Of a stretch of 64,000 nucleotides of DNA, positions 1-64,000 are shown in pieces. Position 1 is the first letter of the stretch; the number at the start of each line of letters is the position of its first letter. The position numbers and the translations under genes were made by a program. The stretch comes from a virus: positions 18,735 to 82,734 of the IMG/VR virus record IMGVR_UViG_3300021371_000006, one strand, 5' to 3'. Under the pieces are notes generated by a model. That model was not told the DNA's origin. It made no database searches and saw nothing but the letters and a program-made list of their open reading frames with translations.

Positions 1-403
1 TAAGACCAATTAATTGACCTTCTTCAATAACATCACCCTTACCCACATTTATTTCTGACAAATGACAGTAAATAGTTTTTAGACCGTTTAGTATTCCTGA
101 TGTATGTTCTATGACAACACGAGAACCACACCTATCATTACCATTAGGTTTGTTTTCTGTTCTAATAAGTACTTCATTCCATGTCTCATCGACTTTTTTT
201 GCTGTTATAACTCTACCACTAGCCGGATTAAGTATCTGAGTACCCACAGGTGAGTGTAAATCTATACCGTTATGTTGACCCCTTACTCCACCGATAGAAC
301 GAGAACCAAACGAAGAAGTTTCACTAGTAGGTCCGATTGGTGACGGTAGTAGTTGAGACTCAGTAACTTCTTCTAATAGTATATCGATTAATTTAATCTT
401 CAT
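1..403 (-). CDS. M23-family peptidase, C-terminally cut by window edge
   Basis: The gene starts at 403 and runs off the left edge; 134 residues are visible. A GxHNGIDLHSPVGT segment (His and Asp zinc ligands) and a later YCHLSEINVGKGD segment match the LytM/M23 glycyl endopeptidase fold, which cuts peptidoglycan cross-links. The N-terminus, MKIKLIDILLEEV, has no signal peptide. It is a short hydrophobic leader ending in L-x-E, like those of the other putative capsid-packaged proteins here. That suggests a virion-associated wall hydrolase rather than a secreted one (inference). The start overlaps the end of the upstream gene by 11 bp, so the two are probably co-transcribed. Confidence 0.85.
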   Translation of the reverse strand, partial: MKIKLIDILLEEVTESQLLPSPIGPTSETSSFGSRSIGGVRGQHNGIDLHSPVGTQILNPASGRVITAKKVDETWNEVLIRTENKPNGNDRCGSRVVIEHTSGILNGLKTIYCHLSEINVGKGDVIEEGQLIGL

Positions 404-632
404 ATCTTTTAAAACCTTTAACTTCTTTCTTGGCACTCATGTCAGCAATACGGTTTAAGAAATCAATCCTCTCATTTATTTTTGAGTTAACTAAACTCAA
501 CATCTCTACGTCCCATTCTGATTCTATATACTTGAGTAATTCATCCGCGGAAAAATTTGGTGTGTAGTCAAATAATTCCTCTTTATCGTACTCTTTTAAA
601 ACCCTTTTAATATTTTTTCTAATATGACCCAT
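393..632 (-). CDS. small protein of unknown function, co-transcribed with M23 peptidase
   Basis: This is a 79-residue charged, probably helical protein that I do not recognise. It begins MGHIRKNIKRVLKEYDKEE. The basic amphipathic start followed by L-K-E resembles the leaders of the putative packaged proteins, although the rest is unlike them. Its stop overlaps the start of the M23 peptidase gene. It could be a head-packaged accessory protein or a regulator; nothing in the sequence decides this. Confidence 0.6.
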   Translation of the reverse strand: MGHIRKNIKRVLKEYDKEELFDYTPNFSADELLKYIESEWDVEMLSLVNSKINERIDFLNRIADMSAKKEVKGFKRYED

Positions 633-662
633 TTTACTATCGTATATTATATAAATACTTAC

Positions 663-670
663 TATTTATA
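663..670 (+). promoter_or_regulatory. TATTTATA element upstream of DnaJ-type zinc protein
   Basis: TATTTATA lies 13 bp before the ATG at 684. The same octamer or a one-base variant recurs before about 15 plus-strand genes and three minus-strand genes, and is a candidate phage promoter element. It is the reverse complement of the T4 late-promoter octamer TATAAATA, so this reading is uncertain. Confidence 0.4.
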
Positions 671-683
671 GTATTATTAGGTT

Positions 684-1511
684 ATGGAAGAAAATATTTT
701 AAAAATAGGTAAAGTTTTGGCTCAATTGGTCTCTATGGAACTATTAAATAAAGGAATTAAAGGTAAAAAACCTTCAGTATCGTATATCGCTCAAGTATCT
801 TTAAAAAACGTTATAACTTTTAATATTTTAGAAAACACTGAAGATATTGTAATGGTTAGAGGTATATTTGCGGCTTATAACTTATTAAATGGTGATACGG
901 ATATCGAAGCAGTTAGAAAAACAGATAACATATTTATGATTGATACTATGGAATCCGATGGTTATGAGTATTTTAATAAGTCTGATTGTGATTATTGTGG
1001 AGGTGAGGGTCAAGTAGAGTGTGATGAGTGTGGTGGAGATGGTCAAGTACCATGTGATAAGTGTGGTAGTGATGACGATGATGAGTCATGTTCAGATTGT
1101 AATGGAGATGAGTATGTTTACTGTGATGCGTGTTCAGGAGATGGAAATTATGAATGTCCTGAATGTGAAGGAGATGGAGAAATTGATGATAATGAGGAAT
1201 CTATCGATATCGTTTATTCAACAGTACTTACTCAAAATAGTGAATTTGTTGATGAAGTTAAAAATAATATAGGTAAATATAATTCAGTAAACGACTTTAA
1301 AACAATATCTGAGAAGTACGATAGTGAGATTATGCTTATTGATAACACTGCAGATACTATACTATTCGAAGACGAATGGGGAGGGTATGACACAAATTTC
1401 GTTTCAATAAGATTAGAGGGTATCACATTAAATCACCCAAGGTATAGAATTCAAAAAAAACCATCAACATACGGAAGTAATAATCCTGAGGTTAGTATAC
1501 GAGCTTACTAA
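684..1511 (+). CDS. DnaJ-type CxxCxGxG zinc-finger protein without J domain
   Basis: This is a 275-residue protein. Residues about 95-160 hold six CxxC pairs (CDYC, CDEC, CDKC, CSDC, CDAC, CPEC), several followed by GxG as in the DnaJ cysteine-rich domain. No J domain or HPD motif is present, so it cannot stimulate DnaK in the usual way. Such modules bind unfolded or thiol-containing clients. The flanking N- and C-terminal regions are unrecognised. The phage also encodes DnaK, ClpP and an FKBP, so a client-recruiting role in a phage proteostasis set is plausible (inference). It converges with the 1514 gene with only 2 bp between them. Confidence 0.8.
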   Translation: MEENILKIGKVLAQLVSMELLNKGIKGKKPSVSYIAQVSLKNVITFNILENTEDIVMVRGIFAAYNLLNGDTDIEAVRKTDNIFMIDTMESDGYEYFNKSDCDYCGGEGQVECDECGGDGQVPCDKCGSDDDDESCSDCNGDEYVYCDACSGDGNYECPECEGDGEIDDNEESIDIVYSTVLTQNSEFVDEVKNNIGKYNSVNDFKTISEKYDSEIMLIDNTADTILFEDEWGGYDTNFVSIRLEGITLNHPRYRIQKKPSTYGSNNPEVSIRAY

Positions 1512-1513
1512 AG

Positions 1514-1747
1514 TTATTTATCTTTAGTGTAAGTAGTACATTTATCTTTTTCCCACCCACACCATATTCCAAGCACTATTATCATAGTAAGTGCAAAGCT
1601 AAATATTTCTGTAAATATAAATACATTAGAAAACCCATACTCGGCGTATAAAAACCCCTCTAACGTATTAACTACAGATAATATAGATAATAATATAATA
1701 ACTTTTATTATACTGTAATTTTTTTTATATGCGTTTAATACATTCAT
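1514..1747 (-). CDS. small two-helix membrane protein
   Basis: This 77-residue protein has two hydrophobic stretches, about residues 13-33 and 40-62, and a short lysine-rich tail. Its start overlaps the end of the upstream GAF-like membrane protein gene by 4 bp (ATGA type), so the two are almost certainly translated together. Size and topology would fit a holin or an accessory subunit of the upstream protein, but no family motif is visible. Confidence 0.65.
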   Translation of the reverse strand: MNVLNAYKKNYSIIKVIILLSILSVVNTLEGFLYAEYGFSNVFIFTEIFSFALTMIIVLGIWCGWEKDKCTTYTKDK

Positions 1748-2367
1748 AAGTAAGGGTCTAATGTGTCAGAATCTTTACTAAACTCATCTATAAAATCTTG
1801 TGTGAACGTTCCGTCCTTTTTTAAAAATTCAGAGGGTATATCACTCCAAACCCAATCTAAACATAACAAAGCTATTAAATGGCCTTGTTTATCGTAAATA
1901 GGAGTCGCGCAATGAGAAGTAGTTCCTTGAGATTGTGCCAATGACCTCAATCCAATATCTTGTAATTTTGTTATATCTGGAAAATACATTTTACCGTCCA
2001 TCACATCTTTTATATACGTGGTAAAGTTAGTTATTAAATGATTTTGATTTTTTTCAGATTTTCTTTCTAGTCCTTGGGAACACCTTTCATAGGTTATTGA
2101 TAATTTTTGCATAGGGGATGAAGTGTAGAAATACCCTCCGTTATGAAATTGCCATACATAAACTCTATCCGCATTATATCTACGTCTGACATCTCTTATC
2201 GCTAAATGAACTATCTCATCCTTTTTAATTTGAGCGAGTAAAGTACCCTTAGATTCTAATTTTGTTTTTTTATCATTATATCTCTTAAAAAACCCAGCAC
2301 CGACCAAAGCTACTACAATTGAAGTAATTGAAGTAAGTAACACCTCTAAAATTTTTATAAAATCCAT
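1744..2367 (-). CDS. membrane-anchored GAF-like sensor protein
   Basis: This 207-residue protein has one N-terminal membrane helix (about residues 6-27), then a cytoplasmic domain. The segment ADRVYVWQFHNGG, a helix-rich middle and CATPIYDKQGHLIALLCLDWV at about 155-175 look like a GAF fold, which binds small ligands. Phages of several groups carry such one-helix GAF-like proteins of unknown role. The lysine-rich linker after the membrane helix (KRYNDKKTK) supports an inside C-terminus. It overlaps the following small membrane protein gene, which suggests a two-component membrane device, for example a regulator of lysis timing or superinfection exclusion (inference). Confidence 0.6.
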   Translation of the reverse strand: MDFIKILEVLLTSITSIVVALVGAGFFKRYNDKKTKLESKGTLLAQIKKDEIVHLAIRDVRRRYNADRVYVWQFHNGGYFYTSSPMQKLSITYERCSQGLERKSEKNQNHLITNFTTYIKDVMDGKMYFPDITKLQDIGLRSLAQSQGTTSHCATPIYDKQGHLIALLCLDWVWSDIPSEFLKKDGTFTQDFIDEFSKDSDTLDPYL

Positions 2368-2453
2368 TTTTTACTATATTAACGTTATTATACACACGAT
2401 AAATATATTAAAATTCTAAGTATAACAATATTCTTACTAAAATATTTTAAAGA

Positions 2454-3125
2454 TTACGACTTAACTTTTATCACCTCATCGATAATACCATACTCAAGTG
2501 CTTCATTAGCGTCCATCCAAAAGTCCCTTGAGGAGTCTTCAATAACCTGTTTTGGGTCTTTACCACAGAACTCTCCGAGTAATTCAAAAAGAATTTTATT
2601 AACTTTTTCCCACTCTTCAAAATTAATTCTAGCGTCTTGAATATTTCCATAAGCCCCTCCGCTAGATTGGTGTAACATTGTCTTTGAAAATCTTAGTGAC
2701 GACCTTTTTCCTTTAGTCCCCGCACCTAATAGTACTGAACCCATAGAAGCTGCCATTCCCGTATTTACAGTAACAATGTCCGATTTAATATACTGCATCA
2801 CATCTACCATAGACAAACCAGATTTAACTGAACCACCTGGAGAATCGATATGCATTGTAATATCTAAATTATCTACAGAGTCAAGATACATTAGTTGAGC
2901 TTGGACCACTGTTGACATACGGTCATCAACACCACCGGCCACCCACAATACACGGTCCCTCATTAATCTAGAGAATATATCCATCTGAGTAACTCTCATT
3001 TCCCTTTCTTCAAGAATATATGGTGTGAGTGAACCTTTAATTTGTTTTTCATAATAATCCATATTAAATGATGAGATATTATGGTCACTCATTGCATACT
3101 TTTTAAAATCTTCTCCGTATTCCAT
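2454..3125 (-). CDS. clpP: ATP-dependent Clp protease proteolytic subunit
   Basis: This is a full-length 223-residue ClpP. The catalytic serine sits in GMAASMGSVLLG, the histidine in MLHQSSGG, and the likely aspartate in SSRDFWMDA, followed by the family-typical ALEYGIIDEVI ending. The oligomerisation and handle regions appear complete. ClpP forms the tetradecameric chamber fed by ClpA/C/X unfoldases, and this genome carries a ClpC-like unfoldase at 48089-50110. Phage ClpP can also act in head maturation, but here a separate gp21-type protease exists, so intracellular turnover is more likely (inference). A tRNA-Ser gene lies just upstream. Confidence 0.95.
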   Translation of the reverse strand: MEYGEDFKKYAMSDHNISSFNMDYYEKQIKGSLTPYILEEREMRVTQMDIFSRLMRDRVLWVAGGVDDRMSTVVQAQLMYLDSVDNLDITMHIDSPGGSVKSGLSMVDVMQYIKSDIVTVNTGMAASMGSVLLGAGTKGKRSSLRFSKTMLHQSSGGAYGNIQDARINFEEWEKVNKILFELLGEFCGKDPKQVIEDSSRDFWMDANEALEYGIIDEVIKVKS

Positions 3126-3147
3126 TTTTTTTAATTTTTAAATTATG

Positions 3148-3232
3148 TGGAGAGAGAGGGATTCGAACCCCCGGTACCTTTCGGTACAACGGTTTTCAAG
3201 ACCGTCGCATTCGACCGCTCTGCCATCTCTCC
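3148..3232 (-). tRNA. tRNA-Ser (UGA)
   Basis: An 85-nt class II tRNA. The acceptor stem GGAGAGA pairs with TCTCTCC, the anticodon loop is CTTGAAA (anticodon UGA), there is a long variable arm, and the T-arm contains GGTTCGAATCC. The discriminator is A rather than the usual G for serine. Confidence 0.93.
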
Positions 3233-3239
3233 TAAAGGT

Positions 3240-3599
3240 TTAACCTTCGTGTGTTTCTATATTAGAGTTTTTAAACAAAAGAATCAATCCCATAATAAGA
3301 GGGACGATAGAAAATAATTCATTAATCTCTCCGAGTACCTGAAAGGTTATCATACCGACTGTAATCCATATCGCTTGTTGTGGAAATAAAGCGTTTGACC
3401 TTTTAAATATTGTACAGATATTAAACCATATAGTTGGAAGTAGTAGTAATAACCCCAACATAAAAAGATATGTGGCTTCTGTAGCCAACCCATAACCAAT
3501 CATCCACCCTCCGCCAAATGCGATAAAAGTAGACAACAGATTTCTTAGAAAGTAATTTGTACCATTAATAGTACCTGAAAATTGAAAGTATTTATTCAT
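3240..3599 (-). CDS. DUF805-like small integral membrane protein
   Basis: This 119-residue protein has four hydrophobic helices. The N-terminus, [18 protein letters not shown], resembles the opening signature of DUF805 (YhaH-like) inner-membrane proteins, whose function is not well defined. The gene start overlaps the stop of a 29-residue hydrophobic peptide gene upstream. Confidence 0.6.
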
Positions 3600-3681
3600 T
3601 ATTTATTTTGATTAATTTTATAACAGAGTAAGTAATCGTCACCGCATAAATTGTAAGTATTAAATTAGCTATGTAAATCAT
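3592..3681 (-). CDS. 29-residue single-helix membrane peptide
   Basis: A short open frame starting MIYIANLILTIYAV encodes one membrane helix and a short basic tail. It ends inside the start region of the DUF805-like gene, which argues for translational coupling. It might be a small holin-like or regulatory peptide; there is no homology evidence. Confidence 0.4.
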   Translation of the reverse strand: MIYIANLILTIYAVTITYSVIKLIKINNE

Positions 3682-3709
3682 AATAGTTTATTTTACGTAA
3701 ATGTAATTA

Positions 3710-4186
3710 CTAATTTAGATTAAACCAAACAGGTGAATCTCTATTTTTCCATTTACTAAAAGATTTTTTCTCACCTATATAGTAATTACGATATGACTGG
3801 ACAACATCATTTACTTTATATTCTTCAGGCATTGCCTTAGGTGGGGTAGTAAAATCATCTTCAGGTATTTTAGGACGATTTTCAATACACCATTCAATAA
3901 CCTCCTGTGATTTGTGTCGACGACCGTAACGGTATGTATATTCCTTACATAGTTCAAGACCAAGTTCACATAACCATAAGTAGTTTGACATATTTTCACG
4001 AGCCCATATCGAGCAAGGATGATTTTTATGAGATAACTTATATGGTACGTAATCCATACTAGATTCTGTCATGTGATGAACTCCACATAATAGTTGTGCG
4101 CTTTCAAGTATCATCTTAACGACATGTTTGTCGTTATGATATTCAGCACATTTTTTAACATCGGTATCTAAAATAAAAATATTCAT
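3710..4186 (-). CDS. conserved phage protein of unknown function
   Basis: A 158-residue soluble protein with a pattern I recognise from many phages. It has an N-terminal segment ending CAEYHNDKHVVKMILESAQL, then HKNHPCSIWARE, an ExCKEYTYRYGRRH segment, PKAMPEEYK, and a C-terminal YRNYYIGEKKSFSKWKNR. The invariant His, Asp and Lys residues near the start suggest an enzyme active site. Database entries sometimes label it a DNA glycosylase, but I see no independent support for that. It lies directly downstream of a tRNA-Met gene. Confidence 0.7.
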   Translation of the reverse strand: MNIFILDTDVKKCAEYHNDKHVVKMILESAQLLCGVHHMTESSMDYVPYKLSHKNHPCSIWARENMSNYLWLCELGLELCKEYTYRYGRRHKSQEVIEWCIENRPKIPEDDFTTPPKAMPEEYKVNDVVQSYRNYYIGEKKSFSKWKNRDSPVWFNLN

Positions 4187-4199
4187 CGTAATGTGTTTG

Positions 4200-4273
4200 T
4201 GCGCCCACTAGGACTTGAACCTAGGACCTGCCGATTATGAGTCGGATGCTCTAACCAACTGAGCTATGGGCGC
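4200..4273 (-). tRNA. tRNA-Met (CAU)
   Basis: A 74-nt tRNA with acceptor GCGCCCA paired to TGGGCGC, discriminator A and anticodon loop CTCATAA (anticodon CAU). It looks like an elongator Met tRNA. A lysidine-modified Ile tRNA reading AUA cannot be excluded, but a separate UAU tRNA exists at 13888. A TATATTTG box (4290-4297, minus strand) lies upstream, without a clear -33 box. Confidence 0.92.
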
Positions 4274-4353
4274 GGTTTGAATACAAATACAAATATAAGT
4301 ATAATATTTTAAATAAAAAATTTTTTATTATGGTTTTTAAGGTACTTATTAAA

Positions 4354-4359
4354 AAGGAG
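4354..4359 (+). promoter_or_regulatory. Shine-Dalgarno sequence AAGGAG
   Basis: AAGGAG lies 7 bp before the ATG at 4367. It is notable because almost no other gene in the window has one. Most have A-rich leaders, as expected for Bacteroidota, where the anti-SD is occluded. Confidence 0.6.
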
Positions 4360-4366
4360 TAATTAT

Positions 4367-4750
4367 ATGGGGCTTAAAATATCGGGTGTAGAAATAAAAC
4401 CAATTCCATCAAGCATAACAACTGTAAGTGATAGGTCAACATATCAGTTTACAAATGATGATGTTGGAGGATACATAGAATATTTAGGAACTACTGATTC
4501 AGTGTTTACTGTTCCTGCGAACTCATCAGTAGAGTTTACATCGTCAGGTGAAATAACAATAGAGCAATCAAATACAGGTCAGATTACTTTTGTGGGTGCT
4601 CAGGGTGTAACAATCACATCAAAAGCAGACCTAATGACCGAAAAAGAAGGTTCGGTTGTCAAATTAAAACAACTATCAACCGATAATTGGGTCTTATACG
4701 GTGACCTAATGGATAATACAAACATGGCTATGACAATAGCCATGTCATAA
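4367..4750 (+). CDS. small probable virion structural protein
   Basis: A 127-residue, Ser/Thr-rich, beta-strand-rich protein with no signal peptide. The segments YQFTNDDVGGYIEYLG, VFTVPANSSVEF and a closing STDNWVLYGDLMD resemble the small beta domains found in tail-fibre proteins. It directly precedes the 1153-residue structural gene on the same strand and uses a rare Shine-Dalgarno start, suggesting high expression. Assignment as a fibre or decoration component is inference. Confidence 0.6.
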   Translation: MGLKISGVEIKPIPSSITTVSDRSTYQFTNDDVGGYIEYLGTTDSVFTVPANSSVEFTSSGEITIEQSNTGQITFVGAQGVTITSKADLMTEKEGSVVKLKQLSTDNWVLYGDLMDNTNMAMTIAMS

Positions 4751-4795
4751 TACTAAACAAACATGGCTATATCAATAGCTATGTCATAATACTAA
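4718..4795 (+). repeat. 39-bp tandem duplication spanning the end of the structural gene
   Basis: Two near-identical 39-bp units start at 4718 and 4757. The first encodes the last residues and stop of the 127-residue gene. Each unit carries an inverted repeat, perfect in the first (CATGGCTAT / ATAGCCATG around GACA) and degenerate in the second. The second copy leaves a decayed pseudo-end in the gap before the next gene. Confidence 0.8.
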
Positions 4796-4802
4796 AGAAA
4801 AT

Positions 4803-7800
4803 ATGGCTAAAACATTATTAGAAAATTACACTTTCGATGCAAGTGAGAAAAAAATTATAGTTAGAGGTAACTACAATGTAAAAGAATGGTTATTAATAAC
4901 TAACACGACCGATAACCTTATAATATATAATTTTGCACAACAAGGTAGAGGAGGTAGCGCCACTTATGACAAAGACACAAATCTTACTACATTGACTTTA
5001 GAGTATGACACATCGACCATGTCTGATACTGATTATTTACAAATATATGCTGATAAGGGAGGTCAAAAAATAGTACCCGATGGTCCATATAGTGACCCTG
5101 TGGATAAGATGAGAGTAAGTAATCCACAATCACTTATTGATACCGACTTTGAATATTCTTTACAACCTACAAAATGGGAAACTGTTCAACTACAAGCTAA
5201 CATACCTGGTATATATCAAAAAGCTAACGAACCAGCATTTACCGCGGAACAAATAACATCAATATCACCCTCGACTTTAGTAACACCAGCAAATACGACT
5301 AGTATTACTTACGACACTTCTTTAGAAAGTGCGAGTTTTACCACGATAGAAAACTTTAGTAATCCTGACAATAATGATACTTCAGCATCTAGAAATGGAA
5401 GTATAGGGTTTAATGTTACTGTCAATGGTTTTACATTTAATACTGTAAGGGGTAATAATAACGGTGTGTTATTTTTTGGAACTAGAGCAACGGGTAACGG
5501 AGACATTTCAAATATAGGTCAATCGTCTTACCCTGGAAATACCGCATATGGACCAATATTGAAGATGTTTGGTACTGATATGGAGGTAGCTAAATACTCC
5601 AAACGTAGTACAGGTACTTCACCAAATAGGGTGTTTATTTGGAAAGCAGAGTATGCCCCTAATGGTTCTAGTACACAAAGCCAAGTTGATAAAATTGTTT
5701 ACGTCAAGTTTTTTGAAGGTCAAAATAAAATTGAGTGTCATTACGAGAAGTTCGGTTCTGCGGCAACTATAGTCGCTTTAGACGACCCAAGAACATCTGA
5801 ACGAATATTATCGTGGTCACCGACAGTTAATACCACATCACCATATTTTACAAGACAAGCGTTTTCATTAAATCTAGATACTATATCAAGAGACGGTCTG
5901 CAAGTTACAGTAACGGTAGCACCAACAATTCCTTTCTATGTTGGTCAACCCATCATTTTCAAAGAAACTAAAGACCCTACATATTTAGACACATCTTTCC
6001 TAATTGTAAGTACTTCAGGTTCGACTTCGTTTGGTATAATCCCTAACTCGCCAACAACATATGTAGGTAACCAAAAAACTGATTATACTGTCATTTATAC
6101 TGGAGGGTTTTATTTTTCCTCCGAACTACCTCTTACCTCCGTATCTCGTGTTAGTGGAGGACGTAACCTCAAAGTCACATTTTCAACCAACCACTCATTA
6201 TTTATAGGTTCTACTATTTATGTGGTGGATTCCGCATCTTCGGATACGGATTGGATAGGTTCTTTTGAAATCACTAAAGTATTAAGTAATACTGAAGTTG
6301 AGTTCTTAGGTGCGTCTGATAGCGACTATACGAACTCTAATACAGTTTCGGATTCCACAACTAAAGTTTATGTTAGAAATAATGGAAGTGCAATACATAG
6401 ATACTTTGATGGAGGGGTTCAAATTAGCCCTGAGGGATATTCACCTAATTGTCAAATTGTAAGGCAGACTAGAGGGTACTTTAGATACCAATCAGGTAAA
6501 GGTATACAGTTCAGTACTGGTATCCTATTTAAACCAACTTATGATGTATTTCTGTACAGTGTAGATACAAGTAATTACGACGCTACAACATATCCATATT
6601 ATGATATGTTTATTGAGACTGACCAAGTACACGGATTTAAACTACCTGGAGATTATTTAGAATCGATTAAAATAACATTAGAAGGATTTACTGTTAGTGG
6701 CGGTTCAAACCCATACAACGTTAGTGGCACATCTATAAATGGAGTATCAAGTCCTAAAGATTTTTCACTACAAATACCAATAGATTCAGGAAGTGTACCT
6801 ACCGATACTAATCCTGGTGGTCTTATTAGAATTATTGTAAATGAGTGGAATGATGCAGTTGTAAGGTCAGGTCTATTCGACCAACAGAACGGATTATTCT
6901 TTGAGCATGATGGGGATGAGTTATACTGCGTAAAAAGAAATAGTACTACTCAGATATCAGGATTTATAACTGCAACGACAGATTCATCTATAGTTACAGG
7001 TGACGGCACTAAATTTACCACACAACTATATGAAGGTGATTTTGTAGTTATTAAAGGTCAAGCTTATTATATAACATCCATTGATAGTGACACTCAGATA
7101 ACAGTAGCACCTGACTATAAAGGTTCGACAGTAGAGAGAATAAAACTCGTTAAGACTGTAGAACAAAGGGTTAAAAGGTCTGACTTTAATTTAGATGTTT
7201 TAGATGGTAGCGGTCCTTCTGGTTATGTATTTGACGCATCAAAAATGCAAATGGTATTCCTAGATTATTCATGGTACGGTGCGGGTAAAATTAGGTACGG
7301 TATGAGAGGAACGCAAGGAGAAGTGTTCTACTTTCATGAATTTGTAAATAATAATCTTAACACAGAGGCTTATATGAGGACAGGTAACTTACCTGCTAGA
7401 TTTGAAATTAATACAGTTTCTAAAAGCGGTTACTTAAAATCTTCAATGACCACCTCATCAACAACATTAGACATACTTACTGAAGATGCGTATTATTTAC
7501 CAAGTGCCGGTACTATAAACATTAATAATGAATATATAGAATATACTAAAGGAAGTGAATCTGGTGATAATACTACACTTAATTTAGTTAATAGAAATGT
7601 AGGGTTTTTATCAGCAGGAAATACTACAGGTTCTGTTAATGATACTTGGTTATCCGTTAATCAAAACTTTTCACCTACTTTAAGTCACTGGGGTGTCTCA
7701 GTAATTATGGACGGTAAATTTGATGTGGATAAATCATACTTATTTACTGCGTCAAATGCGGGTAATAAAACAATTACTGCGGGGAATGAAGAGGCGTTAT

Positions 7801-8264
7801 TAACAATTCGATTAGCACCTAGCGTTGATTATGGTATTCCAGGGTTTTATGGAGTTAGAAACTTAATCAATCGTTCTTTAGTCACACTAAAAACAATAGG
7901 TGTTGTTGCTACAGGTCAGTTTACGATAACTGTTAAAATAAACGGAGAATCAACATTATTCGAAACTGAAAGTAATTGGGATGCTGCGGGTAATGGAAGT
8001 ATATCACAGTACGTTGACCACACAGATAATACTGAGGTTATTGGTGGTGATGTTATAGGACTGTTCCTTACAGACGAAGGTGGTACGAGAGCCACATCAT
8101 CCACTCTTGACATATCAGACGTTAGAGATTTAAGTAATAGTGTTTTAGGGGGTCCTAACTCTTTCCCTGACGGTCCAGACACCTTAACAATATTCGCTAA
8201 GAATAACGGTTCACAAGCGGGTAATGTAAAATGTAGAATATCTTGGACTGAGGCTCAAGGATAA
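4803..8264 (+). CDS. large virion structural protein, probable tail fibre or baseplate-associated
   Basis: A 1153-residue, beta-rich, Ser/Thr/Gly-rich protein without a signal peptide. Residues about 800-870 contain KMQMVFLDYSWYGAGKIRYG followed by YFHEF, a segment I associate with structural proteins of T4-like marine phages. An early section includes a TIENF...GFNVTVNGFTFN region. Its length and composition fit a fibre or baseplate wedge. It follows the 127-residue gene on the same strand, and its last 10 bp overlap the convergent ATPase gene. Confidence 0.7.
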   Translation: MAKTLLENYTFDASEKKIIVRGNYNVKEWLLITNTTDNLIIYNFAQQGRGGSATYDKDTNLTTLTLEYDTSTMSDTDYLQIYADKGGQKIVPDGPYSDPVDKMRVSNPQSLIDTDFEYSLQPTKWETVQLQANIPGIYQKANEPAFTAEQITSISPSTLVTPANTTSITYDTSLESASFTTIENFSNPDNNDTSASRNGSIGFNVTVNGFTFNTVRGNNNGVLFFGTRATGNGDISNIGQSSYPGNTAYGPILKMFGTDMEVAKYSKRSTGTSPNRVFIWKAEYAPNGSSTQSQVDKIVYVKFFEGQNKIECHYEKFGSAATIVALDDPRTSERILSWSPTVNTTSPYFTRQAFSLNLDTISRDGLQVTVTVAPTIPFYVGQPIIFKETKDPTYLDTSFLIVSTSGSTSFGIIPNSPTTYVGNQKTDYTVIYTGGFYFSSELPLTSVSRVSGGRNLKVTFSTNHSLFIGSTIYVVDSASSDTDWIGSFEITKVLSNTEVEFLGASDSDYTNSNTVSDSTTKVYVRNNGSAIHRYFDGGVQISPEGYSPNCQIVRQTRGYFRYQSGKGIQFSTGILFKPTYDVFLYSVDTSNYDATTYPYYDMFIETDQVHGFKLPGDYLESIKITLEGFTVSGGSNPYNVSGTSINGVSSPKDFSLQIPIDSGSVPTDTNPGGLIRIIVNEWNDAVVRSGLFDQQNGLFFEHDGDELYCVKRNSTTQISGFITATTDSSIVTGDGTKFTTQLYEGDFVVIKGQAYYITSIDSDTQITVAPDYKGSTVERIKLVKTVEQRVKRSDFNLDVLDGSGPSGYVFDASKMQMVFLDYSWYGAGKIRYGMRGTQGEVFYFHEFVNNNLNTEAYMRTGNLPARFEINTVSKSGYLKSSMTTSSTTLDILTEDAYYLPSAGTININNEYIEYTKGSESGDNTTLNLVNRNVGFLSAGNTTGSVNDTWLSVNQNFSPTLSHWGVSVIMDGKFDVDKSYLFTASNAGNKTITAGNEEALLTIRLAPSVDYGIPGFYGVRNLINRSLVTLKTIGVVATGQFTITVKINGESTLFETESNWDAAGNGSISQYVDHTDNTEVIGGDVIGLFLTDEGGTRATSSTLDISDVRDLSNSVLGGPNSFPDGPDTLTIFAKNNGSQAGNVKCRISWTEAQG

Positions 8265-8803
8265 TTGATTAAATTTAAAATACTATCTATAGTATTTTTA
8301 TCAACTTTCATTTTTATAAAAGGGATGTTGTTAACTTCTAAAATAGAAATTATTCTTCTATCTAGTTTTTTTGACATATCTTCATTATGAAACCTACCTT
8401 CATATTCGTGTATATTTTCAGGTCTATCTAAAAATATATTAATATTATCATATTTGTTATGAATATCTAACATCATACGCTCAAAACTTTCCCCATATAA
8501 ATTCGCGGGATATTCTGAAGTGTAATTATCTCTATACGCTAACGATAATAGTAAAGGAGAATCTAAAATAATGTAATCAACAATACCATAAGACCTAACA
8601 ATACCCCTATGTTGATTTGCGATGACGTAAAGCTGGTCTTTTATTTCTTTATTAGATTCATTCCAAGCAAGTTCTTTTGGAAACTCATAAGGGGCGTCAC
8701 ATTTAATATGACGTTTTTTCATTTCGTGAAAAAGACCTGAGGCTATGGTTGATTTACCAGCCCCAGGTCCCGCGAACAAATTTATTATTTTAGTACGTTT
8801 CAT
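8255..8803 (-). CDS. P-loop ATPase, NadR-like AAA family
   Basis: A 182-residue protein starting MKRTKIINLFAGPGAGKST, a Walker A motif at the very N-terminus. IVDYIILDSPLLLS serves as Walker B. The fold class is that of the NadR or kinase-like AAA_28 ATPases common in phages; the substrate is unknown. I chose the ATG at 8803 rather than one 27 bp upstream because it overlaps the stop of the preceding 45-residue gene (TAATG) and starts right at the beta strand before the P-loop. Confidence 0.75.
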   Translation of the reverse strand: MKRTKIINLFAGPGAGKSTIASGLFHEMKKRHIKCDAPYEFPKELAWNESNKEIKDQLYVIANQHRGIVRSYGIVDYIILDSPLLLSLAYRDNYTSEYPANLYGESFERMMLDIHNKYDNINIFLDRPENIHEYEGRFHNEDMSKKLDRRIISILEVNNIPFIKMKVDKNTIDSILNLINYP

Positions 8804-8940
8804 TACAAATAATGATATAACATAAAACATAAAATACTAAGGATAATTCCATAGTACCCAAGAATAACCACTTTATAACTAAATTCTAGTTGATTCTTTC
8901 TTCTTCCTTGGTATAAATCTTCGTAGTTTTTTTTCGACAT
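8803..8940 (-). CDS. 45-residue single-helix membrane protein
   Basis: A short gene starting MSKKNYEDLYQGRRKNQLEF, followed by one membrane helix of about 20 residues near the C-terminus. Its stop overlaps the ATPase start, which indicates translational coupling. Topology predicts a cytoplasmic basic N-terminus. It may anchor the ATPase to the membrane (inference). Confidence 0.5.
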   Translation of the reverse strand: MSKKNYEDLYQGRRKNQLEFSYKVVILGYYGIILSILCFMLYHYL

Positions 8941-8946
8941 CGGTTA

Positions 8947-9171
8947 TTAATCTTTAACTATAGTTCCTTCGGGCATATTAGATAAAGTGTCAAGAAGTTC
9001 TTGAACGTTACTAATACCTGTTGGGTCAAAAATGTTAACTACTGTTGTGTCAACTACAGTAGTATCACAACATTGATTAGTAGTGTCTGTAATAGTAACT
9101 TCAGTTTCTTCATTTACCGTTCCACATGAAGACAATAAAGCGACAGCGGATAAAAATATTAAATTTTTCAT
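8947..9171 (-). CDS. small lipoprotein
   Basis: A 74-residue protein with a lipoprotein signal (MKNLIFLSAVALLSSC, lipobox LSSC, lipidated Cys16). The mature part of about 58 residues is Thr/Asp-rich with a CC pair. It is likely an envelope lipoprotein. Phage lipoproteins often act in superinfection exclusion or as outer-membrane spanins; neither is shown here. It sits upstream of, and divergent from, the secreted metalloprotease gene. Confidence 0.7.
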   Translation of the reverse strand: MKNLIFLSAVALLSSCGTVNEETEVTITDTTNQCCDTTVVDTTVVNIFDPTGISNVQELLDTLSNMPEGTIVKD

Positions 9172-9333
9172 TTTTATAAGTTTTAAAAAGTTTATGGATA
9201 TAAATCCAACTAATTAAATATAGTAAAAAATAATCATTTATCAAAGTTATTTTAATAGGAATAATCCTACATGGATAACTTAAAAAATAAATCTATTTAT
9301 ATACGAGTAGTACAATCTACTCTACCATAAGTA

Positions 9334-11349
9334 ATGACATTTTTAAGACCTTTAATTTTAGTATTTTTATTTAGTTTATTTAATAACATAATATTTTCTC
9401 AGGAACCCACGAGATGTGGTACTGATATATTATTTGAACAGCAACTAAAAGACCCTAAATTTAAAAGGAGCTACCAAAAACTTGAATCTATAGCGAAAAA
9501 ATCAGAAGAGACGATAAGAATTTCAAACAAATCAGATTTACCTATTACAATTCCTGTAATAGTTCATGTAATTCATTTTGGTGAACCCTACGGAACTGAC
9601 TACCATTTACCTGTGGAATTTATACAAGAAGCTTTTGATAATTTAAATGATAATTTTGCGGGAGAATTTAGTGATGTACCTACTGCAAACACACAGATAA
9701 ATTTTTGTATAGCAAATGCTTCTACTGATGGAGAACCTATTGAAGGTATTAGATATTATGATTGGGATAATTTAAATATAGAGGAGTGGGACGCTACGGC
9801 TTTTTACAATAACCACATTCAAGTATCCAATCAAATTGGATATGATAGAAATAATTATTGTAATGTTTTTATAGCGCCTTTTGGTAGTCCGTTAGGGTTC
9901 GCTTATTTACCCCCAACTAATTATGGGGTATTTATGGGGACTAACGCTTTTGGAATTACTAATGTAGGTAGTTATGGGTTAAATAGAACTCTGGTTCATG
10001 AAATGGGACACTATTGTGGGTTATTTCACACATTTAATCAAACAAGTACATGTACCCCTACCAACACTAACTGTGAAACACAAGGGGATAAAGTATGTGA
10101 TACACCTGTCACTACAGGAAACATTGGATGTCCCTTAAATGGAGGTGCTTGTGGTGGTGATTTAATAGAGAATTTTATGGATTATACTACTGATAATTGT
10201 ATGGAAAGTTTTACCCAAGGACAGACTTTAAGAATGTTATCCCAATTAGAAACTTTTAGACCTGGAGTTGTGGATAATAATTTAGCATGTGGTGCCGTTG
10301 GGGGGATAGACGTTTCTATTAATGGGTTATCAGTTCCTAATTTGGGATGTTCAACCACAAAGGATATAATTTTCAACTTACAGAGTTTTGGTGATACATT
10401 AACTGAAGCCACTATTAATTATTCTCTAAATGGTGAAAGTAGTTCTATTAATTGGGTAGGAAATTTAGGTTTTGCTGAAAGTGAAGTTATAATAATACCT
10501 AATATCAATATAGAATACGGTATCTCAGATATAGAGGTTAATGTAGAAGTATTAGGTGACATATATGAAGATAATAATACTAATACCCTTCAAATTAACA
10601 ATTATGAAGGTACTTTTATAGACATTACTATAGAATTTGATGCTTTACCTTATGGATTCGAATGGAGTCTATACAACTCAGATACTGAGGAATTAATTGA
10701 TGAGGGGGGTTACTATGATAATGAAGTATACGCATGTGAGGTTGAAACTAACACATATTGTTTAGAAGAAGGGAATTATGTTTTAGTTTTAGAAGATTTA
10801 TTTGGAAATGGTATGTTTTACCCTTGTGGGGGTCCGACTTCTATTATAAATGGTAATGACACTCTAAACACAGTAACAGGAAATTGGGGAGATGAAGAGA
10901 TATTACCTTTTTATGTGGGTCCTCCTGTTGATGTATGTCCACCATTAGGTGATTGTCCTTGGGATTTAGATGAAGATGGTATTGTAGGTACCTCTGACTT
11001 ATTTCCTTTACTACAAAACTTTGGATTAACTGTAGAATGTAGTCCGTTAGATTTTAATCAGGATAGTATTATTGGTGTTGACGATATATTAGACTTTATT
11101 TCCGTATTTGGTCTACAGTGTGAGAATGGTATGATGTTAGAAACTGAAATCCCTGAGTCGGTTAAACAAATTATTAATTCTAAAGGAATACAAATTCCTG
11201 AAAATCAAAACACCGTAGAAAATATAGAATACTATAATATCTACGGTGCTAAGATTAATTTAAGTGAGATAACCTCATCAGGAATTTATATTAAGAAAAT
11301 AAAATACACTAATGGTAATTATCAAATTAAGAAAGAGTTCTTTAACTAA
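9334..11349 (+). CDS. secreted M43 (pappalysin-like) metalloprotease with type IX secretion sorting domain
   Basis: A 671-residue protein. The signal peptide is about residues 1-22 (cut after FSQ). The peptidase domain has zinc site HEMGHYCGLFH (from His222), a conserved disulfide-rich insert, and the Met-turn NFMDYT with a later FTQGQTLRM, all as in the M43 family. A beta region of CARDB-like appearance follows. Next come two dockerin/EF-hand-like loops (DLDEDGIVGTSDL and DFNQDSIIGVDDI, about 547-600). The last 45 residues, with NIYGAKINL and SSGIYIKKI, match a type A T9SS sorting domain. The protein should be exported by Sec, then carried across the outer membrane by the host T9SS. Finding such a protein in a phage genome is unusual. 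The start is the first ATG before the signal peptide. Confidence 0.88.
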   Translation: MTFLRPLILVFLFSLFNNIIFSQEPTRCGTDILFEQQLKDPKFKRSYQKLESIAKKSEETIRISNKSDLPITIPVIVHVIHFGEPYGTDYHLPVEFIQEAFDNLNDNFAGEFSDVPTANTQINFCIANASTDGEPIEGIRYYDWDNLNIEEWDATAFYNNHIQVSNQIGYDRNNYCNVFIAPFGSPLGFAYLPPTNYGVFMGTNAFGITNVGSYGLNRTLVHEMGHYCGLFHTFNQTSTCTPTNTNCETQGDKVCDTPVTTGNIGCPLNGGACGGDLIENFMDYTTDNCMESFTQGQTLRMLSQLETFRPGVVDNNLACGAVGGIDVSINGLSVPNLGCSTTKDIIFNLQSFGDTLTEATINYSLNGESSSINWVGNLGFAESEVIIIPNINIEYGISDIEVNVEVLGDIYEDNNTNTLQINNYEGTFIDITIEFDALPYGFEWSLYNSDTEELIDEGGYYDNEVYACEVETNTYCLEEGNYVLVLEDLFGNGMFYPCGGPTSIINGNDTLNTVTGNWGDEEILPFYVGPPVDVCPPLGDCPWDLDEDGIVGTSDLFPLLQNFGLTVECSPLDFNQDSIIGVDDILDFISVFGLQCENGMMLETEIPESVKQIINSKGIQIPENQNTVENIEYYNIYGAKINLSEITSSGIYIKKIKYTNGNYQIKKEFFN

Positions 11350-11350
11350 T

Positions 11351-11689
11351 TTACCCGTTTAACTGAGTTTTAAGTTTATCAACTGGTTTACAACCGTCTT
11401 CATACATAGTGTGGAGACGGTTTTCCATTTTATCTAATCTACTATCCAATCCTTTATCAAAATTGTTGAACTTATCATCAGTATCTCTGTACATATTATC
11501 AACGAATTTATGAACATTTAGTTCTAAGTCTTTAACTTCATTTTGTAATTGTTTTAAAAGGTCTGACAATGACTCGTCTTCCGCTTTAATACTAACTATT
11601 TCTTTTCTGTTCGAAGATACCCAAAATACCAAACCTATTAGACCTGACATTAAAATACCCCCTACAAAAAACATTATTTCTGTATTCAT
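11351..11689 (-). CDS. membrane-anchored coiled-coil protein
   Basis: A 112-residue protein with one N-terminal membrane helix (about residues 5-25), then a long charged heptad-like region (about 35-105) predicted to form a coiled coil. No signal cleavage site is obvious. The architecture resembles some spanin or tape-like membrane tethers, but no family signature is present. It converges with the metalloprotease gene, 1 bp apart. Confidence 0.6.
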   Translation of the reverse strand: MNTEIMFFVGGILMSGLIGLVFWVSSNRKEIVSIKAEDESLSDLLKQLQNEVKDLELNVHKFVDNMYRDTDDKFNNFDKGLDSRLDKMENRLHTMYEDGCKPVDKLKTQLNG

Positions 11690-11754
11690 GATTTTTAAAT
11701 TTTAATATTTGTTTATGTCAAAGAACCCTTTCCTCATGTAAATATAGTAATACA

Positions 11755-11901
11755 TTATCTAATGTCAATAACCCAAGTTTTATATACCTGGTATGGTTTA
11801 ATCACCTTACGACCCTCGTTTTCCAAAACAAGACATCGGGTAAAAGGAGATATTATAGTAATTCTGTCCTCCATTTTCAAAAGTTCGCTCATATCCTTCA
11901 T
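11755..11901 (-). CDS. possible 48-residue protein
   Basis: A short frame starts MKDMSELLKMEDRITIISPF and ends YKTWVIDIR. Alternating hydrophobic residues suggest a small beta domain. It overlaps another short frame (11807-11956) in a different phase, so the two may reflect a real overlapping pair or a single frameshifted gene. No homologue recognised. Confidence 0.35.
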   Translation of the reverse strand: MKDMSELLKMEDRITIISPFTRCLVLENEGRKVIKPYQVYKTWVIDIR

Positions 11902-11956
11902 CTTCTCTGTATTCTGAAATATTATCTTTAAGTTTTTGTAAATCTTCGTTTGTCAT
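11807..11956 (-). CDS. possible 49-residue protein
   Basis: A short frame starts MTNEDLQKLKDNISEYREDE. TATCTTTG (11961-11968, minus strand), a promoter -7-like box, lies just upstream, but no -33 box is evident. It overlaps the 11755-11901 frame. A single indel would fuse the two into one protein of about 65 residues. Confidence 0.35.
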   Translation of the reverse strand: MTNEDLQKLKDNISEYREDEGYERTFENGGQNYYNISFYPMSCFGKRGS

Positions 11957-12002
11957 AATACAAAGATATGATTAAATTTTGATATAAAAAAGTATTTATG
12001 GT

Positions 12003-12209
12003 ATGAGCCTTATTGAACTATTCATTAATGACATAACTAACATTAGAACTGTTTGCATCTACTTTACATTAGGTATAGTCGTTGCGGTTATATTAGAAAA
12101 TCCAATTCAGAAATCAGGAATAACTATGAACTACTTGGACAGATTATGGGTAGTATTGGGGTGGCCGTTGTGGTTAATAATATTTATATTAACCACTTTT
12201 TCGGAATGA
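12003..12209 (+). CDS. small two-helix membrane protein
   Basis: A 68-residue protein with hydrophobic helices at about residues 14-32 and 45-64 and a short loop. TATTTATG lies 2 bp before the start codon. It converges with and overlaps the 12184-13119 gene by 26 bp. A holin-like role is possible from size and topology only. Confidence 0.55.
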   Translation: MSLIELFINDITNIRTVCIYFTLGIVVAVILENPIQKSGITMNYLDRLWVVLGWPLWLIIFILTTFSE

Positions 12210-13119
12210 ATTGCCACTCATAAATCATAACTTGTTTAATTCCATATTTTAACTCAACCTCATTTAAAAAAGACATAAAGTCCGATTTATCCCACACACC
12301 AAAAGCGTCCATAATACCACACGGGTGTTTAGAGTTACTAGCGTAAGGTAATGATACACAATCAGTTTTAGATGTACTTTCTACTGAAAACATAGTCCAT
12401 ATTGTAGAACCAGTTAATTCAGGTTTTTTTAGGTAATCACCTATCGGAGTATTTAAAATTCCGTTTATATCGTTTTTATTTTTACAGTAAGGCGTATTCG
12501 GACACTGACATTTAAGACTATCGTTTTTAGCTAAAATTCCAGTACAACCACAATTTAGTAACTCACCAACCCAATATACTTCCCTGTAGTTGTTAAGTTT
12601 GTTAGGGTCGTTAGATTGACCAGCAAACCCCCAATCAAAGTTTGGGTTAGTAATATACTTACCCACCATATTGTTAATCCATTTAATTCCGTCCACACTA
12701 TAATATCCATCTCCCCACTTACCTGAACCCGATACATCCTCAGAATCAAAAGACACGCACGTTATTTGTTTATTACCCGAAGTGTTATTTAATGTTGATA
12801 TATATTGAAATGCAATTTCCATACTATCACCTGAAGTTAATATAGGGTTGGAGTTTACCCATGAAGAACCAGGTTCGGTATCAATTAAAAGTCCTACCTC
12901 ACAATTTTTAGGTAGTTTATTTAACCAATATTTTTCAAACCATCCGTTTTTAAGGTATCTACCGTCTTTACTATTGGGGTCATGTAATATAAAAAATGCC
13001 CTGTCTATATTATTGTCAGTAACAAATTTAACATACTCACTTGCATATGTACTAAAACTTGATTCATTGGTTTGTAGGTCGTCCCCTACAAGTCCTTCGT
13101 GCCATAATCCTATTTTCAT
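12184..13119 (-). CDS. 311-residue protein, possible TIM-barrel (glycosidase-like) fold, unassigned
   Basis: A soluble protein without a signal peptide. Regularly spaced hydrophobic strands ending in acidic residues (RAFFILHDP, VGLLIDTEP, CVSFDSEDVSG, FDWGFAGQ, VYWVGELL, GSTIWTMFSVE) are what a TIM barrel looks like. The D-x-E-D-type strand end is suggestive of glycoside hydrolases. A CGCTG...CQCPNTPYCKNK insert could bind metal or form disulfides. No precise family is recognised. A TATTTATA element lies 14 bp before the start, at 13134-13141 on this strand. Function as a polysaccharide-active enzyme is inference only. Confidence 0.6.
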   Translation of the reverse strand: MKIGLWHEGLVGDDLQTNESSFSTYASEYVKFVTDNNIDRAFFILHDPNSKDGRYLKNGWFEKYWLNKLPKNCEVGLLIDTEPGSSWVNSNPILTSGDSMEIAFQYISTLNNTSGNKQITCVSFDSEDVSGSGKWGDGYYSVDGIKWINNMVGKYITNPNFDWGFAGQSNDPNKLNNYREVYWVGELLNCGCTGILAKNDSLKCQCPNTPYCKNKNDINGILNTPIGDYLKKPELTGSTIWTMFSVESTSKTDCVSLPYASNSKHPCGIMDAFGVWDKSDFMSFLNEVELKYGIKQVMIYEWQFIPKKWLI

Positions 13120-13133
13120 TTTATTATTTTATT

Positions 13134-13141
13134 TATAAATA
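13134..13141 (-). promoter_or_regulatory. TATTTATA element upstream of the 12184-13119 gene
   Basis: TATTTATA is read in the direction of the gene, 14 bp before the ATG at 13119. It is one of three minus-strand examples of the recurrent octamer. Confidence 0.35.
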
Positions 13142-13198
13142 CAAAAAGAGGAGGACTAATTTAATAGTCACTCCCCTTCTCTCAGTCTTCAGTCGGAG

Positions 13199-13272
13199 CT
13201 CTCCCTCTTGGGCTCGAACCAAGGACCTACGCATTAACAGTGCGACGCTCTAACCAACTGAGCTAAGGGAGA
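13199..13272 (-). tRNA. tRNA-Asn (GUU)
   Basis: A 74-nt tRNA. The acceptor TCTCCCT pairs with AGGGAGA, the discriminator is G, and the anticodon loop is CTGTTAA (anticodon GUU). It is the 3'-most member of the tRNA island. Confidence 0.93.
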
Positions 13273-13275
13273 ATG

Positions 13276-13355
13276 TGGGGGTAGAAGGACTCGAACCTCC
13301 GAACCCGAAGGAGCTGATTTACAGTCAGCCGCAATTGCCACTATGCGATACCCCC
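13276..13355 (-). tRNA. tRNA-Tyr (GUA)
   Basis: An 80-nt class II tRNA. The acceptor GGGGGTA pairs with TACCCCC, the discriminator is A, the anticodon loop is CTGTAAA (anticodon GUA), and a long variable arm (CTCCTTCGGGTTCGGAGG region) is present. Confidence 0.9.
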
Positions 13356-13369
13356 TCTTTTTTATATGG

Positions 13370-13442
13370 AGACACTAGACGGACTCGAACCGCCGACCTG
13401 CTGATTACAAATCAGCTGCTCTACCAACTAAGCTATAGTGGC
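13370..13442 (-). tRNA. tRNA-Thr (UGU)
   Basis: A 73-nt tRNA with anticodon loop TTTGTAA (anticodon UGU). The acceptor GCCACTA pairs with TAGTGTC with one mismatch at the second pair, and a CCA follows in the DNA (13367-13369 in complement). The mismatch may reduce charging or be tolerated. Confidence 0.85.
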
Positions 13443-13887
13443 AATTGAGGTGGTGTATACTCCGATAGTTACAAGGACAATACCCCTGACGGATTCGAAC
13501 CGTTACACCGATTACTGAGGATTCTGACATACCCCGTTCATCTTTACCTCCCCTCCTTGTCAGTAGGAGGGTTTAGTGATTTAAATTTAGCCAATGTGAT
13601 GGGATTCGAACCCACTACTCTCCGAACGACACCCAAACTAGAATAAGGGTAAGGTATCAAAAGATACTACTTAGTCGGCGCATCCAACCCACAGATTGCT
13701 TTCACACAGGTCTGAGTTTTCTAGTACTCAGGTCGCTTCCAGTCACCACTCCTTTCACGACTACACGGCTTGTTGTGTGTGAGGTAGGGGCCGAAGCCCC
13801 ATATTCACCTCACACGCGATTTGTTATATCGGGAGGTCGCCACACATCAGGACGAAGAGACGACCCCCCATTTTATTATAGTTTTAG
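13443..13887 (-). ncRNA. unassigned structured region with two tRNA T-arm-like sequences
   Basis: This is a 445-bp stretch inside the tRNA island with no convincing gene. Two perfect T-arm-like cores occur on the minus strand: GGTTCGAATCC near 13492-13508 and GGGTTCGAATCCC near 13597-13613. Neither has a matching anticodon arm and acceptor at normal spacing. Between 13640 and 13830 lie strong hairpins, including one around GGGGCTTCGGCCCC flanked by TGAGGT/ACCTCA. The end near 13590 could pair weakly (5 bp) with GCCGA near 13675. It could be a degenerate tRNA pair, an intron-split tRNA, or a separate RNA with a tRNA-like end. A tmRNA is already encoded elsewhere, and I could not match RNase P RNA. 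Confidence 0.45.
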
Positions 13888-13961
13888 TAGGGACGAGAGG
13901 AATCGAACCTCCGACCTTCAAGATATAAGCTTGATGCTCTAACCAATTGAGCTACGTCCCC
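13888..13961 (-). tRNA. tRNA-Ile (UAU)
   Basis: A 74-nt tRNA. The acceptor GGGGACG pairs with CGTCCCT (one G-U pair), and the anticodon loop is CTTATAT (anticodon UAU). It reads AUA directly, without lysidine modification, a codon expected to be common in this A+T-rich genome. Confidence 0.9.
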
Positions 13962-14050
13962 GTATTGGTTCCCCTTTTTTGTCGCAGAGGGGTCATCAGC
14001 GAAAGTTTTACTTATTTACTATACCATCACATCAAAGAACTTTATCTTAG

Positions 14051-14136
14051 TACCCGGAGTGGGACTCGAACCCACACTCACCGTTCGGCGAAACAGATTT
14101 TAAGTCTGTCGTGTCTACCACTTCCACCATCCGGGC
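14051..14136 (-). tRNA. tRNA-Leu (UAA)
   Basis: An 86-nt class II tRNA with acceptor GCCCGGA and anticodon loop CTTAAAA (anticodon UAA). A Bacteroidota-type promoter sits directly upstream at 14155-14185. Confidence 0.92.
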
Positions 14137-14154
14137 ATTCTGTAAAGAACACTA

Positions 14155-14185
14155 CAAAGATAAGTAACTTTTTTGAACTACCAAA
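14155..14185 (-). promoter_or_regulatory. Bacteroidota-type promoter for tRNA-Leu
   Basis: On the minus strand the -33 box is TTTGG (14181-14185) and the -7 box is TATCTTTG (14155-14162), 18 bp apart. It is preceded by the same AAAGAACACTAC context seen upstream of the tmRNA, so it probably drives Leu and downstream tRNAs. Confidence 0.7.
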
Positions 14186-14203
14186 TCTATTGTAGATTTT
14201 TTG

Positions 14204-14277
14204 TACACCCCACAGGATTCGAACCTGTGACCGTCTGCTTAGAAGGCAGATGCTCTATCCAACTGAGCTAGGGGTGC
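14204..14277 (-). tRNA. tRNA-Arg (UCU)
   Basis: A 74-nt tRNA. The acceptor GCACCCC pairs with GGGGTGT (one G-U pair), the discriminator is A, and the anticodon loop is CTTCTAA (anticodon UCU), reading AGA/AGG. Confidence 0.92.
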
Positions 14278-14304
14278 ATATGTTAAAGAACGAATATAAA
14301 TATA

Positions 14305-14583
14305 CTACATATATCTCGATAAAACAAATCTTTTTTTGATTAATGATACCCCAAATATTGCAGAAAGAAATAACATCATAATTCCACCATCACATGGTAC
14401 TGCGTGAACACCATCACAATAAGGTCCGTGGTCAGGGTTATTACAAGGACCTCCAGTACCGTCTTCACACCATGAAGGTGGATTTGGGTTACTACATGGG
14501 TCCATCATTAAATCATAATTAAATTCATAATCTGTTAGATAAGGGTTATTTGTAAAGGCAGGGTCTTGTTTTGGGTCATACAT
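14305..14583 (-). CDS. short PID-CTERM-like membrane-anchored protein
   Basis: This 92-residue protein is Pro-, Asn- and Cys-rich over residues 1-65. It ends in a compact sorting-like tail: PCDGG, one hydrophobic helix (MMLFLSAIFGVSLI), then KKR. In Bacteroidota a small-protein tail of the form P-x-D-G-G, helix, basic cluster is described as PID-CTERM. No N-terminal signal peptide is visible. The gene sits between tRNA-Arg and tRNA-Cys. The function is unknown, but the tail points to the envelope. Confidence 0.55.
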   Translation of the reverse strand: MYDPKQDPAFTNNPYLTDYEFNYDLMMDPCSNPNPPSWCEDGTGGPCNNPDHGPYCDGVHAVPCDGGIMMLFLSAIFGVSLIKKRFVLSRYM

Positions 14584-14607
14584 AATTTACAGTTTTCATT
14601 CAAATTG

Positions 14608-14677
14608 AGGTCAGAGATGGATTCGAACCACCGTTATAGGTATTGCGTACCTACACCTTCCAATCGGACATCTGACC
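14608..14677 (-). tRNA. tRNA-Cys (GCA)
   Basis: A 70-nt tRNA. The acceptor GGTCAGA pairs with TCTGACC, the discriminator is U as expected for Cys, and the anticodon loop is ACGCAAT (anticodon GCA). Confidence 0.9.
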
Positions 14678-14685
14678 TTATAATG

Positions 14686-14760
14686 GGTGACTAATCGGAG
14701 TCGAACCGACGACCTTCTGAACCACAATCAGACGTTCTAACCAACTGAACTATAGTCACC
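14686..14760 (-). tRNA. tRNA-His (GUG)
   Basis: A 75-nt tRNA with the His-specific extra G(-1) opposite C73, acceptor GTGACTA paired with TAGTCAC, and an anticodon loop containing GTG. Confidence 0.92.
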
Positions 14761-14767
14761 ATATAAG

Positions 14768-14849
14768 TACCGATGATAGGACTCGAACCTACACGTCTTT
14801 CGACAACAGTTCCTAAGACTGTCGCGGCTACCAATTACGCCACATCGGT
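14768..14849 (-). tRNA. tRNA-Leu (UAG)
   Basis: An 82-nt class II tRNA. The acceptor ACCGATG pairs with CATCGGT, the discriminator is A, and the anticodon loop is CTTAGGA (anticodon UAG), reading CUN codons. Confidence 0.9.
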
Positions 14850-15135
14850 ATTTCAGTGGAGATTTTGATTGGTACTCCACCATTGTTTGGGTCTACCCGC
14901 TCTCATTAACTTGAACGGAACCTTCTTACACCACTCGTCCATGACTTGGTAAGCGTCTGACAAGACTTGCGCTGCTACCTTACCAACTCACGCAAGAAGT
15001 TTTGTTATAACACTCTCCTTTATTCTTACCCTACTCAGAGAATGTCTTTGTTTACATTAGTTATAAATTTTAAATTAAGCTGATTTGTTTGTTATTGCTA
15101 ATATTTCATGTTGATATAATTTTAGGTAGATGAAG
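14850..15135. other. 286-bp gap in tRNA island, no confident gene
   Basis: No tRNA or convincing gene is seen. On the minus strand there are two hairpins (GTGGAG/CTCCAC near 14856-14880, and a GGTAAG/CTTACC stem near 14950-14985). An open frame without a good start ends at about 14857 and could encode a 29-residue peptide beginning MDEWCKKVPFKLMRAGRP. It may be a decayed gene. Confidence 0.4.
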
Positions 15136-15209
15136 TAACCCCGCTGGGACTCGAACCCAGGACCCTCTCATTAAAAGTGAGATGCTCTAACCAACTGAGC
15201 TACGAAGTC
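15136..15209 (-). tRNA. tRNA-Lys (UUU)
   Basis: A 74-nt tRNA. The acceptor GACTTCG pairs with CGGGGTT through three wobble pairs, and the anticodon loop is CTTTTAA (anticodon UUU). The weak acceptor is unusual. Confidence 0.88.
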
Positions 15210-15215
15210 ATATAA

Positions 15216-15470
15216 TTAGATTGATAGTAGCCAACCCATTTTATTTTGTTCCTGATATTCACTATAAGTGCAACGACGCATTGAATCATAGTCAGGACGA
15301 AGTTTAGAATGATTAGGGTATTTTTCCTCCGACTCCTTACGCTCCTTCATTACACGCTTATAAGCTTCACGCTTATTGGGTGCCCACACGTCATTGAACC
15401 CACCACATTTCCAGTTGAACAAGTAAAGGTAGTCACCATTTGAACTACGATACAGTTTTTCTTTTGACAT
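15216..15470 (-). CDS. 84-residue protein of unknown function
   Basis: A small basic soluble protein starting MSKEKLYRSSNGDYLYLFNW, with a WAPNKREAYKRVMKERK helix. It is unrecognised. A very clean Bacteroidota promoter lies at 15491-15522, about 20 bp upstream, so it is probably transcribed early by the host polymerase. A takeover role is possible but unproven. Confidence 0.65.
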   Translation of the reverse strand: MSKEKLYRSSNGDYLYLFNWKCGGFNDVWAPNKREAYKRVMKERKESEEKYPNHSKLRPDYDSMRRCTYSEYQEQNKMGWLLSI

Positions 15471-15490
15471 TGTTTATTTGTTTTGTTCTA

Positions 15491-15522
15491 CAAATATATG
15501 ACTTATTATTCATTTAACCAAA
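15491..15522 (-). promoter_or_regulatory. Bacteroidota-type promoter
   Basis: Minus-strand -33 TTTGG (15518-15522), a 19-bp gap, then -7 TATATTTG (15491-15498). It drives the 84-residue gene at 15216. Confidence 0.78.
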
Positions 15523-15630
15523 TGTAGTTGAGTAATTTTCGAAATTAATTGATTTGAATTCTTCTTCAGTCAAATACACCGTGTATTCAAAATGTTCTGT
15601 ATTGTTTGATATGTTATATTTAAAGTTCAT
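15514..15630 (-). CDS. possible 38-residue protein
   Basis: A short frame starting MNFKYNISNTEHFEYTVYLT has a balanced composition and ends inside the promoter region of the next gene. It is immediately downstream of tRNA-Ser(GCU). Support is weak. Confidence 0.35.
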   Translation of the reverse strand: MNFKYNISNNTEHFEYTVYLTEEEFKSINFENYSTTFG

Positions 15631-15643
15631 TTTTTAATTTTTG

Positions 15644-15726
15644 CGGAGGGAGTGGGATTCGAACCCACGCGTCGTTACCGACGACAGTTTAGCAAACTGC
15701 TCCATTAACCACTCTGGCATCCCTCC
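15644..15726 (-). tRNA. tRNA-Ser (GCU)
   Basis: An 83-nt class II tRNA. The acceptor GGAGGGA pairs with TCCCTCC, the discriminator is G (serine-typical), and the anticodon loop is TTGCTAA (anticodon GCU). Confidence 0.93.
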
Positions 15727-15760
15727 TGTTGTATTACGATACAACATTAAAATAATATTG

Positions 15761-16408
15761 TCAATCCACGTATGGATTTTTAATACCATTTTTTTCCCAA
15801 AAATCATAAAGGTCTTGAAGTTTGGTGTAATGTAGATAAATTCCTTTGCCACGATTATCCAACCATTCCTCAATTTCAAGTTTTTCACCCTTAAAGTAAA
15901 CGTTATCAATAAACTCGTAATATAAGTCTATTATCTCAATCATGCCCGTCACAATAGAAAAATCTTCAGGTTTTGGTACTTCGTCACTTTCAATATGAAA
16001 CTCATAAAGACCTCCTTTACTTGATGATGAAACAAAAAGAGTATTTTCAACACCACCTTTTTCAGGAACGAACTCAATTTGGGTTACATCTTCATAATCG
16101 TATTCTTCGTTATGGTCTTCAATATCACCCATTTCATCCAAACCAAAGGAGAATAGTTCATTCTCATTTTCATCATAAACATAAACGTATGTATTTTCAG
16201 TTAAGTAATTTGCCTTAGTCGTAGAAAATGCGTCACCTTCAAAGAATTCAACACCAAGAATTTCTTCAATATCCATACCGATACTATCAAGTGATTCATA
16301 TTCACCACTTTCAAGTGCTTCATCAAGCTTATCCGCTTGCTCTTGAGAAAGATTAAATCCATTCATCTCTTCCTCCCACCCATAAAAACGAACAATATAC
16401 TTTTTCAT
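15761..16408 (-). CDS. 215-residue acidic protein of unknown function
   Basis: A soluble, strongly acidic protein beginning MKKYIVRFYGWEEEMNGFNL. Residues 1-115 alternate strand and acidic loop; the C-terminal part is helical with aromatic residues. No catalytic motif is recognised. Its start overlaps the last base of the 16408-16743 gene's stop, so the two form an operon driven by the promoter at 16762. High acidity could indicate a DNA-mimic or inhibitor protein, but this is speculation. Confidence 0.65.
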   Translation of the reverse strand: MKKYIVRFYGWEEEMNGFNLSQEQADKLDEALESGEYESLDSIGMDIEEILGVEFFEGDAFSTTKANYLTENTYVYVYDENENELFSFGLDEMGDIEDHNEEYDYEDVTQIEFVPEKGGVENTLFVSSSSKGGLYEFHIESDEVPKPEDFSIVTGMIEIIDLYYEFIDNVYFKGEKLEIEEWLDNRGKGIYLHYTKLQDLYDFWEKNGIKNPYVD

Positions 16409-16743
16409 TATTCAAATGTTATTTTACAAATTTTTACTTTATCAATACCAAAAGGGCGAGTGTACATATCAAGATGGTTACCAAATTGGGCGCGAAAATA
16501 TCTACGAATTCTTCCACCACCAAACTGATTTCCATTATAATTTCTACCATTCGCCGCCAATATAGTTCCACGGTAAATAATATCTACTTCACCACCGTGA
16601 TATTGAGGATTAACATCATCATATTTACGAAGACGAGTAACTTCAATAGTACCGTCAAAGTTACTATTATTAGATTTAATAGTACCAACAAGTTGTTTGA
16701 AAAGTTTACCGTACTGACGTGTTGTGAGTTTTTCTACAATCAT
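16408..16743 (-). CDS. 111-residue basic protein of unknown function
   Basis: A small basic protein (MIVEKLTTRQYGKLFKQLVG) with an Asn/Gly-rich middle and the ending RRYFRAQFG...DKVKICKITFE. The C-terminus resembles that of the gene at 26880 (RLFG...GKIKVCKEL), hinting at a small paralogous family. Both genes carry identical promoter architecture. The function is unknown; early host-directed action is an inference. Confidence 0.62.
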   Translation of the reverse strand: MIVEKLTTRQYGKLFKQLVGTIKSNNSNFDGTIEVTRLRKYDDVNPQYHGGEVDIIYRGTILAANGRNYNGNQFGGGRIRRYFRAQFGNHLDMYTRPFGIDKVKICKITFE

Positions 16744-16761
16744 TTGTTCTGTTCTGTTTTA

Positions 16762-16793
16762 CAAATATACAAAACAATTACTTATATTCCAAA
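16762..16793 (-). promoter_or_regulatory. Bacteroidota-type promoter
   Basis: Minus-strand -33 TTTGG (16789-16793), 19-bp gap, -7 TATATTTG (16762-16769). The start codon is 18 bp downstream, so the leader is very short. Confidence 0.78.
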
Positions 16794-17266
16794 CAACTAC
16801 TAACCTTTTCCCAATACTTTTCCGTTGACTTTTTAATGTACCCGTTGGGACCTCCATTCCAATTCCTCGCAATTACCTCATCTTCACTGTTTGGATGATG
16901 GTAGTCCTTCCAAACCCAAAACATATCTAAAGATTTATTTCTATCCCACCTGTCCTTCATTTTAAACCTATGTTCTTTTCCTTGTTTTTTTAAAATACGA
17001 TTTACTTCTCTTACCATAATAGGTCTTATCTGTAAACAACCAACAGCCTCTTCAGATTTATTGTAAGCACTATCGTTACCATTACTTTCCACTTGAATCA
17101 TCCCGATAACAACTTTTTGTGGTACTCGAACAACCCTTTTAGTTTCAATAGGTTTGATACGTAAGTTTCTGAACCCTATATTATTCGCTCTCTCATATGA
17201 AATCATAGGGAATGAGAAAATAAAAATTAAAAAAAAGAATATTTTACTTAGGGTTAATTTCTTCAT
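16778..17266 (-). CDS. secreted lytic transglycosylase-like (SLT) protein
   Basis: A 162-residue protein with an N-terminal hydrophobic signal (KIFFFLIFIFSFPMIS). The SLT domain has the catalytic glutamate in GMIQVESNGND, then AVGCLQIRP and NWNGGPNGY...STEKYW, the standard motif order of goose-lysozyme/Slt enzymes that cleave the glycan strand of peptidoglycan. It is short for the family and appears to be a minimal catalytic domain. Periplasmic export suggests a role in lysis or in wall remodelling for secretion or DNA entry. It overlaps the upstream small membrane protein gene by 23 bp. Confidence 0.8.
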   Translation of the reverse strand: MKKLTLSKIFFFLIFIFSFPMISYERANNIGFRNLRIKPIETKRVVRVPQKVVIGMIQVESNGNDSAYNKSEEAVGCLQIRPIMVREVNRILKKQGKEHRFKMKDRWDRNKSLDMFWVWKDYHHPNSEDEVIARNWNGGPNGYIKKSTEKYWEKVSSCLEYK

Positions 17267-17456
17267 GGTTTCTGTTTAAAATAAATTCATCAAAAAAAAG
17301 CATAATAGACAATAGAATAAATCCTCCTGGCATAAGAAAGAAAATAAAAAATATTATTTTCTTTCTTAATGATGTATCAAATTTCATATACCTATTTTTT
17401 AGATAAATAGGTTTCTTCATCTGGATATCCAATATCTGATGTATTGTAATAATCAA
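17244..17456 (-). CDS. small membrane protein
   Basis: A 70-residue protein with one strong hydrophobic segment (IIFFIFFLMPGGFILLSIML) after a basic stretch. Internal ATGs at residues 13 and 24 are alternative starts. It is co-transcribed and overlapping with the transglycosylase gene, so a holin or secretion partner is conceivable. Confidence 0.5.
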   Translation of the reverse strand: MIITIHQILDIQMKKPIYLKNRYMKFDTSLRKKIIFFIFFLMPGGFILLSIMLFFDEFILNRNHEEINPK

Positions 17457-17473
17457 CTTTCCAGTATAAAAGA

Positions 17474-17683
17474 CTAGTCTTCTCCTTTAAATTTTTTAAC
17501 TCCTTCTTTGGGTCTTTTTTCTTTTCCATAATTGTTATTTTCTGATTCTATGGGTTTCTGACAATCGGAACATTTGTAAATCATTTCATCCCAATCCATA
17601 TGAAACTCAGAACATCCACAATGTATACAAGGTGAAAAAAATGGGTCATGACCCAAATAGTCATCATAAGAAATTTTACTCAT
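17474..17683 (-). CDS. zinc-ribbon protein
   Basis: A 69-residue protein with two zinc knuckles: CIHCGC at about residues 19-24 and CSDC at about 38-41. These form a small zinc ribbon, and the tail is lysine-rich. Such ribbons bind nucleic acid or protein partners. It lies between the FKBP and transglycosylase genes on one strand. The function is unassigned. Confidence 0.65.
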   Translation of the reverse strand: MSKISYDDYLGHDPFFSPCIHCGCSEFHMDWDEMIYKCSDCQKPIESENNNYGKEKRPKEGVKKFKGED

Positions 17684-17746
17684 TTTAAATTTAAATTAAA
17701 ATCTTCATGATAAATATAGAGATGATAATTAATAAAAACAAATTAA

Positions 17747-18175
17747 TTATACTATTTCTAAAAGTTCGATTTGAAAATTTAACTCTTCTCCCGCTAAAGG
17801 ATGATTCATATCTAAGATAATTTCATCATCTTTTATCTCTAAAATTAACGCTGTGATTGGTTGTCCGCTCTCTGTACTTCCCTGTACCATCTCACCTTCT
17901 TTAGCTACAAAATCAGGTGGAAAATTATCTTTAGAGACTGAAGTTATCGCCTCCTCTCTACGAGGACCATACGCCTCTTCAGGATTAATGTTAATACTTT
18001 TTTTATCACCTACTTCCATCTCAACCATGGCGTCATCAAATCCTTTAATCATTTGCCCTCCACCTACTTTGAAATCAAGTGTAGAACCTCTTTTATATGA
18101 ATTATCAAACTCATTTCCATCATTTAAAGTGCCGATATAATGGACCTTGACACTGTCTCCGTTTTTAACTTTCAT
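17747..18175 (-). CDS. FKBP-type peptidyl-prolyl isomerase, SlyD-like
   Basis: A 142-residue protein. The FKBP halves are visible: VKVHYIGTLNDGNEFDNSY and GGGQMIKGFDDAMVEMEVGDKK, then PEEAYGPR, an inserted-in-flap domain (about residues 70-125) and the closing DMNHPLAGEELNFQIELLEI. This is the SlyD architecture, combining prolyl isomerase and chaperone activity. The His/Cys metal-binding tail of E. coli SlyD is missing. It sits directly downstream of dnaK on the same strand, 18 bp away, and is probably co-transcribed with it as part of the folding set. Confidence 0.92.
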   Translation of the reverse strand: MKVKNGDSVKVHYIGTLNDGNEFDNSYKRGSTLDFKVGGGQMIKGFDDAMVEMEVGDKKSININPEEAYGPRREEAITSVSKDNFPPDFVAKEGEMVQGSTESGQPITALILEIKDDEIILDMNHPLAGEELNFQIELLEIV

Positions 18176-18193
18176 AATTTTATTTATTTAATT

Positions 18194-20074
18194 TTAATGT
18201 GTTTTTACTTCTTCAAATTCCACATCATTTACATCTATATCGTCATCTAAAGAATCTGATTGATTAGAATCATCTTCTTTATTATTTTCGTATAATTTTG
18301 TTGATATTGATGACCATGTTTCATTTAACAAATTTAAATCCTCGTCAATAGAATTAAAATCTTTTTCCTCATATGAGGATTTTAATTTACTTAAACTATT
18401 ATTTAAATTGTCTTTGTCTGTGTCACTTAATTTATCCCCGAATTCTTTTATCTGTTTTTCGGTTTGAAAAATCATAGAGTCTACCTCATTTAATTTTTCA
18501 ATCTCAGATTTCTTTTTATTATCAGACTCCTCATTCTTTAAAGAGTCTTTCTTCATTCTTTCAATTTCTTCATCTGACAAACCATTTCCTGATTCTATAC
18601 GTATATTTTGCACCTTATCAGTAGCCTTGTCTTTTGCACTTACATTTATAATACCGTTGGCGTCAATATCAAACGTCACTTCTATTTGAGGTATCCCTCT
18701 TGGTGATGGGGGTAAATCTGTTAATTGGAATCTACCTAACGTTCTATTGTCTGAAGATAAAGGTCTTTCACCTTGTAATACATGAATATCAACAGCGGGT
18801 TGATTATCTACCGCCGTTGAAAATACCTGAGATTTTGATGTGGGTATTGTCGTGTTAGATTCGATTAACCTTGTCATAATACCACCCATTGTTTCAATAC
18901 CTAAAGATAAAGGAGTTACATCCAATAAAAGAACGTCATTAACATCACCAGCAAGTACCCCACCCTGTATAGACGCACCCATAGCGACTACCTCATCAGG
19001 GTTAACTCCTTTAGATGGGGTCTTCTTAAAGAACTTTTCAACGGCATTTTGTATACATGGCATTCTTGTTGAACCTCCTACTAAAATTACTTCATCAATA
19101 TCATCTACTTTTAGATTTGCCGATTTTACCGCCTTACGACAAGGAGAAATGGTCTTCTTTACTAAATCCTCTACCATCCTTTCAAATTCAGACCTAGTTA
19201 ATTTACATACAAAATGTTTTGGACCTTCTGAACCTGCAGAGAGATAAGGTAAATTAATCTCTGTTGAACTTGACGATGATAATTCGATTTTAGATTTCTC
19301 AGATGCGTCACGAAGTCTCTGTATCGCCATAGAATCCTTAGATACGTCAATACCCGACTCCTCTTTAAATTTATTTATCATCCAATCAATTAAAACCTCG
19401 TCAAAGTTATCTCCACCTAAATGAGTGTCTCCGTTAGTGGATAAAACTTCAAATACCCCATCACCCATATCTAAAATAGATATGTCAAAAGTACCACCAC
19501 CTAAGTCATATACTGCAACTTTTTTATCTCCTTCTTTATCTAAACCGTAAGATAGTGCAGCTGCAGTAGGTTCGTTAATTATTCTAAGTACCTCAAGACC
19601 AGCAATTTCACCCGCTTCTTTTGTTGCGTTTCTTTGTGAATCGTTAAAATATGCAGGTACCGTAATAACGGCTTGTGTTACTTTTTCTCCTAAATAATCT
19701 TCAGCAGTTTTTTTCAAATTTTGTAAAACAATTGCCGAAATTTCTTGTGGTACATAATCTCTATCATTAACATTTATTATGACTTTTCCACCGTCACCTT
19801 TAGATATTTTATATGGCATTTTTTTAACTTCTTTCGAAACCTCTGAATAGGTACTACCGATAAAACGTTTAACAGAGTATATTGTATTCTCTGGATTTGT
19901 AATAGATTGACGTTTTGCTGCATCTCCAACAATGCGGTCACCATCTTTAAATGAAACTATTGAAGGTGTTGTTCTTCTACCTTCAGAATTGACTATTACG
20001 ATAGGAGTACCCGCTTCAACTACAGAAACACATGAATTAGTTGTACCCAAATCGATTCCAATAACTTTTCCCAT
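18194..20074 (-). CDS. dnaK: Hsp70 chaperone DnaK
   Basis: A 626-residue, full-length DnaK. The phosphate-binding [15 protein letters not shown] is at the N-terminus, followed by [10 protein letters not shown] (about 190), the VGGSTRMP adenosine segment, the linker [18 protein letters not shown], the beta substrate-binding domain with LPPSPRG, a helical lid and an acidic tail ending EFEEVKTH. All domains are present, so it should be an active ATP-driven chaperone. The phage lacks a standard DnaJ and GrpE in this window, so it may depend on host cochaperones or on the DnaJ-type zinc protein at 684. Complete DnaK genes are uncommon in phages. Confidence 0.97.
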
Positions 20075-20096
20075 ACTTAATTTAATTTTTATTATT

Positions 20097-20684
20097 TTAT
20101 TTATTAGTTATTCTAAATTCTGACCAATCAATTCCTGACACATCTGAATTAGGAAAATAAAAACATTCAATGGTATTATTAAATGTTATATTTTTACTAA
20201 ATCCGTCAGGAACTGTTGCTCCAGTTGGTAATACTAACGAATTTTCACTAAAATGACAAGTTATTTCAACAAAAACTTTATCGAAAATTTTAGATAAGTT
20301 ACGCTCAAACTCTTCTAACTCTCTCCAAGGACCCCTATTTAACGACTGATGCTGTAACGCACAATTTAAAAAAGAAAATGTTTTTTTTAAGGTTTCTAAA
20401 TCACAGTTAAATGCGGCTGCGGGTGCTAAGTGACCTTTATCCCATATATTATCTACGTAATCGTCATTATCCGAGGTATGTACTCCTTCATATTTTTTAA
20501 AGTTTAGACCACTTCTTGATTGATTACCGTTAGGGCACTTTACCTCATAAAAAATAAATGTAGGTTGCTCTAAAGTTTCAGAATATTTTACAATAAAAAT
20601 ATCCGTAACAATATTTTTTTCATTTTGAGACCATAATGTGGTAAATGAAAGTAATAAGTTAAATAATAAAGTTATTTTTTTCAT
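20097..20684 (-). CDS. secreted DNA/RNA non-specific endonuclease
   Basis: A 195-residue protein with a signal peptide (about 1-19, cut near LWSQ). The active site resembles the beta-beta-alpha-metal nucleases: [11 protein letters not shown] replaces the canonical D-R-G-H-x-x-P, followed by [18 protein letters not shown], with the metal-ligand Asn and Trp in the expected places. The Arg-to-Lys change in DRGH is a noted deviation. The enzyme would act in the periplasm or outside the cell, for example against extracellular DNA or incoming competitor genomes (inference). Confidence 0.8.
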
Positions 20685-20720
20685 ATTTATATTATATAAG
20701 ACAAATCTAATAATATTATT

Positions 20721-21566
20721 ATGAAGATAAATAAATTACACCTTCCAAAAGATGAATTTTTTCCGGATGAAACGGAAAAGAAATCTATAGTACTACATCA
20801 TACTGCTGGTAGTCATAGACCTGATTGGGTTGTGTATGCGTGGGATAGAGATAAAACTAAAGGAGGTAAATCTTTAAGGGTTGCGACTCATTTTGTAATA
20901 GGAAATAAATCAACTAGAGATGGAGACACTAAGTGGGACGGTAATATTGTGGAGTGTTTTGATTTAAAATATTGGGCACATCACTTAGGGACTAAAAATT
21001 CAAACAACTCACAGTTAAATAAACAATCAATAGGTATTGAAATATGTAATTACGGACCTTTAACGAGGTCTCAAGACGGTCAATATTTCACATATGTCAA
21101 TTCTAAAGTACCTGATGAAGATGTAATTGATTTAGGTAAAAATTGGAGAGGATTTAGATATTATCACAACTATACAGATAAACAAATCTCGTCTATTAAG
21201 TATTTGATATCTACTTTATCTGAAAAATATAATATTGACGTGTGTAAGGGCATTAATGAATTATTTGAATCTTATGATGATACAATAAAGGATTTACCTA
21301 TACTTAAACAACAGAAATTTTTAAATAGTAAGGGGTACTTAGGTATGAATGGTAAAATGCTACTCGAAGACGGATTACATGGTAGAAATACTAATTATGC
21401 GTTAAGGTTATATACAGATGCTAAAAGAAACAATTGGAAACCTTTTGACTACCAACCATTAGCGAATGAGGGTGGTTCGGGGATATGGTCACACACTAAT
21501 TTTAGAAAAGATAAGTTTGATATTTACCCACATCCAAAACTTATTGAAATGTTACAAAGTTTGTAA
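20721..21566 (+). CDS. N-acetylmuramoyl-L-alanine amidase (amidase_2/PGRP), probable endolysin
   Basis: A 281-residue protein without a signal peptide. The amidase_2 zinc ligands are visible: IVLHHTAGS near residue 25, then THFVIGN and YWAHHLG, with IGIEICNYG in the middle. The enzyme cleaves the bond between MurNAc and L-alanine. The C-terminal 100 residues (GLHGRNTNYALRLY) look like a substrate-binding extension of the peptidoglycan-binding type. The lack of export signal fits a holin-dependent endolysin. Confidence 0.9.
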   Translation: MKINKLHLPKDEFFPDETEKKSIVLHHTAGSHRPDWVVYAWDRDKTKGGKSLRVATHFVIGNKSTRDGDTKWDGNIVECFDLKYWAHHLGTKNSNNSQLNKQSIGIEICNYGPLTRSQDGQYFTYVNSKVPDEDVIDLGKNWRGFRYYHNYTDKQISSIKYLISTLSEKYNIDVCKGINELFESYDDTIKDLPILKQQKFLNSKGYLGMNGKMLLEDGLHGRNTNYALRLYTDAKRNNWKPFDYQPLANEGGSGIWSHTNFRKDKFDIYPHPKLIEMLQSL

Positions 21567-21578
21567 TATTTATTTGTT

Positions 21579-22070
21579 ATGGAATTAGACATTGAATTAC
21601 CCGACTATCTTTATAACCGACCTGATGATTATTACGCTAAAGACGTAATACAAAACAGGGATGAAACTATTGAAGAGTTAAAAAAAGATTCTGTTAATTT
21701 TAAAGATAGGTTACACCTACTATCTACCTTTAGACATATGGAGGATGAGATTTTTTTATTTTCTACACCAACGAAAATAAAATGTGAAATTAAATTTATA
21801 CCTAAAAAGTTTTCAGTGATAAATAGTATGGGTAAAATTTATAAGTCGTTAAGTTGCGATATTGTATTAAAAAACGTCATATTAGGTGATACTGATATTA
21901 ATACACTAGTTGTGGACTCAAAACTTGGAGATTTATTTGATTTTTTTAAAAAACAATTTAAAAGTAGTAGTTATAATTGGGATAGTCAATTTGGTAGACT
22001 TGCAAGATTAATTGGTATGGAAGACTATGAATTAAAAATTAATGATATTATATTTGAGGATAATGAGTGA
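21579..22070 (+). CDS. 163-residue protein of unknown function
   Basis: A soluble protein beginning MELDIELPDYLYNRPDDYYA. The central KIKCEIKFIPKKFSVINSMG...KSLSCDIVLKNVIL looks like an antiparallel beta domain. It is the first of a plus-strand run ending in the SAP gene, and its end overlaps the HExxH gene start by a few bases. No family recognised. Confidence 0.6.
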   Translation: MELDIELPDYLYNRPDDYYAKDVIQNRDETIEELKKDSVNFKDRLHLLSTFRHMEDEIFLFSTPTKIKCEIKFIPKKFSVINSMGKIYKSLSCDIVLKNVILGDTDINTLVVDSKLGDLFDFFKKQFKSSSYNWDSQFGRLARLIGMEDYELKINDIIFEDNE

Positions 22071-22905
22071 AGAATTTAAAGATTATTATGATGGTATAAT
22101 GGAAATGGTTGTCGTTAAGACAAATAACATTCCTTATGCAGAGTCCTTAGTGAGTAAAAACTACTTCAGAATCAAAACAGGATTTTATGAAGACGAAAAT
22201 CCAAATACTATAGTCGAAGAATTAGTGTTTCAAATTAAAGAACACTTGAAAGAAAGGGGTAAGATACTGATAGAAGGGTTAGTAGTTGAAAGAAGAGTTA
22301 CAGACGCACCTATAAGAGAAATTGTTAGGACATTAGTTAATATTATTAAAAGTAAAGAAACAGGAAATCATTACTTACCTGAAAAAATAACAGACGGGGA
22401 AGAATTTGAGTATGACTTTAAAAACATACCTGAGTTTAGTGTAGAATTTACATATCAGTTAGACCCTAACCTAAAAGACGGTTACTTAATTGATGGTCAG
22501 ACAGTTGATGAGGGTGATACAATAACAATTAATCTTATAATTAACCCTAATGGTTTACCTAAAATTTTATATGATGTAATTGCGGATTTAAATGATATAA
22601 TTGCGCACGAATTAGAACACGTTTATCAAACCTCATGGGGAAGTCCAGATGATGAAAAAGACCCTTTTGAGGATAATTCAGATGATAGACCTAAAGATAA
22701 AGAGTATTATAAACAGCCACATGAAATACCCGCAGAGTTAAAAGGTTTTAGAAGAGTAAACAAACTTAGAAAAGAACCGATAGAAAAAACAATGAGGGAT
22801 TGGTTTAATAGAAATAAAAATGTTCATAATCTAAATAACGAAGATATTAATGAACTAGTACTTTTTTTAACTAATAAGTACAAAGAAAAATATAAAGTAA
22901 GATGA
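22063..22905 (+). CDS. HExxH metalloprotease-like protein
   Basis: A 280-residue protein from the internal ATG at 22063 (an ATG 21 bp upstream is less likely because this one overlaps the preceding stop). The zinc-binding signature DIIAHELEHVYQ lies at about residue 183, followed by a conserved acidic loop and KQPHEIPAELKGF, in which Glu could be the third ligand as in gluzincin-like enzymes. There is no signal peptide. A second HExxH protein in this genome (32358) has an (L/I)xE leader. Substrate unknown. Confidence 0.65.
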   Translation: MSEEFKDYYDGIMEMVVVKTNNIPYAESLVSKNYFRIKTGFYEDENPNTIVEELVFQIKEHLKERGKILIEGLVVERRVTDAPIREIVRTLVNIIKSKETGNHYLPEKITDGEEFEYDFKNIPEFSVEFTYQLDPNLKDGYLIDGQTVDEGDTITINLIINPNGLPKILYDVIADLNDIIAHELEHVYQTSWGSPDDEKDPFEDNSDDRPKDKEYYKQPHEIPAELKGFRRVNKLRKEPIEKTMRDWFNRNKNVHNLNNEDINELVLFLTNKYKEKYKVR

Positions 22906-23276
22906 AAATTAAATTAACAGAAACCCAACTAAATAAAGTAATTATACAGACTATTAAAGAACAAGGTCTTTACGGGAATACATCAGACGTTGTTGATTAT
23001 GATTTACCTGAATTTTTATCAGATACTATAATTTTACAAAGTATTGAAAATTGGTCAGATGTAGAAAATTCTATTAAGGAAATACATAAAAGATTAATTA
23101 GATTAGAAAAGGGGTTAGATTCGGGAGGTTCACATAATAAAGCATATTCTACCGATACTGATTATTCATCTAAAAACAAAAAAGACGTAGACTTTGAAAG
23201 TGCTACAGATTCTATTGAAAGAGATGAAAAACTTAGAATGGATATTGAACAATTAAAAAAAGATTTTGAATTATGA
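22902..23276 (+). CDS. leader-bearing probable packaged protein
   Basis: A 124-residue protein beginning MKIKLTETQLNKVIIQTIKEQ, an amphipathic leader ending in I-K-E followed by Q. This fits the (L/I)xE cleavage rule of gp21-type prohead proteases. The rest is charged and helical with a Ser/Thr/Asp-rich middle. I recall leaders of this L-T-E-x-x-L...I-x-E-Q form from many uncultivated phage proteins. The start overlaps the HExxH gene's end by 4 bp. Packaging and cleavage are inference. Confidence 0.65.
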   Translation: MKIKLTETQLNKVIIQTIKEQGLYGNTSDVVDYDLPEFLSDTIILQSIENWSDVENSIKEIHKRLIRLEKGLDSGGSHNKAYSTDTDYSSKNKKDVDFESATDSIERDEKLRMDIEQLKKDFEL

Positions 23277-23300
23277 GATTAAATTAGTAATTTAGTCTTT

Positions 23301-23609
23301 ATGGATTATAACTCACTTTCATTAGTAGAATTAAAAAATTATTGTAAAACTCGTAGGTTATCATATGGTGGGAGTAAAAAACAATTAGTGAAGAGGTTAA
23401 AGGATTTTGATAAACCTGAACCAATATCGATTAATACTCATAAACATATAGACCTACCTAGTGGTAAAAAAATTGTTGGAGTAATCTCAGGAGATAAAGA
23501 GAAGATTAAAAAAATAAGTAAAGAAAGAGAGAAGGGTAAAGTCAAAAACTTATATTGGGCTATGGATGTCTTTTACTATGTAGTGGATAAAGAATTTACT
23601 TTTGATTAA
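23301..23609 (+). CDS. SAP-domain DNA-binding protein
   Basis: A 102-residue protein. Residues about 4-38 form a SAP motif (SLVELKNYCKTRRLSYGGSK, then LVKRLKDF), a helix-extension-helix that binds A+T-rich DNA. The C-terminal half (GKKIVGVISGDKEKIKKIS) is unrecognised. It may help compact or mark phage DNA. Confidence 0.75.
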   Translation: MDYNSLSLVELKNYCKTRRLSYGGSKKQLVKRLKDFDKPEPISINTHKHIDLPSGKKIVGVISGDKEKIKKISKEREKGKVKNLYWAMDVFYYVVDKEFTFD

Positions 23610-24234
23610 CAGTCTTTTGACTAATAATATCGCCAGCCTTCATTAATATATCTCTTAACGCTACACCCTCTACGGCAATAAGACCCGATGTTAATAAACT
23701 CTCAATTAACATACTAAATTGGGAAGATTCAACACCATGTAATGTTACAATTTCTATAATAATAGAGAGTAATGGTATTAAAAAACTATATGATATAATA
23801 TTTGATGTTCTGTGAATAGACAAACCTAAAACCCTTAAAATATTAGAAAATTTATTTTTTAAATTTTGAGTATAACTAACAACGTTATCTAATTCAGAAC
23901 TTAAACCCATCGACTCAATATTTTTTATTTGAGACTTTAAATCTTTATTTTCAAAAAACACAACCCCTACCGCCATAACAGCCAATCCCGCTAACTGAGT
24001 TTCACTCAGACCTGTAAAGTTACCTTCTAAATAATCAAATACCGATTGTAGTATAGAGCCTATACCTGCACCATAAGTGACTAAAAATCTAAAATCAAAT
24101 TTTAGTTGGTTTGACGCGTCTCTGACTACTTTATTTGAGAATTTACTAAGATTCATTAGAGAACCTCCGACCTTCTCCTTGTAATTCTCTTTTAATAACG
24201 TGTTAAATTGACTTTCAGTTAAAATTACCTTCAT
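23596..24234 (-). CDS. leader-bearing membrane protein
   Basis: A 212-residue protein that begins MKVILTESQFNTLLKEN, an (L/I)xE leader (L-K-E followed by N). Several hydrophobic segments follow (FRFLVTYGAGIGSILQSVF, LAGLAVMAVGVVFF, IISYSFLIPLLSIIIEIV). A membrane protein inside a head would have to be delivered with DNA and insert into the host envelope, as some ejection proteins do (inference). Two overlapping TATTTATA octamers lie 10 bp before the start (24245-24258, minus strand). Confidence 0.6.
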   Translation of the reverse strand: MKVILTESQFNTLLKENYKEKVGGSLMNLSKFSNKVVRDASNQLKFDFRFLVTYGAGIGSILQSVFDYLEGNFTGLSETQLAGLAVMAVGVVFFENKDLKSQIKNIESMGLSSELDNVVSYTQNLKNKFSNILRVLGLSIHRTSNIISYSFLIPLLSIIIEIVTLHGVESSQFSMLIESLLTSGLIAVEGVALRDILMKAGDIISQKTVNQK

Positions 24235-24297
24235 AACTTTATATTATAAATATAAATATTAGGTTATTTAGTATATTTATGATAAAAGGTATTTTTT

Positions 24298-26883
24298 ATG
24301 AGTATGGATATTAACCCAAATTTAAAAAAAGGTGATAGAGTCACTTTAATTGTTATGAGTGACCCTTACTCCCCAATAACTGTCGGCACTAAAGGTACTG
24401 TTATTGGTATTGGGTCTGACCCATGGAGCAATGAACCATTATATTATGTTGAGTGGGATAACGGTAGAACCCTTAATTTAGTTGGTGATGAAGATGTGTG
24501 GGTTAAAGAAAATCAAGATGTAATTAAAGAAGAAATAGACGCGACATCAACAACTCTAAGTAAAATAATGTCTACGTTAGGTCCGATACCAAAAACAAAG
24601 ATGTCTTCAAGTAATGTGATAAAAAAGATTTTAAGTAGTGAAGGACTAACATTTTTTGACATTAATAAAGATATTGATTTAGAAAACACATTAAAAAGAT
24701 TAGTTGATAAAATTAGATTTTATGAGTACTTCTTATCATTTAAAAAAGATAAAGACGGTAGAGGATTTAATTTTGAAGGGTTATTAGCAGGACTTACAGG
24801 AGGTAAACCTATAATATCTCAAAGAAAAGAAGATATAAAAATCGGTGAGGATTATTACTCAGTTAAATTGACACAACCAGGTGAACGATTTGACTTAGGT
24901 TCATTATCTAGTGGGTTTAAGGCCGCAAAAATTAAAATGGTTGAGGATGGGTATGAAATAGATGATTTAAAAAGACCTATAGATTTAATGGATAAAGATG
25001 ATGAGTTTAATCCATATAAAAAACTAATGATGAAAGTATCTTTCGTTGTAGGAGAAACAGAGGGGAAGAGTGCGGTGTCCGGTGAAGAAAAGTCACTAAA
25101 ATGGATTTTTTCTATTTTAAATGATGAATATATTTCATATTGTTTAAATGACACCGATAGTTTAATTGATTTAGTTATTAATAATTATAAAAGTGGGAAA
25201 AGTGTAAATAGTATTTCATTACCACAGGGTAAGGTTGGAGGTGATTGTAAAATTATTACGTTTCCTAAGGTCAGTAATAAAGAAATAAAAAACCTGTTTT
25301 ATCGTAAAGACTCGTATAGAAAAGACGACAAAATATCAGACTTATTTGGAAAATACTCTAAAAATGTCAGGTTTGATATAATTCAATATATTAGAAAAAA
25401 TCCTGATTTATTCTTAAAAAGAGTTATTGATTTATATGGAGATAGACTGGCGAGAATAATGAAAGATAAAGGATTGATAGACCTTCCCAGTCAAATGGAT
25501 GAATCTAAAGAAGATTTATCTAACGTATTAAGAAGTAAAGATATTGACCCGTCAGAAATGGAAGATTTACTATCTCAACTAAAAGATGAGGATATAAACA
25601 ACTTAGTAATAAGAAACTTAGAAAGAAAATTTTTAAAATCAGGTAACCCAAGAATAAACGCCAGAGAATATTTAGAAATCTTAGTTAATTCTATCGGTAA
25701 TAGAAAATCGTCAGAATTTGAAGATGATGATTTTAATGTTGAAGATGAGTTAGTTTACGGAGGCGAGGAGCCTGAGATATCTTCCATAGGTAAAAAACAA
25801 TTTAAAAAAGAGTTACTACCATTACAAGTTGAGTTATTAAAATTACAAGAACACATCAAGCAGACAGGTAAATCTATCGCAGTAGTATTCGAAGGTAGAG
25901 ACACTGCAGGTAAAGGCTCAACGATAAGAACCATAACTAAATATTTAGACCCAAAATATTTTAATGTGGTTGCCTTGGGAATACCAACACCTGAAGAAAG
26001 GGAGGATTGGTTTAAAAGATATGAACAACATATTGAACCTGGTAAAATTACTTTTTTTGACCGTAGTTGGTATAACAGAGGAATTGTGGAACCAGTTATG
26101 GGATATGGAACTGATGAAGAATATGAGGGGTTTATGAATAATGTTAATGATTTTGAAAAGTCTTTAGTTAGTAGGGGAACTGACTTATATAAGTTTTGGT
26201 TATCAATAACACCTAAAACACAAGAAAAAAGATTTGATTTAAGAAAGTCTTCGCCTTTAAAATATTGGAAATTTTCACCTAATGATGAAAAGTCTTTAGA
26301 AAAGTGGGATGACTATACAGAATACAAAGAAAAAGTTTTTGACTTGGGTAAAGGTGAGGTTCCTTGGACTGTTGTGGATACTAACGACAAAAGAATTGGT
26401 TCTTTAAACTTACTTAGACATATATTAAAGAATTCAGATTACCCCGATAAAAATGAGGGTACTATTAGTGATACATATCCTGAGTCTATTACAACAATTA
26501 ATGAAAATTTTATTGATGAAATGAAACCATTACTACCCCTTCTAAAAATGGATAATGGTGGTTATATCTTTGATTTTTTAAAGGCGTTAAGAGATAGTGG
26601 TATTGTTAATATGATGCAATCACCTGATTTTACTTGGAGCGGTAGAGACTTCTTGGAAAAATATTTAAAGATACAAGAATTACAGGGTAGTTACCAACAA
26701 ATTGAAGATGAGGATGAAAAAGAAAACCTGTTGCAACTTGCAGAGAAGTCACAACAGGTTATGATATCAGTAGCATTTAGAAATCTACAAGATAAAGAGC
26801 AAGAGTTAACTACTAATAATATTAACCGAGAATTGAGGAAATTAGGTCCGTTAGCTTTTAAGTATTTTACGGTAAAACTTTAA
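24298..26883 (+). CDS. multidomain fusion: DUF4314-like N-terminus and polyphosphate kinase 2 domain
   Basis: An 861-residue protein. Residues about 8-70 resemble DUF4314 (KGDRVTLIVMSDPYSP, VEWDNGRTLNLV). About 130-190 hold GFNFEGLLAGLTGG and DYYSVKL, faintly reminiscent of nuclease cores. A PPK2 domain follows at about 495-720: Walker A FEGRDTAGKGSTIR (from about residue 534), Walker B FFDRSWYNRG (about 587) and the downstream WKFSPNDEKSLEKWDDYTEY. PPK2 enzymes move phosphate between polyphosphate and nucleotides. The 140-residue C-terminus is helical and unassigned. Family PPK2 proteins are usually about 250-300 residues, so this is a large fusion. It could regenerate nucleotides or ATP during infection. 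TATTTATG lies 16 bp before the start. Confidence 0.88.
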   Translation: MSMDINPNLKKGDRVTLIVMSDPYSPITVGTKGTVIGIGSDPWSNEPLYYVEWDNGRTLNLVGDEDVWVKENQDVIKEEIDATSTTLSKIMSTLGPIPKTKMSSSNVIKKILSSEGLTFFDINKDIDLENTLKRLVDKIRFYEYFLSFKKDKDGRGFNFEGLLAGLTGGKPIISQRKEDIKIGEDYYSVKLTQPGERFDLGSLSSGFKAAKIKMVEDGYEIDDLKRPIDLMDKDDEFNPYKKLMMKVSFVVGETEGKSAVSGEEKSLKWIFSILNDEYISYCLNDTDSLIDLVINNYKSGKSVNSISLPQGKVGGDCKIITFPKVSNKEIKNLFYRKDSYRKDDKISDLFGKYSKNVRFDIIQYIRKNPDLFLKRVIDLYGDRLARIMKDKGLIDLPSQMDESKEDLSNVLRSKDIDPSEMEDLLSQLKDEDINNLVIRNLERKFLKSGNPRINAREYLEILVNSIGNRKSSEFEDDDFNVEDELVYGGEEPEISSIGKKQFKKELLPLQVELLKLQEHIKQTGKSIAVVFEGRDTAGKGSTIRTITKYLDPKYFNVVALGIPTPEEREDWFKRYEQHIEPGKITFFDRSWYNRGIVEPVMGYGTDEEYEGFMNNVNDFEKSLVSRGTDLYKFWLSITPKTQEKRFDLRKSSPLKYWKFSPNDEKSLEKWDDYTEYKEKVFDLGKGEVPWTVVDTNDKRIGSLNLLRHILKNSDYPDKNEGTISDTYPESITTINENFIDEMKPLLPLLKMDNGGYIFDFLKALRDSGIVNMMQSPDFTWSGRDFLEKYLKIQELQGSYQQIEDEDEKENLLQLAEKSQQVMISVAFRNLQDKEQELTTNNINRELRKLGPLAFKYFTVKL

Positions 26884-27290
26884 AGTTCTTTACACACTTT
26901 AATCTTACCAATCTCAACCCTATAACTATCCATACCGAAAAGACGGAAAAACTTTTGAACATCTTCTCGAACCGCCCTACGAATATCATCATTACGTCTA
27001 CGGGAACTTGAGAAATTAACTTTAACATATTCAGTAACACAAGTCCCCTTTTCTCCACCCCAATTATTACCCATCGTACCTGAGACTTTGAGATTGACTA
27101 TTAAATTTTCACTCTTGTCGACCTTAATGTACGTGATTTTATAAGTCAAGTCCTTATTATTCCAACGACGAGGATTAGAGTACTTAAACATATTACTACG
27201 AATCAAACGACCGATGGACTTATGTTCTTTATAAACTTTTGCCATGTTCGGAGATTGGTTGAAGTAGTCACTAAGTTCATGTACAGTCAT
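26880..27290 (-). CDS. 136-residue basic protein of unknown function
   Basis: A basic protein (MTVHELSDYFNQSPNMAKVY) with a SSSRRRNDDIRRAVREDVQ helix and a C-terminal RLFG...GKIKVCKEL that echoes the ending of the 16408 gene. A clean host-type promoter lies at 27311-27342. Its first residues resemble a winged-helix or HTH entry, but this is not firm. Early expression is likely. Confidence 0.62.
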   Translation of the reverse strand: MTVHELSDYFNQSPNMAKVYKEHKSIGRLIRSNMFKYSNPRRWNNKDLTYKITYIKVDKSENLIVNLKVSGTMGNNWGGEKGTCVTEYVKVNFSSSRRRNDDIRRAVREDVQKFFRLFGMDSYRVEIGKIKVCKEL

Positions 27291-27310
27291 ATTATTCTCT
27301 TTTGTGAAAA

Positions 27311-27342
27311 CAAATATACGACTTTATACCAATTAATCCAAA
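27311..27342 (-). promoter_or_regulatory. Bacteroidota-type promoter
   Basis: Minus-strand -33 TTTGG (27338-27342), 19-bp gap, -7 TATATTTG (27311-27318), driving the 26880 gene. The -33 box lies inside the end of the neighbouring 27333-27596 gene. Confidence 0.78.
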
Positions 27343-27596
27343 TTATCTTGAATGAAAATCGGGTTTTGTATACCAAAATAACCACCAACTATATTATAGT
27401 AGTAGTATTCAACAGCTTCGTCTTCTGTCATATCCTCCATTAACTTTTTTATTATCTGTATTTTGGAGTATATAAGACGAGGTTCTTCTCCGAAAGACTC
27501 TGAAATACCTATTACACAGTCATCAAAACCATCTAACATTACAGCTCCCTCAGCAAAATCGAAGTACTTAGTTTTATCCATTTTTGTTTTAAACAT
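27333..27596 (-). CDS. conserved small phage protein of unknown function
   Basis: An 87-residue acidic protein with MLDGFDDCVIGISESFGEEP, KIQIIKKLMEDMTEDEAVEY and a C-terminal GGYFGIQNPIFI. I recognise this pattern from many unrelated phages and phage-like elements, always small and uncharacterised. Probably expressed early. Confidence 0.75.
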   Translation of the reverse strand: MFKTKMDKTKYFDFAEGAVMLDGFDDCVIGISESFGEEPRLIYSKIQIIKKLMEDMTEDEAVEYYYYNIVGGYFGIQNPIFIQDNLD

Positions 27597-27640
27597 ACAA
27601 ATCTTTATTTAAGATGTCAAATTATTCTGTAAGTAAAACA

Positions 27641-27648
27641 TATTTATA
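27641..27648 (+). promoter_or_regulatory. TATTTATA element selecting the 27662 start
   Basis: The octamer lies inside an N-terminal extension of the reading frame (ATG at 27614) and 13 bp before the ATG at 27662, the usual spacing. It argues for the downstream start. Confidence 0.4.
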
Positions 27649-27661
27649 TAAAAAAATAGTC

Positions 27662-28534
27662 ATGAGAGGTTATTCTACAATGTCAGACGAAGAGAGAAAT
27701 TCAATCCTTCAGCAACACTCAGCATTCTACAACGGATATGCTACTGGTAATATTCCATCAGGTCCACAACCATTATTACAGGACGAAGGTCCATCAGATT
27801 CACAAGGTATTACCGTTAACAACAGAGGTGAGGTCGGTCAATACAAAAATCATTTGGTTAACGAATCTGTTGTTAGTGAAGAAGATAAAGATTGGATTCA
27901 GAAAGTTGATATGGATAAAGGTAGTTTTACTGAATACTGTGGGGGTGAAGTTACATGTGACTGTGTTGAAAAAGCCCGAAAAGAAGGTGGAAAACCAGAG
28001 AAACAGGCTCAATTATTCTTAAACATGAATAGTGAAAAGTGTAAATCATTACAGGAGGAAGTTAAAGAATACGCGGCTGATGATATGGATGTGTCAGATG
28101 TAGAATCAGCTTACGACTTTGAATCTGGAGGTCCTGAACAATTTGATGACTCTACAACTGATATTTCCGATTCTTATGGTATGGATATTGATTCCATCAT
28201 GCAAATGTTTGGGGGTGAGATGAGTGCTGCCGAGTATGATGATGTTGATTCAGATATGAATCAAGACTTAGACGGTAAGGAAAAGTATAGTGGTGAAATG
28301 GGGGCTTATAATTTCAATTCAGACGGTTCCATGGATGGTGAAACATACGAAGAGGTTGATGAGGAAGATGTGTGTGAAGGATGTGGTGAAACATACGAAG
28401 AGGTTGAGGAGGAAGATGTGTGTGAAGGATGTGGTGAGACATATGAAGATGTTGACGAAGACCTAATGGAAGACTTTATAAAACAAAAAGAACGAATAGT
28501 AGAAATGTTTGATAGATTTAAGAAATTTATCTAA
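27662..28534 (+). CDS. acidic repeat protein, probable virion-associated
   Basis: A 290-residue acidic protein. I chose the ATG at 27662 (MRGYSTMSDEERNSILQQHS) over one at 27614 because TATTTATA sits 13 bp before it. Residues about 80-120 contain WIQKVDMDKGSFTEYCGG and CVEKARKEGGKPEKQAQLF, which resemble segments of phage structural proteins. The C-terminus has three copies of a 16-residue acidic unit with GETYEEV and VCEGCG, so paired CxxC cysteines may bind zinc. A bidirectional terminator follows. Confidence 0.6.
   Translation: MRGYSTMSDEERNSILQQHSAFYNGYATGNIPSGPQPLLQDEGPSDSQGITVNNRGEVGQYKNHLVNESVVSEEDKDWIQKVDMDKGSFTEYCGGEVTCDCVEKARKEGGKPEKQAQLFLNMNSEKCKSLQEEVKEYAADDMDVSDVESAYDFESGGPEQFDDSTTDISDSYGMDIDSIMQMFGGEMSAAEYDDVDSDMNQDLDGKEKYSGEMGAYNFNSDGSMDGETYEEVDEEDVCEGCGETYEEVEEEDVCEGCGETYEDVDEDLMEDFIKQKERIVEMFDRFKKFI
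28337..28465 (+). repeat. 48-bp tandem repeat, about 2.7 copies
   Basis: Units start at 28337, 28385 and 28433, encoding GETYEEV...DVCEGC. The first two are almost identical and the third diverges. Recent in-frame expansion is likely. Confidence 0.85.
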
Positions 28535-28536
28535 AT

Positions 28537-28567
28537 AAAAAATCCCTCACATTAGGAGGGATTTTTT
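28537..28567. terminator. bidirectional rho-independent terminator
   Basis: AAAATCCCTC pairs with GAGGGATTTT around a 7-nt loop, with A-tract and T-tract on either side. It separates the acidic repeat gene from the convergent operon of the 28547 gene and rmlC. Confidence 0.85.
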
Positions 28568-28723
28568 ATTATTAAGTTTTCGTAACAAAGTATTGTATAG
28601 TACAAAATTTTCAGTTCTTTTATAATACAACTCTATATATCGTAAAGTTGAATTGCATTGTTCCTTTTTATTTAAAGAATCAATTATTTTTTCTGTATGT
28701 GAAAACAATTCATATTCATTCAT
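28547..28723 (-). CDS. 58-residue protein of unknown function
   Basis: Starts MNEYELFSHTEKIIDSLNKK, and the body is helical and basic. The ATG at 28723 overlaps the rmlC stop, so translation is coupled. A longer frame back to 28786 would overlap rmlC by 71 bp and is less likely. Not recognised. Confidence 0.5.
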   Translation of the reverse strand: MNEYELFSHTEKIIDSLNKKEQCNSTLRYIELYYKRTENFVLYNTLLRKLNNKKSLLM

Positions 28724-29357
28724 GCCTTCTATAAAGGAATTTTGGTGCGTTTTTATCTTTATCAGATATGAGTAAATCTTTTTCATTATGATGAGGTAAG
28801 TTAATTTCTATAACGTCTTTAATTGTGTCTTTATTGTTAATTACATGTCTGATGACTGGGTCATTATAATTTACGCTTCCTTCACTTTCTTTACTGTAAT
28901 AACTACCACACTTGTAAGAAAGAAGAGTATCGTCTTCTAAAGATAAAAATCCGTGAGCGAAGTATGAGGGAATAAATAAACTCATATTATTTTTATCATT
29001 TAATTCAAAAAACTCAAACTTACCGTAGGTTTTAGAATCCTCTCTCAAATCAACTATAAAATCGATTACGGACCCTTTTAATACTCTAACTAATTTGGGC
29101 TGAGGAAAGTCACCTGTTTGATAATGTAGTCCTCTAAAGACCCCTAATTTTGATTTAGATAGGTTATCTTGAACAAACAGAGTTGAGAATAATGAATCGT
29201 CATTCTGTATTGCTTTTAGTGAAGGTATATCTTTAAGTAACTTTCTATTAGAGTATCCTATTTCATTCCATGTTTCCATAAAAAAACCCCTATCATCAGT
29301 ATGGACAGGTTCCTCAATAAGATATACGTTATCAAAGGAAGTGGAGATTAAATTCAT
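28716..29357 (-). CDS. rmlC: dTDP-4-dehydrorhamnose 3,5-epimerase (RmlC)
   Basis: A 213-residue cupin enzyme. The motif order is typical: HTDDRGFFMETW, GVFRGLHYQTG (catalytic His), PKLVRVLKGSVIDFIVDLR, GKFEFFELN, LFIPSYFAHGFLSLEDD and a YYSKESEGSVNYNDP segment. It converts dTDP-4-keto-6-deoxyglucose to the rhamnose precursor or a related sugar. No other dTDP-sugar gene is present in the window, so it probably feeds on or redirects the host pathway, for example changing surface glycans or decorating virions (inference). Its start overlaps the stop of the upstream 103-residue gene by 4 bp. Confidence 0.92.
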   Translation of the reverse strand: MNLISTSFDNVYLIEEPVHTDDRGFFMETWNEIGYSNRKLLKDIPSLKAIQNDDSLFSTLFVQDNLSKSKLGVFRGLHYQTGDFPQPKLVRVLKGSVIDFIVDLREDSKTYGKFEFFELNDKNNMSLFIPSYFAHGFLSLEDDTLLSYKCGSYYSKESEGSVNYNDPVIRHVINNKDTIKDVIEINLPHHNEKDLLISDKDKNAPKFLYRRHE

Positions 29358-29665
29358 TCTTCAAGTATTTTAGGTAATTTATTACTTTCGTAATAATAGT
29401 AAATAAAATCTAAAATGTCACTACTCTCACAAATTTCACTTAACCAGTAGGAATAGTCCATAATATAGTCTTTAGTATAATGAGACTCACTATACCCATC
29501 CCACATATCTTCAAACCCTTCTAATCTACCTGATGCGGTAATATAAGATTCGAAAATATCTTCATCTATGTTATCTTCTCGGTAATTTTTATCCCCATCT
29601 TGAAAAATTATATTCAATTCTCCATCGTTAAATGAATATTCGTCTATTAATAATTGTCTTTTCAT
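29354..29665 (-). CDS. 103-residue acidic protein upstream of rmlC
   Basis: A strongly acidic, aromatic-rich protein (MKRQLLIDEYSFNDGELNII, later DYIMDYSYWLSEICESSDIL). It is operonic with rmlC (ATGA overlap). No motif recognised. Confidence 0.6.
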   Translation of the reverse strand: MKRQLLIDEYSFNDGELNIIFQDGDKNYREDNIDEDIFESYITASGRLEGFEDMWDGYSESHYTKDYIMDYSYWLSEICESSDILDFIYYYYESNKLPKILEE

Positions 29666-29711
29666 GATTTTTTTGATATTTGTAATAAAATAAAAGATTT
29701 AAAATAAAAAA

Positions 29712-30020
29712 ATGGAAGTCGTAGAAATAATAACAAACTTTATTAATAAAGACAATAACGTTGTTGAGGTAGAATTTAGATTAAGAAATGATGGAGAAGA
29801 TTTAGTTAGGTCTGATACCATAGAGTTTCAATACTTACAGGATTTTGGGTATGGAGAAAACTTTACTTCTTTTGACATTTTTAGTGATATGGATGATGAT
29901 TGGGATTTAGGGTTTGAAGAGGAGGACGACTTCTTTATTGACAACGATAATTTAGTTTCATTTTTAAATGAATATTATTTAATTTATGAGACTAAATTAC
30001 CTGACGCCGATTATAGGTAA
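29712..30020 (+). CDS. 102-residue acidic protein of unknown function
   Basis: Beta-like N-terminus (MEVVEIITNFINKDNNVVEV), then a very acidic region rich in Asp and Phe (SDMDDDWDLGFEEEDDFFID). It may mimic DNA charge, which would fit an inhibitor, but nothing specific is recognised. It precedes the 30039 gene on the same strand. Confidence 0.6.
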   Translation: MEVVEIITNFINKDNNVVEVEFRLRNDGEDLVRSDTIEFQYLQDFGYGENFTSFDIFSDMDDDWDLGFEEEDDFFIDNDNLVSFLNEYYLIYETKLPDADYR

Positions 30021-30024
30021 CGCA

Positions 30025-30032
30025 TATTTATA
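30025..30032 (+). promoter_or_regulatory. TATTTATA element upstream of 30039 gene
   Basis: Octamer with 6 bp to the ATG at 30039, one of the short-spacing examples. Confidence 0.35.
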
Positions 30033-30038
30033 GATGTG

Positions 30039-30563
30039 ATGGCAGATAAAAAATATCTTAACGAATCCGGCTCATTTAATGTTCCGAATAAACCTGAAAG
30101 AGAGAAAAGTTCTTATGAAGACTTTATTCTTAAACTTTTAGGTAGAATATTTTTAACTAAACAAGTTTTTTTTGGTATGGATGAGCAAAAAATTGCAATA
30201 ATTATTACACCCACCTTAAAAATAGTTTCGGTAGTAGCTTCTCCATCTAAACTTGTAGATAAATTTCCACAAAAAAGACAACAATTTTTAAATGGAGACG
30301 AACTAATTCGATGGGCTGACGATAACGGTTTTGAGATTACGTTTGTTGCTCCAACTCCACAACTAAAACATAAGCTGTTTAGTATGTTAGGTGACGTAAT
30401 GGTTAGTAACGAAATAAATGAGTCTATAGGTAAGGATAAGGTTAAAATAGTACTTCAGGAACTAAAAAAATCTTCCCTACCTGAGTCTGTTAAACAATGG
30501 GCGATAGATAACCCAGAAAAATTCATTAAGAATATAGAACAGGTTAAGAACCTTCTAGATTAA
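30039..30563 (+). CDS. 174-residue protein of unknown function
   Basis: Starts MADKKYLNESGSFNVPNKPE at 30039 (a GTG three bases upstream is less likely). L-N-E at residues 7-9 could be a cleavage site of the (L/I)xE type. The middle contains KIAIIITPTLKIVSVVASP and ELIRWADDNGFEITFVAP, an alpha/beta domain; the C-terminal third is helical. Not recognised. Confidence 0.6.
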   Translation: MADKKYLNESGSFNVPNKPEREKSSYEDFILKLLGRIFLTKQVFFGMDEQKIAIIITPTLKIVSVVASPSKLVDKFPQKRQQFLNGDELIRWADDNGFEITFVAPTPQLKHKLFSMLGDVMVSNEINESIGKDKVKIVLQELKKSSLPESVKQWAIDNPEKFIKNIEQVKNLLD

Positions 30564-31069
30564 GGTCCTTCCCTATAAAAAGTTAATGAATAACTATATT
30601 CATTACCTTCAACACCCTCTGGATATTGTTTTGGACATTCTAAAATTAAATATTCTAAACCATCCTCTATAATTACGTAATGACGATACGTGTTAAGTTG
30701 TGGGGTATTATAAGAAACATTCATATTAACCCATCGACCTGTAACGAAGTCTTGAGTAATATTAACTGGATATTCTACTCTCCAATGGTCTCCTCCATTT
30801 TCTAAGTAGTATCCAGCAAATAAACGGTCACCACTAATACTAATACGACTCTTATTTACTTTCATGGAATCCAAAGGACCAATAGGGTTAGGGTAGATTA
30901 ATGAAAGAGGGTCGTCGTCTACAAGTTCGGAATTTAATATATCTGTACTGTTTACAGTAATAGACCTAAGGATATATGTGCCGTCCATAGTAGGGTAGGT
31001 ATGTTCCGCATATTGATAACATCCTGAGAAGAGTAAAACTAAAGATAAAAGGGTGAGGTAGTGTTTCAT
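30560..31069 (-). CDS. lipoprotein of unknown function
   Basis: A 169-residue lipoprotein (MKHYLTLLSLVLLFSGC, lipobox FSGC, lipidated Cys17). The mature domain is beta-rich (GTYILRSITVNS, SRISISGDRLFAGYYLENGG) and looks like a lipocalin-like barrel. A clean host-type promoter is at 31074-31104, 5 bp upstream, so the mRNA would be nearly leaderless. It is likely expressed early and displayed on the host envelope, where superinfection exclusion is one possibility. Confidence 0.7.
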   Translation of the reverse strand: MKHYLTLLSLVLLFSGCYQYAEHTYPTMDGTYILRSITVNSTDILNSELVDDDPLSLIYPNPIGPLDSMKVNKSRISISGDRLFAGYYLENGGDHWRVEYPVNITQDFVTGRWVNMNVSYNTPQLNTYRHYVIIEDGLEYLILECPKQYPEGVEGNEYSYSLTFYREGP

Positions 31070-31073
31070 ATTA

Positions 31074-31104
31074 CAAATATAAGTATATTTAGTTAATCTA
31101 CAAA
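31074..31104 (-). promoter_or_regulatory. Bacteroidota-type promoter
   Basis: Minus-strand -33 TTTG (31101-31104), 19-bp gap, -7 TATATTTG (31074-31081), ending 4 bp before the lipoprotein start codon, so a leaderless transcript is predicted. Confidence 0.78.
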
Positions 31105-31135
31105 TAAATAGACATATTTTTTGATATTTATAGGT

Positions 31136-32113
31136 ATGATTAAGAAGATTTTATTAATTTTTGGGTTTTTAAGTTTGTTTGCAATAGGTTTTTCTCAAGA
31201 CGTTTCATTTTCACAAATAAACGGTAGTGTTTTGTACTTGAATCCCGCATTCGCTGGGTCAAGGAATTGTCCTGAGTTAAGTATGACATATAGAAATCAT
31301 TGGCCATCATTAGGTAGTCAATACGTAACTAGCGTTGTAACTTACGAACAATATATTAGAGATTTGAAAAGTGGTTTCGGTATATTAATGATGAATGATA
31401 GGTCCGCCAATGGAATATACTCATTAAATTCATTTAACACCTATTATAGTAATCAACAAAAACTAACTAATAATTTAAATATTAAATTTGGTTTGGAATT
31501 TAGTTATAAGCAAAATTTCATAGATAGTAAAAAACTGTTCTTTGAAGATTCTTTTAACGGTGTCGCGTTTACTAATTACACAAATGAATCTTTTTTAAAT
31601 AACTTTAAAGTTAATTATTTTGATGTAGGTACAGGAATACTTTTATTTAATCATAAATGGTTTGCAGGATTTAGTGTGTCACATATAAACCAACCGAACC
31701 AAACGTTAATATATGGAGAAAGTTACTTACCAGTAAAATATAATATTCACGGAGGGGTGATAATACCCTTAGATAAATCTACCGATAGGAATGAAGACGT
31801 GACTTACACACCATCAATTTCAATACTACGACAAGGTCAGTTCACACAACTAACATTAAATAATAATATTAGAAAAGGTAAGTTCTTATTTGGTGGTGGG
31901 TTAAGACTTGTAGAAGGATACTCTTATAGGGATGCTTTATTATTAAATATGGGTGTAGATACGGGAGAATTAATGTTCTTTTACAATTATGATGTTACTA
32001 TATCACAATTAGGTCCCACCACAGGTGGTGCTCATGAAATATCTGTTGTAATAAAAATAAACAATAAAACAAGTGAAAAAAAAATTACAGTTCCTTCTTG
32101 TTCTTTTCAGTAG
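31136..32113 (+). CDS. porP/sprF-like: PorP/SprF-family outer-membrane protein (type IX secretion)
   Basis: A 325-residue protein. Signal peptide MIKKILLIFGFLSLFAIGFSQ, then SQINGSVLYLNPAFAGSRN and MTYRNHWPSLGSQYVTSVVT, the hallmark opening of PorP/SprF, followed by a KSGFGILMMNDRSANG segment and alternating beta strands consistent with a 14-stranded barrel. In Bacteroidota these proteins partner with type B T9SS substrates and attach or export them at the outer membrane. The phage also encodes a type B substrate at 37985. I used the ATG at 31136 because the ATG 15 bp upstream would place charged residues before the signal. A TATTTATA octamer ends 3 bp before it. Confidence 0.85.
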   Translation: MIKKILLIFGFLSLFAIGFSQDVSFSQINGSVLYLNPAFAGSRNCPELSMTYRNHWPSLGSQYVTSVVTYEQYIRDLKSGFGILMMNDRSANGIYSLNSFNTYYSNQQKLTNNLNIKFGLEFSYKQNFIDSKKLFFEDSFNGVAFTNYTNESFLNNFKVNYFDVGTGILLFNHKWFAGFSVSHINQPNQTLIYGESYLPVKYNIHGGVIIPLDKSTDRNEDVTYTPSISILRQGQFTQLTLNNNIRKGKFLFGGGLRLVEGYSYRDALLLNMGVDTGELMFFYNYDVTISQLGPTTGGAHEISVVIKINNKTSEKKITVPSCSFQ

Positions 32114-32300
32114 ACAAATCCCATAGTTCTTTTCTGATATGATTTGCGAACTCTTCATCTGACATACATTTAAGACGATTAATACTATATTTACGATAAA
32201 ACCACCAGTTAAAAGTATTAGTTTCTTTTTTAAAAGGACCCACAATAATTTTAGATACTTCGAAAAATGTCTTAAGGAATGTGTTTTTTAATTTACTCAT
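32085..32300 (-). CDS. 71-residue protein of unknown function
   Basis: The start at 32300 (MSKLKNTFLKTFFEVSKIIV) is preferred because an upstream ATG would lie inside the promoter -7 box. Basic, amphipathic N-terminus; C-terminal half DEEFANHIRKELWDLSTEKN. Probably early-expressed. Convergent with the PorP gene. Confidence 0.6.
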   Translation of the reverse strand: MSKLKNTFLKTFFEVSKIIVGPFKKETNTFNWWFYRKYSINRLKCMSDEEFANHIRKELWDLSTEKNKKEL

Positions 32301-32303
32301 ATA

Positions 32304-32335
32304 CAAATATAAATACTTTGTATTAGATAAACAAA
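32304..32335 (-). promoter_or_regulatory. Bacteroidota-type promoter
   Basis: Minus-strand -33 TTTG (32332-32335), 20-bp gap, -7 TATATTTG (32304-32311), 3 bp before the ATG at 32300. Predicts a leaderless or near-leaderless mRNA. Confidence 0.72.
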
Positions 32336-32357
32336 TTTTACTCCATATTTATCACAT

Positions 32358-33068
32358 ATGAGTCTATTACAAGAAAATATAATTCGTATTAAAAACCTAA
32401 TGAACATCACTGAAAGTGAATCTTTATTTCCTTCAGAAGATAGAAACCATTTGGAAAACTTTGTTGACTTAGTCGTAAAAGAATTAGGTATAAAAAATGA
32501 GGTCAATATTGATTATACTGAAGATAAGTCTAAAGTAGAGACAACTGCAGTTTACAGATATGAAGATGGTGAAAATGCAGATATAGAAAATGCAGAGGTT
32601 ACTGTATATACTAAAGAAAGGGCACTACAAGACATTATGAGGTCAGTAGCGCACGAATTAGTACACCACCATCAAAATGAAGAAGGTGAATTAAAAGGTA
32701 AAATACAGAATGTTGGTGGACCTATAGAAGATGAAGCAAACGCGGTTGCTGGTGAGTTACTTAAAAAATATGGATTACAACATCCTGAAATATATGGTGA
32801 AGAAGAATTTCCCGCAGATGAGGAAGTGACAGAACAAGATGATGCAGGTGGAGATACTGGTGGAAGTACAACTGATGGTGGAGGTGACTCATCCTCAACA
32901 AATGCAGGGGTAACCACATGGGAAACAGGTTTAACTCGTGGACCCGCTAATCAAATAACTATAACTGTATGGTCAAATAATATTAATAGAGGTAAGGGAA
33001 ATATGATTGACCAAAACAGTAAATGGGAATCAGGAATAAATAGAGATAAATCTAATACCTTAACTTAA
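32358..33068 (+). CDS. leader-bearing HExxH metallopeptidase-like protein
   Basis: A 236-residue protein. Leader MSLLQENIIRIKNLMNITES ends I-T-E followed by S, matching prohead protease rules. Zinc signature SVAHELVHHHQNEEGE at about residue 96, then a helix with GGPIEDEANAVAGELL that could supply a third ligand. C-terminal 80 residues are low-complexity Gly/Ser/Thr/Asp and then TITVWSNNINRG. A metalloprotease carried in the head could act on host protein right after injection (inference). First of five consecutive genes of this type. Confidence 0.7.
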   Translation: MSLLQENIIRIKNLMNITESESLFPSEDRNHLENFVDLVVKELGIKNEVNIDYTEDKSKVETTAVYRYEDGENADIENAEVTVYTKERALQDIMRSVAHELVHHHQNEEGELKGKIQNVGGPIEDEANAVAGELLKKYGLQHPEIYGEEEFPADEEVTEQDDAGGDTGGSTTDGGGDSSSTNAGVTTWETGLTRGPANQITITVWSNNINRGKGNMIDQNSKWESGINRDKSNTLT

Positions 33069-33095
33069 TATTGATTAAAGGCATATTTATAAATA

Positions 33096-34121
33096 ATGAG
33101 TAATAACATATCTATACAAATTAATGAAATTAATAGACTTATGAATTATGATAGGTCTAAATCACTGTTAGAACAACCTGACTCTTTTATGGACAGAAAA
33201 TACGGTATATCAAGTAGAAACGCTAAAGAATTAGGAATGAATATTGATGAATACGAAAAACTAGTTTTCCATCCTCAGATGACAGTAGATGAGTTGGCGT
33301 CCGCACTATGTGGTGATAATAGTCCATTTGCGGGTTTATTTAAAATACCCTGGATTGAATATAAATCTGAAGAGTTACTCTGTGACGTTTTAGCGGGTCT
33401 ATTAATGGCTTTTGGTCCTGTAGGTATTGCTGCGGGTATGTCTATTGAATTTTTACACGCGAAGGATTTATGGAATAAAGGGGATAAAATAGGTGCAGTC
33501 ATTTCTATGACAATTGGATTAATTCCTGTTATAGGTGATGCTGCAGGAAAAGGACTTAGAATACTGATACAAAAATTAGGGACTTCGGGAATTTCTAAAG
33601 TTGCTAGAATAATGGTATTGATGATTAAATTCCTAAGCGGCGAGGTCAAAGCTAGTACACTTATAAGAGCAAAAAAAGCTTTATCTGCCGACGAAAGATT
33701 AATGTTATATAATCTTTTATCAACAGGAGGTGACATATTCTCAAAAGTATCAAAACTTGGAGACGAATTAGGTGAACTAGCATCAAAACTTGAGGAACTC
33801 AATATACCGTTTTTATCAGATTCCGTAAAAAAAATACAAGAGGTGTTAAATACAAGTAGTATATTTTCTACACTAGGTGATGCTGTTGCACAAACATCAT
33901 CAATTATGTCGGCAGTTTTTGGTATGTACTTTGTCGGTGAGGTATTAACATGTGACCCATCAGACAATTCATTTGAGGCGTTTGACCAACAAATTGAAGA
34001 CTCTTATAACATGTTAGAGGATATGGGAGACGAAGAGTTTAATAAGTTGCTCGAAACCGATTTAAAATCATTAGGTATTGAGGTACCTATAAAAGACGAA
34101 AACACTAATAAAGATGAGTAA
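33096..34121 (+). CDS. leader-bearing probable packaged protein with hydrophobic core
   Basis: A 341-residue protein. The leader starts MSNNISIQINEINRLMNYDR and ends LLE before QPD (residue 27). Residues about 105-165 form hydrophobic, Gly-rich helices (LAGLLMAFGPVGIAAGMSIE and IGLIPVIGDAAGKGLRIL), like the pre-toxin segments of polymorphic toxins or pore-forming ejection proteins. The C-terminus is acidic. It may be a membrane-active injected protein. TATTTATA lies 4 bp before the start. The end overlaps the next gene by 8 bp. Confidence 0.65.
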   Translation: MSNNISIQINEINRLMNYDRSKSLLEQPDSFMDRKYGISSRNAKELGMNIDEYEKLVFHPQMTVDELASALCGDNSPFAGLFKIPWIEYKSEELLCDVLAGLLMAFGPVGIAAGMSIEFLHAKDLWNKGDKIGAVISMTIGLIPVIGDAAGKGLRILIQKLGTSGISKVARIMVLMIKFLSGEVKASTLIRAKKALSADERLMLYNLLSTGGDIFSKVSKLGDELGELASKLEELNIPFLSDSVKKIQEVLNTSSIFSTLGDAVAQTSSIMSAVFGMYFVGEVLTCDPSDNSFEAFDQQIEDSYNMLEDMGDEEFNKLLETDLKSLGIEVPIKDENTNKDE

Positions 34122-35817
34122 AATACTTATAAGTGAAACAGAAAAAAATCATATTTTAAATCTTTATGATTTAAATACTGATAACAACTTATTAATTGAA
34201 AGGAGAGGTTTAAAACGTGTCGCTAAAGATTTGGTTAAGCGTTTTAAAGGTCAGGGTCATGATGGAATGATATTCACTAGTGACGCAATTAAAAGGGTAG
34301 TTGATAATCAAGAAGGTTACGTATTTGATAGTAATACTCCAGGAAGTCGCGAATTGGTTTATTTGGAAGGTGAGGATTTTATTAATCAGTTAGAACGTAC
34401 TATTCCTAATATGGACGCCGCGGCAATGCACATGTTTATGAGAAACAATGACCCCACATATATGAGTGAGTACGTATTTAATGTATTAATACCTAAATAT
34501 CAAAAAGCTGATGATACTACAAGAGCCTCAATAGAAGCTCTTTTAGATGGATTATTAGACAAGTATTTAACAACAAACGAACACATAGGTACTGGAGGGT
34601 ATTCGAGAATTCAAGGTCAACTTGAAAGAGTTTTAAACACGGTACGAAGTGATGAATTTAAAAATGCTCAAAACAAATCAGCAAAAATAAGAATGTTAAA
34701 CGGTACTATTCCTGATGTAGATGGTCGTTTAGGTAATTTTATTGATAATATTCCTGGGTTTGCCAAAGAATTAAGACAGACTGCAAGGTTTTTAGCCGAT
34801 AGGAAAAAAACATATATACAGGTACAACAAGATTTAGATAGACTTATACGAAATAGTTCGGATGAATCGTCACCTAAAGATGCTCAAAAAATATTGGAAA
34901 AATTAAATGTTTTAGAAGTAAAACAAAATAACGCCGCAAACGAGTTTTATAAAAAAATAAGGAGAAGTAAGGATATACCTGCCGAATTAAAGGTAAATCT
35001 AAAAGAATTAGTCGAAGCAAGAGGTATACAGGCGGTATGGGATATTGGTTCAGAGAGTAAACCTGGTGGTATTTTACACTCTATGTTTGAGGACTTTACC
35101 GAAACAGGACGTATTATAGGTATGCTCAGAAGCAAGAAAACGTTTTGGGAAGGTATTAAGAGGGCGATAAGTAATATTCTAGCTTATGGTATTAACGGAA
35201 ACTTAGCAACTTTTAGGTCATTAAATAGAAAAATAATACAATCAAGTAGTGGTAAAAAAGGTACTTTATTAACCTTACTTAGAACGGCATTTACAACATT
35301 TACTGCACCTGTAACGGCATCCGCAATAATTTACCTACTTGACATTATGAAACTTCTAGGTCAATCTGCCGGATTTGATGTGGACAGACTATGGAAAACA
35401 GAGGAAGGAAGTTGGTGGTCGTGGGCGACTAGTGTTATACTTAATCAATTATCCTCAGCTAGTGAAGGTGGAATACTAAGTTATATGCCCGTACTTAGAG
35501 GACCACTAACTAAATTCTTAGTGTGTTATTATAACGGTGGAGGGCCAGAATGTGTGAGAGATGCCATGGATGGTATTACAGAAGAAAGTATTGAAAATAC
35601 TGAGGCTTCAGTAGTGGGATATCAAGATACCGAACAGTCTTTTGAGTCGTACCTAAGAGATAAAGACATCATATATTCAAATGTCGGAAAGGGAGATGAT
35701 GATGGTACATATTGGCACCGAAATAGAGGAAGTGGAGCGCCAGGTTCAGGACAAAAATATTGGTGGGAATTCAACGGAACAGATTTTATCTGTGATAATG
35801 ATGAGTTTAATAATTGA
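34114..35817 (+). CDS. leader-bearing probable packaged protein, 567 residues
   Basis: The leader starts MSKILISETEKNHILNLYDL and ends LLIE before RRG (residue 29). Residues 30-330 are helical and basic (GLKRVAKDLVKRFKGQGHDG), which suits DNA-binding inside a head. A hydrophobic patch (TAFTTFTAPVTASAIIYLLD) is at about 390-410 and an aromatic Gly-rich C-terminus ends the protein. No known enzyme family. Lies in a tightly packed operon with the flanking leader-bearing genes. Confidence 0.6.
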   Translation: MSKILISETEKNHILNLYDLNTDNNLLIERRGLKRVAKDLVKRFKGQGHDGMIFTSDAIKRVVDNQEGYVFDSNTPGSRELVYLEGEDFINQLERTIPNMDAAAMHMFMRNNDPTYMSEYVFNVLIPKYQKADDTTRASIEALLDGLLDKYLTTNEHIGTGGYSRIQGQLERVLNTVRSDEFKNAQNKSAKIRMLNGTIPDVDGRLGNFIDNIPGFAKELRQTARFLADRKKTYIQVQQDLDRLIRNSSDESSPKDAQKILEKLNVLEVKQNNAANEFYKKIRRSKDIPAELKVNLKELVEARGIQAVWDIGSESKPGGILHSMFEDFTETGRIIGMLRSKKTFWEGIKRAISNILAYGINGNLATFRSLNRKIIQSSSGKKGTLLTLLRTAFTTFTAPVTASAIIYLLDIMKLLGQSAGFDVDRLWKTEEGSWWSWATSVILNQLSSASEGGILSYMPVLRGPLTKFLVCYYNGGGPECVRDAMDGITEESIENTEASVVGYQDTEQSFESYLRDKDIIYSNVGKGDDDGTYWHRNRGSGAPGSGQKYWWEFNGTDFICDNDEFNN

Positions 35818-37238
35818 TTAAAATGATTTTAAAAGAACAATCTACTAATTGTGTATGGAATGTTAGAGACACTAAAATAACTAAACCACCTTCTATAAGT
35901 TTGCCAGGAAATAATAATTGGACTTATGGTGATTGGGTAGGACCAAAATCAGAAAATGAATGGAAAACAATTATAAATGGGGAATGCCAATGTTATGACC
36001 TATGGATAGACGGTAGTTCAAATAGTCGTAGTGGTAGTGCATACGTAAAATATGTCGGAGGAAGTGGATGTTCTAATAGTGTTACTACACCACCTACACC
36101 ATCTCCTACACCATCTCCTACAACACCACCTACCCCAGGAGGAACACCGCCATCACCACCCGCAAGACAAAAAAGTGGTAGAGAGTTAAAAAAAGAGAAA
36201 TTAAATTTAGGTAAAAGCGGTGTAAGCTCAACTGTAAATCAACAATTTAGAGATGTGGTCGATTACTTGAAAGGTATACCTTGTGGAAGAGTTTGGCCTT
36301 TAATATTCGTTCAAAGAGAACCAAACAGTCAATACGAAGATGAGAGAATTGTCTTTTTTGCTGATTCACAAACAGGTAGAAAAAATATACCGTTACCGAT
36401 AGAAGAAAGAGGTGGAAAATGGGGTTTTATAGACCCGCCGAGTAGTGGTTCATGGCAAGAATTTTCAGATTCTAATTGGTGTACAAATAAAGTTAATGAA
36501 GGGTTAAAAGACGTATTAAAAGAAAATGAAATGGAAAATTCAATACCAGAAAAAATAGATGAAAAGTTAAAAGAATTTAATTTTTATACTGCAAATGACA
36601 AAGGAAAACAAAAAGTAGTTTTTACAGATAAAGACCGTGAAGAAATAAATAAAGAATTTATGGATTTAATGAAAAAATATCCTGAAGACATTGCATTTAT
36701 TAGGTCAGTAGTAGTCGCTAAAGGTGAAGATAAAAAAACGGGAGAACCTGTCGTTAGATTGGGTTCTTACTATAATAATGCAAATATTGAACTTCCTTTT
36801 AATTCTCAGATGAATGGATTAGGTAAATTATTGGACGGTGGTATAATATATTTTACCATTACTAATAATGAGGGTCCTGATTATAGAGATTTTAAGATAG
36901 TCGGTGGTGATAAGATACCTGAAGTTGAATTTGGAGGGGGAGAAAAAGAGGAAATACAAAGAGATAGTTATATCAACACACATAATCAATCGATGAAAAA
37001 AGAACAACCTTTTGAAGAGGTTATGAAGGGTAAAGAAAAGAAAGGTTTACAGTCATTACTAAATGGGGAAGGTCTTACAAACGAATTTACGAAGTCTCAG
37101 AAGGAATTTTTAGAAAACTTAAAAAAAAAAGGTTTTAAACTTAAAAAACCTGAAAACTCAGATATTTATGAAAGAGTGAGAGTTAATAGTAAGGAATTCA
37201 CAGAATCAATAAATGCGTGGAAACCCAAAGAAAAATGA
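35814..37238 (+). CDS. leader-bearing protein with Pro/Thr linker, 474 residues
   Basis: Short leader MIKMILKEQ (I-L-K-E before Q). An N-terminal WTYGDWVGPKSENEWKTI domain is separated from a larger C-terminal part by a Pro/Thr/Ser linker (about residues 85-115). The C-terminal domain has VWPLIFVQREPN and an Asp/Lys-rich helical tail. Unrecognised. It overlaps the preceding gene by 4 bp and the next by 4. Confidence 0.6.
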   Translation: MIKMILKEQSTNCVWNVRDTKITKPPSISLPGNNNWTYGDWVGPKSENEWKTIINGECQCYDLWIDGSSNSRSGSAYVKYVGGSGCSNSVTTPPTPSPTPSPTTPPTPGGTPPSPPARQKSGRELKKEKLNLGKSGVSSTVNQQFRDVVDYLKGIPCGRVWPLIFVQREPNSQYEDERIVFFADSQTGRKNIPLPIEERGGKWGFIDPPSSGSWQEFSDSNWCTNKVNEGLKDVLKENEMENSIPEKIDEKLKEFNFYTANDKGKQKVVFTDKDREEINKEFMDLMKKYPEDIAFIRSVVVAKGEDKKTGEPVVRLGSYYNNANIELPFNSQMNGLGKLLDGGIIYFTITNNEGPDYRDFKIVGGDKIPEVEFGGGEKEEIQRDSYINTHNQSMKKEQPFEEVMKGKEKKGLQSLLNGEGLTNEFTKSQKEFLENLKKKGFKLKKPENSDIYERVRVNSKEFTESINAWKPKEK

Positions 37239-37870
37239 GTCTAAAACACATAGTTAAAAAGAATCTAATAGAATTAGAAACTAAAAAACTTAATAGTCTT
37301 ACTGAATCTAAAATTGTTAAAGGAAGATTAGGTATTATATCTGAGTCTGTTAACTTTAATTCTAAAATTCATACCACCAAATTCTTTAATAAATTATTTT
37401 TAGAGGCTAATCATTTGATAAAAATGGGTATTAGTGAATCCGTAGTTAATGAAGATTTAATTATGACACTTAAAGGTATTATGGGTGATGATGGTTCTAA
37501 AGTTATAGACACGTTAAAAGATAAGTTATTATTTTTTTTAGAGGGTAAACTTAATATTGATGGTTTTGAAAAGGATGTATTGTCTCAGACAATATCAGAA
37601 ATTGAAGAAGAGGAATTTTCTAAAATATTTACGGATAAGAAGTTCTTACCGAGAAGTATCGCCGATGTATTCACAAGAGAATTTGAAGAAAAATACTTAG
37701 AAGGACTTACAGATACGACAAAAGAAATTGTGATGAAGCAAATTGATAACGATAGATTTAAAAGAGATATTGAAGATAAGTTTACAACGGCGTTGGAATC
37801 TTTATTGGATTCCATTGAGTCAAATATGGACTCGAAATTGAGAGGCATTAGAGATAAGGTCTTCTCATAA
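37235..37870 (+). CDS. leader-bearing helical protein, 211 residues
   Basis: Start MSLKHIVKKNLIELETKKL at 37235 overlaps the preceding stop (ATGA). Three (L/I)xE candidate sites (LIE, LTE, ISE) lie in the first 40 residues. The remainder is acidic helical, with FEEKYLEGLTDTTKEIV. Last of five leader-bearing genes; terminators follow. Confidence 0.6.
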   Translation: MSLKHIVKKNLIELETKKLNSLTESKIVKGRLGIISESVNFNSKIHTTKFFNKLFLEANHLIKMGISESVVNEDLIMTLKGIMGDDGSKVIDTLKDKLLFFLEGKLNIDGFEKDVLSQTISEIEEEEFSKIFTDKKFLPRSIADVFTREFEEKYLEGLTDTTKEIVMKQIDNDRFKRDIEDKFTTALESLLDSIESNMDSKLRGIRDKVFS

Positions 37871-37904
37871 ACTTTTAAAAAAAGGGGGTAAAATTAAATC
37901 TATG

Positions 37905-37933
37905 AAAAGGACTGGCGGTGTCAGTCCTTTTTT
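37905..37933 (+). terminator. rho-independent terminator of the packaged-protein operon
   Basis: AAAAGGACTG pairs with CAGTCCTTTT around a GCGGTGT loop, followed by a T-tract. It ends transcription of the 32358-37870 operon. Confidence 0.85.
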
Positions 37934-37940
37934 CTTATAT

Positions 37941-37972
37941 AAAAAAAAGTGACCCGAAGGTCACTTTTTTAT
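37941..37972. terminator. bidirectional terminator
   Basis: AAAAAAGTGACC pairs with GGTCACTTTTTT around CGAA, working in both directions. It backs up the operon terminator and ends the type B protein transcript, which arrives from the other side. Confidence 0.85.
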
Positions 37973-37984
37973 TTAATCGATTGT

Positions 37985-40981
37985 TTACCTGAGAACGGTT
38001 ATATAACCACTCGTATCCAAGACCTCCAAATTCCATGCCACTGCCCTAATTGTGTAAGCGTAAACTCCGTCTTGTACGTAATGCCCACCATTATTAAAAC
38101 TTCCATCCCATCTTCCATTAGGGTTATCGATTTTAAAGACCACTTGACCCCATCTATTGAAAATAGATACTTCCCATGTGTTCCAACACTCTTCGTCGGT
38201 TATTACCCCCCAAGAATCGTTTAAACCGTCATTATTAGGACTAAATGCGTTAGGTGCAAATGCCTGACCGTCGAATTCATCACAAGGACTAGGAAAAACA
38301 CAAGTACCATCTTCTATCGTCGCTTCAAAATTATAATTTAATGCGTCCATGTTAGTACATCCAAACACGTCATATTCACATGACCCATCATTTACATTTG
38401 CGAACATATTATAATTGTTAGCGTTTAAATCGGTACACCCTAATATATCGTAAGTACAACTACCATCATCCACGTTAGCAAGTGAATTATAATTGTTAGC
38501 ACTTTCATCAGTACACCCAAATACATCATATTCACAAGAACCGTCATCGACTGTAGCTAAGAGGTTATAATTATTTGCGGTTGAGTCTGTACAGCCGAAA
38601 ACGTCATAAGTACAAGACCCATCGTCCACGTTAGCTGTTGAGTTGTAGTTATTTGCTTCTTCATCTGTACAACCATAAATATCATACGTACATGTACCAT
38701 CGTCTAAATTCGCATTGGGATTGTAATTATTAGCGCTTTCATCGGTACATCCGAATATATCGTAAGTACAACTACCATCATCCACATTTGCGTCAGGATT
38801 ATAGTTATTAGCAGTATCGTCGATACATCCCGCAACATTGCAATTAATTCCGGAATCTCCGATTGTAAGGACAAGTATATTATTACTAATATTATCATCT
38901 TCTCCGAAATTTTCCCATGAGTTAGGACTCTCACCATTTACGTCTAAAACGTGTACACTAACAACACCATATGAGTATATGGGGTTAGGCCACTCAATAG
39001 AGATATCACCGAATGAGTTTATTGTTGTACCCATCGCATTAAAACAAATAGTGTCGTTTGTTTGTCCTAAGACTTGAACTTTAATACAGTATTCATTTAT
39101 CGCGGGATTGGTTAGATTGTTTAGATGTAACGTAGGAACCCAGTATGGGGTAAATCCGTCACAGTATTCGTTTATAGTTATACTATCTAATGATAAATCA
39201 ACCATATATTCACAACTTCCATCATCCTCAGTTGCTAACGGATTATAATTTTCCGCTATTGGGTCTGTACATCCTAAAACAAGACATACATCGGGGTCAC
39301 TTATATTATTTAAGTATAAGAACGTATTGTTATATGAATATTCATCAATCTCACCTTCAACATCATATACATTAATTGTTAGTTGAGTTATAAAATCAGG
39401 TACATTAATAGTCCATATTAACTGACCCCCACCAGGTTCAATCCAATCAGTACCGTTTAAATTACCATTTAAACAAGTATCAAGACCTAATTCAGGTACT
39501 TCTACACAATACACAAATAATGTGTCATTTGAATTAAAATTACCCGTATCAGGGTTAACTACTATTATACTAATTTCGTTAGAAACTATCCCGTCATCAC
39601 ACACTGCATTTACAAATGAAACATATCCACCTGCGTCAGGAGTATATATTACTTCATCATCACAGTCGAATAGATTACTATAAAACTCCCAATAAGTGCT
39701 ATCGCCATGATATTCATTACATAATTCTTCTCCCTCTGGAGTATCACAATATATACATGAGTCATCATTTTCGGTTGCTTGTTGATTATAATTACAAGCG
39801 ATAGGGTCTTGACAACCGTATACAGGTGCAAAAGTACAAGTCCCGTCATCATACCCCGCATTACCATTAAAGTTTTCTGCTAAAGGGTCAGTACAACCAG
39901 GGTAAATAGGGGGTGGTGCATCACATACATTAATAGAATTTAATTCCATTGATATGTCAGGATAAAACTGTGTTTGGTCCGCACATAATCCACACGTCTG
40001 GGCCCAACCACCATCAATTTCACCAATAATCGCAGTTTCCGAATAGTTTATTTGCCATAATACAACTTCCAAACATGAAGTTAATGTATCAGACTCTAAG
40101 ATACTTTGGAAACAATCATCATAAAATGTATCGTCAGCAAACATATTATAATTTATTGTATCACCCGCGTAATACTCAGCAAATGATACAGGATTATCAA
40201 ATGTCCATCCTAAATGATATTCAGATGCGGTACAACCCCATTCATAATCCCAACCAGGTACGTGTGCACCTATTTGAACCATATTTACATAATCCATTTG
40301 TCCCGACTGACCCACCGTATTTAAAGAAGTGCCACAGTTCCAATGTGATACTACTTCAATACTTACGTCATATGTTTCAGGGTCAAATCCAAGGAAATTA
40401 ACATCACAATCACAAAACGCATCATTATTTACATCAGGACAATCAGTATTAAAAGGTCCGTAGTATGGTGTTCCGTCTGAGTTATATACCCAAGCGCCAT
40501 CAGCTAACCCACAACTACCTAACCTAAGATTAAATTGTGACCAAGCCCCATCAAAAGGGAAAGATAAACCATAATACGCCCATTCCATAGACTCTTCCCA
40601 CGATAAATCATTTACTCCACCAGGACCTGGGTCTTCAGGAAACCATGAAGGGAGATTTGGAATGTCGAACCAAGGGGTTGTTATTGTCCTAGTCTGACCA
40701 GGAGGTAAGGGTCCAACATTGTTGTTTGAGGTATAATCTATGGTCCATATTGGTGCACTTGAATTAAGTGACCAATACATCTTAAGTACGTCCCCTTCCC
40801 ATTCACTACCCGAATTGTTTGTAACGTCAAATTGAAACTTGACACCACTACCATTATCAGTGACGACTACAGAACCCTGTTCTATAAAAACGTCACATTG
40901 AGCCCTTAATACTACTGAAAACAAGAGCATTAAAGGTATTAAAAGCACACGGCGTGCCTTATTAAAAAAAGTAAAATTCAT
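37985..40981 (-). CDS. giant exported protein with GCTD repeats and T9SS type B (gliding-motility) C-terminal domain
   Basis: A 998-residue protein. Signal peptide about residues 1-27 (LLIPLMLLFSVVLRAQ). An N-terminal beta-rich part (about 28-330) follows. Ten copies of a Cys-containing unit of the form GCTDxxAxNYN...DDGSC occur between about residues 365 and 900, seven of them back to back. The C-terminal about 95 residues (PNAFSPNNDGLNDSWG, SIFNRWGQVVFK, WDGSFNNG, DGVYAYTIRA) are the gliding-motility-associated, type B T9SS sorting domain. The protein should be exported and attached or released at the cell surface, probably with a PorP/SprF partner such as the one at 31136. A phage-encoded T9SS substrate of this size is unusual. 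A TATTTATA element lies 37 bp upstream. Confidence 0.9.
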   Translation of the reverse strand: MNFTFFNKARRVLLIPLMLLFSVVLRAQCDVFIEQGSVVVTDNGSGVKFQFDVTNNSGSEWEGDVLKMYWSLNSSAPIWTIDYTSNNNVGPLPPGQTRTITTPWFDIPNLPSWFPEDPGPGGVNDLSWEESMEWAYYGLSFPFDGAWSQFNLRLGSCGLADGAWVYNSDGTPYYGPFNTDCPDVNNDAFCDCDVNFLGFDPETYDVSIEVVSHWNCGTSLNTVGQSGQMDYVNMVQIGAHVPGWDYEWGCTASEYHLGWTFDNPVSFAEYYAGDTINYNMFADDTFYDDCFQSILESDTLTSCLEVVLWQINYSETAIIGEIDGGWAQTCGLCADQTQFYPDISMELNSINVCDAPPPIYPGCTDPLAENFNGNAGYDDGTCTFAPVYGCQDPIACNYNQQATENDDSCIYCDTPEGEELCNEYHGDSTYWEFYSNLFDCDDEVIYTPDAGGYVSFVNAVCDDGIVSNEISIIVVNPDTGNFNSNDTLFVYCVEVPELGLDTCLNGNLNGTDWIEPGGGQLIWTINVPDFITQLTINVYDVEGEIDEYSYNNTFLYLNNISDPDVCLVLGCTDPIAENYNPLATEDDGSCEYMVDLSLDSITINEYCDGFTPYWVPTLHLNNLTNPAINEYCIKVQVLGQTNDTICFNAMGTTINSFGDISIEWPNPIYSYGVVSVHVLDVNGESPNSWENFGEDDNISNNILVLTIGDSGINCNVAGCIDDTANNYNPDANVDDGSCTYDIFGCTDESANNYNPNANLDDGTCTYDIYGCTDEEANNYNSTANVDDGSCTYDVFGCTDSTANNYNLLATVDDGSCEYDVFGCTDESANNYNSLANVDDGSCTYDILGCTDLNANNYNMFANVNDGSCEYDVFGCTNMDALNYNFEATIEDGTCVFPSPCDEFDGQAFAPNAFSPNNDGLNDSWGVITDEECWNTWEVSIFNRWGQVVFKIDNPNGRWDGSFNNGGHYVQDGVYAYTIRAVAWNLEVLDTSGYITVLR
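38284..38840 (-). repeat. seven consecutive GCTD repeats (about 78 bp each)
   Basis: A run of about 26-residue units (FGCTDxSANNYN...DDGSCxYD). DNA copies differ mostly at synonymous or loop positions, so the array is old and selected rather than freshly duplicated. Confidence 0.85.
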
Positions 40982-41018
40982 TAATTTATAGGTTTACTTG
41001 TTTATGAAGAACTACACC

Positions 41019-41026
41019 TATAAATA
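41019..41026 (-). promoter_or_regulatory. TATTTATA element upstream of the type B protein
   Basis: Octamer in gene direction, 37 bp before the ATG at 40981. The same wide spacing occurs in front of the scaffold gene. Confidence 0.35.
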
Positions 41027-41037
41027 GTTTATAACGG

Positions 41038-41535
41038 TCAATAAGTAGAAAATCCTTTCCTAAAATCGTCCCATATAACCTCAGCTTCTTCGTATAATAA
41101 GGAAGAAAATACAGAGGGTTCATGAGGTCTATTTATTAACTTAACACCCCACTCGTTAGGGGTTTTATTACCTTTTGTAACATTACATCTAGAACAACAA
41201 GTAACCAAATTTTTCCAAGTATTCTTACCTCCACGAGAACGAGGTATAATGTGGTCGATAGTTAGATTTTTTTTTGAACCGCAATATTGGCAGGTAGACT
41301 TATCTCTTTTAAAAATTCTTTTTCTATTAACTTTTAATGAGGTTCTTCGATATCTAATATAATTTAATAACCTTATAATTACGGGACGAACAAATTTACC
41401 TATAGTGGTGACGATATCACGGTCTCCCTTTTTTACTATTTCTGCTTTACCTTTGTTCACCAATATAAACCCTCTATGTAAAGTTGTGATATTTAATGGT
41501 GAAAAATCAGAATTTAGTACAAGTACGTTACTCAT
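41038..41535 (-). CDS. HNH endonuclease
   Basis: A 165-residue protein with an N-terminal strand-rich segment (MSNVLVLNSDFSPLNITTLH) and an HNH domain: CQYCGSKKNLTIDHIIPRSR, then CCSRCNVTKGNKTPNEW. The two CxxC pairs bind a structural zinc and the DH/N/H residues form the nuclease site. This domain order is widespread in free-standing HNH proteins of phages and bacteria. It might cut host or rival DNA, or be a homing nuclease; neither is shown. Confidence 0.85.
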   Translation of the reverse strand: MSNVLVLNSDFSPLNITTLHRGFILVNKGKAEIVKKGDRDIVTTIGKFVRPVIIRLLNYIRYRRTSLKVNRKRIFKRDKSTCQYCGSKKNLTIDHIIPRSRGGKNTWKNLVTCCSRCNVTKGNKTPNEWGVKLINRPHEPSVFSSLLYEEAEVIWDDFRKGFSTY

Positions 41536-41584
41536 TATGTTTTTTTTTATAATATAAAATATAATAATTTATTAGTCAAAAAAA

Positions 41585-41608
41585 AACCCCCGATTTGTTC
41601 GGGGGTTT
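41585..41608. terminator. rho-independent terminator
   Basis: AACCCCCGA pairs with TCGGGGGTT around a short TTTGT loop, with A- and T-tracts on both sides. Ends the small membrane protein gene upstream (minus strand). Confidence 0.85.
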
Positions 41609-41626
41609 TAATTTTAAAGGTTTTTA

Positions 41627-41857
41627 TTATTTGGCCTCGGCCTCCTTAACTATTTCGAATCTATCTTTGTTCCTAAAGAATCCAAAGACCGCTATTCCTA
41701 AACCTATTAGAACCTCGATAGCATTTATTACTGAATCTAAATTCTCAGTTAATAAGTCTACCAAAGGTATCCATGTGTTCAAACCTGTTAGTACCAACAA
41801 AGTACCAATTGCGGTTAATCCGTGTCTAATAAGACTTTTAATTTCTGCTGTTCCCAT
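41627..41857 (-). CDS. holin-like small membrane protein
   Basis: A 76-residue protein with two hydrophobic helices (about 9-28 and 45-62) separated by a short acidic turn and a basic tail (RNKDRFEIVKEAEAK). This is typical holin topology. A TATATTTG -7 box lies upstream at 41897-41904, but its -33 box is unclear. Confidence 0.55.
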   Translation of the reverse strand: MGTAEIKSLIRHGLTAIGTLLVLTGLNTWIPLVDLLTENLDSVINAIEVLIGLGIAVFGFFRNKDRFEIVKEAEAK

Positions 41858-41915
41858 ATTAAATATTTTTTTACAGTTTATTGTAATAAATATCTACAAA
41901 TATATAAAAAACAAA

Positions 41916-41941
41916 AAAGGGGGGTGTTACCCCCCCCCCTT
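41916..41941 (-). terminator. G/C-run hairpin, probable terminator
   Basis: Six Gs pair with a run of Cs around TGTTA, followed on the minus strand by an A-rich stretch. It lies just downstream of the 41943 gene and is probably its terminator. The long C-run is a sequencing and slippage hot spot. Confidence 0.55.
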
Positions 41942-41942
41942 C

Positions 41943-42530
41943 TCACATCTTCACCATCACTCCTCCCATACCATTCCACTTAACAATCGCCCTTTTAGGA
42001 ATCCAAAACTCAAACTCACCAATCTCATCAATTTTTCGAGACATATCCTTTTTATAATTCTCGATTGCGACAGTGTCGTAAGCGCTACGAGGATGAGCAA
42101 CACCAACATACTTAGAACACACAGGACCGATACCTGTCAACTTAGAAACATCATCAGTAAGGGTTTTAGCGCAACAACGACATACACCTCCGTTTTCTTT
42201 CGTCAACTTGCCTTTGACCCGAAGTGCTCGGTCAGTCATACCCGTAACCGCAGTTACATCGATAAGGATGGGGTGAAACTCAAGACCATACTCTTCTTTA
42301 ATACCCAATGCAATCTTACGACCAATCTTGATGGTATCACCAACCAAAGTGATATTCAAACGCTGTTGAGCCTGTTCATGACGACGAGCACCCTCGATAA
42401 CACGAATAGCTGCTGCGGTTTGATTATCGGTCAGTGAGTTAAACTTATTAAGACCTCTTTTGAGTGAGTTCATAAAATTGTTGGTTCCGTTGTAGTTCTG
42501 CACTTCTTCGATTACTTGTTCTTGAGTCAT
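41943..42530 (-). CDS. DUF6011-like zinc-binding protein
   Basis: A 195-residue protein from the ATG at 42530. A longer frame to 42563 would start inside the promoter -7 box. Residues about 115-140 carry CRCCAKTLTDDVSKLTGIGP followed by VC, the DUF6011-type signature. The N-terminal half is helical (MTQEQVIEEVQNYNG). Likely nucleic-acid related, but no function is established. Driven by a clean host-type promoter. Confidence 0.68.
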   Translation of the reverse strand: MTQEQVIEEVQNYNGTNNFMNSLKRGLNKFNSLTDNQTAAAIRVIEGARRHEQAQQRLNITLVGDTIKIGRKIALGIKEEYGLEFHPILIDVTAVTGMTDRALRVKGKLTKENGGVCRCCAKTLTDDVSKLTGIGPVCSKYVGVAHPRSAYDTVAIENYKKDMSRKIDEIGEFEFWIPKRAIVKWNGMGGVMVKM

Positions 42531-42560
42531 ATTAATATTGTTTATGTGGTGATTGTGATA

Positions 42561-42592
42561 CAAATATAAGTCAAAAATCCCCTACTGCCAAA
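42561..42592 (-). promoter_or_regulatory. Bacteroidota-type promoter embedded in tmRNA terminator
   Basis: Minus-strand -33 TTTGG (42588-42592), 19-bp gap, -7 TATATTTG (42561-42568). The -33 box lies in the loop of the preceding tmRNA terminator hairpin. Confidence 0.78.
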
Positions 42593-42607
42593 ACAATAGG
42601 GGATTTA
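42575..42607 (-). terminator. terminator of tmRNA
   Basis: On the minus strand AAATCCCCTA pairs with TAGGGGATTT, then a T-tract, immediately 3' of the tmRNA end. Confidence 0.85.
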
Positions 42608-42611
42608 TTTG

Positions 42612-42998
42612 TGGAGGTGCTGGGGCTCGAACCCAGGTCCCAAATATTTCAAATATAGAGTCCTACACGTTTAGTTCATTATTAATTCTTAATAATCCGA
42701 AATATTCAGTTGAATTTTAACATCCTCCACTGACAATAGATGTATGACTCGATTTAGGGTTCAGTCATTTTTCCACCACTACAACGGACTTCTGTTCCAA
42801 GGTTAACGTCCTGACCGACCCGTGGTAAACGATGCCTTAGGCAGCGTAAACCTCTTCAGTGCGGAGTAAACCGACAGCCTGAAGTTTTGCGAAAGTTTCG
42901 CCTGTTACAAATTGAAACCGTAGATTAAAGTGATAGGTATCCTCTCACTACGTGCACTCTACACCTGACCATACCGGTCAAATCCATAAAACACCCCC
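42612..42998 (-). ncRNA. ssrA: transfer-messenger RNA (tmRNA)
   Basis: A 387-nt RNA. The 5' GGGGGTG pairs with 3' CACCTCC, discriminator A, and the T-arm GGGTTCGAGCCCC is near the 3' end. The internal tag frame ends TAC GCT GCC TAA. If the resume codon is GCA (42888-42890), the tag is AKLQAVGLLRTEEVYAA, ending in the Ala-Ala needed by tail-specific proteases. The gene has its own promoter and terminator. It rescues stalled ribosomes and marks the products for ClpP-type degradation. The start of the tag and the pseudoknots are inferred. Confidence 0.9.
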
Positions 42999-43017
42999 AT
43001 ATTTTCAAAGAACACTA

Positions 43018-43048
43018 CAAATATAAATATAAATCTTAAACAATCAAA
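43018..43048 (-). promoter_or_regulatory. promoter of tmRNA
   Basis: Minus-strand -33 TTTG (43045-43048), 19-bp gap, -7 TATATTTG (43018-43025), ending 20 bp before the tmRNA 5' end. The surrounding AAAGAACACTAC matches that of the tRNA-Leu promoter. Confidence 0.8.
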
Positions 43049-43612
43049 TCACTTTCGAACATTTACTACAGAATAATAAGTATTTGTTTCTCGGTCATAA
43101 AGAACTGATACAGAAATATAGTTATACTTACTATTTGTTAAAATTTTCCAGTGTGGGGGACTTTTTTGATACTGTAAAAAAAACTGAGAAACATTATTAA
43201 CATCCGACCTATGATTAGACCCACAACATTCACCACAAGTATCAAAACCCGCCCAATCAATCCGATTTGTGAAACTGTTATACCCTTCACCATGACCAAC
43301 TTTACCTGTTTTTACCTGATTTTCATTCCAAGGCACAGTCAGTAGAGATTCCATGTCATCATCGTATTCTAATCCATTCAATCCATGATTTACTCTCCAT
43401 TCGTTTAATGTATTTACAAAACGTTTTTCCATTTCCCAACAAAGAGAATCAATATTTACCTGAGGTACTGGTGTTGGGATATATCCTTCACATGAAACTT
43501 CAACCTCATTACCCTTATCATCAATATAATAACATTTAGCACCTTCCCATGTAATTTGAGATGTGGTCGTTAATGAAATCAAACAAAAAAGGAGGGGTAA
43601 TAGATTCTTCAT
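43049..43612 (-). CDS. secreted CAP/SCP-domain protein
   Basis: A 187-residue protein with a signal peptide (MKNLLPLLFCLISLTTTSQ). A CAP (SCP/PR1-like) fold follows, with LNEWRVNHGLNGLEYDDDM, GHGEGYNSFTNR and HWKILTNSKYNYISVSVLYD. Family members have lipid-binding, protease-like or signalling roles. The cysteines CGECC may form disulfides. The start at 43612 rather than 43618 is preferred since TATCTTTA with a CAAA-type -33 box is just upstream. A phage-carried secreted CAP protein is unusual. Confidence 0.75.
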   Translation of the reverse strand: MKNLLPLLFCLISLTTTSQITWEGAKCYYIDDKGNEVEVSCEGYIPTPVPQVNIDSLCWEMEKRFVNTLNEWRVNHGLNGLEYDDDMESLLTVPWNENQVKTGKVGHGEGYNSFTNRIDWAGFDTCGECCGSNHRSDVNNVSQFFLQYQKSPPHWKILTNSKYNYISVSVLYDRETNTYYSVVNVRK

Positions 43613-43649
43613 AAACATAAAGATAGTGAAAGTTTTTCTTTATACAAAC

Positions 43650-43657
43650 TATTTATA
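43650..43657 (+). promoter_or_regulatory. TATTTATA element
   Basis: Octamer 13 bp before the ATG of the leader-bearing gene at 43671. Confidence 0.4.
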
Positions 43658-43670
43658 AAGAAAAATTACA

Positions 43671-45095
43671 ATGAAGCGTAATATTATAAATGAAGTTAAC
43701 CGCATGAGACAAATTATGGGGTTGGAGTTAGTTTTAGAACAAACTGACAATATAGAAAGAGTGTTTGTCTCATTATTAGATGAAAAGAGTAAAATTTATT
43801 GGGAAAGTGCTGGTGATGATTTCAGTTGTTCACCAAGATATTATTTCAAATATAGATTCCCTGTTTCAGAATTAGAGTCTGAAAAGTTACCGGAAAAAAC
43901 AACAACAAGAAGAGGTGTTGATGGACAATATCTATACAGTAGTTACAATTACATCCCTAAATCATATTTTAAAGATGAAAGCCAATATCGTAACTCTGTA
44001 AAAGAGTTAAGAAATATTGAAGACCAAAACGGTGACCGTTTAGGTCAAGTAAAATTCGGATTCCCTCTCGGCGAAGATTCGTTAAATCCGGACTTTAATG
44101 AGTCATCACTTAACGCTTGTAAAACTGGTAGTAAGGGTGTAAAAGGAAAAGACAAAAGACAATCAGGTGCCGATGTTCCTCCTATGACAGAAGAAAATAA
44201 AGAAGGGTTCATTCAATATTTTATCGATTGGTGTACTAAAAAATACCCTGAAAAGAAAGATGAAAGTACTCCTGATATAGGTGAATGTAGAAAAAATATT
44301 AAATCAATACGTCTAATACCTGGTAAGTTATCAAAAGAAGAAAAAGATGAAACTGTAATACCCGCGGTTAAAGTTAATCACTCAATAGACAAGAAAACTG
44401 AAGGTGAACCATTCCCTAACAACTCAACAAGAGTGGGTCAAGGCGTCGTTGAGTGGACTAAAAAATTTAAAGGTGATATTACCGATTTTCTAAAACAATT
44501 TCCAGATGCTAAAGTTTCAGTGGCGAATAAAGTAGACGGTGAAAACTACCCATTTGTAATTGCGACATCAGCGTCAAGATACAGAAATACAGGAGAGGCT
44601 CAGCAAATGAATTTTAAAGAACTTTCTCAAGAGAGAGCTGAAAGTGTATATAGTTACATAGTTAATGAATTAAGTTCTTTAGTACCCGACATAAGTACAG
44701 TAAATGTCACTTTAAATTCTAATGGTAGAAATGGTGACGGTTCATCAGGACCAAATCCACCAAGTCCAAATCAATTTTCTGATGGTGGTGGTGACCCTAA
44801 TTCATTTAAACAAGAGGGTGACAGAACATTTAATGGGCAAGAACCACACAGTTCACCAAATGAATATGAACAGTATAAATATTGTATAATACAATTGGCT
44901 GTTAAATTTGATTATGATACAGAAAAGAGTGAACCTGGTACTGATGATAAAATTGGTGAATGGGATATTAAAATAACAAGTGATACACAACCAACAGGAG
45001 GGAGAAACCGTAAGATTTTTAATTTTATTAAGAGCGGTGGTGGTGTCGGATTTTTTGAAGACAGTGGTGGTATAGGATGTGCAGCATATGACTAA
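43671..45095 (+). CDS. leader-bearing protein with possible OmpA-like C-terminus
   Basis: A 474-residue protein. The leader starts MKRNIINEVNRMRQIMGLEL and ends VLE before Q; the nearby LEL may be an alternative. Residues about 300-345 (VIATSASRYRNTG, then FKELSQERAESVYSYIVNEL) are similar in layout to OmpA-family peptidoglycan-binding domains with their SxxRAxxVxxYL helix. A Gly/Pro/Ser-rich stretch is inserted. Likely packaged; peptidoglycan binding after entry is speculative. The end overlaps the next gene. Confidence 0.6.
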   Translation: MKRNIINEVNRMRQIMGLELVLEQTDNIERVFVSLLDEKSKIYWESAGDDFSCSPRYYFKYRFPVSELESEKLPEKTTTRRGVDGQYLYSSYNYIPKSYFKDESQYRNSVKELRNIEDQNGDRLGQVKFGFPLGEDSLNPDFNESSLNACKTGSKGVKGKDKRQSGADVPPMTEENKEGFIQYFIDWCTKKYPEKKDESTPDIGECRKNIKSIRLIPGKLSKEEKDETVIPAVKVNHSIDKKTEGEPFPNNSTRVGQGVVEWTKKFKGDITDFLKQFPDAKVSVANKVDGENYPFVIATSASRYRNTGEAQQMNFKELSQERAESVYSYIVNELSSLVPDISTVNVTLNSNGRNGDGSSGPNPPSPNQFSDGGGDPNSFKQEGDRTFNGQEPHSSPNEYEQYKYCIIQLAVKFDYDTEKSEPGTDDKIGEWDIKITSDTQPTGGRNRKIFNFIKSGGGVGFFEDSGGIGCAAYD

Positions 45096-46957
45096 TGAAG
45101 TTTATAACTCTATTATTAGAAGGTAAAAAGGAGCGTATAATAGATAAGTTCCGAAATCAACTTGAACCGTTAGGTGACGAGGCGATAAAATATGCCGAAA
45201 TAATTATAAATAACGACCCAAGCTTAACTAAAAAGTATTCTGAATGGGGTGTTAAAAAATTTATAGATGAAATTAATAAACCCACTTCTTCAGTTGTAGG
45301 AGGAGGGGACCCAATTTCAGTCGCAAGTATTATATGGGTCAATATTAAAAAGTATCATGATATTGTTGAAAGATTATCACCTGAAAAGGTTGATAATATG
45401 TTTAATATCTTAAATATAGAAGGAAATTTTAGTAGTGAAAGTACAGAAAAAAAGATAAGGTCAAAACCAAAAGACATTACCTCGTTTGATACCATTCACG
45501 ATTTATTTCGTTTTGTTAATAAGTACGAAGATTATTTAGATGAGATAAGGACTGAAAAAGAAGTAAAAAAAGAAGTAGATAGAGTTTATGAAAACGATAG
45601 ATTTTTAATAATACGTCCATTATCACATAAATCATCATGTTACTACGGAGCAAGTACTAAATGGTGTACCACCAGTACTGATAACGACGACTATTTTAAC
45701 AGATATACATCAAGAGGTAAACTATATTACATTATAGATAAAAAATCTTCAGACAGAACATACGGTAAAATGGCATTACTTGTACCTCATGGTAACGGCA
45801 CACCTGAGGTATACAATCAACAGGACCACGGGGAAAAATTTAGTTTTTTATTAGAAAGATTTGCACCAATAAAGGAAGAGATTAATAAACTGACGGAACG
45901 TGGGGATGACTACGAAACTCTAAAGAAAGTAAAAAATAACCCTAAGACATCTATGTATGAATCATTAACATCTCACTTCTTTGATAGGTTTGATGGTGAG
46001 AACGCAATTTTTAATTTCAGTAATGAACTTAAGAATTATTTGGACTTTATGGAGGATGAGGTCGGTGAAGATGCGATAGGTTATTATCTATGGTCATATG
46101 AAAACCCTAATGGAGATTTTTTTTATGAGACATCAAGATTTAATGACGATATGATGGAAGGTTACCCACTTTATGTATTAACACCTGAACATATAGATAT
46201 ATTACGTTCTATTGTTGAGATAATAGAACCTGAGTTGTTAGAGGCGTTTGATGGTAGTGAAATTAAACCTGACGGTGATTGGGACGTAAAAGTATCGAAA
46301 TTTATAGAAAATAAATTACCAAAATTATATGAAGATTTTGGTTATTTGTATTCCGAAGCCGAGGACAGGTCTATACACCAAGGTGTAATAAAATATATTG
46401 AAGATGAAATATGTAATCTTTATGATGAAATAGGATTAACAAAGGTTGACGATGAAGGTTGTTTTGGTCAATATAAAATCAGTATTGATAAACTTATTGA
46501 TATCTACGAGGATAATTTAGATTACAATAAAGACTTGTCTACAGAGCAAGTGTTGGAGAACGTAATCCAACAAAATATTGACTTAGACACATACTTTATG
46601 GATAGTGTAAATGAATATCAGGATTTGGATGTGTTTAATGACTCGTTTAACAGTGATATGACAAATCTGTTGGAAAATGTTTTATCGGATGTCGAATCTG
46701 ATGATAATGTAGTGTCAGACGTTAATGAGTATAGAAGAATATTAAAGTATATAAATAATAAATTTGGTCTTAATACTCCTCACGCAATTAAATCGTCAGA
46801 AAGTGAAGATTCTATAATATTTACAGGGGTTAACCCAAAAAACTCTAAAATTAATTTTGAAATAATTAATAAAGATAATGAAATAAAAAAAGGTAGTGCT
46901 AAGTTGACAACAATAATTAAATTGTTGAACAACTACACACTTTTTGACCCGTTTTAA
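45095..46957 (+). CDS. leader-bearing protein with phage-specific KWC domain, 620 residues
   Basis: Very short leader MKFITLLLEGKKE (L-L-E before G). Residues about 170-250 contain SHKSSCYYGASTKWCTTST and YFNRYTSRGKLYYIIDKK, a cysteine/tryptophan motif I recall from large-phage virion proteins of unknown role. The C-terminal 350 residues are acidic and helical. Start overlaps the stop of the previous gene. An injected protein is plausible. Confidence 0.65.
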   Translation: MKFITLLLEGKKERIIDKFRNQLEPLGDEAIKYAEIIINNDPSLTKKYSEWGVKKFIDEINKPTSSVVGGGDPISVASIIWVNIKKYHDIVERLSPEKVDNMFNILNIEGNFSSESTEKKIRSKPKDITSFDTIHDLFRFVNKYEDYLDEIRTEKEVKKEVDRVYENDRFLIIRPLSHKSSCYYGASTKWCTTSTDNDDYFNRYTSRGKLYYIIDKKSSDRTYGKMALLVPHGNGTPEVYNQQDHGEKFSFLLERFAPIKEEINKLTERGDDYETLKKVKNNPKTSMYESLTSHFFDRFDGENAIFNFSNELKNYLDFMEDEVGEDAIGYYLWSYENPNGDFFYETSRFNDDMMEGYPLYVLTPEHIDILRSIVEIIEPELLEAFDGSEIKPDGDWDVKVSKFIENKLPKLYEDFGYLYSEAEDRSIHQGVIKYIEDEICNLYDEIGLTKVDDEGCFGQYKISIDKLIDIYEDNLDYNKDLSTEQVLENVIQQNIDLDTYFMDSVNEYQDLDVFNDSFNSDMTNLLENVLSDVESDDNVVSDVNEYRRILKYINNKFGLNTPHAIKSSESEDSIIFTGVNPKNSKINFEIINKDNEIKKGSAKLTTIIKLLNNYTLFDPF

Positions 46958-48024
46958 ATCTCTTCGTTTTCCAATAAACGCTCACGGATAAGTAGATATA
47001 AATCTGCCATATCCTTCATATTTAAAGTGACAGTATTTCCATTAATTTTACTTTCAATTTCAATTGAATCATCTGAGATGTTGAAGTAATGATTATCACT
47101 TTCTTCCCATTCTACTGATTCATAATCGTAATCATCATCCTCAATATCATAACTAGTGAATAAACTACCTTGACCGTAGTAATCGTATGTAGGTTTGATG
47201 TAAGTGTAACCAAACTTATTCAAACCAAGCTCATTTACAACACCAATAGCGAGTTTTAGAGCATCTTCAACATCTTTTACAACTACAAATTCAGATGTTG
47301 AATGCATGTTGTAATAACCACAAGAAAAGTTGATACAAGAAAAATCACCTTTTTGTTTAATTTGTGAGACATCAGTATATGGGTGTGACTGAAGGTAAGG
47401 AGATACACCCATAGAGTTTTCAAAGATGGGGGTAATGCGTTTAATGAACTCACCATTACTCTCAAATAAACGAATTCCCGAACAAACTTCGGTAACCAAA
47501 TGATTTCCAGGTGCGTCAAATTGAATCGCATAACCCACATCCTTGAGGAACTCAACATCACACTCCTTAGAGCCGTGACATCCGGTCTCTTCAGATACGA
47601 AAAGACCGACCTTTACATGTGACAAAGTGCGAAGGAGTTCGAGTGCCAAGAAAACACCACATTTATCGTCACCACCGATTCCCGTTGGATTCCCTTGTGG
47701 AGTGTATCCCTTTAGAGATAAGTTTAGTTCTTCAGTAAACGTTCGACCAAAAGTGGGTGGTTTTTCGAGATTCTCCTCCTCAACAACAATGTCTTCAACC
47801 AGTTCATGAACCGTATCAGTATGTGCAACAAACATCGGATAAAACTCACCATCAGGTAATGTACCTTTAGTGGCGTAAACGTTATTCATTGGGTCATTGT
47901 AATACGTTACACCGTCAATCGTCTCAAGAACATTAATAATATAGTCTACCATTCCATCTTCCTTATAGGTTTTAGTTGGGATTGAAAGTACTTCTTTGAG
48001 ACGATTAAGTTGTTCGTTATTCAT
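46954..48024 (-). CDS. M20/PepT-like metallopeptidase
   Basis: A 356-residue protein from the ATG at 48024; a longer start at 48045 would lie in the promoter box. Di-zinc site signatures: FVAHTDTVHE (first His-x-Asp), GIGGDDKCGV, the catalytic-base glutamate in SEETGCHGS, DAPGNH and a final MHSTSEF His. The layout is that of tripeptide aminopeptidase PepT. It would degrade short peptides such as those released by ClpP. Promoter at 48043-48074. Confidence 0.88.
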   Translation of the reverse strand: MNNEQLNRLKEVLSIPTKTYKEDGMVDYIINVLETIDGVTYYNDPMNNVYATKGTLPDGEFYPMFVAHTDTVHELVEDIVVEEENLEKPPTFGRTFTEELNLSLKGYTPQGNPTGIGGDDKCGVFLALELLRTLSHVKVGLFVSEETGCHGSKECDVEFLKDVGYAIQFDAPGNHLVTEVCSGIRLFESNGEFIKRITPIFENSMGVSPYLQSHPYTDVSQIKQKGDFSCINFSCGYYNMHSTSEFVVVKDVEDALKLAIGVVNELGLNKFGYTYIKPTYDYYGQGSLFTSYDIEDDDYDYESVEWEESDNHYFNISDDSIEIESKINGNTVTLNMKDMADLYLLIRERLLENEEI

Positions 48025-48042
48025 TTGTGGTTGATTTGTATA

Positions 48043-48074
48043 CAAATATACTAAATTATTTACTTTAAACCAAA
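48043..48074 (-). promoter_or_regulatory. Bacteroidota-type promoter
   Basis: Minus-strand -33 TTTGG (48070-48074), 19-bp gap, -7 TATATTTG (48043-48050), driving the M20 peptidase. Confidence 0.8.
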
Positions 48075-48076
48075 CA

Positions 48077-48102
48077 AAAGGGGAGAAATTATCTCCCCTT
48101 TA
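48077..48102 (-). terminator. terminator overlapping the end of clpC-like gene
   Basis: AAAGGGGAGA pairs with TCTCCCCTTT around AATTA. The ClpC-like stop codon lies within the stem. Confidence 0.8.
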
Positions 48103-50110
48103 TTAGTACAACCTCTTCTTTACCTTTCATTTTAAGTTTACAGGGTTTACCTTCTACGATATTACCTCTTAATACTTCTTCTGAAATTAAATCCTCGATT
48201 TTTTCTTGAATTGCCCGTTTTATAGGTCTTGCTCCATACTTCTCATCAAACCCAACCTCAGACAAAAACTTTTTAACCTTATTGTCAATGGATACCTTAT
48301 AACCCAACTTAACTAATCTACGATTAAGTTTTGATAGTTCAATTTCAACAATTTTTTCCACCTCGTTTTCCTTAAGGGGATTAAAAACTACAACTTCATC
48401 TACACGATTCAAAAACTCAGGGGTAAAGTGATTTTTAAGTTCCTTTTGTAGTAAGGACTTTTTCATTTCTTCGTTACTTGACATACGAGTCTTAGTGTCA
48501 AACCCAACACCGGTACCGAAATCTTGTAATTTCTTAACCCCTAAGTTTGAGGTCATTATAATAAGACAATTTTTAAAATTAATCTTACGACCAAACGAAT
48601 CTGTTAAATGACCATCATCCATCATTTGAAGTAGAATTGAAAAAATATCTTTATTCGCCTTTTCAATCTCATCAAATAGTACCACAGAATATGGTTTATT
48701 TTTAACTGCTTCAGTTAATTGACCTCCTTGGTCATATCCCACATACCCTGGAGGAGAACCTATAAGTCTACTCATTGAGTACTTCTCTTGATATTCTGAC
48801 ATATCTACCCTAATCAAAGATTCCTCATCCCCGAAAATTTCTTTAGCTAATTGTTTAGCTAAGTGAGTCTTACCAATTCCTGTAGAACCTAAAAAGATAA
48901 ACGAACCGATGGGTCTATTAGGGTCTTTAATACCGACCCTATTTCTTCTAATAGACTTAGATATTGTTTTGACTGCCTCTTCTTGTCCAATAACAGAATT
49001 GTTAAGATTGCTTTCTAACTTTAATAAAGATTCTTTGTCATCCGCATTTAATTTAGACAATGGAATTTTAGTCATAGTAGAAACTACCTCATAAACCATT
49101 TCTTCGGTAATCTCTTTTCTTTTCTCATCCTTATCACTTTCGAATTTTTCTTTTTCAAACTCAAGACGAGAAAGAATCTTTTTCTCTTCATCTCTTAATT
49201 GAGCAGCTTCCTCATATCTCTGACTTTTTACGACTTGTATTTTCTTTTCTTTTATATTAAAAGCATCCTCTCTAAGTTTCTCTATAATTTCAGGAAATTT
49301 AACATTGATTTGTGCCTTAGCCCCAACCTCATCCATAACATCAATCGCTTTATCAGGGAATTCTCTATCATTAACATATCTTCCTGATAAAGAAACACAA
49401 GCCTCTAATGATTCATAACTATACGATACTTTATGATGGTCTTCATATCTAGACTTTAAGTTCTCTAAGATAACCATAGTTTCTTCAGGTGTAGACCCAT
49501 CAACCATCACCTTTTGAAAACGTCTCTCCAAAGCCCCGTCTTTCTCTATATTTTCACGGTATTCATCAAGAGTTGTTGCTCCGATACATTGAATTTCACC
49601 CCTCGCTAGTGCCGGTTTAAATATATTGGAAGCGTCTAATGAACCTGAGGAATTACCCGCACCTATAATAGTATGAATCTCATCAATAAACACTACAATA
49701 TCATGGTTATCATGGAGTTCATCTAAAATAACTTTCATTCTTTCTTCAAACTGACCCCTATATTTTGTTCCCGCGACTATAGAAGTCATATCTAAAGATA
49801 CGATTCTTTTATCACACAGATTTTGAGGACAATCTCCCTCAAAAATTCTCATAGCTAAACCCTCCACTATCGCAGTTTTACCACATCCAGGTTCACCAAC
49901 AATAATAGGATTGTTTTTCTTTCTTCTAGAAAGAATTTGCGCAATCCTTGTTATTTCTACTTCTCGACCTACAACAGGGTCTAATTTACCTTCCGACGCT
50001 AACTTAATTAAATCTCTAGAAAAATTATCTAGAACAGGAGTTCTGGAGTTACTAACTTCTTTTTTCTTTTTTCCTCCTCCTTTTTCGTTTGGGTCTACCG
50101 ATTCTATCAT
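48089..50110 (-). CDS. clpC-like: ClpC-like AAA+ unfoldase lacking the N-terminal domain
   Basis: A 673-residue ATPase. The usual about 150-residue Clp_N domain is replaced by a short Lys/Gly-rich leader; the recognisable part starts near residue 43 (LDPVVGREVEI). First AAA module: Walker A GEPGCGKTA (about 72), VVFIDEIHTIIGAG. Middle: UVR-like YEEAAQLRDEEKK. Second module: GSTGIGKTH (about 406), SVVLFDEIEKA. A VGF tripeptide in FGTGVGFDTKT could serve as the ClpP-docking loop. Losing the N-domain removes the usual adaptor (McsB/MecA) site, so target choice should differ from the host enzyme. It probably pairs with the phage ClpP. The -7 box TATATTTG at 50130 has a weak -33. Confidence 0.93.
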   Translation of the reverse strand: MIESVDPNEKGGGKKKKEVSNSRTPVLDNFSRDLIKLASEGKLDPVVGREVEITRIAQILSRRKKNNPIIVGEPGCGKTAIVEGLAMRIFEGDCPQNLCDKRIVSLDMTSIVAGTKYRGQFEERMKVILDELHDNHDIVVFIDEIHTIIGAGNSSGSLDASNIFKPALARGEIQCIGATTLDEYRENIEKDGALERRFQKVMVDGSTPEETMVILENLKSRYEDHHKVSYSYESLEACVSLSGRYVNDREFPDKAIDVMDEVGAKAQINVKFPEIIEKLREDAFNIKEKKIQVVKSQRYEEAAQLRDEEKKILSRLEFEKEKFESDKDEKRKEITEEMVYEVVSTMTKIPLSKLNADDKESLLKLESNLNNSVIGQEEAVKTISKSIRRNRVGIKDPNRPIGSFIFLGSTGIGKTHLAKQLAKEIFGDEESLIRVDMSEYQEKYSMSRLIGSPPGYVGYDQGGQLTEAVKNKPYSVVLFDEIEKANKDIFSILLQMMDDGHLTDSFGRKINFKNCLIIMTSNLGVKKLQDFGTGVGFDTKTRMSSNEEMKKSLLQKELKNHFTPEFLNRVDEVVVFNPLKENEVEKIVEIELSKLNRRLVKLGYKVSIDNKVKKFLSEVGFDEKYGARPIKRAIQEKIEDLISEEVLRGNIVEGKPCKLKMKGKEEVVLIKGR

Positions 50111-50129
50111 AATCTTAAATAATTTTATA

Positions 50130-50162
50130 CAAATATAGTATATATTATACCATTAAATCAAG
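50130..50162 (-). promoter_or_regulatory. possible promoter for clpC-like gene
   Basis: Minus-strand -7 TATATTTG (50130-50137). The best -33 match is CTTG (50159-50162), 21 bp away, weaker than the others. Confidence 0.5.
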
Positions 50163-50289
50163 TGTTGACATTGTGACATATCATTTAAACTTTACCTGAC
50201 ATAATGTCAGTTTTAGAGTTAATTTAATATGTTGGTACGATATTAACTATAAAAATGTAAATTTAATAAACTAATAATAAAAAAACAAA

Positions 50290-50733
50290 ATGTTACGTAG
50301 AAATTTTAATTTTAATGACTTATTTTCAGATTTTGACTCTCTTTTTGACGGGATTGGGTCATATAAATCAAACCCTTTATATATTAAAGGTAAAAAAAAT
50401 GTAGAACACGGAGATGATAAAAACGGTAAATGGAAAAAAGAAACATTTATTTCTGATGATGGTACATATCAAGTCACAACGTTATATCAATATACGGATG
50501 AACCAACAACTGTAGAAACAGATGAAACTTTTACTTTAAAAACCCAATTATCAGATGCGGTAGAAATACAAGATTATGAGACAGCCGCTAAAATACGAGA
50601 CCAAATCAAAAAAATTGAGTCGAATAAAGAAAAGATTGAGGAAATTAAAACTAAATTAGATGAGTCTATAAAATCTCAGGATTTTGAATCTTCGATAAAA
50701 TATAGGGATAAACTTAAAAAACTTAACTCTTAA
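50290..50733 (+). CDS. UVR-domain protein
   Basis: A 147-residue protein. The N-terminal 75 residues are beta-like and unassigned. The C-terminus holds two UVR units (AVEIQDYETAAKIRDQIKK and SIKSQDFESSIKYRDKLKK). UVR motifs occur in UvrB/C, ClpC and McsA, where they mediate protein contact. Placement divergent from the ClpC-like gene, which also carries a UVR segment, makes an adaptor or regulator role attractive (inference). Confidence 0.75.
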   Translation: MLRRNFNFNDLFSDFDSLFDGIGSYKSNPLYIKGKKNVEHGDDKNGKWKKETFISDDGTYQVTTLYQYTDEPTTVETDETFTLKTQLSDAVEIQDYETAAKIRDQIKKIESNKEKIEEIKTKLDESIKSQDFESSIKYRDKLKKLNS

Positions 50734-50734
50734 T

Positions 50735-50767
50735 AAAACCCCCTCATCAAAAGTGAGGGGTTTTTTA
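50735..50767 (+). terminator. rho-independent terminator
   Basis: AAACCCCCTCA pairs with TGAGGGGTTTT around a 7-nt loop, then a T-tract. Ends the UVR gene. Confidence 0.87.
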
Positions 50768-50777
50768 TTAATAGAAG

Positions 50778-50785
50778 TATTTATA
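50778..50785 (+). promoter_or_regulatory. TATTTATA element at the start of the late head module
   Basis: Octamer 13 bp before the ATG at 50799, immediately after the terminator. No other gene boundary with a terminator separates it from the run of head genes that follows. Confidence 0.4.
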
Positions 50786-50798
50786 GTAAAATATTGTC

Positions 50799-51308
50799 AT
50801 GAATAAGGATATATTGAATGAAGTAAAACGTAATCGTGAGTTAATGGGTATTAACGAATCTGAGCTTGATGAACAAGGAATTTTTAGAGGTGTAAGAGAT
50901 GGTATAAAGAAAGGTTTCCAAAAAGGTAAAGAGGCGATTAAAAACACTGTCGATAATATCAAAGATAAACTTGACGGTGATGAAGAAGAAGTAGAAGTAG
51001 AAGTAAAAAAGTATAACAATAAACCCATTGATGAAATTATTCAGGATGTTCGAGACACGAATAAATCAGAAGGTAAAATAGACGTTAATGGTGAAACTTT
51101 ATATTTTGGTGTTGCAGACTCAACGGACCGTGAAATTGCAAAGAAAAAGGCAAGGAATAATGCTGAAATAGCGGCGGCGGAAGATTTAAGAATAAGTAAT
51201 GAGGACTTTAAGGTTAGTGGATTTTTAAACAAGGTTCAAAGGCTCACAATGGGAGAAGACAACGATTTTATTTCTTATATATTAATATCCAATAGTAATG
51301 TCGATTAA
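50799..51308 (+). CDS. leader-bearing probable packaged protein, 169 residues
   Basis: The leader starts MNKDILNEVKRNRELMGINE and has INE and LDE sites before residue 27. A basic amphipathic stretch (GVRDGIKKGFQKGKEAIKNT) follows, then an acidic EEVEVEVK run. The C-terminal half (TDREIAKKKARNNAEIAAAE) is helical, with a beta ending. The leader closely matches the one at 43671. Overlaps the KTSC gene by 11 bp. Confidence 0.65.
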   Translation: MNKDILNEVKRNRELMGINESELDEQGIFRGVRDGIKKGFQKGKEAIKNTVDNIKDKLDGDEEEVEVEVKKYNNKPIDEIIQDVRDTNKSEGKIDVNGETLYFGVADSTDREIAKKKARNNAEIAAAEDLRISNEDFKVSGFLNKVQRLTMGEDNDFISYILISNSNVD

Positions 51309-51552
51309 AACAGAAAGAATATTAGGTAAGAAGATAATCTGTGAGATTGACTCTTCAACAGTCAAGATTGTGGAGTATGATACGTCGACACAAAAACTTT
51401 TAGTGACGTTTAAAGGTGAGATACAATATGAATATAGTGAAGTGCCTCACTCTATCTTTACTAAGTTTAGAATGGCAGAATCACAAGGAAGTTTTTTTAA
51501 TAAAGAAATAGGTAAAAAGTTTGATTATAAAAAAATAGATAAAGATGGATAA
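51298..51552 (+). CDS. KTSC-domain protein
   Basis: An 84-residue protein made of one KTSC domain: VKIVEYDTSTQKLLVTFKG, IQYEYSEVPHSIFTKFRMAE, SQGSFFNKEIGKKFDYKKI. The domain occurs in phages and in fusion with lysyl-tRNA synthetase-like proteins; function unsettled. It overlaps the genes on both sides, so translation is coupled. Confidence 0.8.
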   Translation: MSIKTERILGKKIICEIDSSTVKIVEYDTSTQKLLVTFKGEIQYEYSEVPHSIFTKFRMAESQGSFFNKEIGKKFDYKKIDKDG

Positions 51553-52294
51553 AATAATTAGTAGTTTTTTGGTTAAGGATACTCTTAATCCTGAAATATG
51601 GGATAACTACGACAATGTTGAAGAGTCTAAAATGAAACCTGAAATAAGAGATGGTCTTTTAGATATTGCAAACGAGTTTATTGATTTTTTGGGATTTGAT
51701 ATTTTTGTTCAAGATATTACTATGACAGGTTCATTAGCTAATTTTAACTGGTCTGACTATTCAGATATTGACTTACATATAATATATGATTTTAAAGAGT
51801 CAGGAGAACAAGAAGAAATATTTAAAGATTTATTTAACTTAAAGAGAACGGTTTTTAATTCACAACATGATATTACTGTTAAAGGATATGAAGTTGAGTT
51901 ATATGTTCAAGATATGAATGAACCTCATATGTCGACAGGTGTTTATTCAGTTCTTTATAATGAATGGATGAAACAACCAAAACCGGAAGAAGTAATAATA
52001 GATACGAAAAAGATAGAATCTAAATCTCAAAATTGGATGGATATTATTGATAATACGATAGAAGATGTAGAAGAAGAAATCGATTTAGATTCAGCCTTAT
52101 TAAAATTAGATTCGGTTAAAGACAAAATAAAAAAATTTAGAAGTGGTGGGTTAGAAAAAGGAGGAGAATACTCTTATGAAAACTTAGTTTTTAAATTTTT
52201 ACGTAGAAACGGATATATACAAAAACTGTTCGATAATAAAAATGAATTGATTGATAAAACACTCTCAATCAAAGAAAATTTATCAGATAGTTAA
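51545..52294 (+). CDS. putative nucleotidyltransferase
   Basis: A 249-residue protein. The segment MTGSLANFNWSDYSDIDLHI (G-S, then D-x-D about 12 residues later) is the signature of the polymerase-beta-type nucleotidyltransferase core; the following acidic residue is in VELYVQD. The C-terminal part is helical. Such enzymes add nucleotides to RNA, protein or small molecules; the phage substrate is unknown. Lies among head genes, which is unusual for this family. Confidence 0.72.
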   Translation: MDKIISSFLVKDTLNPEIWDNYDNVEESKMKPEIRDGLLDIANEFIDFLGFDIFVQDITMTGSLANFNWSDYSDIDLHIIYDFKESGEQEEIFKDLFNLKRTVFNSQHDITVKGYEVELYVQDMNEPHMSTGVYSVLYNEWMKQPKPEEVIIDTKKIESKSQNWMDIIDNTIEDVEEEIDLDSALLKLDSVKDKIKKFRSGGLEKGGEYSYENLVFKFLRRNGYIQKLFDNKNELIDKTLSIKENLSDS

Positions 52295-52345
52295 ATAAAA
52301 TAGAAAATTATGTATTTACGGTATATTTATTAAAAAAATATAAAC

Positions 52346-52528
52346 ATGGCAATCACGGGATGTACATATAGCGCAGATTCGACATATAACTTATATACTG
52401 GTGGAACACCTACGGTTCATCCTAGTATGAATACTGTAGAATATAACGACGAACTATCAGCATACACAATAACAGAATCAATTCAGTGTAATTTAGTACA
52501 GTTAGGTGGTAATGGTGTTTTCTCTTAA
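52346..52528 (+). CDS. 60-residue small structural-type protein
   Basis: A small Thr/Tyr/Gly-rich protein (MAITGCTYSADSTYNLYTGG). No charge, no membrane helix. TATTTATT lies 14 bp upstream. It may be a minor head or decoration protein; no homologue recognised. Confidence 0.5.
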   Translation: MAITGCTYSADSTYNLYTGGTPTVHPSMNTVEYNDELSAYTITESIQCNLVQLGGNGVFS

Positions 52529-52541
52529 AAAAAAATTAAAA

Positions 52542-53738
52542 ATGGCAGATTTAAACCCAATAGGAAGTGAAAAATTACAAGGAGACAGTAAAATTAGACG
52601 TATCCTAGAAATTGCTCGGTATAACGAGACCACTCAAAATTTGAATGAAAATAAATCCGATTACACTATACAACTCGCAGATGGTAACGTTTACGGTATT
52701 GTACACGAAAAAAGTGGTTACATAGTTAAAAGAGGAATTAACGAAAGTGAATTAGAATATATTAATCCTATGAAGAATAGGAAATATTATCGCTCTTATT
52801 CACAAGCCATGAAAAAAATAAATCTAATGGCTGGCGAATTGAATAGGATTCATGAACATAGTGAAAATGTTGACTTAATAGGTGAACAAAAAAAGTTTGT
52901 ACTTAAGACTCCAACACCTGAACCAGAACCATCACCTGAAGCTTCGATGAGCGATATGGGTGGTGATTTAGATTTAGGGAGTTTAGGAGGTGAAGAAGAA
53001 GAATTAGATTTAGACATGGATTTAGAAACACCTGAAGGTGAAGAAGAATTAGACTTAGATATGGATGTACCTGAAACTGACATTGAATCAGAGGAAGACG
53101 AAATATCATTTAAATTAATCCAAAAATTAACGGGTAAACTAGGTCAAAAGTTAAGAACATTAGATTCTCAAGAAGGACTTTCTTCTGAAGATATTAAGTA
53201 CGTTTTAAATTCAATTATATCTGCCGTGAATTTAGAAAACTTATCAGAAGAAGACTTAGAAGATATTTTAAGTAACTTTGAAGATGAAGAAATCGACTAT
53301 GGTGTTGAGGGAGAACTTGATATTGAAGCCGGTGGTGAAGATGAGTTGGACTTAGACTTGGATATGAGTGTGGAAGAAGAACCTGTAGGTGATGAGGAAT
53401 TAGGTGAAGGATACGGAATCGAAGAAGTTGTAGATGAAGTATTCACAGAATCTAAAGTAGATAAGGTTTTATCAAAGTATTTCGTAATTTCTGAAGAAGA
53501 AAAAAAGGAAACTGAAGATAAGAACGTAATGAGATTTATCACAGAAAAAGTAAACAAGGTTAAAGTTAAGTCTGAAGTTAAAGAAATGTCAGAGACTTTA
53601 GAGCAAGAATTAACCTCAGAGTTTATCATGAAGGAAAACAAGGGTTCTAAGTTCTTAGGTAAAACAAACAAGAACAACTTGGTATTTGAAGTAGATGGTA
53701 AACAATTGAAAGTATCACCTAATGGAGAATTACTATGA
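52542..53738 (+). CDS. acidic prohead/core-like protein
   Basis: A 398-residue protein from the ATG at 52542 (MADLNPIGSEKLQGDSKIRR); an upstream extension overlaps the previous gene and is not favoured. Residues 125-200 and 250-300 are long Glu/Asp-rich runs with short LDLDMDL-type repeats, like T4 scaffold proteins. C-terminal basic segment ends in GKTNKNNLVFEVDGKQL. Several (L/I)xE sites are present. I consider it a head core or internal protein. Confidence 0.6.
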   Translation: MADLNPIGSEKLQGDSKIRRILEIARYNETTQNLNENKSDYTIQLADGNVYGIVHEKSGYIVKRGINESELEYINPMKNRKYYRSYSQAMKKINLMAGELNRIHEHSENVDLIGEQKKFVLKTPTPEPEPSPEASMSDMGGDLDLGSLGGEEEELDLDMDLETPEGEEELDLDMDVPETDIESEEDEISFKLIQKLTGKLGQKLRTLDSQEGLSSEDIKYVLNSIISAVNLENLSEEDLEDILSNFEDEEIDYGVEGELDIEAGGEDELDLDLDMSVEEEPVGDEELGEGYGIEEVVDEVFTESKVDKVLSKYFVISEEEKKETEDKNVMRFITEKVNKVKVKSEVKEMSETLEQELTSEFIMKENKGSKFLGKTNKNNLVFEVDGKQLKVSPNGELL

Positions 53739-54145
53739 GGTTAATCTACGTCAACGAATTGGGTCCCAATTATAAAGGGGACAATATCTATGAGTTTATA
53801 TTCTCTGACGTAGAAGAAGTATGGGGTGAGGATTGGGATTCTGAACCGGCTTCAGGTAAACCATTACCACCTAATGTTGAATATATTAAAAAAGTTGGTG
53901 TTTTGAGAAACTCAGATATTGAATTAGAGTTAGTTCAAAACTCTGACTTTTTTTCTGTTTATGACGCAGTTGAGGATGTTATATCTTTAGGATGGGAAAA
54001 ATCTGATTCTGAGTTTGTAGTCGATAGTAAGTATAAAAGATTAGTCTTTAGATACGGAGATACAGTAAAATCCGTAGAAGATAAATTATATGAAAGAGAT
54101 ATTGTTCTTTCTTATGAAAAAAGTTTTATGACACATGAAGAATAA
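53735..54145 (+). CDS. conserved protein of the head module
   Basis: A 136-residue acidic protein (MRLIYVNELGPNYKGDNIYE; later VEEVWGEDWDSEPASGKPLP). I have the impression of a recurring family next to head genes in related phages, but cannot name it. Overlaps the preceding and following genes (ATGA-type), consistent with stoichiometric translation. Confidence 0.6.
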   Translation: MRLIYVNELGPNYKGDNIYEFIFSDVEEVWGEDWDSEPASGKPLPPNVEYIKKVGVLRNSDIELELVQNSDFFSVYDAVEDVISLGWEKSDSEFVVDSKYKRLVFRYGDTVKSVEDKLYERDIVLSYEKSFMTHEE

Positions 54146-55097
54146 AGAAAAAAAAATAGTATCATTATTAGAGGAGGGTTTTTCTTATGATACTATTAAG
54201 AAAATGTCTAACACTCACATTGATTTACTATATGATAGATTAATTAAAGAGGCTGAAAGTTATAATACAAAAACAAAAGTTTTTGATTTAGATAATGAAA
54301 CAGATAGAAAAGAGTTTGATAAAGACGCTAATAGCGGTGAGAATAATCAGATAACCGCAACCGACCAAGGAGACGTTGCATTAACAATGAAGAATGAAAG
54401 TGAAATATCTGAGGATGAAGATTTAGATAACTCAGTAGAGAAGGAAAGTGGATATAATCCTTACGCCGGTAATAGTCCTGGTAATACTGAAGGTCCGGCA
54501 GGTAATAATCCTAGTCCGAATAGTGACGGAATGGGGTATATTGATGAGGATGCAGTTATAGAAGATTTATTCGGTAGCCCAAAGAAAAAAATGAAAAAAC
54601 CTATCGGTACTTTAACAACTTTAGGTATGTTTGAAGAGACAAGTAAAGGTACGAAGTGTTGGAAAGGTTATGAGAAGAAAGGTATGAAGACTATGTTTGG
54701 TAAAAAAGTTCCAAATTGCGTTAAAAAAGAAAGTAAGGAAGAAAAAATTAGTCATCTTGAAGAAAGTATTGTATCTTTGATTAAGAAATCACAAGGTAAA
54801 ATGTTAACTAAAAAAGATATTTTGTCGGAACAACCTAAAATTGCACCCGCAGAGCCTACTGTTAAGCCAGGGGTAAAACCTAAAAGAGGTACACCGTACA
54901 AACCAAAACATAGTCCAAAACCTAAAGCGGGTACTGAAATAAAACCGGCAGAGCCAACGGTTAAACCAGGTGTTAAACCTGAAAGGGGTAATCCTTACAA
55001 ACCAAAACATAGTCCAAAACCTAAAGCGGGTGAAGATAAAGGAGTGCCTGAGTTCTTAAAATTTAATAACCTAAATATAAAATTTAGAGATGAGTGA
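54135..55097 (+). CDS. leader-bearing head-module protein with Pro/Lys repeats
   Basis: A 320-residue protein. MKNKEKKIVSLLEEGFSYDT has an L-E-E site at about 12-14. A recognisable phage motif GTKCWKGYEKKGMKTMFGKK is at about residues 174-193, then CVKKES. Two 27-residue Pro/Lys units (AEPTVKPGVKP...KPKHSPKPKAG) lie near the C-terminus, resembling a DNA-contacting tail. Overlaps both neighbours. Confidence 0.62.
   Translation: MKNKEKKIVSLLEEGFSYDTIKKMSNTHIDLLYDRLIKEAESYNTKTKVFDLDNETDRKEFDKDANSGENNQITATDQGDVALTMKNESEISEDEDLDNSVEKESGYNPYAGNSPGNTEGPAGNNPSPNSDGMGYIDEDAVIEDLFGSPKKKMKKPIGTLTTLGMFEETSKGTKCWKGYEKKGMKTMFGKKVPNCVKKESKEEKISHLEESIVSLIKKSQGKMLTKKDILSEQPKIAPAEPTVKPGVKPKRGTPYKPKHSPKPKAGTEIKPAEPTVKPGVKPERGNPYKPKHSPKPKAGEDKGVPEFLKFNNLNIKFRDE
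54852..55031 (+). repeat. two 81-bp direct repeats encoding Pro/Lys units
   Basis: Units at 54852-54932 and 54951-55031, about 85 percent alike by eye, encode the KPG.KP.RG.PYKPKHSPKP pattern. Confidence 0.8.
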
Positions 55098-56385
55098 TTT
55101 AACTAACAAAATACGAAAGGCCGTAAAAGAACAAATCGAATACGATGGTCCTGAAAGAATGGATAGAGAAATCGAGAGGAAAATCTCTAGTGGTGAAACC
55201 CCTATTTCTGATAATCCCGCCCTACCAGGTAAAGAGAACGATGAGTTTGATAATTCTTTTGCTGAATTAATAGCTTCTACGAGATTTAAAGAAGTGGTTG
55301 ATAGAGTAAAAAACTACACTGGTATGGAAGAAGTGTCAGGACAAAATGCATTTATGCAATTACAAATGATGTTAATGCAGGCAGTACAGGAAGTGAAATC
55401 TATAGAATCAAATAATGAGGGTTATTTAGAACAATTAGCAGTAGACTTAGTTAAACAAGAATTATCACTACCTGATGATGCATTTCAATATGACGTAGAG
55501 TTACAATCAATGCCAGGTCAAATAGATACGTCTAATATGATTTCTGAACCAGAAGAGATTGATGATGAGGAAGTTCAGCAACAATTTGGAGTTAGTTCAG
55601 ATGAGGCGGAAGACGATTTAGAAAACTTTATGGTGGCTTTTGAAAAATTTGATTTAGAGAAATCTAAAAGAAGGTTTATTAATTCATTAATACAGGGAGC
55701 CTCAAAAAAAGGTCATTACATGTTCCATCTTGTTGAGGAACAATTAAATAATATTAACCCTAGACTATTAAATCTTTATGGGGTCCTAATGTCTATTAAC
55801 GATTTACTTTATTGGATAATGCCAGACCAAATGATTATGTCCGCAGCCGAAAGTGGTGAGGGAGTACAGGGTTCTGAAGAAGTTGATGATACGACAGACC
55901 CACCTACTATTAAGGCTAAAGGTCTATTCTTTCCTGTTTTAGTTCATGAACTAATTAAAGGGGTTTATGAGGTATTAGGTACGTCAGGGTTACCAGACGA
56001 CCCTAAGGCCGCTGATATGGTTATGGGTCAAACAGATACACTCCCATATGAAATATGGGATTTAAGATTAGGTCCAGTTATTTGGGACAAATTTAAATCT
56101 TCGTATCCTGATAAAATATATGAAGATGATATGAGAGAAATACAAAATTATTTATTTTCTCGTTTTTCCGCATTATCTACAGACGAGTTTTTTGAAGTAG
56201 CTCGTTTAATTATTTCAGGTTCAGACGAAGGAAAACAAATTGTTTCAAAAATGGTTAATGAAATTATTGAAGAACTTAAGGGGTATGAATATGAAGACGC
56301 AATGTCACAGTATACTGATGATGATGATGACAGCGATGATGGACTTTCTGACCTATTGGGTGACCTAGGTATTTCCTTAACATAA
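55090..56385 (+). CDS. head-module protein of unknown function, upstream of terminase
   Basis: A 431-residue acidic helical protein. N-terminus MSDLTNKIRKAVKEQIEYDG (K-E-Q boundary, but V-K-E rather than L/I). Several hydrophobic-helix segments (ALNNINPRLLNLYGVLM type) alternate with Asp/Glu runs, and the C-terminus is DDDDDSDDGLSDLLGDLG. Overlaps the 54135 gene. It may be a head core or terminase-linked component; no family known. Confidence 0.6.
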   Translation: MSDLTNKIRKAVKEQIEYDGPERMDREIERKISSGETPISDNPALPGKENDEFDNSFAELIASTRFKEVVDRVKNYTGMEEVSGQNAFMQLQMMLMQAVQEVKSIESNNEGYLEQLAVDLVKQELSLPDDAFQYDVELQSMPGQIDTSNMISEPEEIDDEEVQQQFGVSSDEAEDDLENFMVAFEKFDLEKSKRRFINSLIQGASKKGHYMFHLVEEQLNNINPRLLNLYGVLMSINDLLYWIMPDQMIMSAAESGEGVQGSEEVDDTTDPPTIKAKGLFFPVLVHELIKGVYEVLGTSGLPDDPKAADMVMGQTDTLPYEIWDLRLGPVIWDKFKSSYPDKIYEDDMREIQNYLFSRFSALSTDEFFEVARLIISGSDEGKQIVSKMVNEIIEELKGYEYEDAMSQYTDDDDDSDDGLSDLLGDLGISLT

Positions 56386-56405
56386 AAGTTATTTAAAATG
56401 TCTAT

Positions 56406-58187
56406 ATGGCGTTAACAAAAGAAAAGGTATTATTGGAGTATGCGAGGTGTGTAAAAGACACCTCGTATGCGTTAAAAACATATCTACAGACTTATGATAA
56501 TACTCAGTCTAAATATGTTCCTTTAAAATTATTTCCCGACCAAGAATATCTAATAAATGATTATGATACTTTTGAAGAAAACATAGCCCTTAAATATAGA
56601 CAAGCTGGAGTGTCTACTGTAACATCTGCATGGATATCTAAAAAATTAGTTACAGCTTCTAAAACTAAACCAGAAAAAATCCTTATCATAGCCAATAAAC
56701 TTGATACATCTGTTGAGATGGCAAGTAAAATCAGAGCTTTCATGGACCAATGGCCCTCATGGTTTGGGGTAGATTTCTCCATTGAAAAGAACTCTCAAAG
56801 ACATTATAAATTAACTAATGGGTGTGAAGTAAAGTCAGTTGCAACATCGAAAGACGCACTTCGTGGATATACCCCTACCATTCTTGTGTTTGACGAAGCG
56901 GCATTTATTGAAGCCGATAATGACTTTTGGTCTGCGTGTATGGCGTCCCTATCTACAGGAGGTAAAGTAATTGTAATATCTACCCCTAATGGATTTGACC
57001 CAATATATTACTCTATTTACGACCAGTGTTTAAGGGGTATGAATGACTTTAAAATTACTGAAATGTTTTGGTACCGTGACCCTCGGTACGCTAAAGATTT
57101 AAAACTTATTAAATGTAATGATATTGTTCATTATATGTTAAATAGGGAGGATTACAATGATGACGAGATTATTATAGAGTATGGTCACATATCACCTATG
57201 GAAAGAAATTTTGAAGAGATTAAATCTAAGTTTCTTGAGGGATATAAGCCATACTCTACGTGGTTCGAAGGTATGGCTAAAAAGCTTAAGTTTGATAGAC
57301 GTAAAATTGCTCAGGAATTAGAGTGTAATTTCTTGGGTTCAGGTGATAATGTAATACCTAGTGATACTGTGGAAAAAATAAAGGAGAATTTTATTGTGGA
57401 ACCAGAAAATAAATTTATGGGTGGTGCGTTATGGCAGTGGAAAGAACCTGTTGTCGGTCACAAATATATTATGGGTATTGATGTATCTCGTGGTGATAGT
57501 GAAGACTTTACAACCTTTTGTATTATAGATTTTGATGAGAGAGAACAAGTTTTAGAGTATTTAGGTAAAATACCTCCTGATGTCGCTGCTGAAGTCGCAT
57601 TTAAGTGGGCGACAATGTATTCTGCCTTTGTCGTTATTGATATCACTGGAGGTATGGGGGTTTCTACCGCAAGAAAATTGCAAGAAATGAACTATAAAGA
57701 TTTATATGTTGAAGGTACTAATGTTGCTGATAAGTGGAAGTACAACCCATCAACTATAGAGAAAATACCGGGATTAAACTTTAACTCAAAAAGAGTTCAA
57801 ATTGTGGCTTCTTTTGAGGAGGCTTTAAGACATAACTTTATTGTTCGTTCGACACGTCTTATGAACGAGCTAAATACTTTTGTCTATGTAAATGGAAGGC
57901 CTGACCATATTAAGGGTCAACACGACGACCTTATCATGGCCATGGCAATGGCAATATATGTAGGTGAAAATTCTTTCACGAAACTTGAAAAGGTGACCGA
58001 CCAAACAAAGGCTATGATGGAAAGTTGGTTAGTTAATGAAACTCCGGTAAAAAATTCATCTAAAGAGTTTAATCCAGGTTTACCTGTAATGCCCGCTAAT
58101 CAATACAATCACCATAGACGAATTGATGGTTACACTAAAAAAGATTATGAGGATTACGGTTGGTTATTTGGAGGTAATCGTAGATAA
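56406..58187 (+). CDS. terL: terminase large subunit
   Basis: A 593-residue T4 gp17-like motor. ATPase: YRQAGVSTVTS as Walker A (about residue 64), ILVFDEAAFIE as Walker B (about 159), VIVISTPNG as the coupling motif. RNase H-like nuclease: GIDVSRGDSEDFTTF (first acid, about 357), FVVIDITGGMG (second, about 409), and QHDDLIMAMAMAI (third, about 507). All catalytic residues are present. It packages and cuts phage DNA at the portal. Start ATG has no Shine-Dalgarno. Confidence 0.96.
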   Translation: MALTKEKVLLEYARCVKDTSYALKTYLQTYDNTQSKYVPLKLFPDQEYLINDYDTFEENIALKYRQAGVSTVTSAWISKKLVTASKTKPEKILIIANKLDTSVEMASKIRAFMDQWPSWFGVDFSIEKNSQRHYKLTNGCEVKSVATSKDALRGYTPTILVFDEAAFIEADNDFWSACMASLSTGGKVIVISTPNGFDPIYYSIYDQCLRGMNDFKITEMFWYRDPRYAKDLKLIKCNDIVHYMLNREDYNDDEIIIEYGHISPMERNFEEIKSKFLEGYKPYSTWFEGMAKKLKFDRRKIAQELECNFLGSGDNVIPSDTVEKIKENFIVEPENKFMGGALWQWKEPVVGHKYIMGIDVSRGDSEDFTTFCIIDFDEREQVLEYLGKIPPDVAAEVAFKWATMYSAFVVIDITGGMGVSTARKLQEMNYKDLYVEGTNVADKWKYNPSTIEKIPGLNFNSKRVQIVASFEEALRHNFIVRSTRLMNELNTFVYVNGRPDHIKGQHDDLIMAMAMAIYVGENSFTKLEKVTDQTKAMMESWLVNETPVKNSSKEFNPGLPVMPANQYNHHRRIDGYTKKDYEDYGWLFGGNRR

Positions 58188-58213
58188 CCTTTAATTAAAT
58201 TAAGTAAAGTTTA

Positions 58214-58221
58214 TATTTATT
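58214..58221 (+). promoter_or_regulatory. TATTTATT element before portal gene
   Basis: One-base variant of the octamer, 9 bp before the ATG at 58231. Confidence 0.3.
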
Positions 58222-58230
58222 TAAAAAAAG

Positions 58231-60132
58231 ATGGCTGATAATAACAATTTTACTATATGGCAAAGGTTGACTAAGGTATTTGGACCTGATTCTACCTTAG
58301 ACCAACAAGCCCCGGTTTATAATTTTGATAAAAAACAAATATTAAAAACTACCGACAAAAAAGAATATGAAAGAGAGAAATTACAAGCTCAACAAACACT
58401 ATATTTAGGTCAGCAATGGCAAAAAATCGAAAACAATTTATATACCCAAGCGGTTTATTATGAACCCACACGTTTAGCATCTTTTTACGACTATGAGAGT
58501 ATGGAGTATACTCCTGAAATTTCAGCAGCTTTAGACATTTATTCTGAAGAGTCTACTACACCCGATGAAGACGGATATATATTACAAATTTACTCTGAAA
58601 GTAAAAGAATAAAATCAGTTTTAGCGGATTTATTTAATAATAGATTAGATATTAATACTAACTTACCTATGTGGACACGTAATACATGTAAGTACGGTGA
58701 TAATTTTGTGTATTTAAAATTAGACCCTGAAAAAGGTATTATGGGGGCTCAACAGTTACCTAATATTGAGATTACTAGACAGGAGAGAGGTATGAAAATT
58801 AAACCTGAAAGAAACTCAACGGAAAGTGAAAATGATTCATTAAAATTTTTGTGGCAGAATAAAGATATAACTTTCAATACTTGGGAAGTCGCTCACTTTA
58901 GATTATTAGGTGATGATAGAAAACTACCATACGGTACATCTATGTTAGAAAAAGGTAGACGTATATGGAAACAATTAATCTTATCAGAAGATGCTATGTT
59001 AATCTATAGGACTTCTAGAGCACCAGAAAGAAGGGTATTTAAAATATTTGTAGGTAACATGGATGATAAGGATGTTGAACCTTATGTACAACGAGTCGCT
59101 AATAAGTTCAAAAGAGACCAAGTAGTTGACTCCAACAATGGAAATGTGGACTTAAGATATAATCAAATGGCTGTTGACCAAGATTACTTTATTCCTGTTA
59201 GGGACCCTAATGCTCCTAACCCTATAGATACATTACCAGGGGCTCAGAACCTATCTGAAATTGCGGATATTGAGTACATACAAAAAAAGTTATTAACTTC
59301 TTTGAGGGTACCTAAAGCTTTCTTAGGTTTTGAAGAGGTTGTTGGAGACGGTAAAAGTCTATCTTTACAAGATATTAGGTTCGCTAGAACTATAAATAGA
59401 ATACAAAAATCTATGGTTCAAGAACTTAATAAAATAGCTATAGTTCATTTATACCTTTTAGGTTTTGAAGACGAATTAGGTAACTTTACTTTAGGGTTAA
59501 CTAATCCATCTGCACAAGCAGAATTATTAAAAATGGAACAATGGACACAGAAAATACAACTTTATAGGGATGCTGTTAGTGACCCAGGTAATGGTATTCT
59601 ACCTGTTTCATCATCTTGGGCTAAGAAACACATTCTCGGATTTAGTGATGATGAAATTAAGTTGGATATTCAACAACAAAGAATGGAAAAAGCAGTTGCC
59701 GCTGAATTAGAAAAGACATCTGAAGTAATAAGTAAAACGGGTATATTTGCTAATATAGATAAGTTATACGGTAATAAACCTGGTGAAGGTGGTGATGCTA
59801 TGGGTGACGAAACAACAGACTCCGAAGTAGGTGATATGGGAGGAATGTCGACTGGTGATTTAGGAGGTGATTTAGGAGGTGATTTAGGAGGTGATTTAGG
59901 TGGTGATTTAGGTGGTGATTTAGGTGGTGACGCAGGTGGTGACGCAGGTGGTGACGCAGGTGGTGACGAAGGTGGGGGAGATTTAACACCTGAAAGATTT
60001 ATTAGTAATAAAGATTTAGATATATTATTAGAAGATGATTTTATTAATGGAAAAACTATATTAGACTTATCTAAAGGAAGACAGTCGTTAGGTGAAATTG
60101 AAGATAAATTGAACGAATTACTAAATGATTGA
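58231..60132 (+). CDS. portal protein (T4 gp20-like)
   Basis: A 633-residue protein. Landmark segments: YEPTRLASFYDYESMEYTPE, ISAALDIYSEESTTPDEDG, TRNTCKYGDNFVYLKLD, RIWKQLILSEDAMLIYRTSR, APERRVFKIFVGNM and VPKAFLGFEEVVGDGKSL, all as in T4-type portals that form the DNA-entry ring. Residues about 535-585 are a Gly/Asp-rich GGDL-type repeat tract that most portals lack, followed by a short conserved C-terminus. Confidence 0.95.
   Translation: MADNNNFTIWQRLTKVFGPDSTLDQQAPVYNFDKKQILKTTDKKEYEREKLQAQQTLYLGQQWQKIENNLYTQAVYYEPTRLASFYDYESMEYTPEISAALDIYSEESTTPDEDGYILQIYSESKRIKSVLADLFNNRLDINTNLPMWTRNTCKYGDNFVYLKLDPEKGIMGAQQLPNIEITRQERGMKIKPERNSTESENDSLKFLWQNKDITFNTWEVAHFRLLGDDRKLPYGTSMLEKGRRIWKQLILSEDAMLIYRTSRAPERRVFKIFVGNMDDKDVEPYVQRVANKFKRDQVVDSNNGNVDLRYNQMAVDQDYFIPVRDPNAPNPIDTLPGAQNLSEIADIEYIQKKLLTSLRVPKAFLGFEEVVGDGKSLSLQDIRFARTINRIQKSMVQELNKIAIVHLYLLGFEDELGNFTLGLTNPSAQAELLKMEQWTQKIQLYRDAVSDPGNGILPVSSSWAKKHILGFSDDEIKLDIQQQRMEKAVAAELEKTSEVISKTGIFANIDKLYGNKPGEGGDAMGDETTDSEVGDMGGMSTGDLGGDLGGDLGGDLGGDLGGDLGGDAGGDAGGDAGGDEGGGDLTPERFISNKDLDILLEDDFINGKTILDLSKGRQSLGEIEDKLNELLND
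59860..59975 (+). repeat. 12-bp tandem repeat in portal C-terminus
   Basis: About nine copies of GGWGATTTAGGW/GGTGACGCAGGT-type units encode GGDL then GGDA. Copy number is likely to vary between isolates. Confidence 0.9.
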
Positions 60133-60140
60133 TATTTATA
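60133..60140 (+). promoter_or_regulatory. TATTTATA element
   Basis: Octamer 12 bp before the ATG at 60153. Confidence 0.4.
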
Positions 60141-60152
60141 AAATAAAATACC

Positions 60153-60893
60153 ATGAATTCATTTGGAGTAATAAAAACTAAAATCGAAACTTTTTTTGAA
60201 AAAAATTACAAAAAAGATATTTTTAAAAAAGGTTTAAAAGAATTTAAACATTACGTTATAGGTGATAAATCTATTTCTGAGGCTTATTATATATACGATG
60301 AGTTATCGTCACAAAAGGGATTAAATGAAAGTATAGTTGATGATTACATATCAGAATCATTTGAACAATTAAGAGATTTAATTAATAATAATCAAACTAA
60401 AATTAACTCTTTAGGTGAATGGATTGACGGGTTACTAAAAGAAAATGTGGATAATAGATATGCCGATATTGATTATCAAATCTACACTAAAAACGTTGTG
60501 AAGAACTTAGAGTCTCTTTTAGAGTCTAAATTAAAGATTAAAAACAATTTATTAAAAACAATAGTAGTTAAAGAAAGTACATCAGTTAATCTACCTCTAT
60601 CAACTATGTTAAAAGTTGCAACTAAAACATTTAATGATGAGTATGTCACATTAAATGAGTCGGATAAGAATGAGTTAAAGTATTTTATTTCTTTAGACGG
60701 TAAATCATTAAAAGAGGAAATATCCAACACAAAAGACTCAGTAATAGAAAAGTTAAACAATAATCTAAACGAATCTACCGATACCGAATTAAAAGAAAAA
60801 TTACAAAAGACTATTAATAAAATTAATGAGTCGGAAAATAGTTTAACGTCTTTATATAAATTAAGACAATTAGAAAGTGGACTTATTTCATGA
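60153..60893 (+). CDS. helical protein between portal and protease, possible head core protein
   Basis: A 246-residue helical protein rich in Lys, Asn and Glu with many (L/I)xE sites (LNE, INE), as expected of a core protein degraded by a prohead protease. It has the map position of T4 gp67/gp68. N-terminus MNSFGVIKTKIETFFEKNYK. No sequence family identified. Confidence 0.6.
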   Translation: MNSFGVIKTKIETFFEKNYKKDIFKKGLKEFKHYVIGDKSISEAYYIYDELSSQKGLNESIVDDYISESFEQLRDLINNNQTKINSLGEWIDGLLKENVDNRYADIDYQIYTKNVVKNLESLLESKLKIKNNLLKTIVVKESTSVNLPLSTMLKVATKTFNDEYVTLNESDKNELKYFISLDGKSLKEEISNTKDSVIEKLNNNLNESTDTELKEKLQKTINKINESENSLTSLYKLRQLESGLIS

Positions 60894-61120
60894 GAAAATT
60901 TTTCACATCATTATTAGGTGACGTCGATGGTCAAAAATCATCAAAAAGATTTGTTACTATAATAGCATTTTTCATGATGTGTGTTGCATTTATATCCAAC
61001 ATCTTTATGGAAATACCTCTACAAAAATATGTTTGGGATGGTATGATGTATATTGTTGGAGCCGGACTAGGATTCACCACACTTGAAAAATTTTCAAGGA
61101 GTAGAGGGGTCGAAGAATAA
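60890..61120 (+). CDS. small two-helix membrane protein
   Basis: A 76-residue protein with helices at about residues 21-40 and 50-68 and a basic C-terminus (EKFSRSRGVEE). Overlaps the previous gene by 4 bp. Located in the head module, which is odd for a membrane protein; a second holin-like candidate. Confidence 0.55.
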   Translation: MRKFFTSLLGDVDGQKSSKRFVTIIAFFMMCVAFISNIFMEIPLQKYVWDGMMYIVGAGLGFTTLEKFSRSRGVEE

Positions 61121-61221
61121 TGTCAGACAGAAAATATCTTAAATGGTCCAATACTACTGTTAGTGACGCTGAGATAAGAAAGAATTTGGATATTTTCGAC
61201 CAGTGGTACTCTAACAGTTAA
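61120..61221 (+). CDS. 33-residue peptide
   Basis: Starts MSDRKYLKWSNTTVSDAEIR, overlaps the previous stop (TAATG) and ends DIFDQWYSNS. Its compact, charged composition and coupling suggest it is real. Convergent with rpsU. Confidence 0.45.
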   Translation: MSDRKYLKWSNTTVSDAEIRKNLDIFDQWYSNS

Positions 61222-61403
61222 AGGTCGTTTCTTTTTTTATTTACGTAGATAGCTTTTTTGCGTTCCTCCCTTCTTTCAACCGAAGGTTTCGTATACTCTT
61301 TATTTTCATTGATTTTCTGCATCTGCTTAGTTCTATAAACTTTATATTTATAGTTCTTCAAAGCTGATTCAATATTCTTATTTTTTACCTCTATTATTAA
61401 CAT
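61218..61403 (-). CDS. rpsU: ribosomal protein bS21
   Basis: A 61-residue protein aligning by eye to bS21 along its whole length: MLIIEVKNKNIESALKNYKY, then a YRTKQMQKINENKEYTKPSV segment and ERREERKKAIY. S21 sits at the 30S platform next to the 16S 3' end. In Flavobacterium, S21 with S6 and S18 helps hide the anti-Shine-Dalgarno. A phage copy could replace host S21 late in infection and bias initiation. It is the only minus-strand gene in the late head module, suggesting separate timing. Confidence 0.93.
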   Translation of the reverse strand: MLIIEVKNKNIESALKNYKYKVYRTKQMQKINENKEYTKPSVERREERKKAIYVNKKRNDL

Positions 61404-61502
61404 TATACGGTTTTATGTAATATAAATATATGTTTTTGACATATTACCATTATTAAACTATATTTTATTTAAATAAATAAACTTTTAAAGTTATGCTAAA
61501 AT

Positions 61503-61946
61503 ATGAAAAAAGGAAAAACATCACAGCTAAAATTATTTAGCGATATAAAATGTTATTATGGGACGGTAGATGCAAAAAATTTAAAATCACTGTATATTGT
61601 ATTACAGACATGGGTAGAACCCATAAAAGAATTTGATAACTGGGATAGAGCGACAAGTTATTTAGAAAAAACTATAAAACAGACATTACATGAGATTTGT
61701 GACCCTTTAGTATTTGAGAAATTTAATATAGTGGATTTAGACTTAAGAAGTAGTGGAATTCAAAAAGGTAAAAGAAGTTTTATGAACTTAGAAATAACCT
61801 TATTTGTTAAAGAGTCTACAGATTTTAAATCCTTAATCTTGAGGGAAAAAATAAAAGATATACTTAGAGCGGTATACAAAGACAACATAAAAGGGATAAA
61901 TTATTTCAAAGTACATAAGAGTAAATCGACAAAAGAGTTGGTCTAA
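61503..61946 (+). CDS. 147-residue protein of unknown function
   Basis: A soluble protein (MKKGKTSQLKLFSDIKCYYG) with a strand-helix mix: LYIVLQTWVEPIKEFDNWD and SFMNLEITLFVKEST. No motif recognised. It sits directly before the prohead protease gene and may be a head-assembly factor. Confidence 0.6.
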   Translation: MKKGKTSQLKLFSDIKCYYGTVDAKNLKSLYIVLQTWVEPIKEFDNWDRATSYLEKTIKQTLHEICDPLVFEKFNIVDLDLRSSGIQKGKRSFMNLEITLFVKESTDFKSLILREKIKDILRAVYKDNIKGINYFKVHKSKSTKELV

Positions 61947-61948
61947 CA

Positions 61949-61956
61949 TATTTATA
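61949..61956 (+). promoter_or_regulatory. TATTTATA element before prohead protease
   Basis: Octamer 11 bp before the ATG at 61968. Confidence 0.4.
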
Positions 61957-61967
61957 ATAAAAAAAGT

Positions 61968-62690
61968 ATGAAAATATTAGGACCAAACGATACAGGTAAA
62001 GGTATTTTAGTTGAGTGGGATGCTGGGTCAATAAACCCTAAGGATGGTAGGAACTCTAAAGTAATTAAAGAATCTTACGGACAACTAGAACACTCTAAAC
62101 CCTTTGAGTTTTATGCGACTTTACAGAAATTTGATACACCAAATAGAAATGGTAGAGTATATCCTGAAAAAATATTAAGACGTGAAGCCGATAATTATAA
62201 AAAGGCAATTGAAAAGGGATTATCAATATCTGAACTTAATCACCCTGAATCGTCTTTAATTGATTTAGACCGTGTTTCTCATCTTATAACAGATGTGTGG
62301 TGGGAAGGTAACACTCTTATGGGTAAGATTAAATTACTAACCTCACCAGGATTTCATGAAAGAGGTGTCGTATCTTGTCCCGGAGACCAAGCGGCCAACT
62401 TAATGAGACAAGGGGTTACTATGGGAGTATCTTCTCGTGGAGTAGGTTCACTAGTAAAGAAAGGAGAAAGAAATGAAGTTCAAGAGGATTTTGAATTAAT
62501 ATGTTTTGATTTGGTCTCGTCACCTTCAACACCCGGAGCTTATTTATTTTTAAATAAAGACGATAAAGGTAAGTATGAAGAAAATATTGAAGAGGAGACA
62601 CAGAATAGAGCTACTGAACAGAATATAGATGGTAGTTTAGGTAAAAGTGTTGACTTAATGAAAAAGTTATCCGATTATTTAGGTTATTAA
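61968..62690 (+). CDS. prohead maturation protease (T4 gp21-like, peptidase U9/S77)
   Basis: A 240-residue protein. GRVYPEKIL, then ISELNHPESS with the catalytic His (about residue 93), and MGVSSRGVGSL with the nucleophile Ser (about 156) followed by LICFDLVSSPSTPGA. This is the herpesvirus-like assembly protease fold of T4 gp21, which cleaves after (L/I)xE in core, capsid and packaged proteins. It lies between portal and scaffold, as in T4. Confidence 0.93.
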   Translation: MKILGPNDTGKGILVEWDAGSINPKDGRNSKVIKESYGQLEHSKPFEFYATLQKFDTPNRNGRVYPEKILRREADNYKKAIEKGLSISELNHPESSLIDLDRVSHLITDVWWEGNTLMGKIKLLTSPGFHERGVVSCPGDQAANLMRQGVTMGVSSRGVGSLVKKGERNEVQEDFELICFDLVSSPSTPGAYLFLNKDDKGKYEENIEEETQNRATEQNIDGSLGKSVDLMKKLSDYLGY

Positions 62691-62710
62691 ACATTATTAA
62701 AAAAATAAAA

Positions 62711-62920
62711 ATGGACGAAAAATATTTTGTTGCTAAAGTACAGTATGACCTTCCTGATGAAAATTCAGGTAAGGTAAAAAAAATCAGAGAAGAAAAATTA
62801 GTTAAAGGTTATAATGTAACTGATGTTGAGGCTAAGGTCACTAAACATTTTAAAGATTTTGTTTATGACTGGAGAATTACAGCGTGTGTAGAGAGTAAAA
62901 TTGATGAGGTATACGAATAA
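62711..62920 (+). CDS. 69-residue protein between protease and scaffold
   Basis: Lys/Glu-rich small protein (MDEKYFVAKVQYDLPDENSG) with a WRITACVESKIDEVYE ending, of beta-alpha appearance. The name is not known. A terminator follows, so it closes this transcription unit. Confidence 0.55.
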   Translation: MDEKYFVAKVQYDLPDENSGKVKKIREEKLVKGYNVTDVEAKVTKHFKDFVYDWRITACVESKIDEVYE

Positions 62921-62948
62921 TATACTTTAACATAATATTTTAAAAATT

Positions 62949-62979
62949 AAAATCGGGACTAAAATCCCGATTTTTTTTT
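62949..62979 (+). terminator. rho-independent terminator
   Basis: AAATCGGGA pairs with TCCCGATTT around CTAAAA, then nine Ts. It separates the protease unit from the scaffold gene. Confidence 0.88.
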
Positions 62980-63019
62980 GCTATTAGTTATTAAAATTAC
63001 ACTTTTTTAGTAATTGGCA

Positions 63020-63027
63020 TATTTATA
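63020..63027 (+). promoter_or_regulatory. TATTTATA element before scaffold gene
   Basis: Octamer 37 bp before the ATG at 63065 and just after the terminator, a good candidate for an independent late promoter. Confidence 0.4.
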
Positions 63028-63064
63028 TGTAAACTATAATAAACTTTTTTGCAAAAAAAATAAA

Positions 63065-64000
63065 ATGGCAGACAAAAAAACACTAGTTGAGGAAGCTTTA
63101 TTGCAGATGGAAAATCTACAAGAAGCCATTACAGAAAATGCAAAAGGAATACTTGCTTCTACTATGAAGGAAGAAATCAGTGAATTAGTAAAAGAATCTC
63201 TCGAAGAAGAAGAGGTTAAAAATTCTGAAACAGAAATGTCAGAACAAGAAGAAGTTCTTGATTTAGACATTGATGTGGATGATGATGGAGAGGATGATAT
63301 TGAAGGTCTTGAAGATTTAGTTCTTGGAGATATTGAAATGGACTCTGATAACGACGAAGAGTTAGACTTAGGTGATGAGGAAATGTTAATGACTGATTTA
63401 CCTGGTGATGATTTAGAAGTCGATGATGAAGAAGAAGTTCTATTACCACTTGATTTAACAGGTGCTTCCGATGACGAAATTTTAAAGGTCTTTAAGGCTA
63501 TGGGTGAAGATGACGGTGTCATTGTCACACAAGACGAAGAGGGTATTAATTTAAAAGATGATGAAGCAGATGTAGAATATGAGATTCGTTTAGAATCTGA
63601 AGATAAAGAAGAAGCTCTTGCAGAAATGGAAGAGGAGGAAGTCGTGTATGAAATTGAGATTGGTGAAGAAGATGTCGAATTAGAAATCGGAGAAGATGAC
63701 GGAAACTATTATGGTGACTCGGCTGAGGACGACTACTCACAAATTGAGAAGTTGAAAAAAGACGCACACTATGATTCTGAAGAACATCACAAAGAGGAAA
63801 ATTACGAAGGTAAGTATGGTGGAAACAAAGGCGATGAGTCTAGGTCCCACAGAGATTACGAAGCTAACGAAGGTAAGTATGGTGGAAACAAAGGCGATGA
63901 GTCTAGGTCCCACAGAGATTACGAAGCTAACGAAGGTAAGTATGGTGGAAACAAAGGCGATGAGTCTAGGTCCCACAGAGATTACGAAGCTAACGAAGGT
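63065..64000 (+). CDS. prohead core/scaffold-like protein, cut by window edge
   Basis: At least 312 residues, incomplete at the right edge. Starts MADKKTLVEEALLQMENLQE. Long Asp/Glu-rich stretches with LDLD and EEV runs, many L/I-x-E sites and map position after the protease fit the T4 gp22 scaffold. From about residue 245 it carries an exact 21-residue repeat (KYGGNKGDESRSHRDYEANEG) of 63 bp, at least three units, continuing past the window. The basic-acidic repeat is unusual for a scaffold. Confidence 0.78.
   Translation, partial: MADKKTLVEEALLQMENLQEAITENAKGILASTMKEEISELVKESLEEEEVKNSETEMSEQEEVLDLDIDVDDDGEDDIEGLEDLVLGDIEMDSDNDEELDLGDEEMLMTDLPGDDLEVDDEEEVLLPLDLTGASDDEILKVFKAMGEDDGVIVTQDEEGINLKDDEADVEYEIRLESEDKEEALAEMEEEEVVYEIEIGEEDVELEIGEDDGNYYGDSAEDDYSQIEKLKKDAHYDSEEHHKEENYEGKYGGNKGDESRSHRDYEANEGKYGGNKGDESRSHRDYEANEGKYGGNKGDESRSHRDYEANEG
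63806..64000 (+). repeat. 63-bp exact tandem repeats in scaffold gene
   Basis: Units begin at 63806, 63869, 63932 and 63995 and are base-identical where complete, except at the outer margins. The number beyond the edge is unknown. Identity at synonymous sites points to very recent expansion or gene conversion. Confidence 0.95.

Follow-up and report, generated by a model that had tools for sequence, protein, structure and literature searches.

A PorP/SprF-type outer-membrane carrier and a type B cargo of the type IX secretion system encoded together in a jumbo phage of Bacteroidota

The type B cargo of the type IX secretion system (T9SS) in F. johnsoniae requires a cognate shuttle of the PorP/SprF family (PMC12618676), and the tail Cys of SprF bonds GldK through a disulfide, with the cargo moving along a helical path (PMC12635249). 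The PorP of P. gingivalis binds a type B protein, which it anchors and, in the PorP-PorE-PG1035 system, keeps uncleaved at the cell surface (PMC9143113). In the literature searched, phage-encoded T9SS cargo is reported for one phage, Cryophage, whose authors termed it a unique occurrence (Bellas et al. 2020; PMC7468147). The T9SS sorting domains of Cryophage, like those of the phage described here, would rely on the secretion machine of the host and vary between variants; unlike the latter, they are of type A, with two glycoside-hydrolase-type genes and one PA14 gene, and PorP and SprF occur 0 times in the text of the paper (PMC7468147). The huge phages LR756501, LR756502 and LR745206, Mahaphages by their size (PMC7162821), share with our phage about 0.45 kb of the PPK2 gene at 67-69% DNA identity; type A sorting domains are present in all three and type B in two, and a PorP above the cut-off in none. 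Finally, the Moraphages (PMC12619734), compared by shared genes alone, resemble our phage in being aquatic, in having Bacteroidota hosts and in encoding DnaK, DnaJ and glutamine synthetase, and the main text of the paper on them contains 0 occurrences of PorP or TonB.

The window analyzed here is a 64,000-nucleotide stretch of the IMG/VR record IMGVR_UViG_3300021371_000006, the genome of a jumbo phage, i.e. a large tailed (caudoviral) virus of Bacteroidota; its terminase large subunit, portal and head maturation protease match PHROG 2, 213 and 207. The gene at 31136-32113 (+ strand) encodes a PorP/SprF-family outer-membrane carrier of 325 aa, which scores 153.5 bits with PF11751 (cut-off 22.3), nearly the whole protein being covered, and 177.9 bits with TIGR03519 (cut-off 90.55; profile positions 1-291 of 292). 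Its signal peptide was read by eye, with Q21 as the first mature residue. The AlphaFold2 model (pLDDT 72.3) predicts a barrel of 14 strands that matches chain F of the T9SS complexes 8gl6 and 6h3i with Z of 23.9 and 23.7, and FadL barrels about as well (Z up to 25.0); no sequence relative was found in the PDB at E<=1. As a member of this family, the PorP may bind and export type B cargo. The candidate cargo, a protein of 998 aa, is encoded at 37985-40981 (- strand) and comprises a putative Sec signal peptide (by eye, a clearly hydrophobic N-terminus followed by Q), a conserved N-terminal region, CTD/DDGSC cysteine repeats and, at the very C-terminus, the type B sorting domain CHU_C (residues 909-996; 37994-38257, - strand), which scores 64.4 bits with PF13585 (cut-off 27) and 46.1 bits with TIGR04131 (cut-off 35). 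The structure model of the cargo failed (pLDDT 33.6). The first-pass annotation of this DNA had proposed a PorP/SprF-like protein at 31136 and a 998-residue protein with a type B C-terminal domain, both in one phage, and the profiles bear this out; it also held the T9SS motor to be absent, so that the phage would borrow that of the host. SprA_N, the T9SS part that was profiled, is found in 0 of seven phage records, which are fragments, and gives two matches in one bacterial genome searched alongside; therefore, the phage would depend on a translocon supplied by the host.

Both genes are intact, and their co-occurrence is conserved: the pair is repeated in three more records of the same phage (G001, G002 and G003), of 270 kb (G001), 115 kb and 55 kb, and in a diverged relative (G400), in which the order is the same and PorP and the cargo are 61% and 77% identical to those of the window (80% for cargo residues 901-998). 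Because the three further records and the diverged relative carry the pair and agree with each other, a chimeric assembly is very unlikely and was ruled out. Between the window and G400, NG86 estimates of dN/dS are 0.16 for PorP and 0.15 for the cargo, with high dS in both cases; NG86 was the only method to give values throughout, as YN00 failed for five of the seven pairs. A gene for a CAP-domain protein of 189 aa with a signal-peptide-like N-terminus (43049-43618, - strand; PF00188, 31.3 bits) lies near the cargo in both the window and G400, and this secreted protein shows the highest dN/dS against G400, 0.34.

The pair resembles SprF/SprB of F. johnsoniae in combining a PorP/SprF-family barrel with a CHU_C/TIGR04131 cargo and in the presence of a tail Cys after the last strand. 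It differs in that PorP is encoded by a phage, in the CTD/DDGSC repeats of the cargo, and in the arrangement of the two genes, which in the window lineage are not adjacent but on opposite strands and separated by 5.9 kb, within which a block has been swapped. The genes of the P. gingivalis PorP-PorE-PG1035 system need not be neighbors either; the P. gingivalis PorP, unlike the phage one, serves the cell's own T9SS. The tail cysteine C322 (codon 32099-32101, + strand) is invariant across the 11 PorPs of alignment A4, but the window PorP has this single Cys and not the Cys-X-Cys tail of SprF proper, while the tails of the G003 and G400 PorPs have two Cys residues, spaced wider than in SprF. A tail Cys is present in 5/5 phage PorPs, in 10/10 bacterial PorPs adjacent to GldJ and in 0/2 adjacent to GldK, and 35 of 43 bacterial rows have a Cys within the last 16 residues.

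PorP sits inside conserved phage synteny. On one side it is flanked by a divergently oriented gene for a putative lipoprotein (30560-31069, - strand; lipobox read by eye), which has no Pfam or PHROG match, and on the other by a phage gene (32358-33068, + strand), whose product has homologs in the sister phages L126, L127 and L129 (44-47% identity over 61-69 residues, E about 1e-7); in these three phages the lipoprotein gene directly adjoins the 32358 homolog, with no PorP between them. A block between PorP and the cargo has been exchanged: the replaced part spans 32106-36094 in G001 and G002, and 31738-36124 in G003, where it includes the last third of PorP. Diversifying selection was considered for the G003 PorP (83% in the best segment) and ruled out, since its differences run with the replaced block over 31738-36124, with only two scattered changes outside the stretch that starts at 31738; they are contiguous with the block and therefore represent one recombination tract. 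The G003 cargo is nearly unchanged, and a tight cognate pairing might not tolerate the altered PorP end beside it. The leader of the cargo gene contains an inverted repeat, ATTTATAGGT / ACCTATAAAT, directly ahead of the start codon (40982-41025, - strand); a 10-mer of this repeat, noticed post hoc, also precedes the start of PorP.

Of the two T9SS cargo proteins proposed in the first-pass annotation, the type B one is supported by the profiles given above, whereas the other, an M43 protease with a type A tail, stands in part. The gene at 9334-11349 (+ strand) does encode a secreted M43-family metalloprotease of 671 aa (PF05572, 54 bits), but its tail is type-A-like by eye only and was rejected as a sorting domain. 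The whole protein has no type A sorting match in Pfam or NCBIfam at E 0.01, PF18962 is absent from records G000-G003 at E<=1, a search with just the tail gives nothing in NCBIfam at E<=1 and only a sub-threshold Ig-like family in Pfam, and its comparison with three phage type A tails by hhalign yields a probability of 0.3%. The window therefore contains a single confirmed cargo instead of two. A 76%-identical M43 homolog in L176 also has a tail that looks type-A-like by eye, and the FAS1 protein of G001 (217002-218060) ends in a similar-looking tail, likewise without a type A match in NCBIfam or Pfam.

A survey of related phage contigs for co-occurrence, which had been suggested together with the initial reading, reveals that the pair recurs in other phage records. 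A PorP scan blind to cargo returned five records with a full-length PorP (G001, G002, G003, G400 and G401), and a CHU_C protein above the Pfam cut-off is present in all five as well as in the window record, four of these six records being one phage. G401, a 22-kb phage with terminase and portal, carries a different PorP beside a PKD + type B cargo, the frame of which is broken by a stop and which scores 21.5 bits with TIGR04131, below the cut-off of 35. Yet another PorP beside a PKD + type B cargo is found on an 18.6-kb contig, G448, reached via the cargo and not via the PorP scan; it is a probable phage, its phage evidence being of the tail-tube type only, with no terminase. Besides the window lineage, pairs of PorP and cargo thus occur in one further phage kind at least and probably in two. 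In the PorP tree, for which 59 profile hits were reduced to 44 by dropping proteins shorter than 250 aa and duplicates (one 622-aa frame was also dropped), the phage label needs at least three changes, read as acquisitions by phages, if G448 is counted as a phage and fewer otherwise. PorP apparently passed into phages on more than one occasion and is accompanied by type B cargo in each case. With moderate support, the tree places the window PorP among bacterial PorPs encoded beside gldJ and apart from most of those beside CHU_C cargo; the G448 PorP falls among cargo-linked bacterial PorPs. PorK/GldK as the neighbor of the nearest bacterial PorPs was ruled out by the GldJ profile (cut-off 458.2), which gives 475.6 bits for L011, 461.2 for L097 and, just under the cut-off, 450.1 for L094; of 12 rows of the tree with the tag 'GldK', BLAST assigns ten a GldJ neighbor and two (L053 and L054) a GldK neighbor.

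Among named phages, the PorP query P0001 matched 0 of 50,697 records at 1e-3, and the sole match of the G401 and G448 PorPs was MT836089.1, an unverified 13-kb faecal record, which was left out because PorK adjoins its PorP and no phage gene is visible; it looks like bacterial contamination in the phage collection. The L011 PorP, used as the sole query of a scan, gave no match, and PorP was found in none of 49 tested TonB receptor loci (80 were returned), the controls of this search being also without a match. Among phage records with type B cargo, 46 of 51, most of them fragments, show no PorP; therefore, type B cargo of phages does not as a rule need a phage-encoded carrier.

From these data we infer export of the cargo, its pairing with PorP and their attachment, and we consider it probable that the window phage brings its own carrier, while the host translocon exports the phage protein and the carrier holds it on the infected cell. 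PorP and the cargo would cross the cytoplasmic membrane by the host Sec route; PorP would then fold into the outer membrane, the translocon and motor of the host T9SS would thread the cargo out, and the phage PorP would catch the C-terminal domain as it emerges and keep the cargo at the cell surface, probably tied via its cysteine tail to the host GldJ/GldK track or hub. With its own carrier, the phage would no longer depend on whether the SprF of the host suits its cargo. The first-pass annotation named remodeling of the surface, blocking of receptors and feeding on polymers as candidate roles. The likeliest use, at a guess, would be an altered cell surface, i.e. superinfection exclusion directed at rival phages, or adhesion.

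A different reading, which we regard as rather unlikely, is that phage PorP and sorting domains occupy the translocon, carriers and track in competition with the type B cargo of the host, so that fewer host adhesins are shown and later phages or gliding are blocked, export of the phage cargo being secondary. It agrees with the phage resistance acquired by gld and spr mutants of F. columnare (PMC9233685), with the sorting domains found in many phage records without PorP, and with proteins, possible decoys, that are encoded by four large phages and consist of a bare type B domain behind a signal-peptide-like start: a second type B protein of G001 (198475-198846; 123 aa, PF13585 52.7 bits), a 116-aa protein of LR756502 and a 126-aa frame of LR745206, all above the CHU_C cut-off, and a bare domain of 111 aa in the 476-kb record G439, detected by tblastn only. 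However, the G001 protein scores 24.5 bits with TIGR04131, below the cut-off of 35, bare-domain frames occur rarely in bacteria too, and the 998-aa cargo, with its long conserved domains under purifying selection, exceeds the needs of a decoy.

The grouping of the window PorP with gldJ-adjacent rather than with most cargo-adjacent PorPs could also mean that it supplements or replaces the host PorP and sustains the T9SS or the gliding track during a long infection, the cargo being incidental; DnaK, DnaJ, a ClpB-like ATPase and ClpP are further host-type helpers encoded by the phage. We find this improbable, given that the G401 and G448 PorPs adjoin type B cargo of their own, that G448 belongs with the cargo-linked PorPs, and that SprA_N gave no match in the seven phage records. 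Least credible of all is a neutral capture of host genes, or an assembly artefact, useless to the phage: such pairs do exist in bacterial genomes, MT836089 looks like a case of bacterial contamination, and terminase was found in just 16 of the 54 virus records searched, but four records of one phage and a diverged one are concordant, dN/dS is near 0.15, PorP lies within conserved phage synteny, and the pair is also present in another phage, one that encodes terminase and portal.

We return, then, to a phage that brings its own carrier. The initial reading knew of no phage with both T9SS cargo and a T9SS partner; this holds for the carrier, no phage PorP having been found in the literature searched, but not for phage cargo of type A, published in 2020 (PMC7468147). 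The phage described here carries, in addition, an outer-membrane carrier of the kind on which type B cargo depends. The occurrence of the pairs in several phage kinds suggests phages that display their own proteins on the infected cell, and such redecoration via the host secretion system is testable in F. johnsoniae. Phage carriers and sorting domains may also serve as small probes of cargo recognition by PorP/SprF, a question left for further work in the discussion of PMC12618676. It is tempting, though doubtful, to extend this to a two-sided T9SS program in jumbo phages of Bacteroidota, in which the PorP of some would latch by its tail Cys onto the gliding track or hub and parade a phage adhesin over the infected cell, and the bare domains made by several would clog host carriers. 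If true, this program would strip the host of adhesins needed by other phages, and phages would generally capture the T9SS in order to exclude superinfection and control cell movement.

The co-occurrence of a PorP/SprF carrier with type B cargo, noticed in the first-pass annotation, is confirmed by profile searches: both the 325-aa PorP (31136-32113, + strand) and the sorting domain of the cargo, a type B domain in a protein of 998 aa (37985-40981, - strand), score above the cut-off in both curated profile libraries. The M43 protease described at 9334 is also recovered by its profile, but the type A tail attributed to it was positive in no test; apart from this tail, the observation is sound. 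The window (bases 18735-82734 of a source record of 82,734 bp) contains the phage markers terminase, portal and head maturation protease (PHROGs matches) and 12 tRNA genes. It also encodes phage versions of ribosomal protein S21 (61218-61403, - strand; PF01165, 42.1 bits), DnaK (18194-20074) and ClpP (2454-3125), while G001, the longest further record of the same phage, encodes ATP-type PEP carboxykinase (218175-219647) and glutamine synthetase (226180-227250). A profile match identifies a fusion of DUF4314 with polyphosphate kinase 2 (24298-26883, + strand), and about 0.45 kb of this gene shows 67-69% DNA identity to huge phages. By eye, the N-terminal pattern 'ILISExEKxxILxLY..', often followed by E(Q), recurs in 32358-37870 and in many other genes; it could be a head-targeting propeptide removed by the head protease.

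A PorP scan of IMG/VR revealed three further records of this phage (270, 115 and 55 kb), each under a metagenome id of its own. Over the shared length they are mostly >99% identical to the window's record, both genes included (97.9% in its first 4.4 kb), and short stretches close to its start are unaligned. G001 and G002 have another sequence in place of the block between PorP and the cargo (32106-36094); in G003 the replacement starts at 31738 and takes in the last third of PorP. A profile-guided scan added a diverged relative, G400 (71 kb), with unchanged gene order, in which PorP is 61%, the cargo (994 codons) 77%, and the putative lipoprotein divergent from PorP (30560-31069, - strand) 74% identical. 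A chimeric assembly with host DNA is made very unlikely by three more records and the diverged G400, all of which hold both genes. NG86 dN/dS values between the window and G400 are 0.041 (terminase), 0.150 (cargo) and 0.156 (PorP, where dS is close to saturation at 1.83). The agreement of the records and these low values therefore argue that PorP and the cargo are settled residents of the phage lineage, kept intact. Directly before the starts of the cargo (40982-41025) and of PorP (31126-31135) we noticed, post hoc, the element ATTTATAGGT, which has eight copies in G001 (both strands included) and ahead of the cargo forms an inverted repeat with ACCTATAAAT.

In three related phage records (L126, L127 and L129) the same gene string runs to the lipoprotein and continues directly with the homologue of the gene at 32358-33068; PorP is missing between them, and none was found elsewhere in these records, all of which are fragments. 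Hence PorP is an addition between phage genes that otherwise adjoin each other, and it may have been gained here or lost in the sister phages.

PorP patterns matched 34 IMG/VR stretches, six of which encode a relative: the three records of the window phage, G400, the 22-kb record G401, and a 5-kb fragment whose end cuts PorP. In G401, where terminase and portal were both detected, a short lipoprotein-like gene comes after PorP and precedes a PKD/CHU_C cargo, whose domain passes the Pfam cut-off (33.5 versus 27) but fails that of TIGR04131 (21.5 versus 35); the cargo frame is broken by one in-frame TAA (L168:8419-8495), which may be an error, decay or recoding. The sorting-domain scan yielded 51 loci from 96 matching stretches. 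When 50 records were searched for PorP (47 sorting-domain loci without PorP known beforehand, plus G400, G401 and G402), three exceeded the cut-off (G400, G401 and G448) and the G402 fragment fell below it; PorP is thus present in five of the 51 sorting-domain records (G001, G002, G003, G400 and G448). In G448 (18.6 kb) PorP is convergent with a 1417-aa PKD/CHU_C cargo (TIGR04131 36, cut-off 35); its viral nature is less sure, because the phage evidence consists of a tail-tube family match (E 1e-6) and an unnamed PHROG (1e-18), on one protein. Terminase was detected in 16 of the 54 records searched, including G401 and not G448; as the same profile also matched 11 of the 14 bacterial and archaeal genomes used as controls, such a match alone is no proof of a virus. 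Four cargo relatives (G403-G406, 72-100%) are uninformative on PorP, since they stop 2.7-4.7 kb beyond the domain, whereas PorP in the window is 5.9 kb away; two 50% relatives (G407 and G408) have no PorP within ~19-21 kb on the PorP side. We regard the pair as real, conserved and kept intact; it occurs again in one further phage at the least, and probably in a third.

A tree built from 43 bacterial and five phage PorPs unites the window, G003 and G400 proteins in one clade (100/100) beside PorPs with GldJ neighbours (93/70 at the nearer fork; 92/86 at the wider one, whose 13 rows include two cargo-linked PorPs). The G448 PorP lies inside a group adjoining CHU_C cargo (100/99); the G401 protein could not be placed within a broad, unresolved fork. 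Given the starred branches, the phage label must change three times or more, with G448 counted as phage. The bacterial rows came from searches started with the window PorP (which at 1e-5 matched 81 of the 395 genomes of the phylum) and from a profile search of two genomes, and the sample therefore leans to relatives of that PorP. Neighbours were identified as GldJ by NCBIfam in three cases (two over the cut-off, one just under) and by BLAST in the rest; the neighbours on the other side of PorP in L094, L095, L097 and L100 (~1,275 and 410 aa) are presumably porU-like and porV-like.

The tail cysteine C322 is invariant in all 11 aligned PorPs, five of them from phages, and a cysteine occurs within the last 16 residues of 35 of the 43 bacterial PorPs, against an expectation of 2.7% from the rest of the protein. 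It is present in 10/10 GldJ-adjacent, 0/2 GldK-adjacent and 7/11 bacterial PorPs beside CHU_C cargo. According to one study, the tail of Flavobacterium johnsoniae SprF carries Cys-X-Cys, whose second cysteine bonds GldK and supports gliding (PMC12635249). The phage PorP retains a tail cysteine but lacks this motif, and its attachment to the gliding track through that residue is therefore proposed only as a hypothesis.

That type B cargo depends on a PorP/SprF-family partner, as the first-pass annotation had stated, holds for F. johnsoniae, where such cargo requires its own shuttle, with some cross-talk, as well as five motifs of the type B domain (PMC12618676). In Porphyromonas gingivalis, PG1035 is held on the surface by PorP (PMC9143113). 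The phage PorP is predicted to form a 14-strand barrel; FadL-type porins match this model about as well as chain F of two T9SS complexes does. We take chain F to be the shuttle PorV. The SprA_N profile matched none of seven phage records but did match the bacterial genome included in the search. Read most simply, the phage would supply a carrier for its own cargo and rely on the host machine. It is conceivable that the cargo serves in the virion, as its repeat stretch resembles a protein of cyanophage S-CAM3 annotated as virion structural in one of four records, but the apparent signal peptide of the cargo speaks against such a role.

The list of sorting-domain proteins has 46 entries; it draws on 48 of the 51 loci, two of which were cut at a contig end and left out. 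Half of them (23/46) are 176-212 aa long, and most of twelve compared loci of this class carry a three-gene set (L126:8522-10270; also L120, L121, L127, L129, L135, L137, L152 and L155): two proteins with signal-peptide-like starts ending in ..HN, of which the second has a PKD-like domain, and then an Ig-like protein with CHU_C. This set reads like an SprB-type adhesin split into separate subunits. Among three published huge phages, type A domains exceed the cut-off in all (LR756501, LR756502 and LR745206), and type B domains over the cut-off number three in LR756502, four in LR745206 and none in LR756501. Four large phage genomes (G001, LR756502, LR745206 and G439) contain frames with only a signal-peptide-like start and a type B domain (G001:198475-198846; L259; L260; L149:5149-5484), which are possibly decoys. 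Such frames make up three of nine in G001, LR756502 and LR745206, the large phages searched whole that gave matches; in the phylum, short frames (<=135 aa) account for four of 150 among the matches listed (61 genomes), two of them at contig ends. G001 also encodes a 917-aa TonB-dependent receptor (228082-230835, - strand; L026:8082-10835) with Pfam plug, barrel and carboxypeptidase-like domains (PHROG 5687). Its relatives are encoded by 439 IMG/VR stretches (80 loci kept), which may include host contamination, and L172-L175 share its gene order with G001. A related record of 66 kb brings FAS1, an M43 protease, the TonB receptor and a CHU_C protein of 511 aa close together (L176:2273-12739).

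The statement that no such case had been described stands for the carrier, as our searches of the open-access literature turned up no report of a phage PorP/SprF, but not for cargo in general: Cryophage is reported to have three variable genes whose products bear type A sorting domains, termed a unique occurrence (PMC7468147). The main text of the huge-phage paper mentions neither secretion, T9SS, outer membrane nor TonB (PMC7162821). Phage-exposed F. columnare turned resistant via gld and spr mutations (PMC9233685), and for this reason a phage might want control of the gliding/T9SS system.
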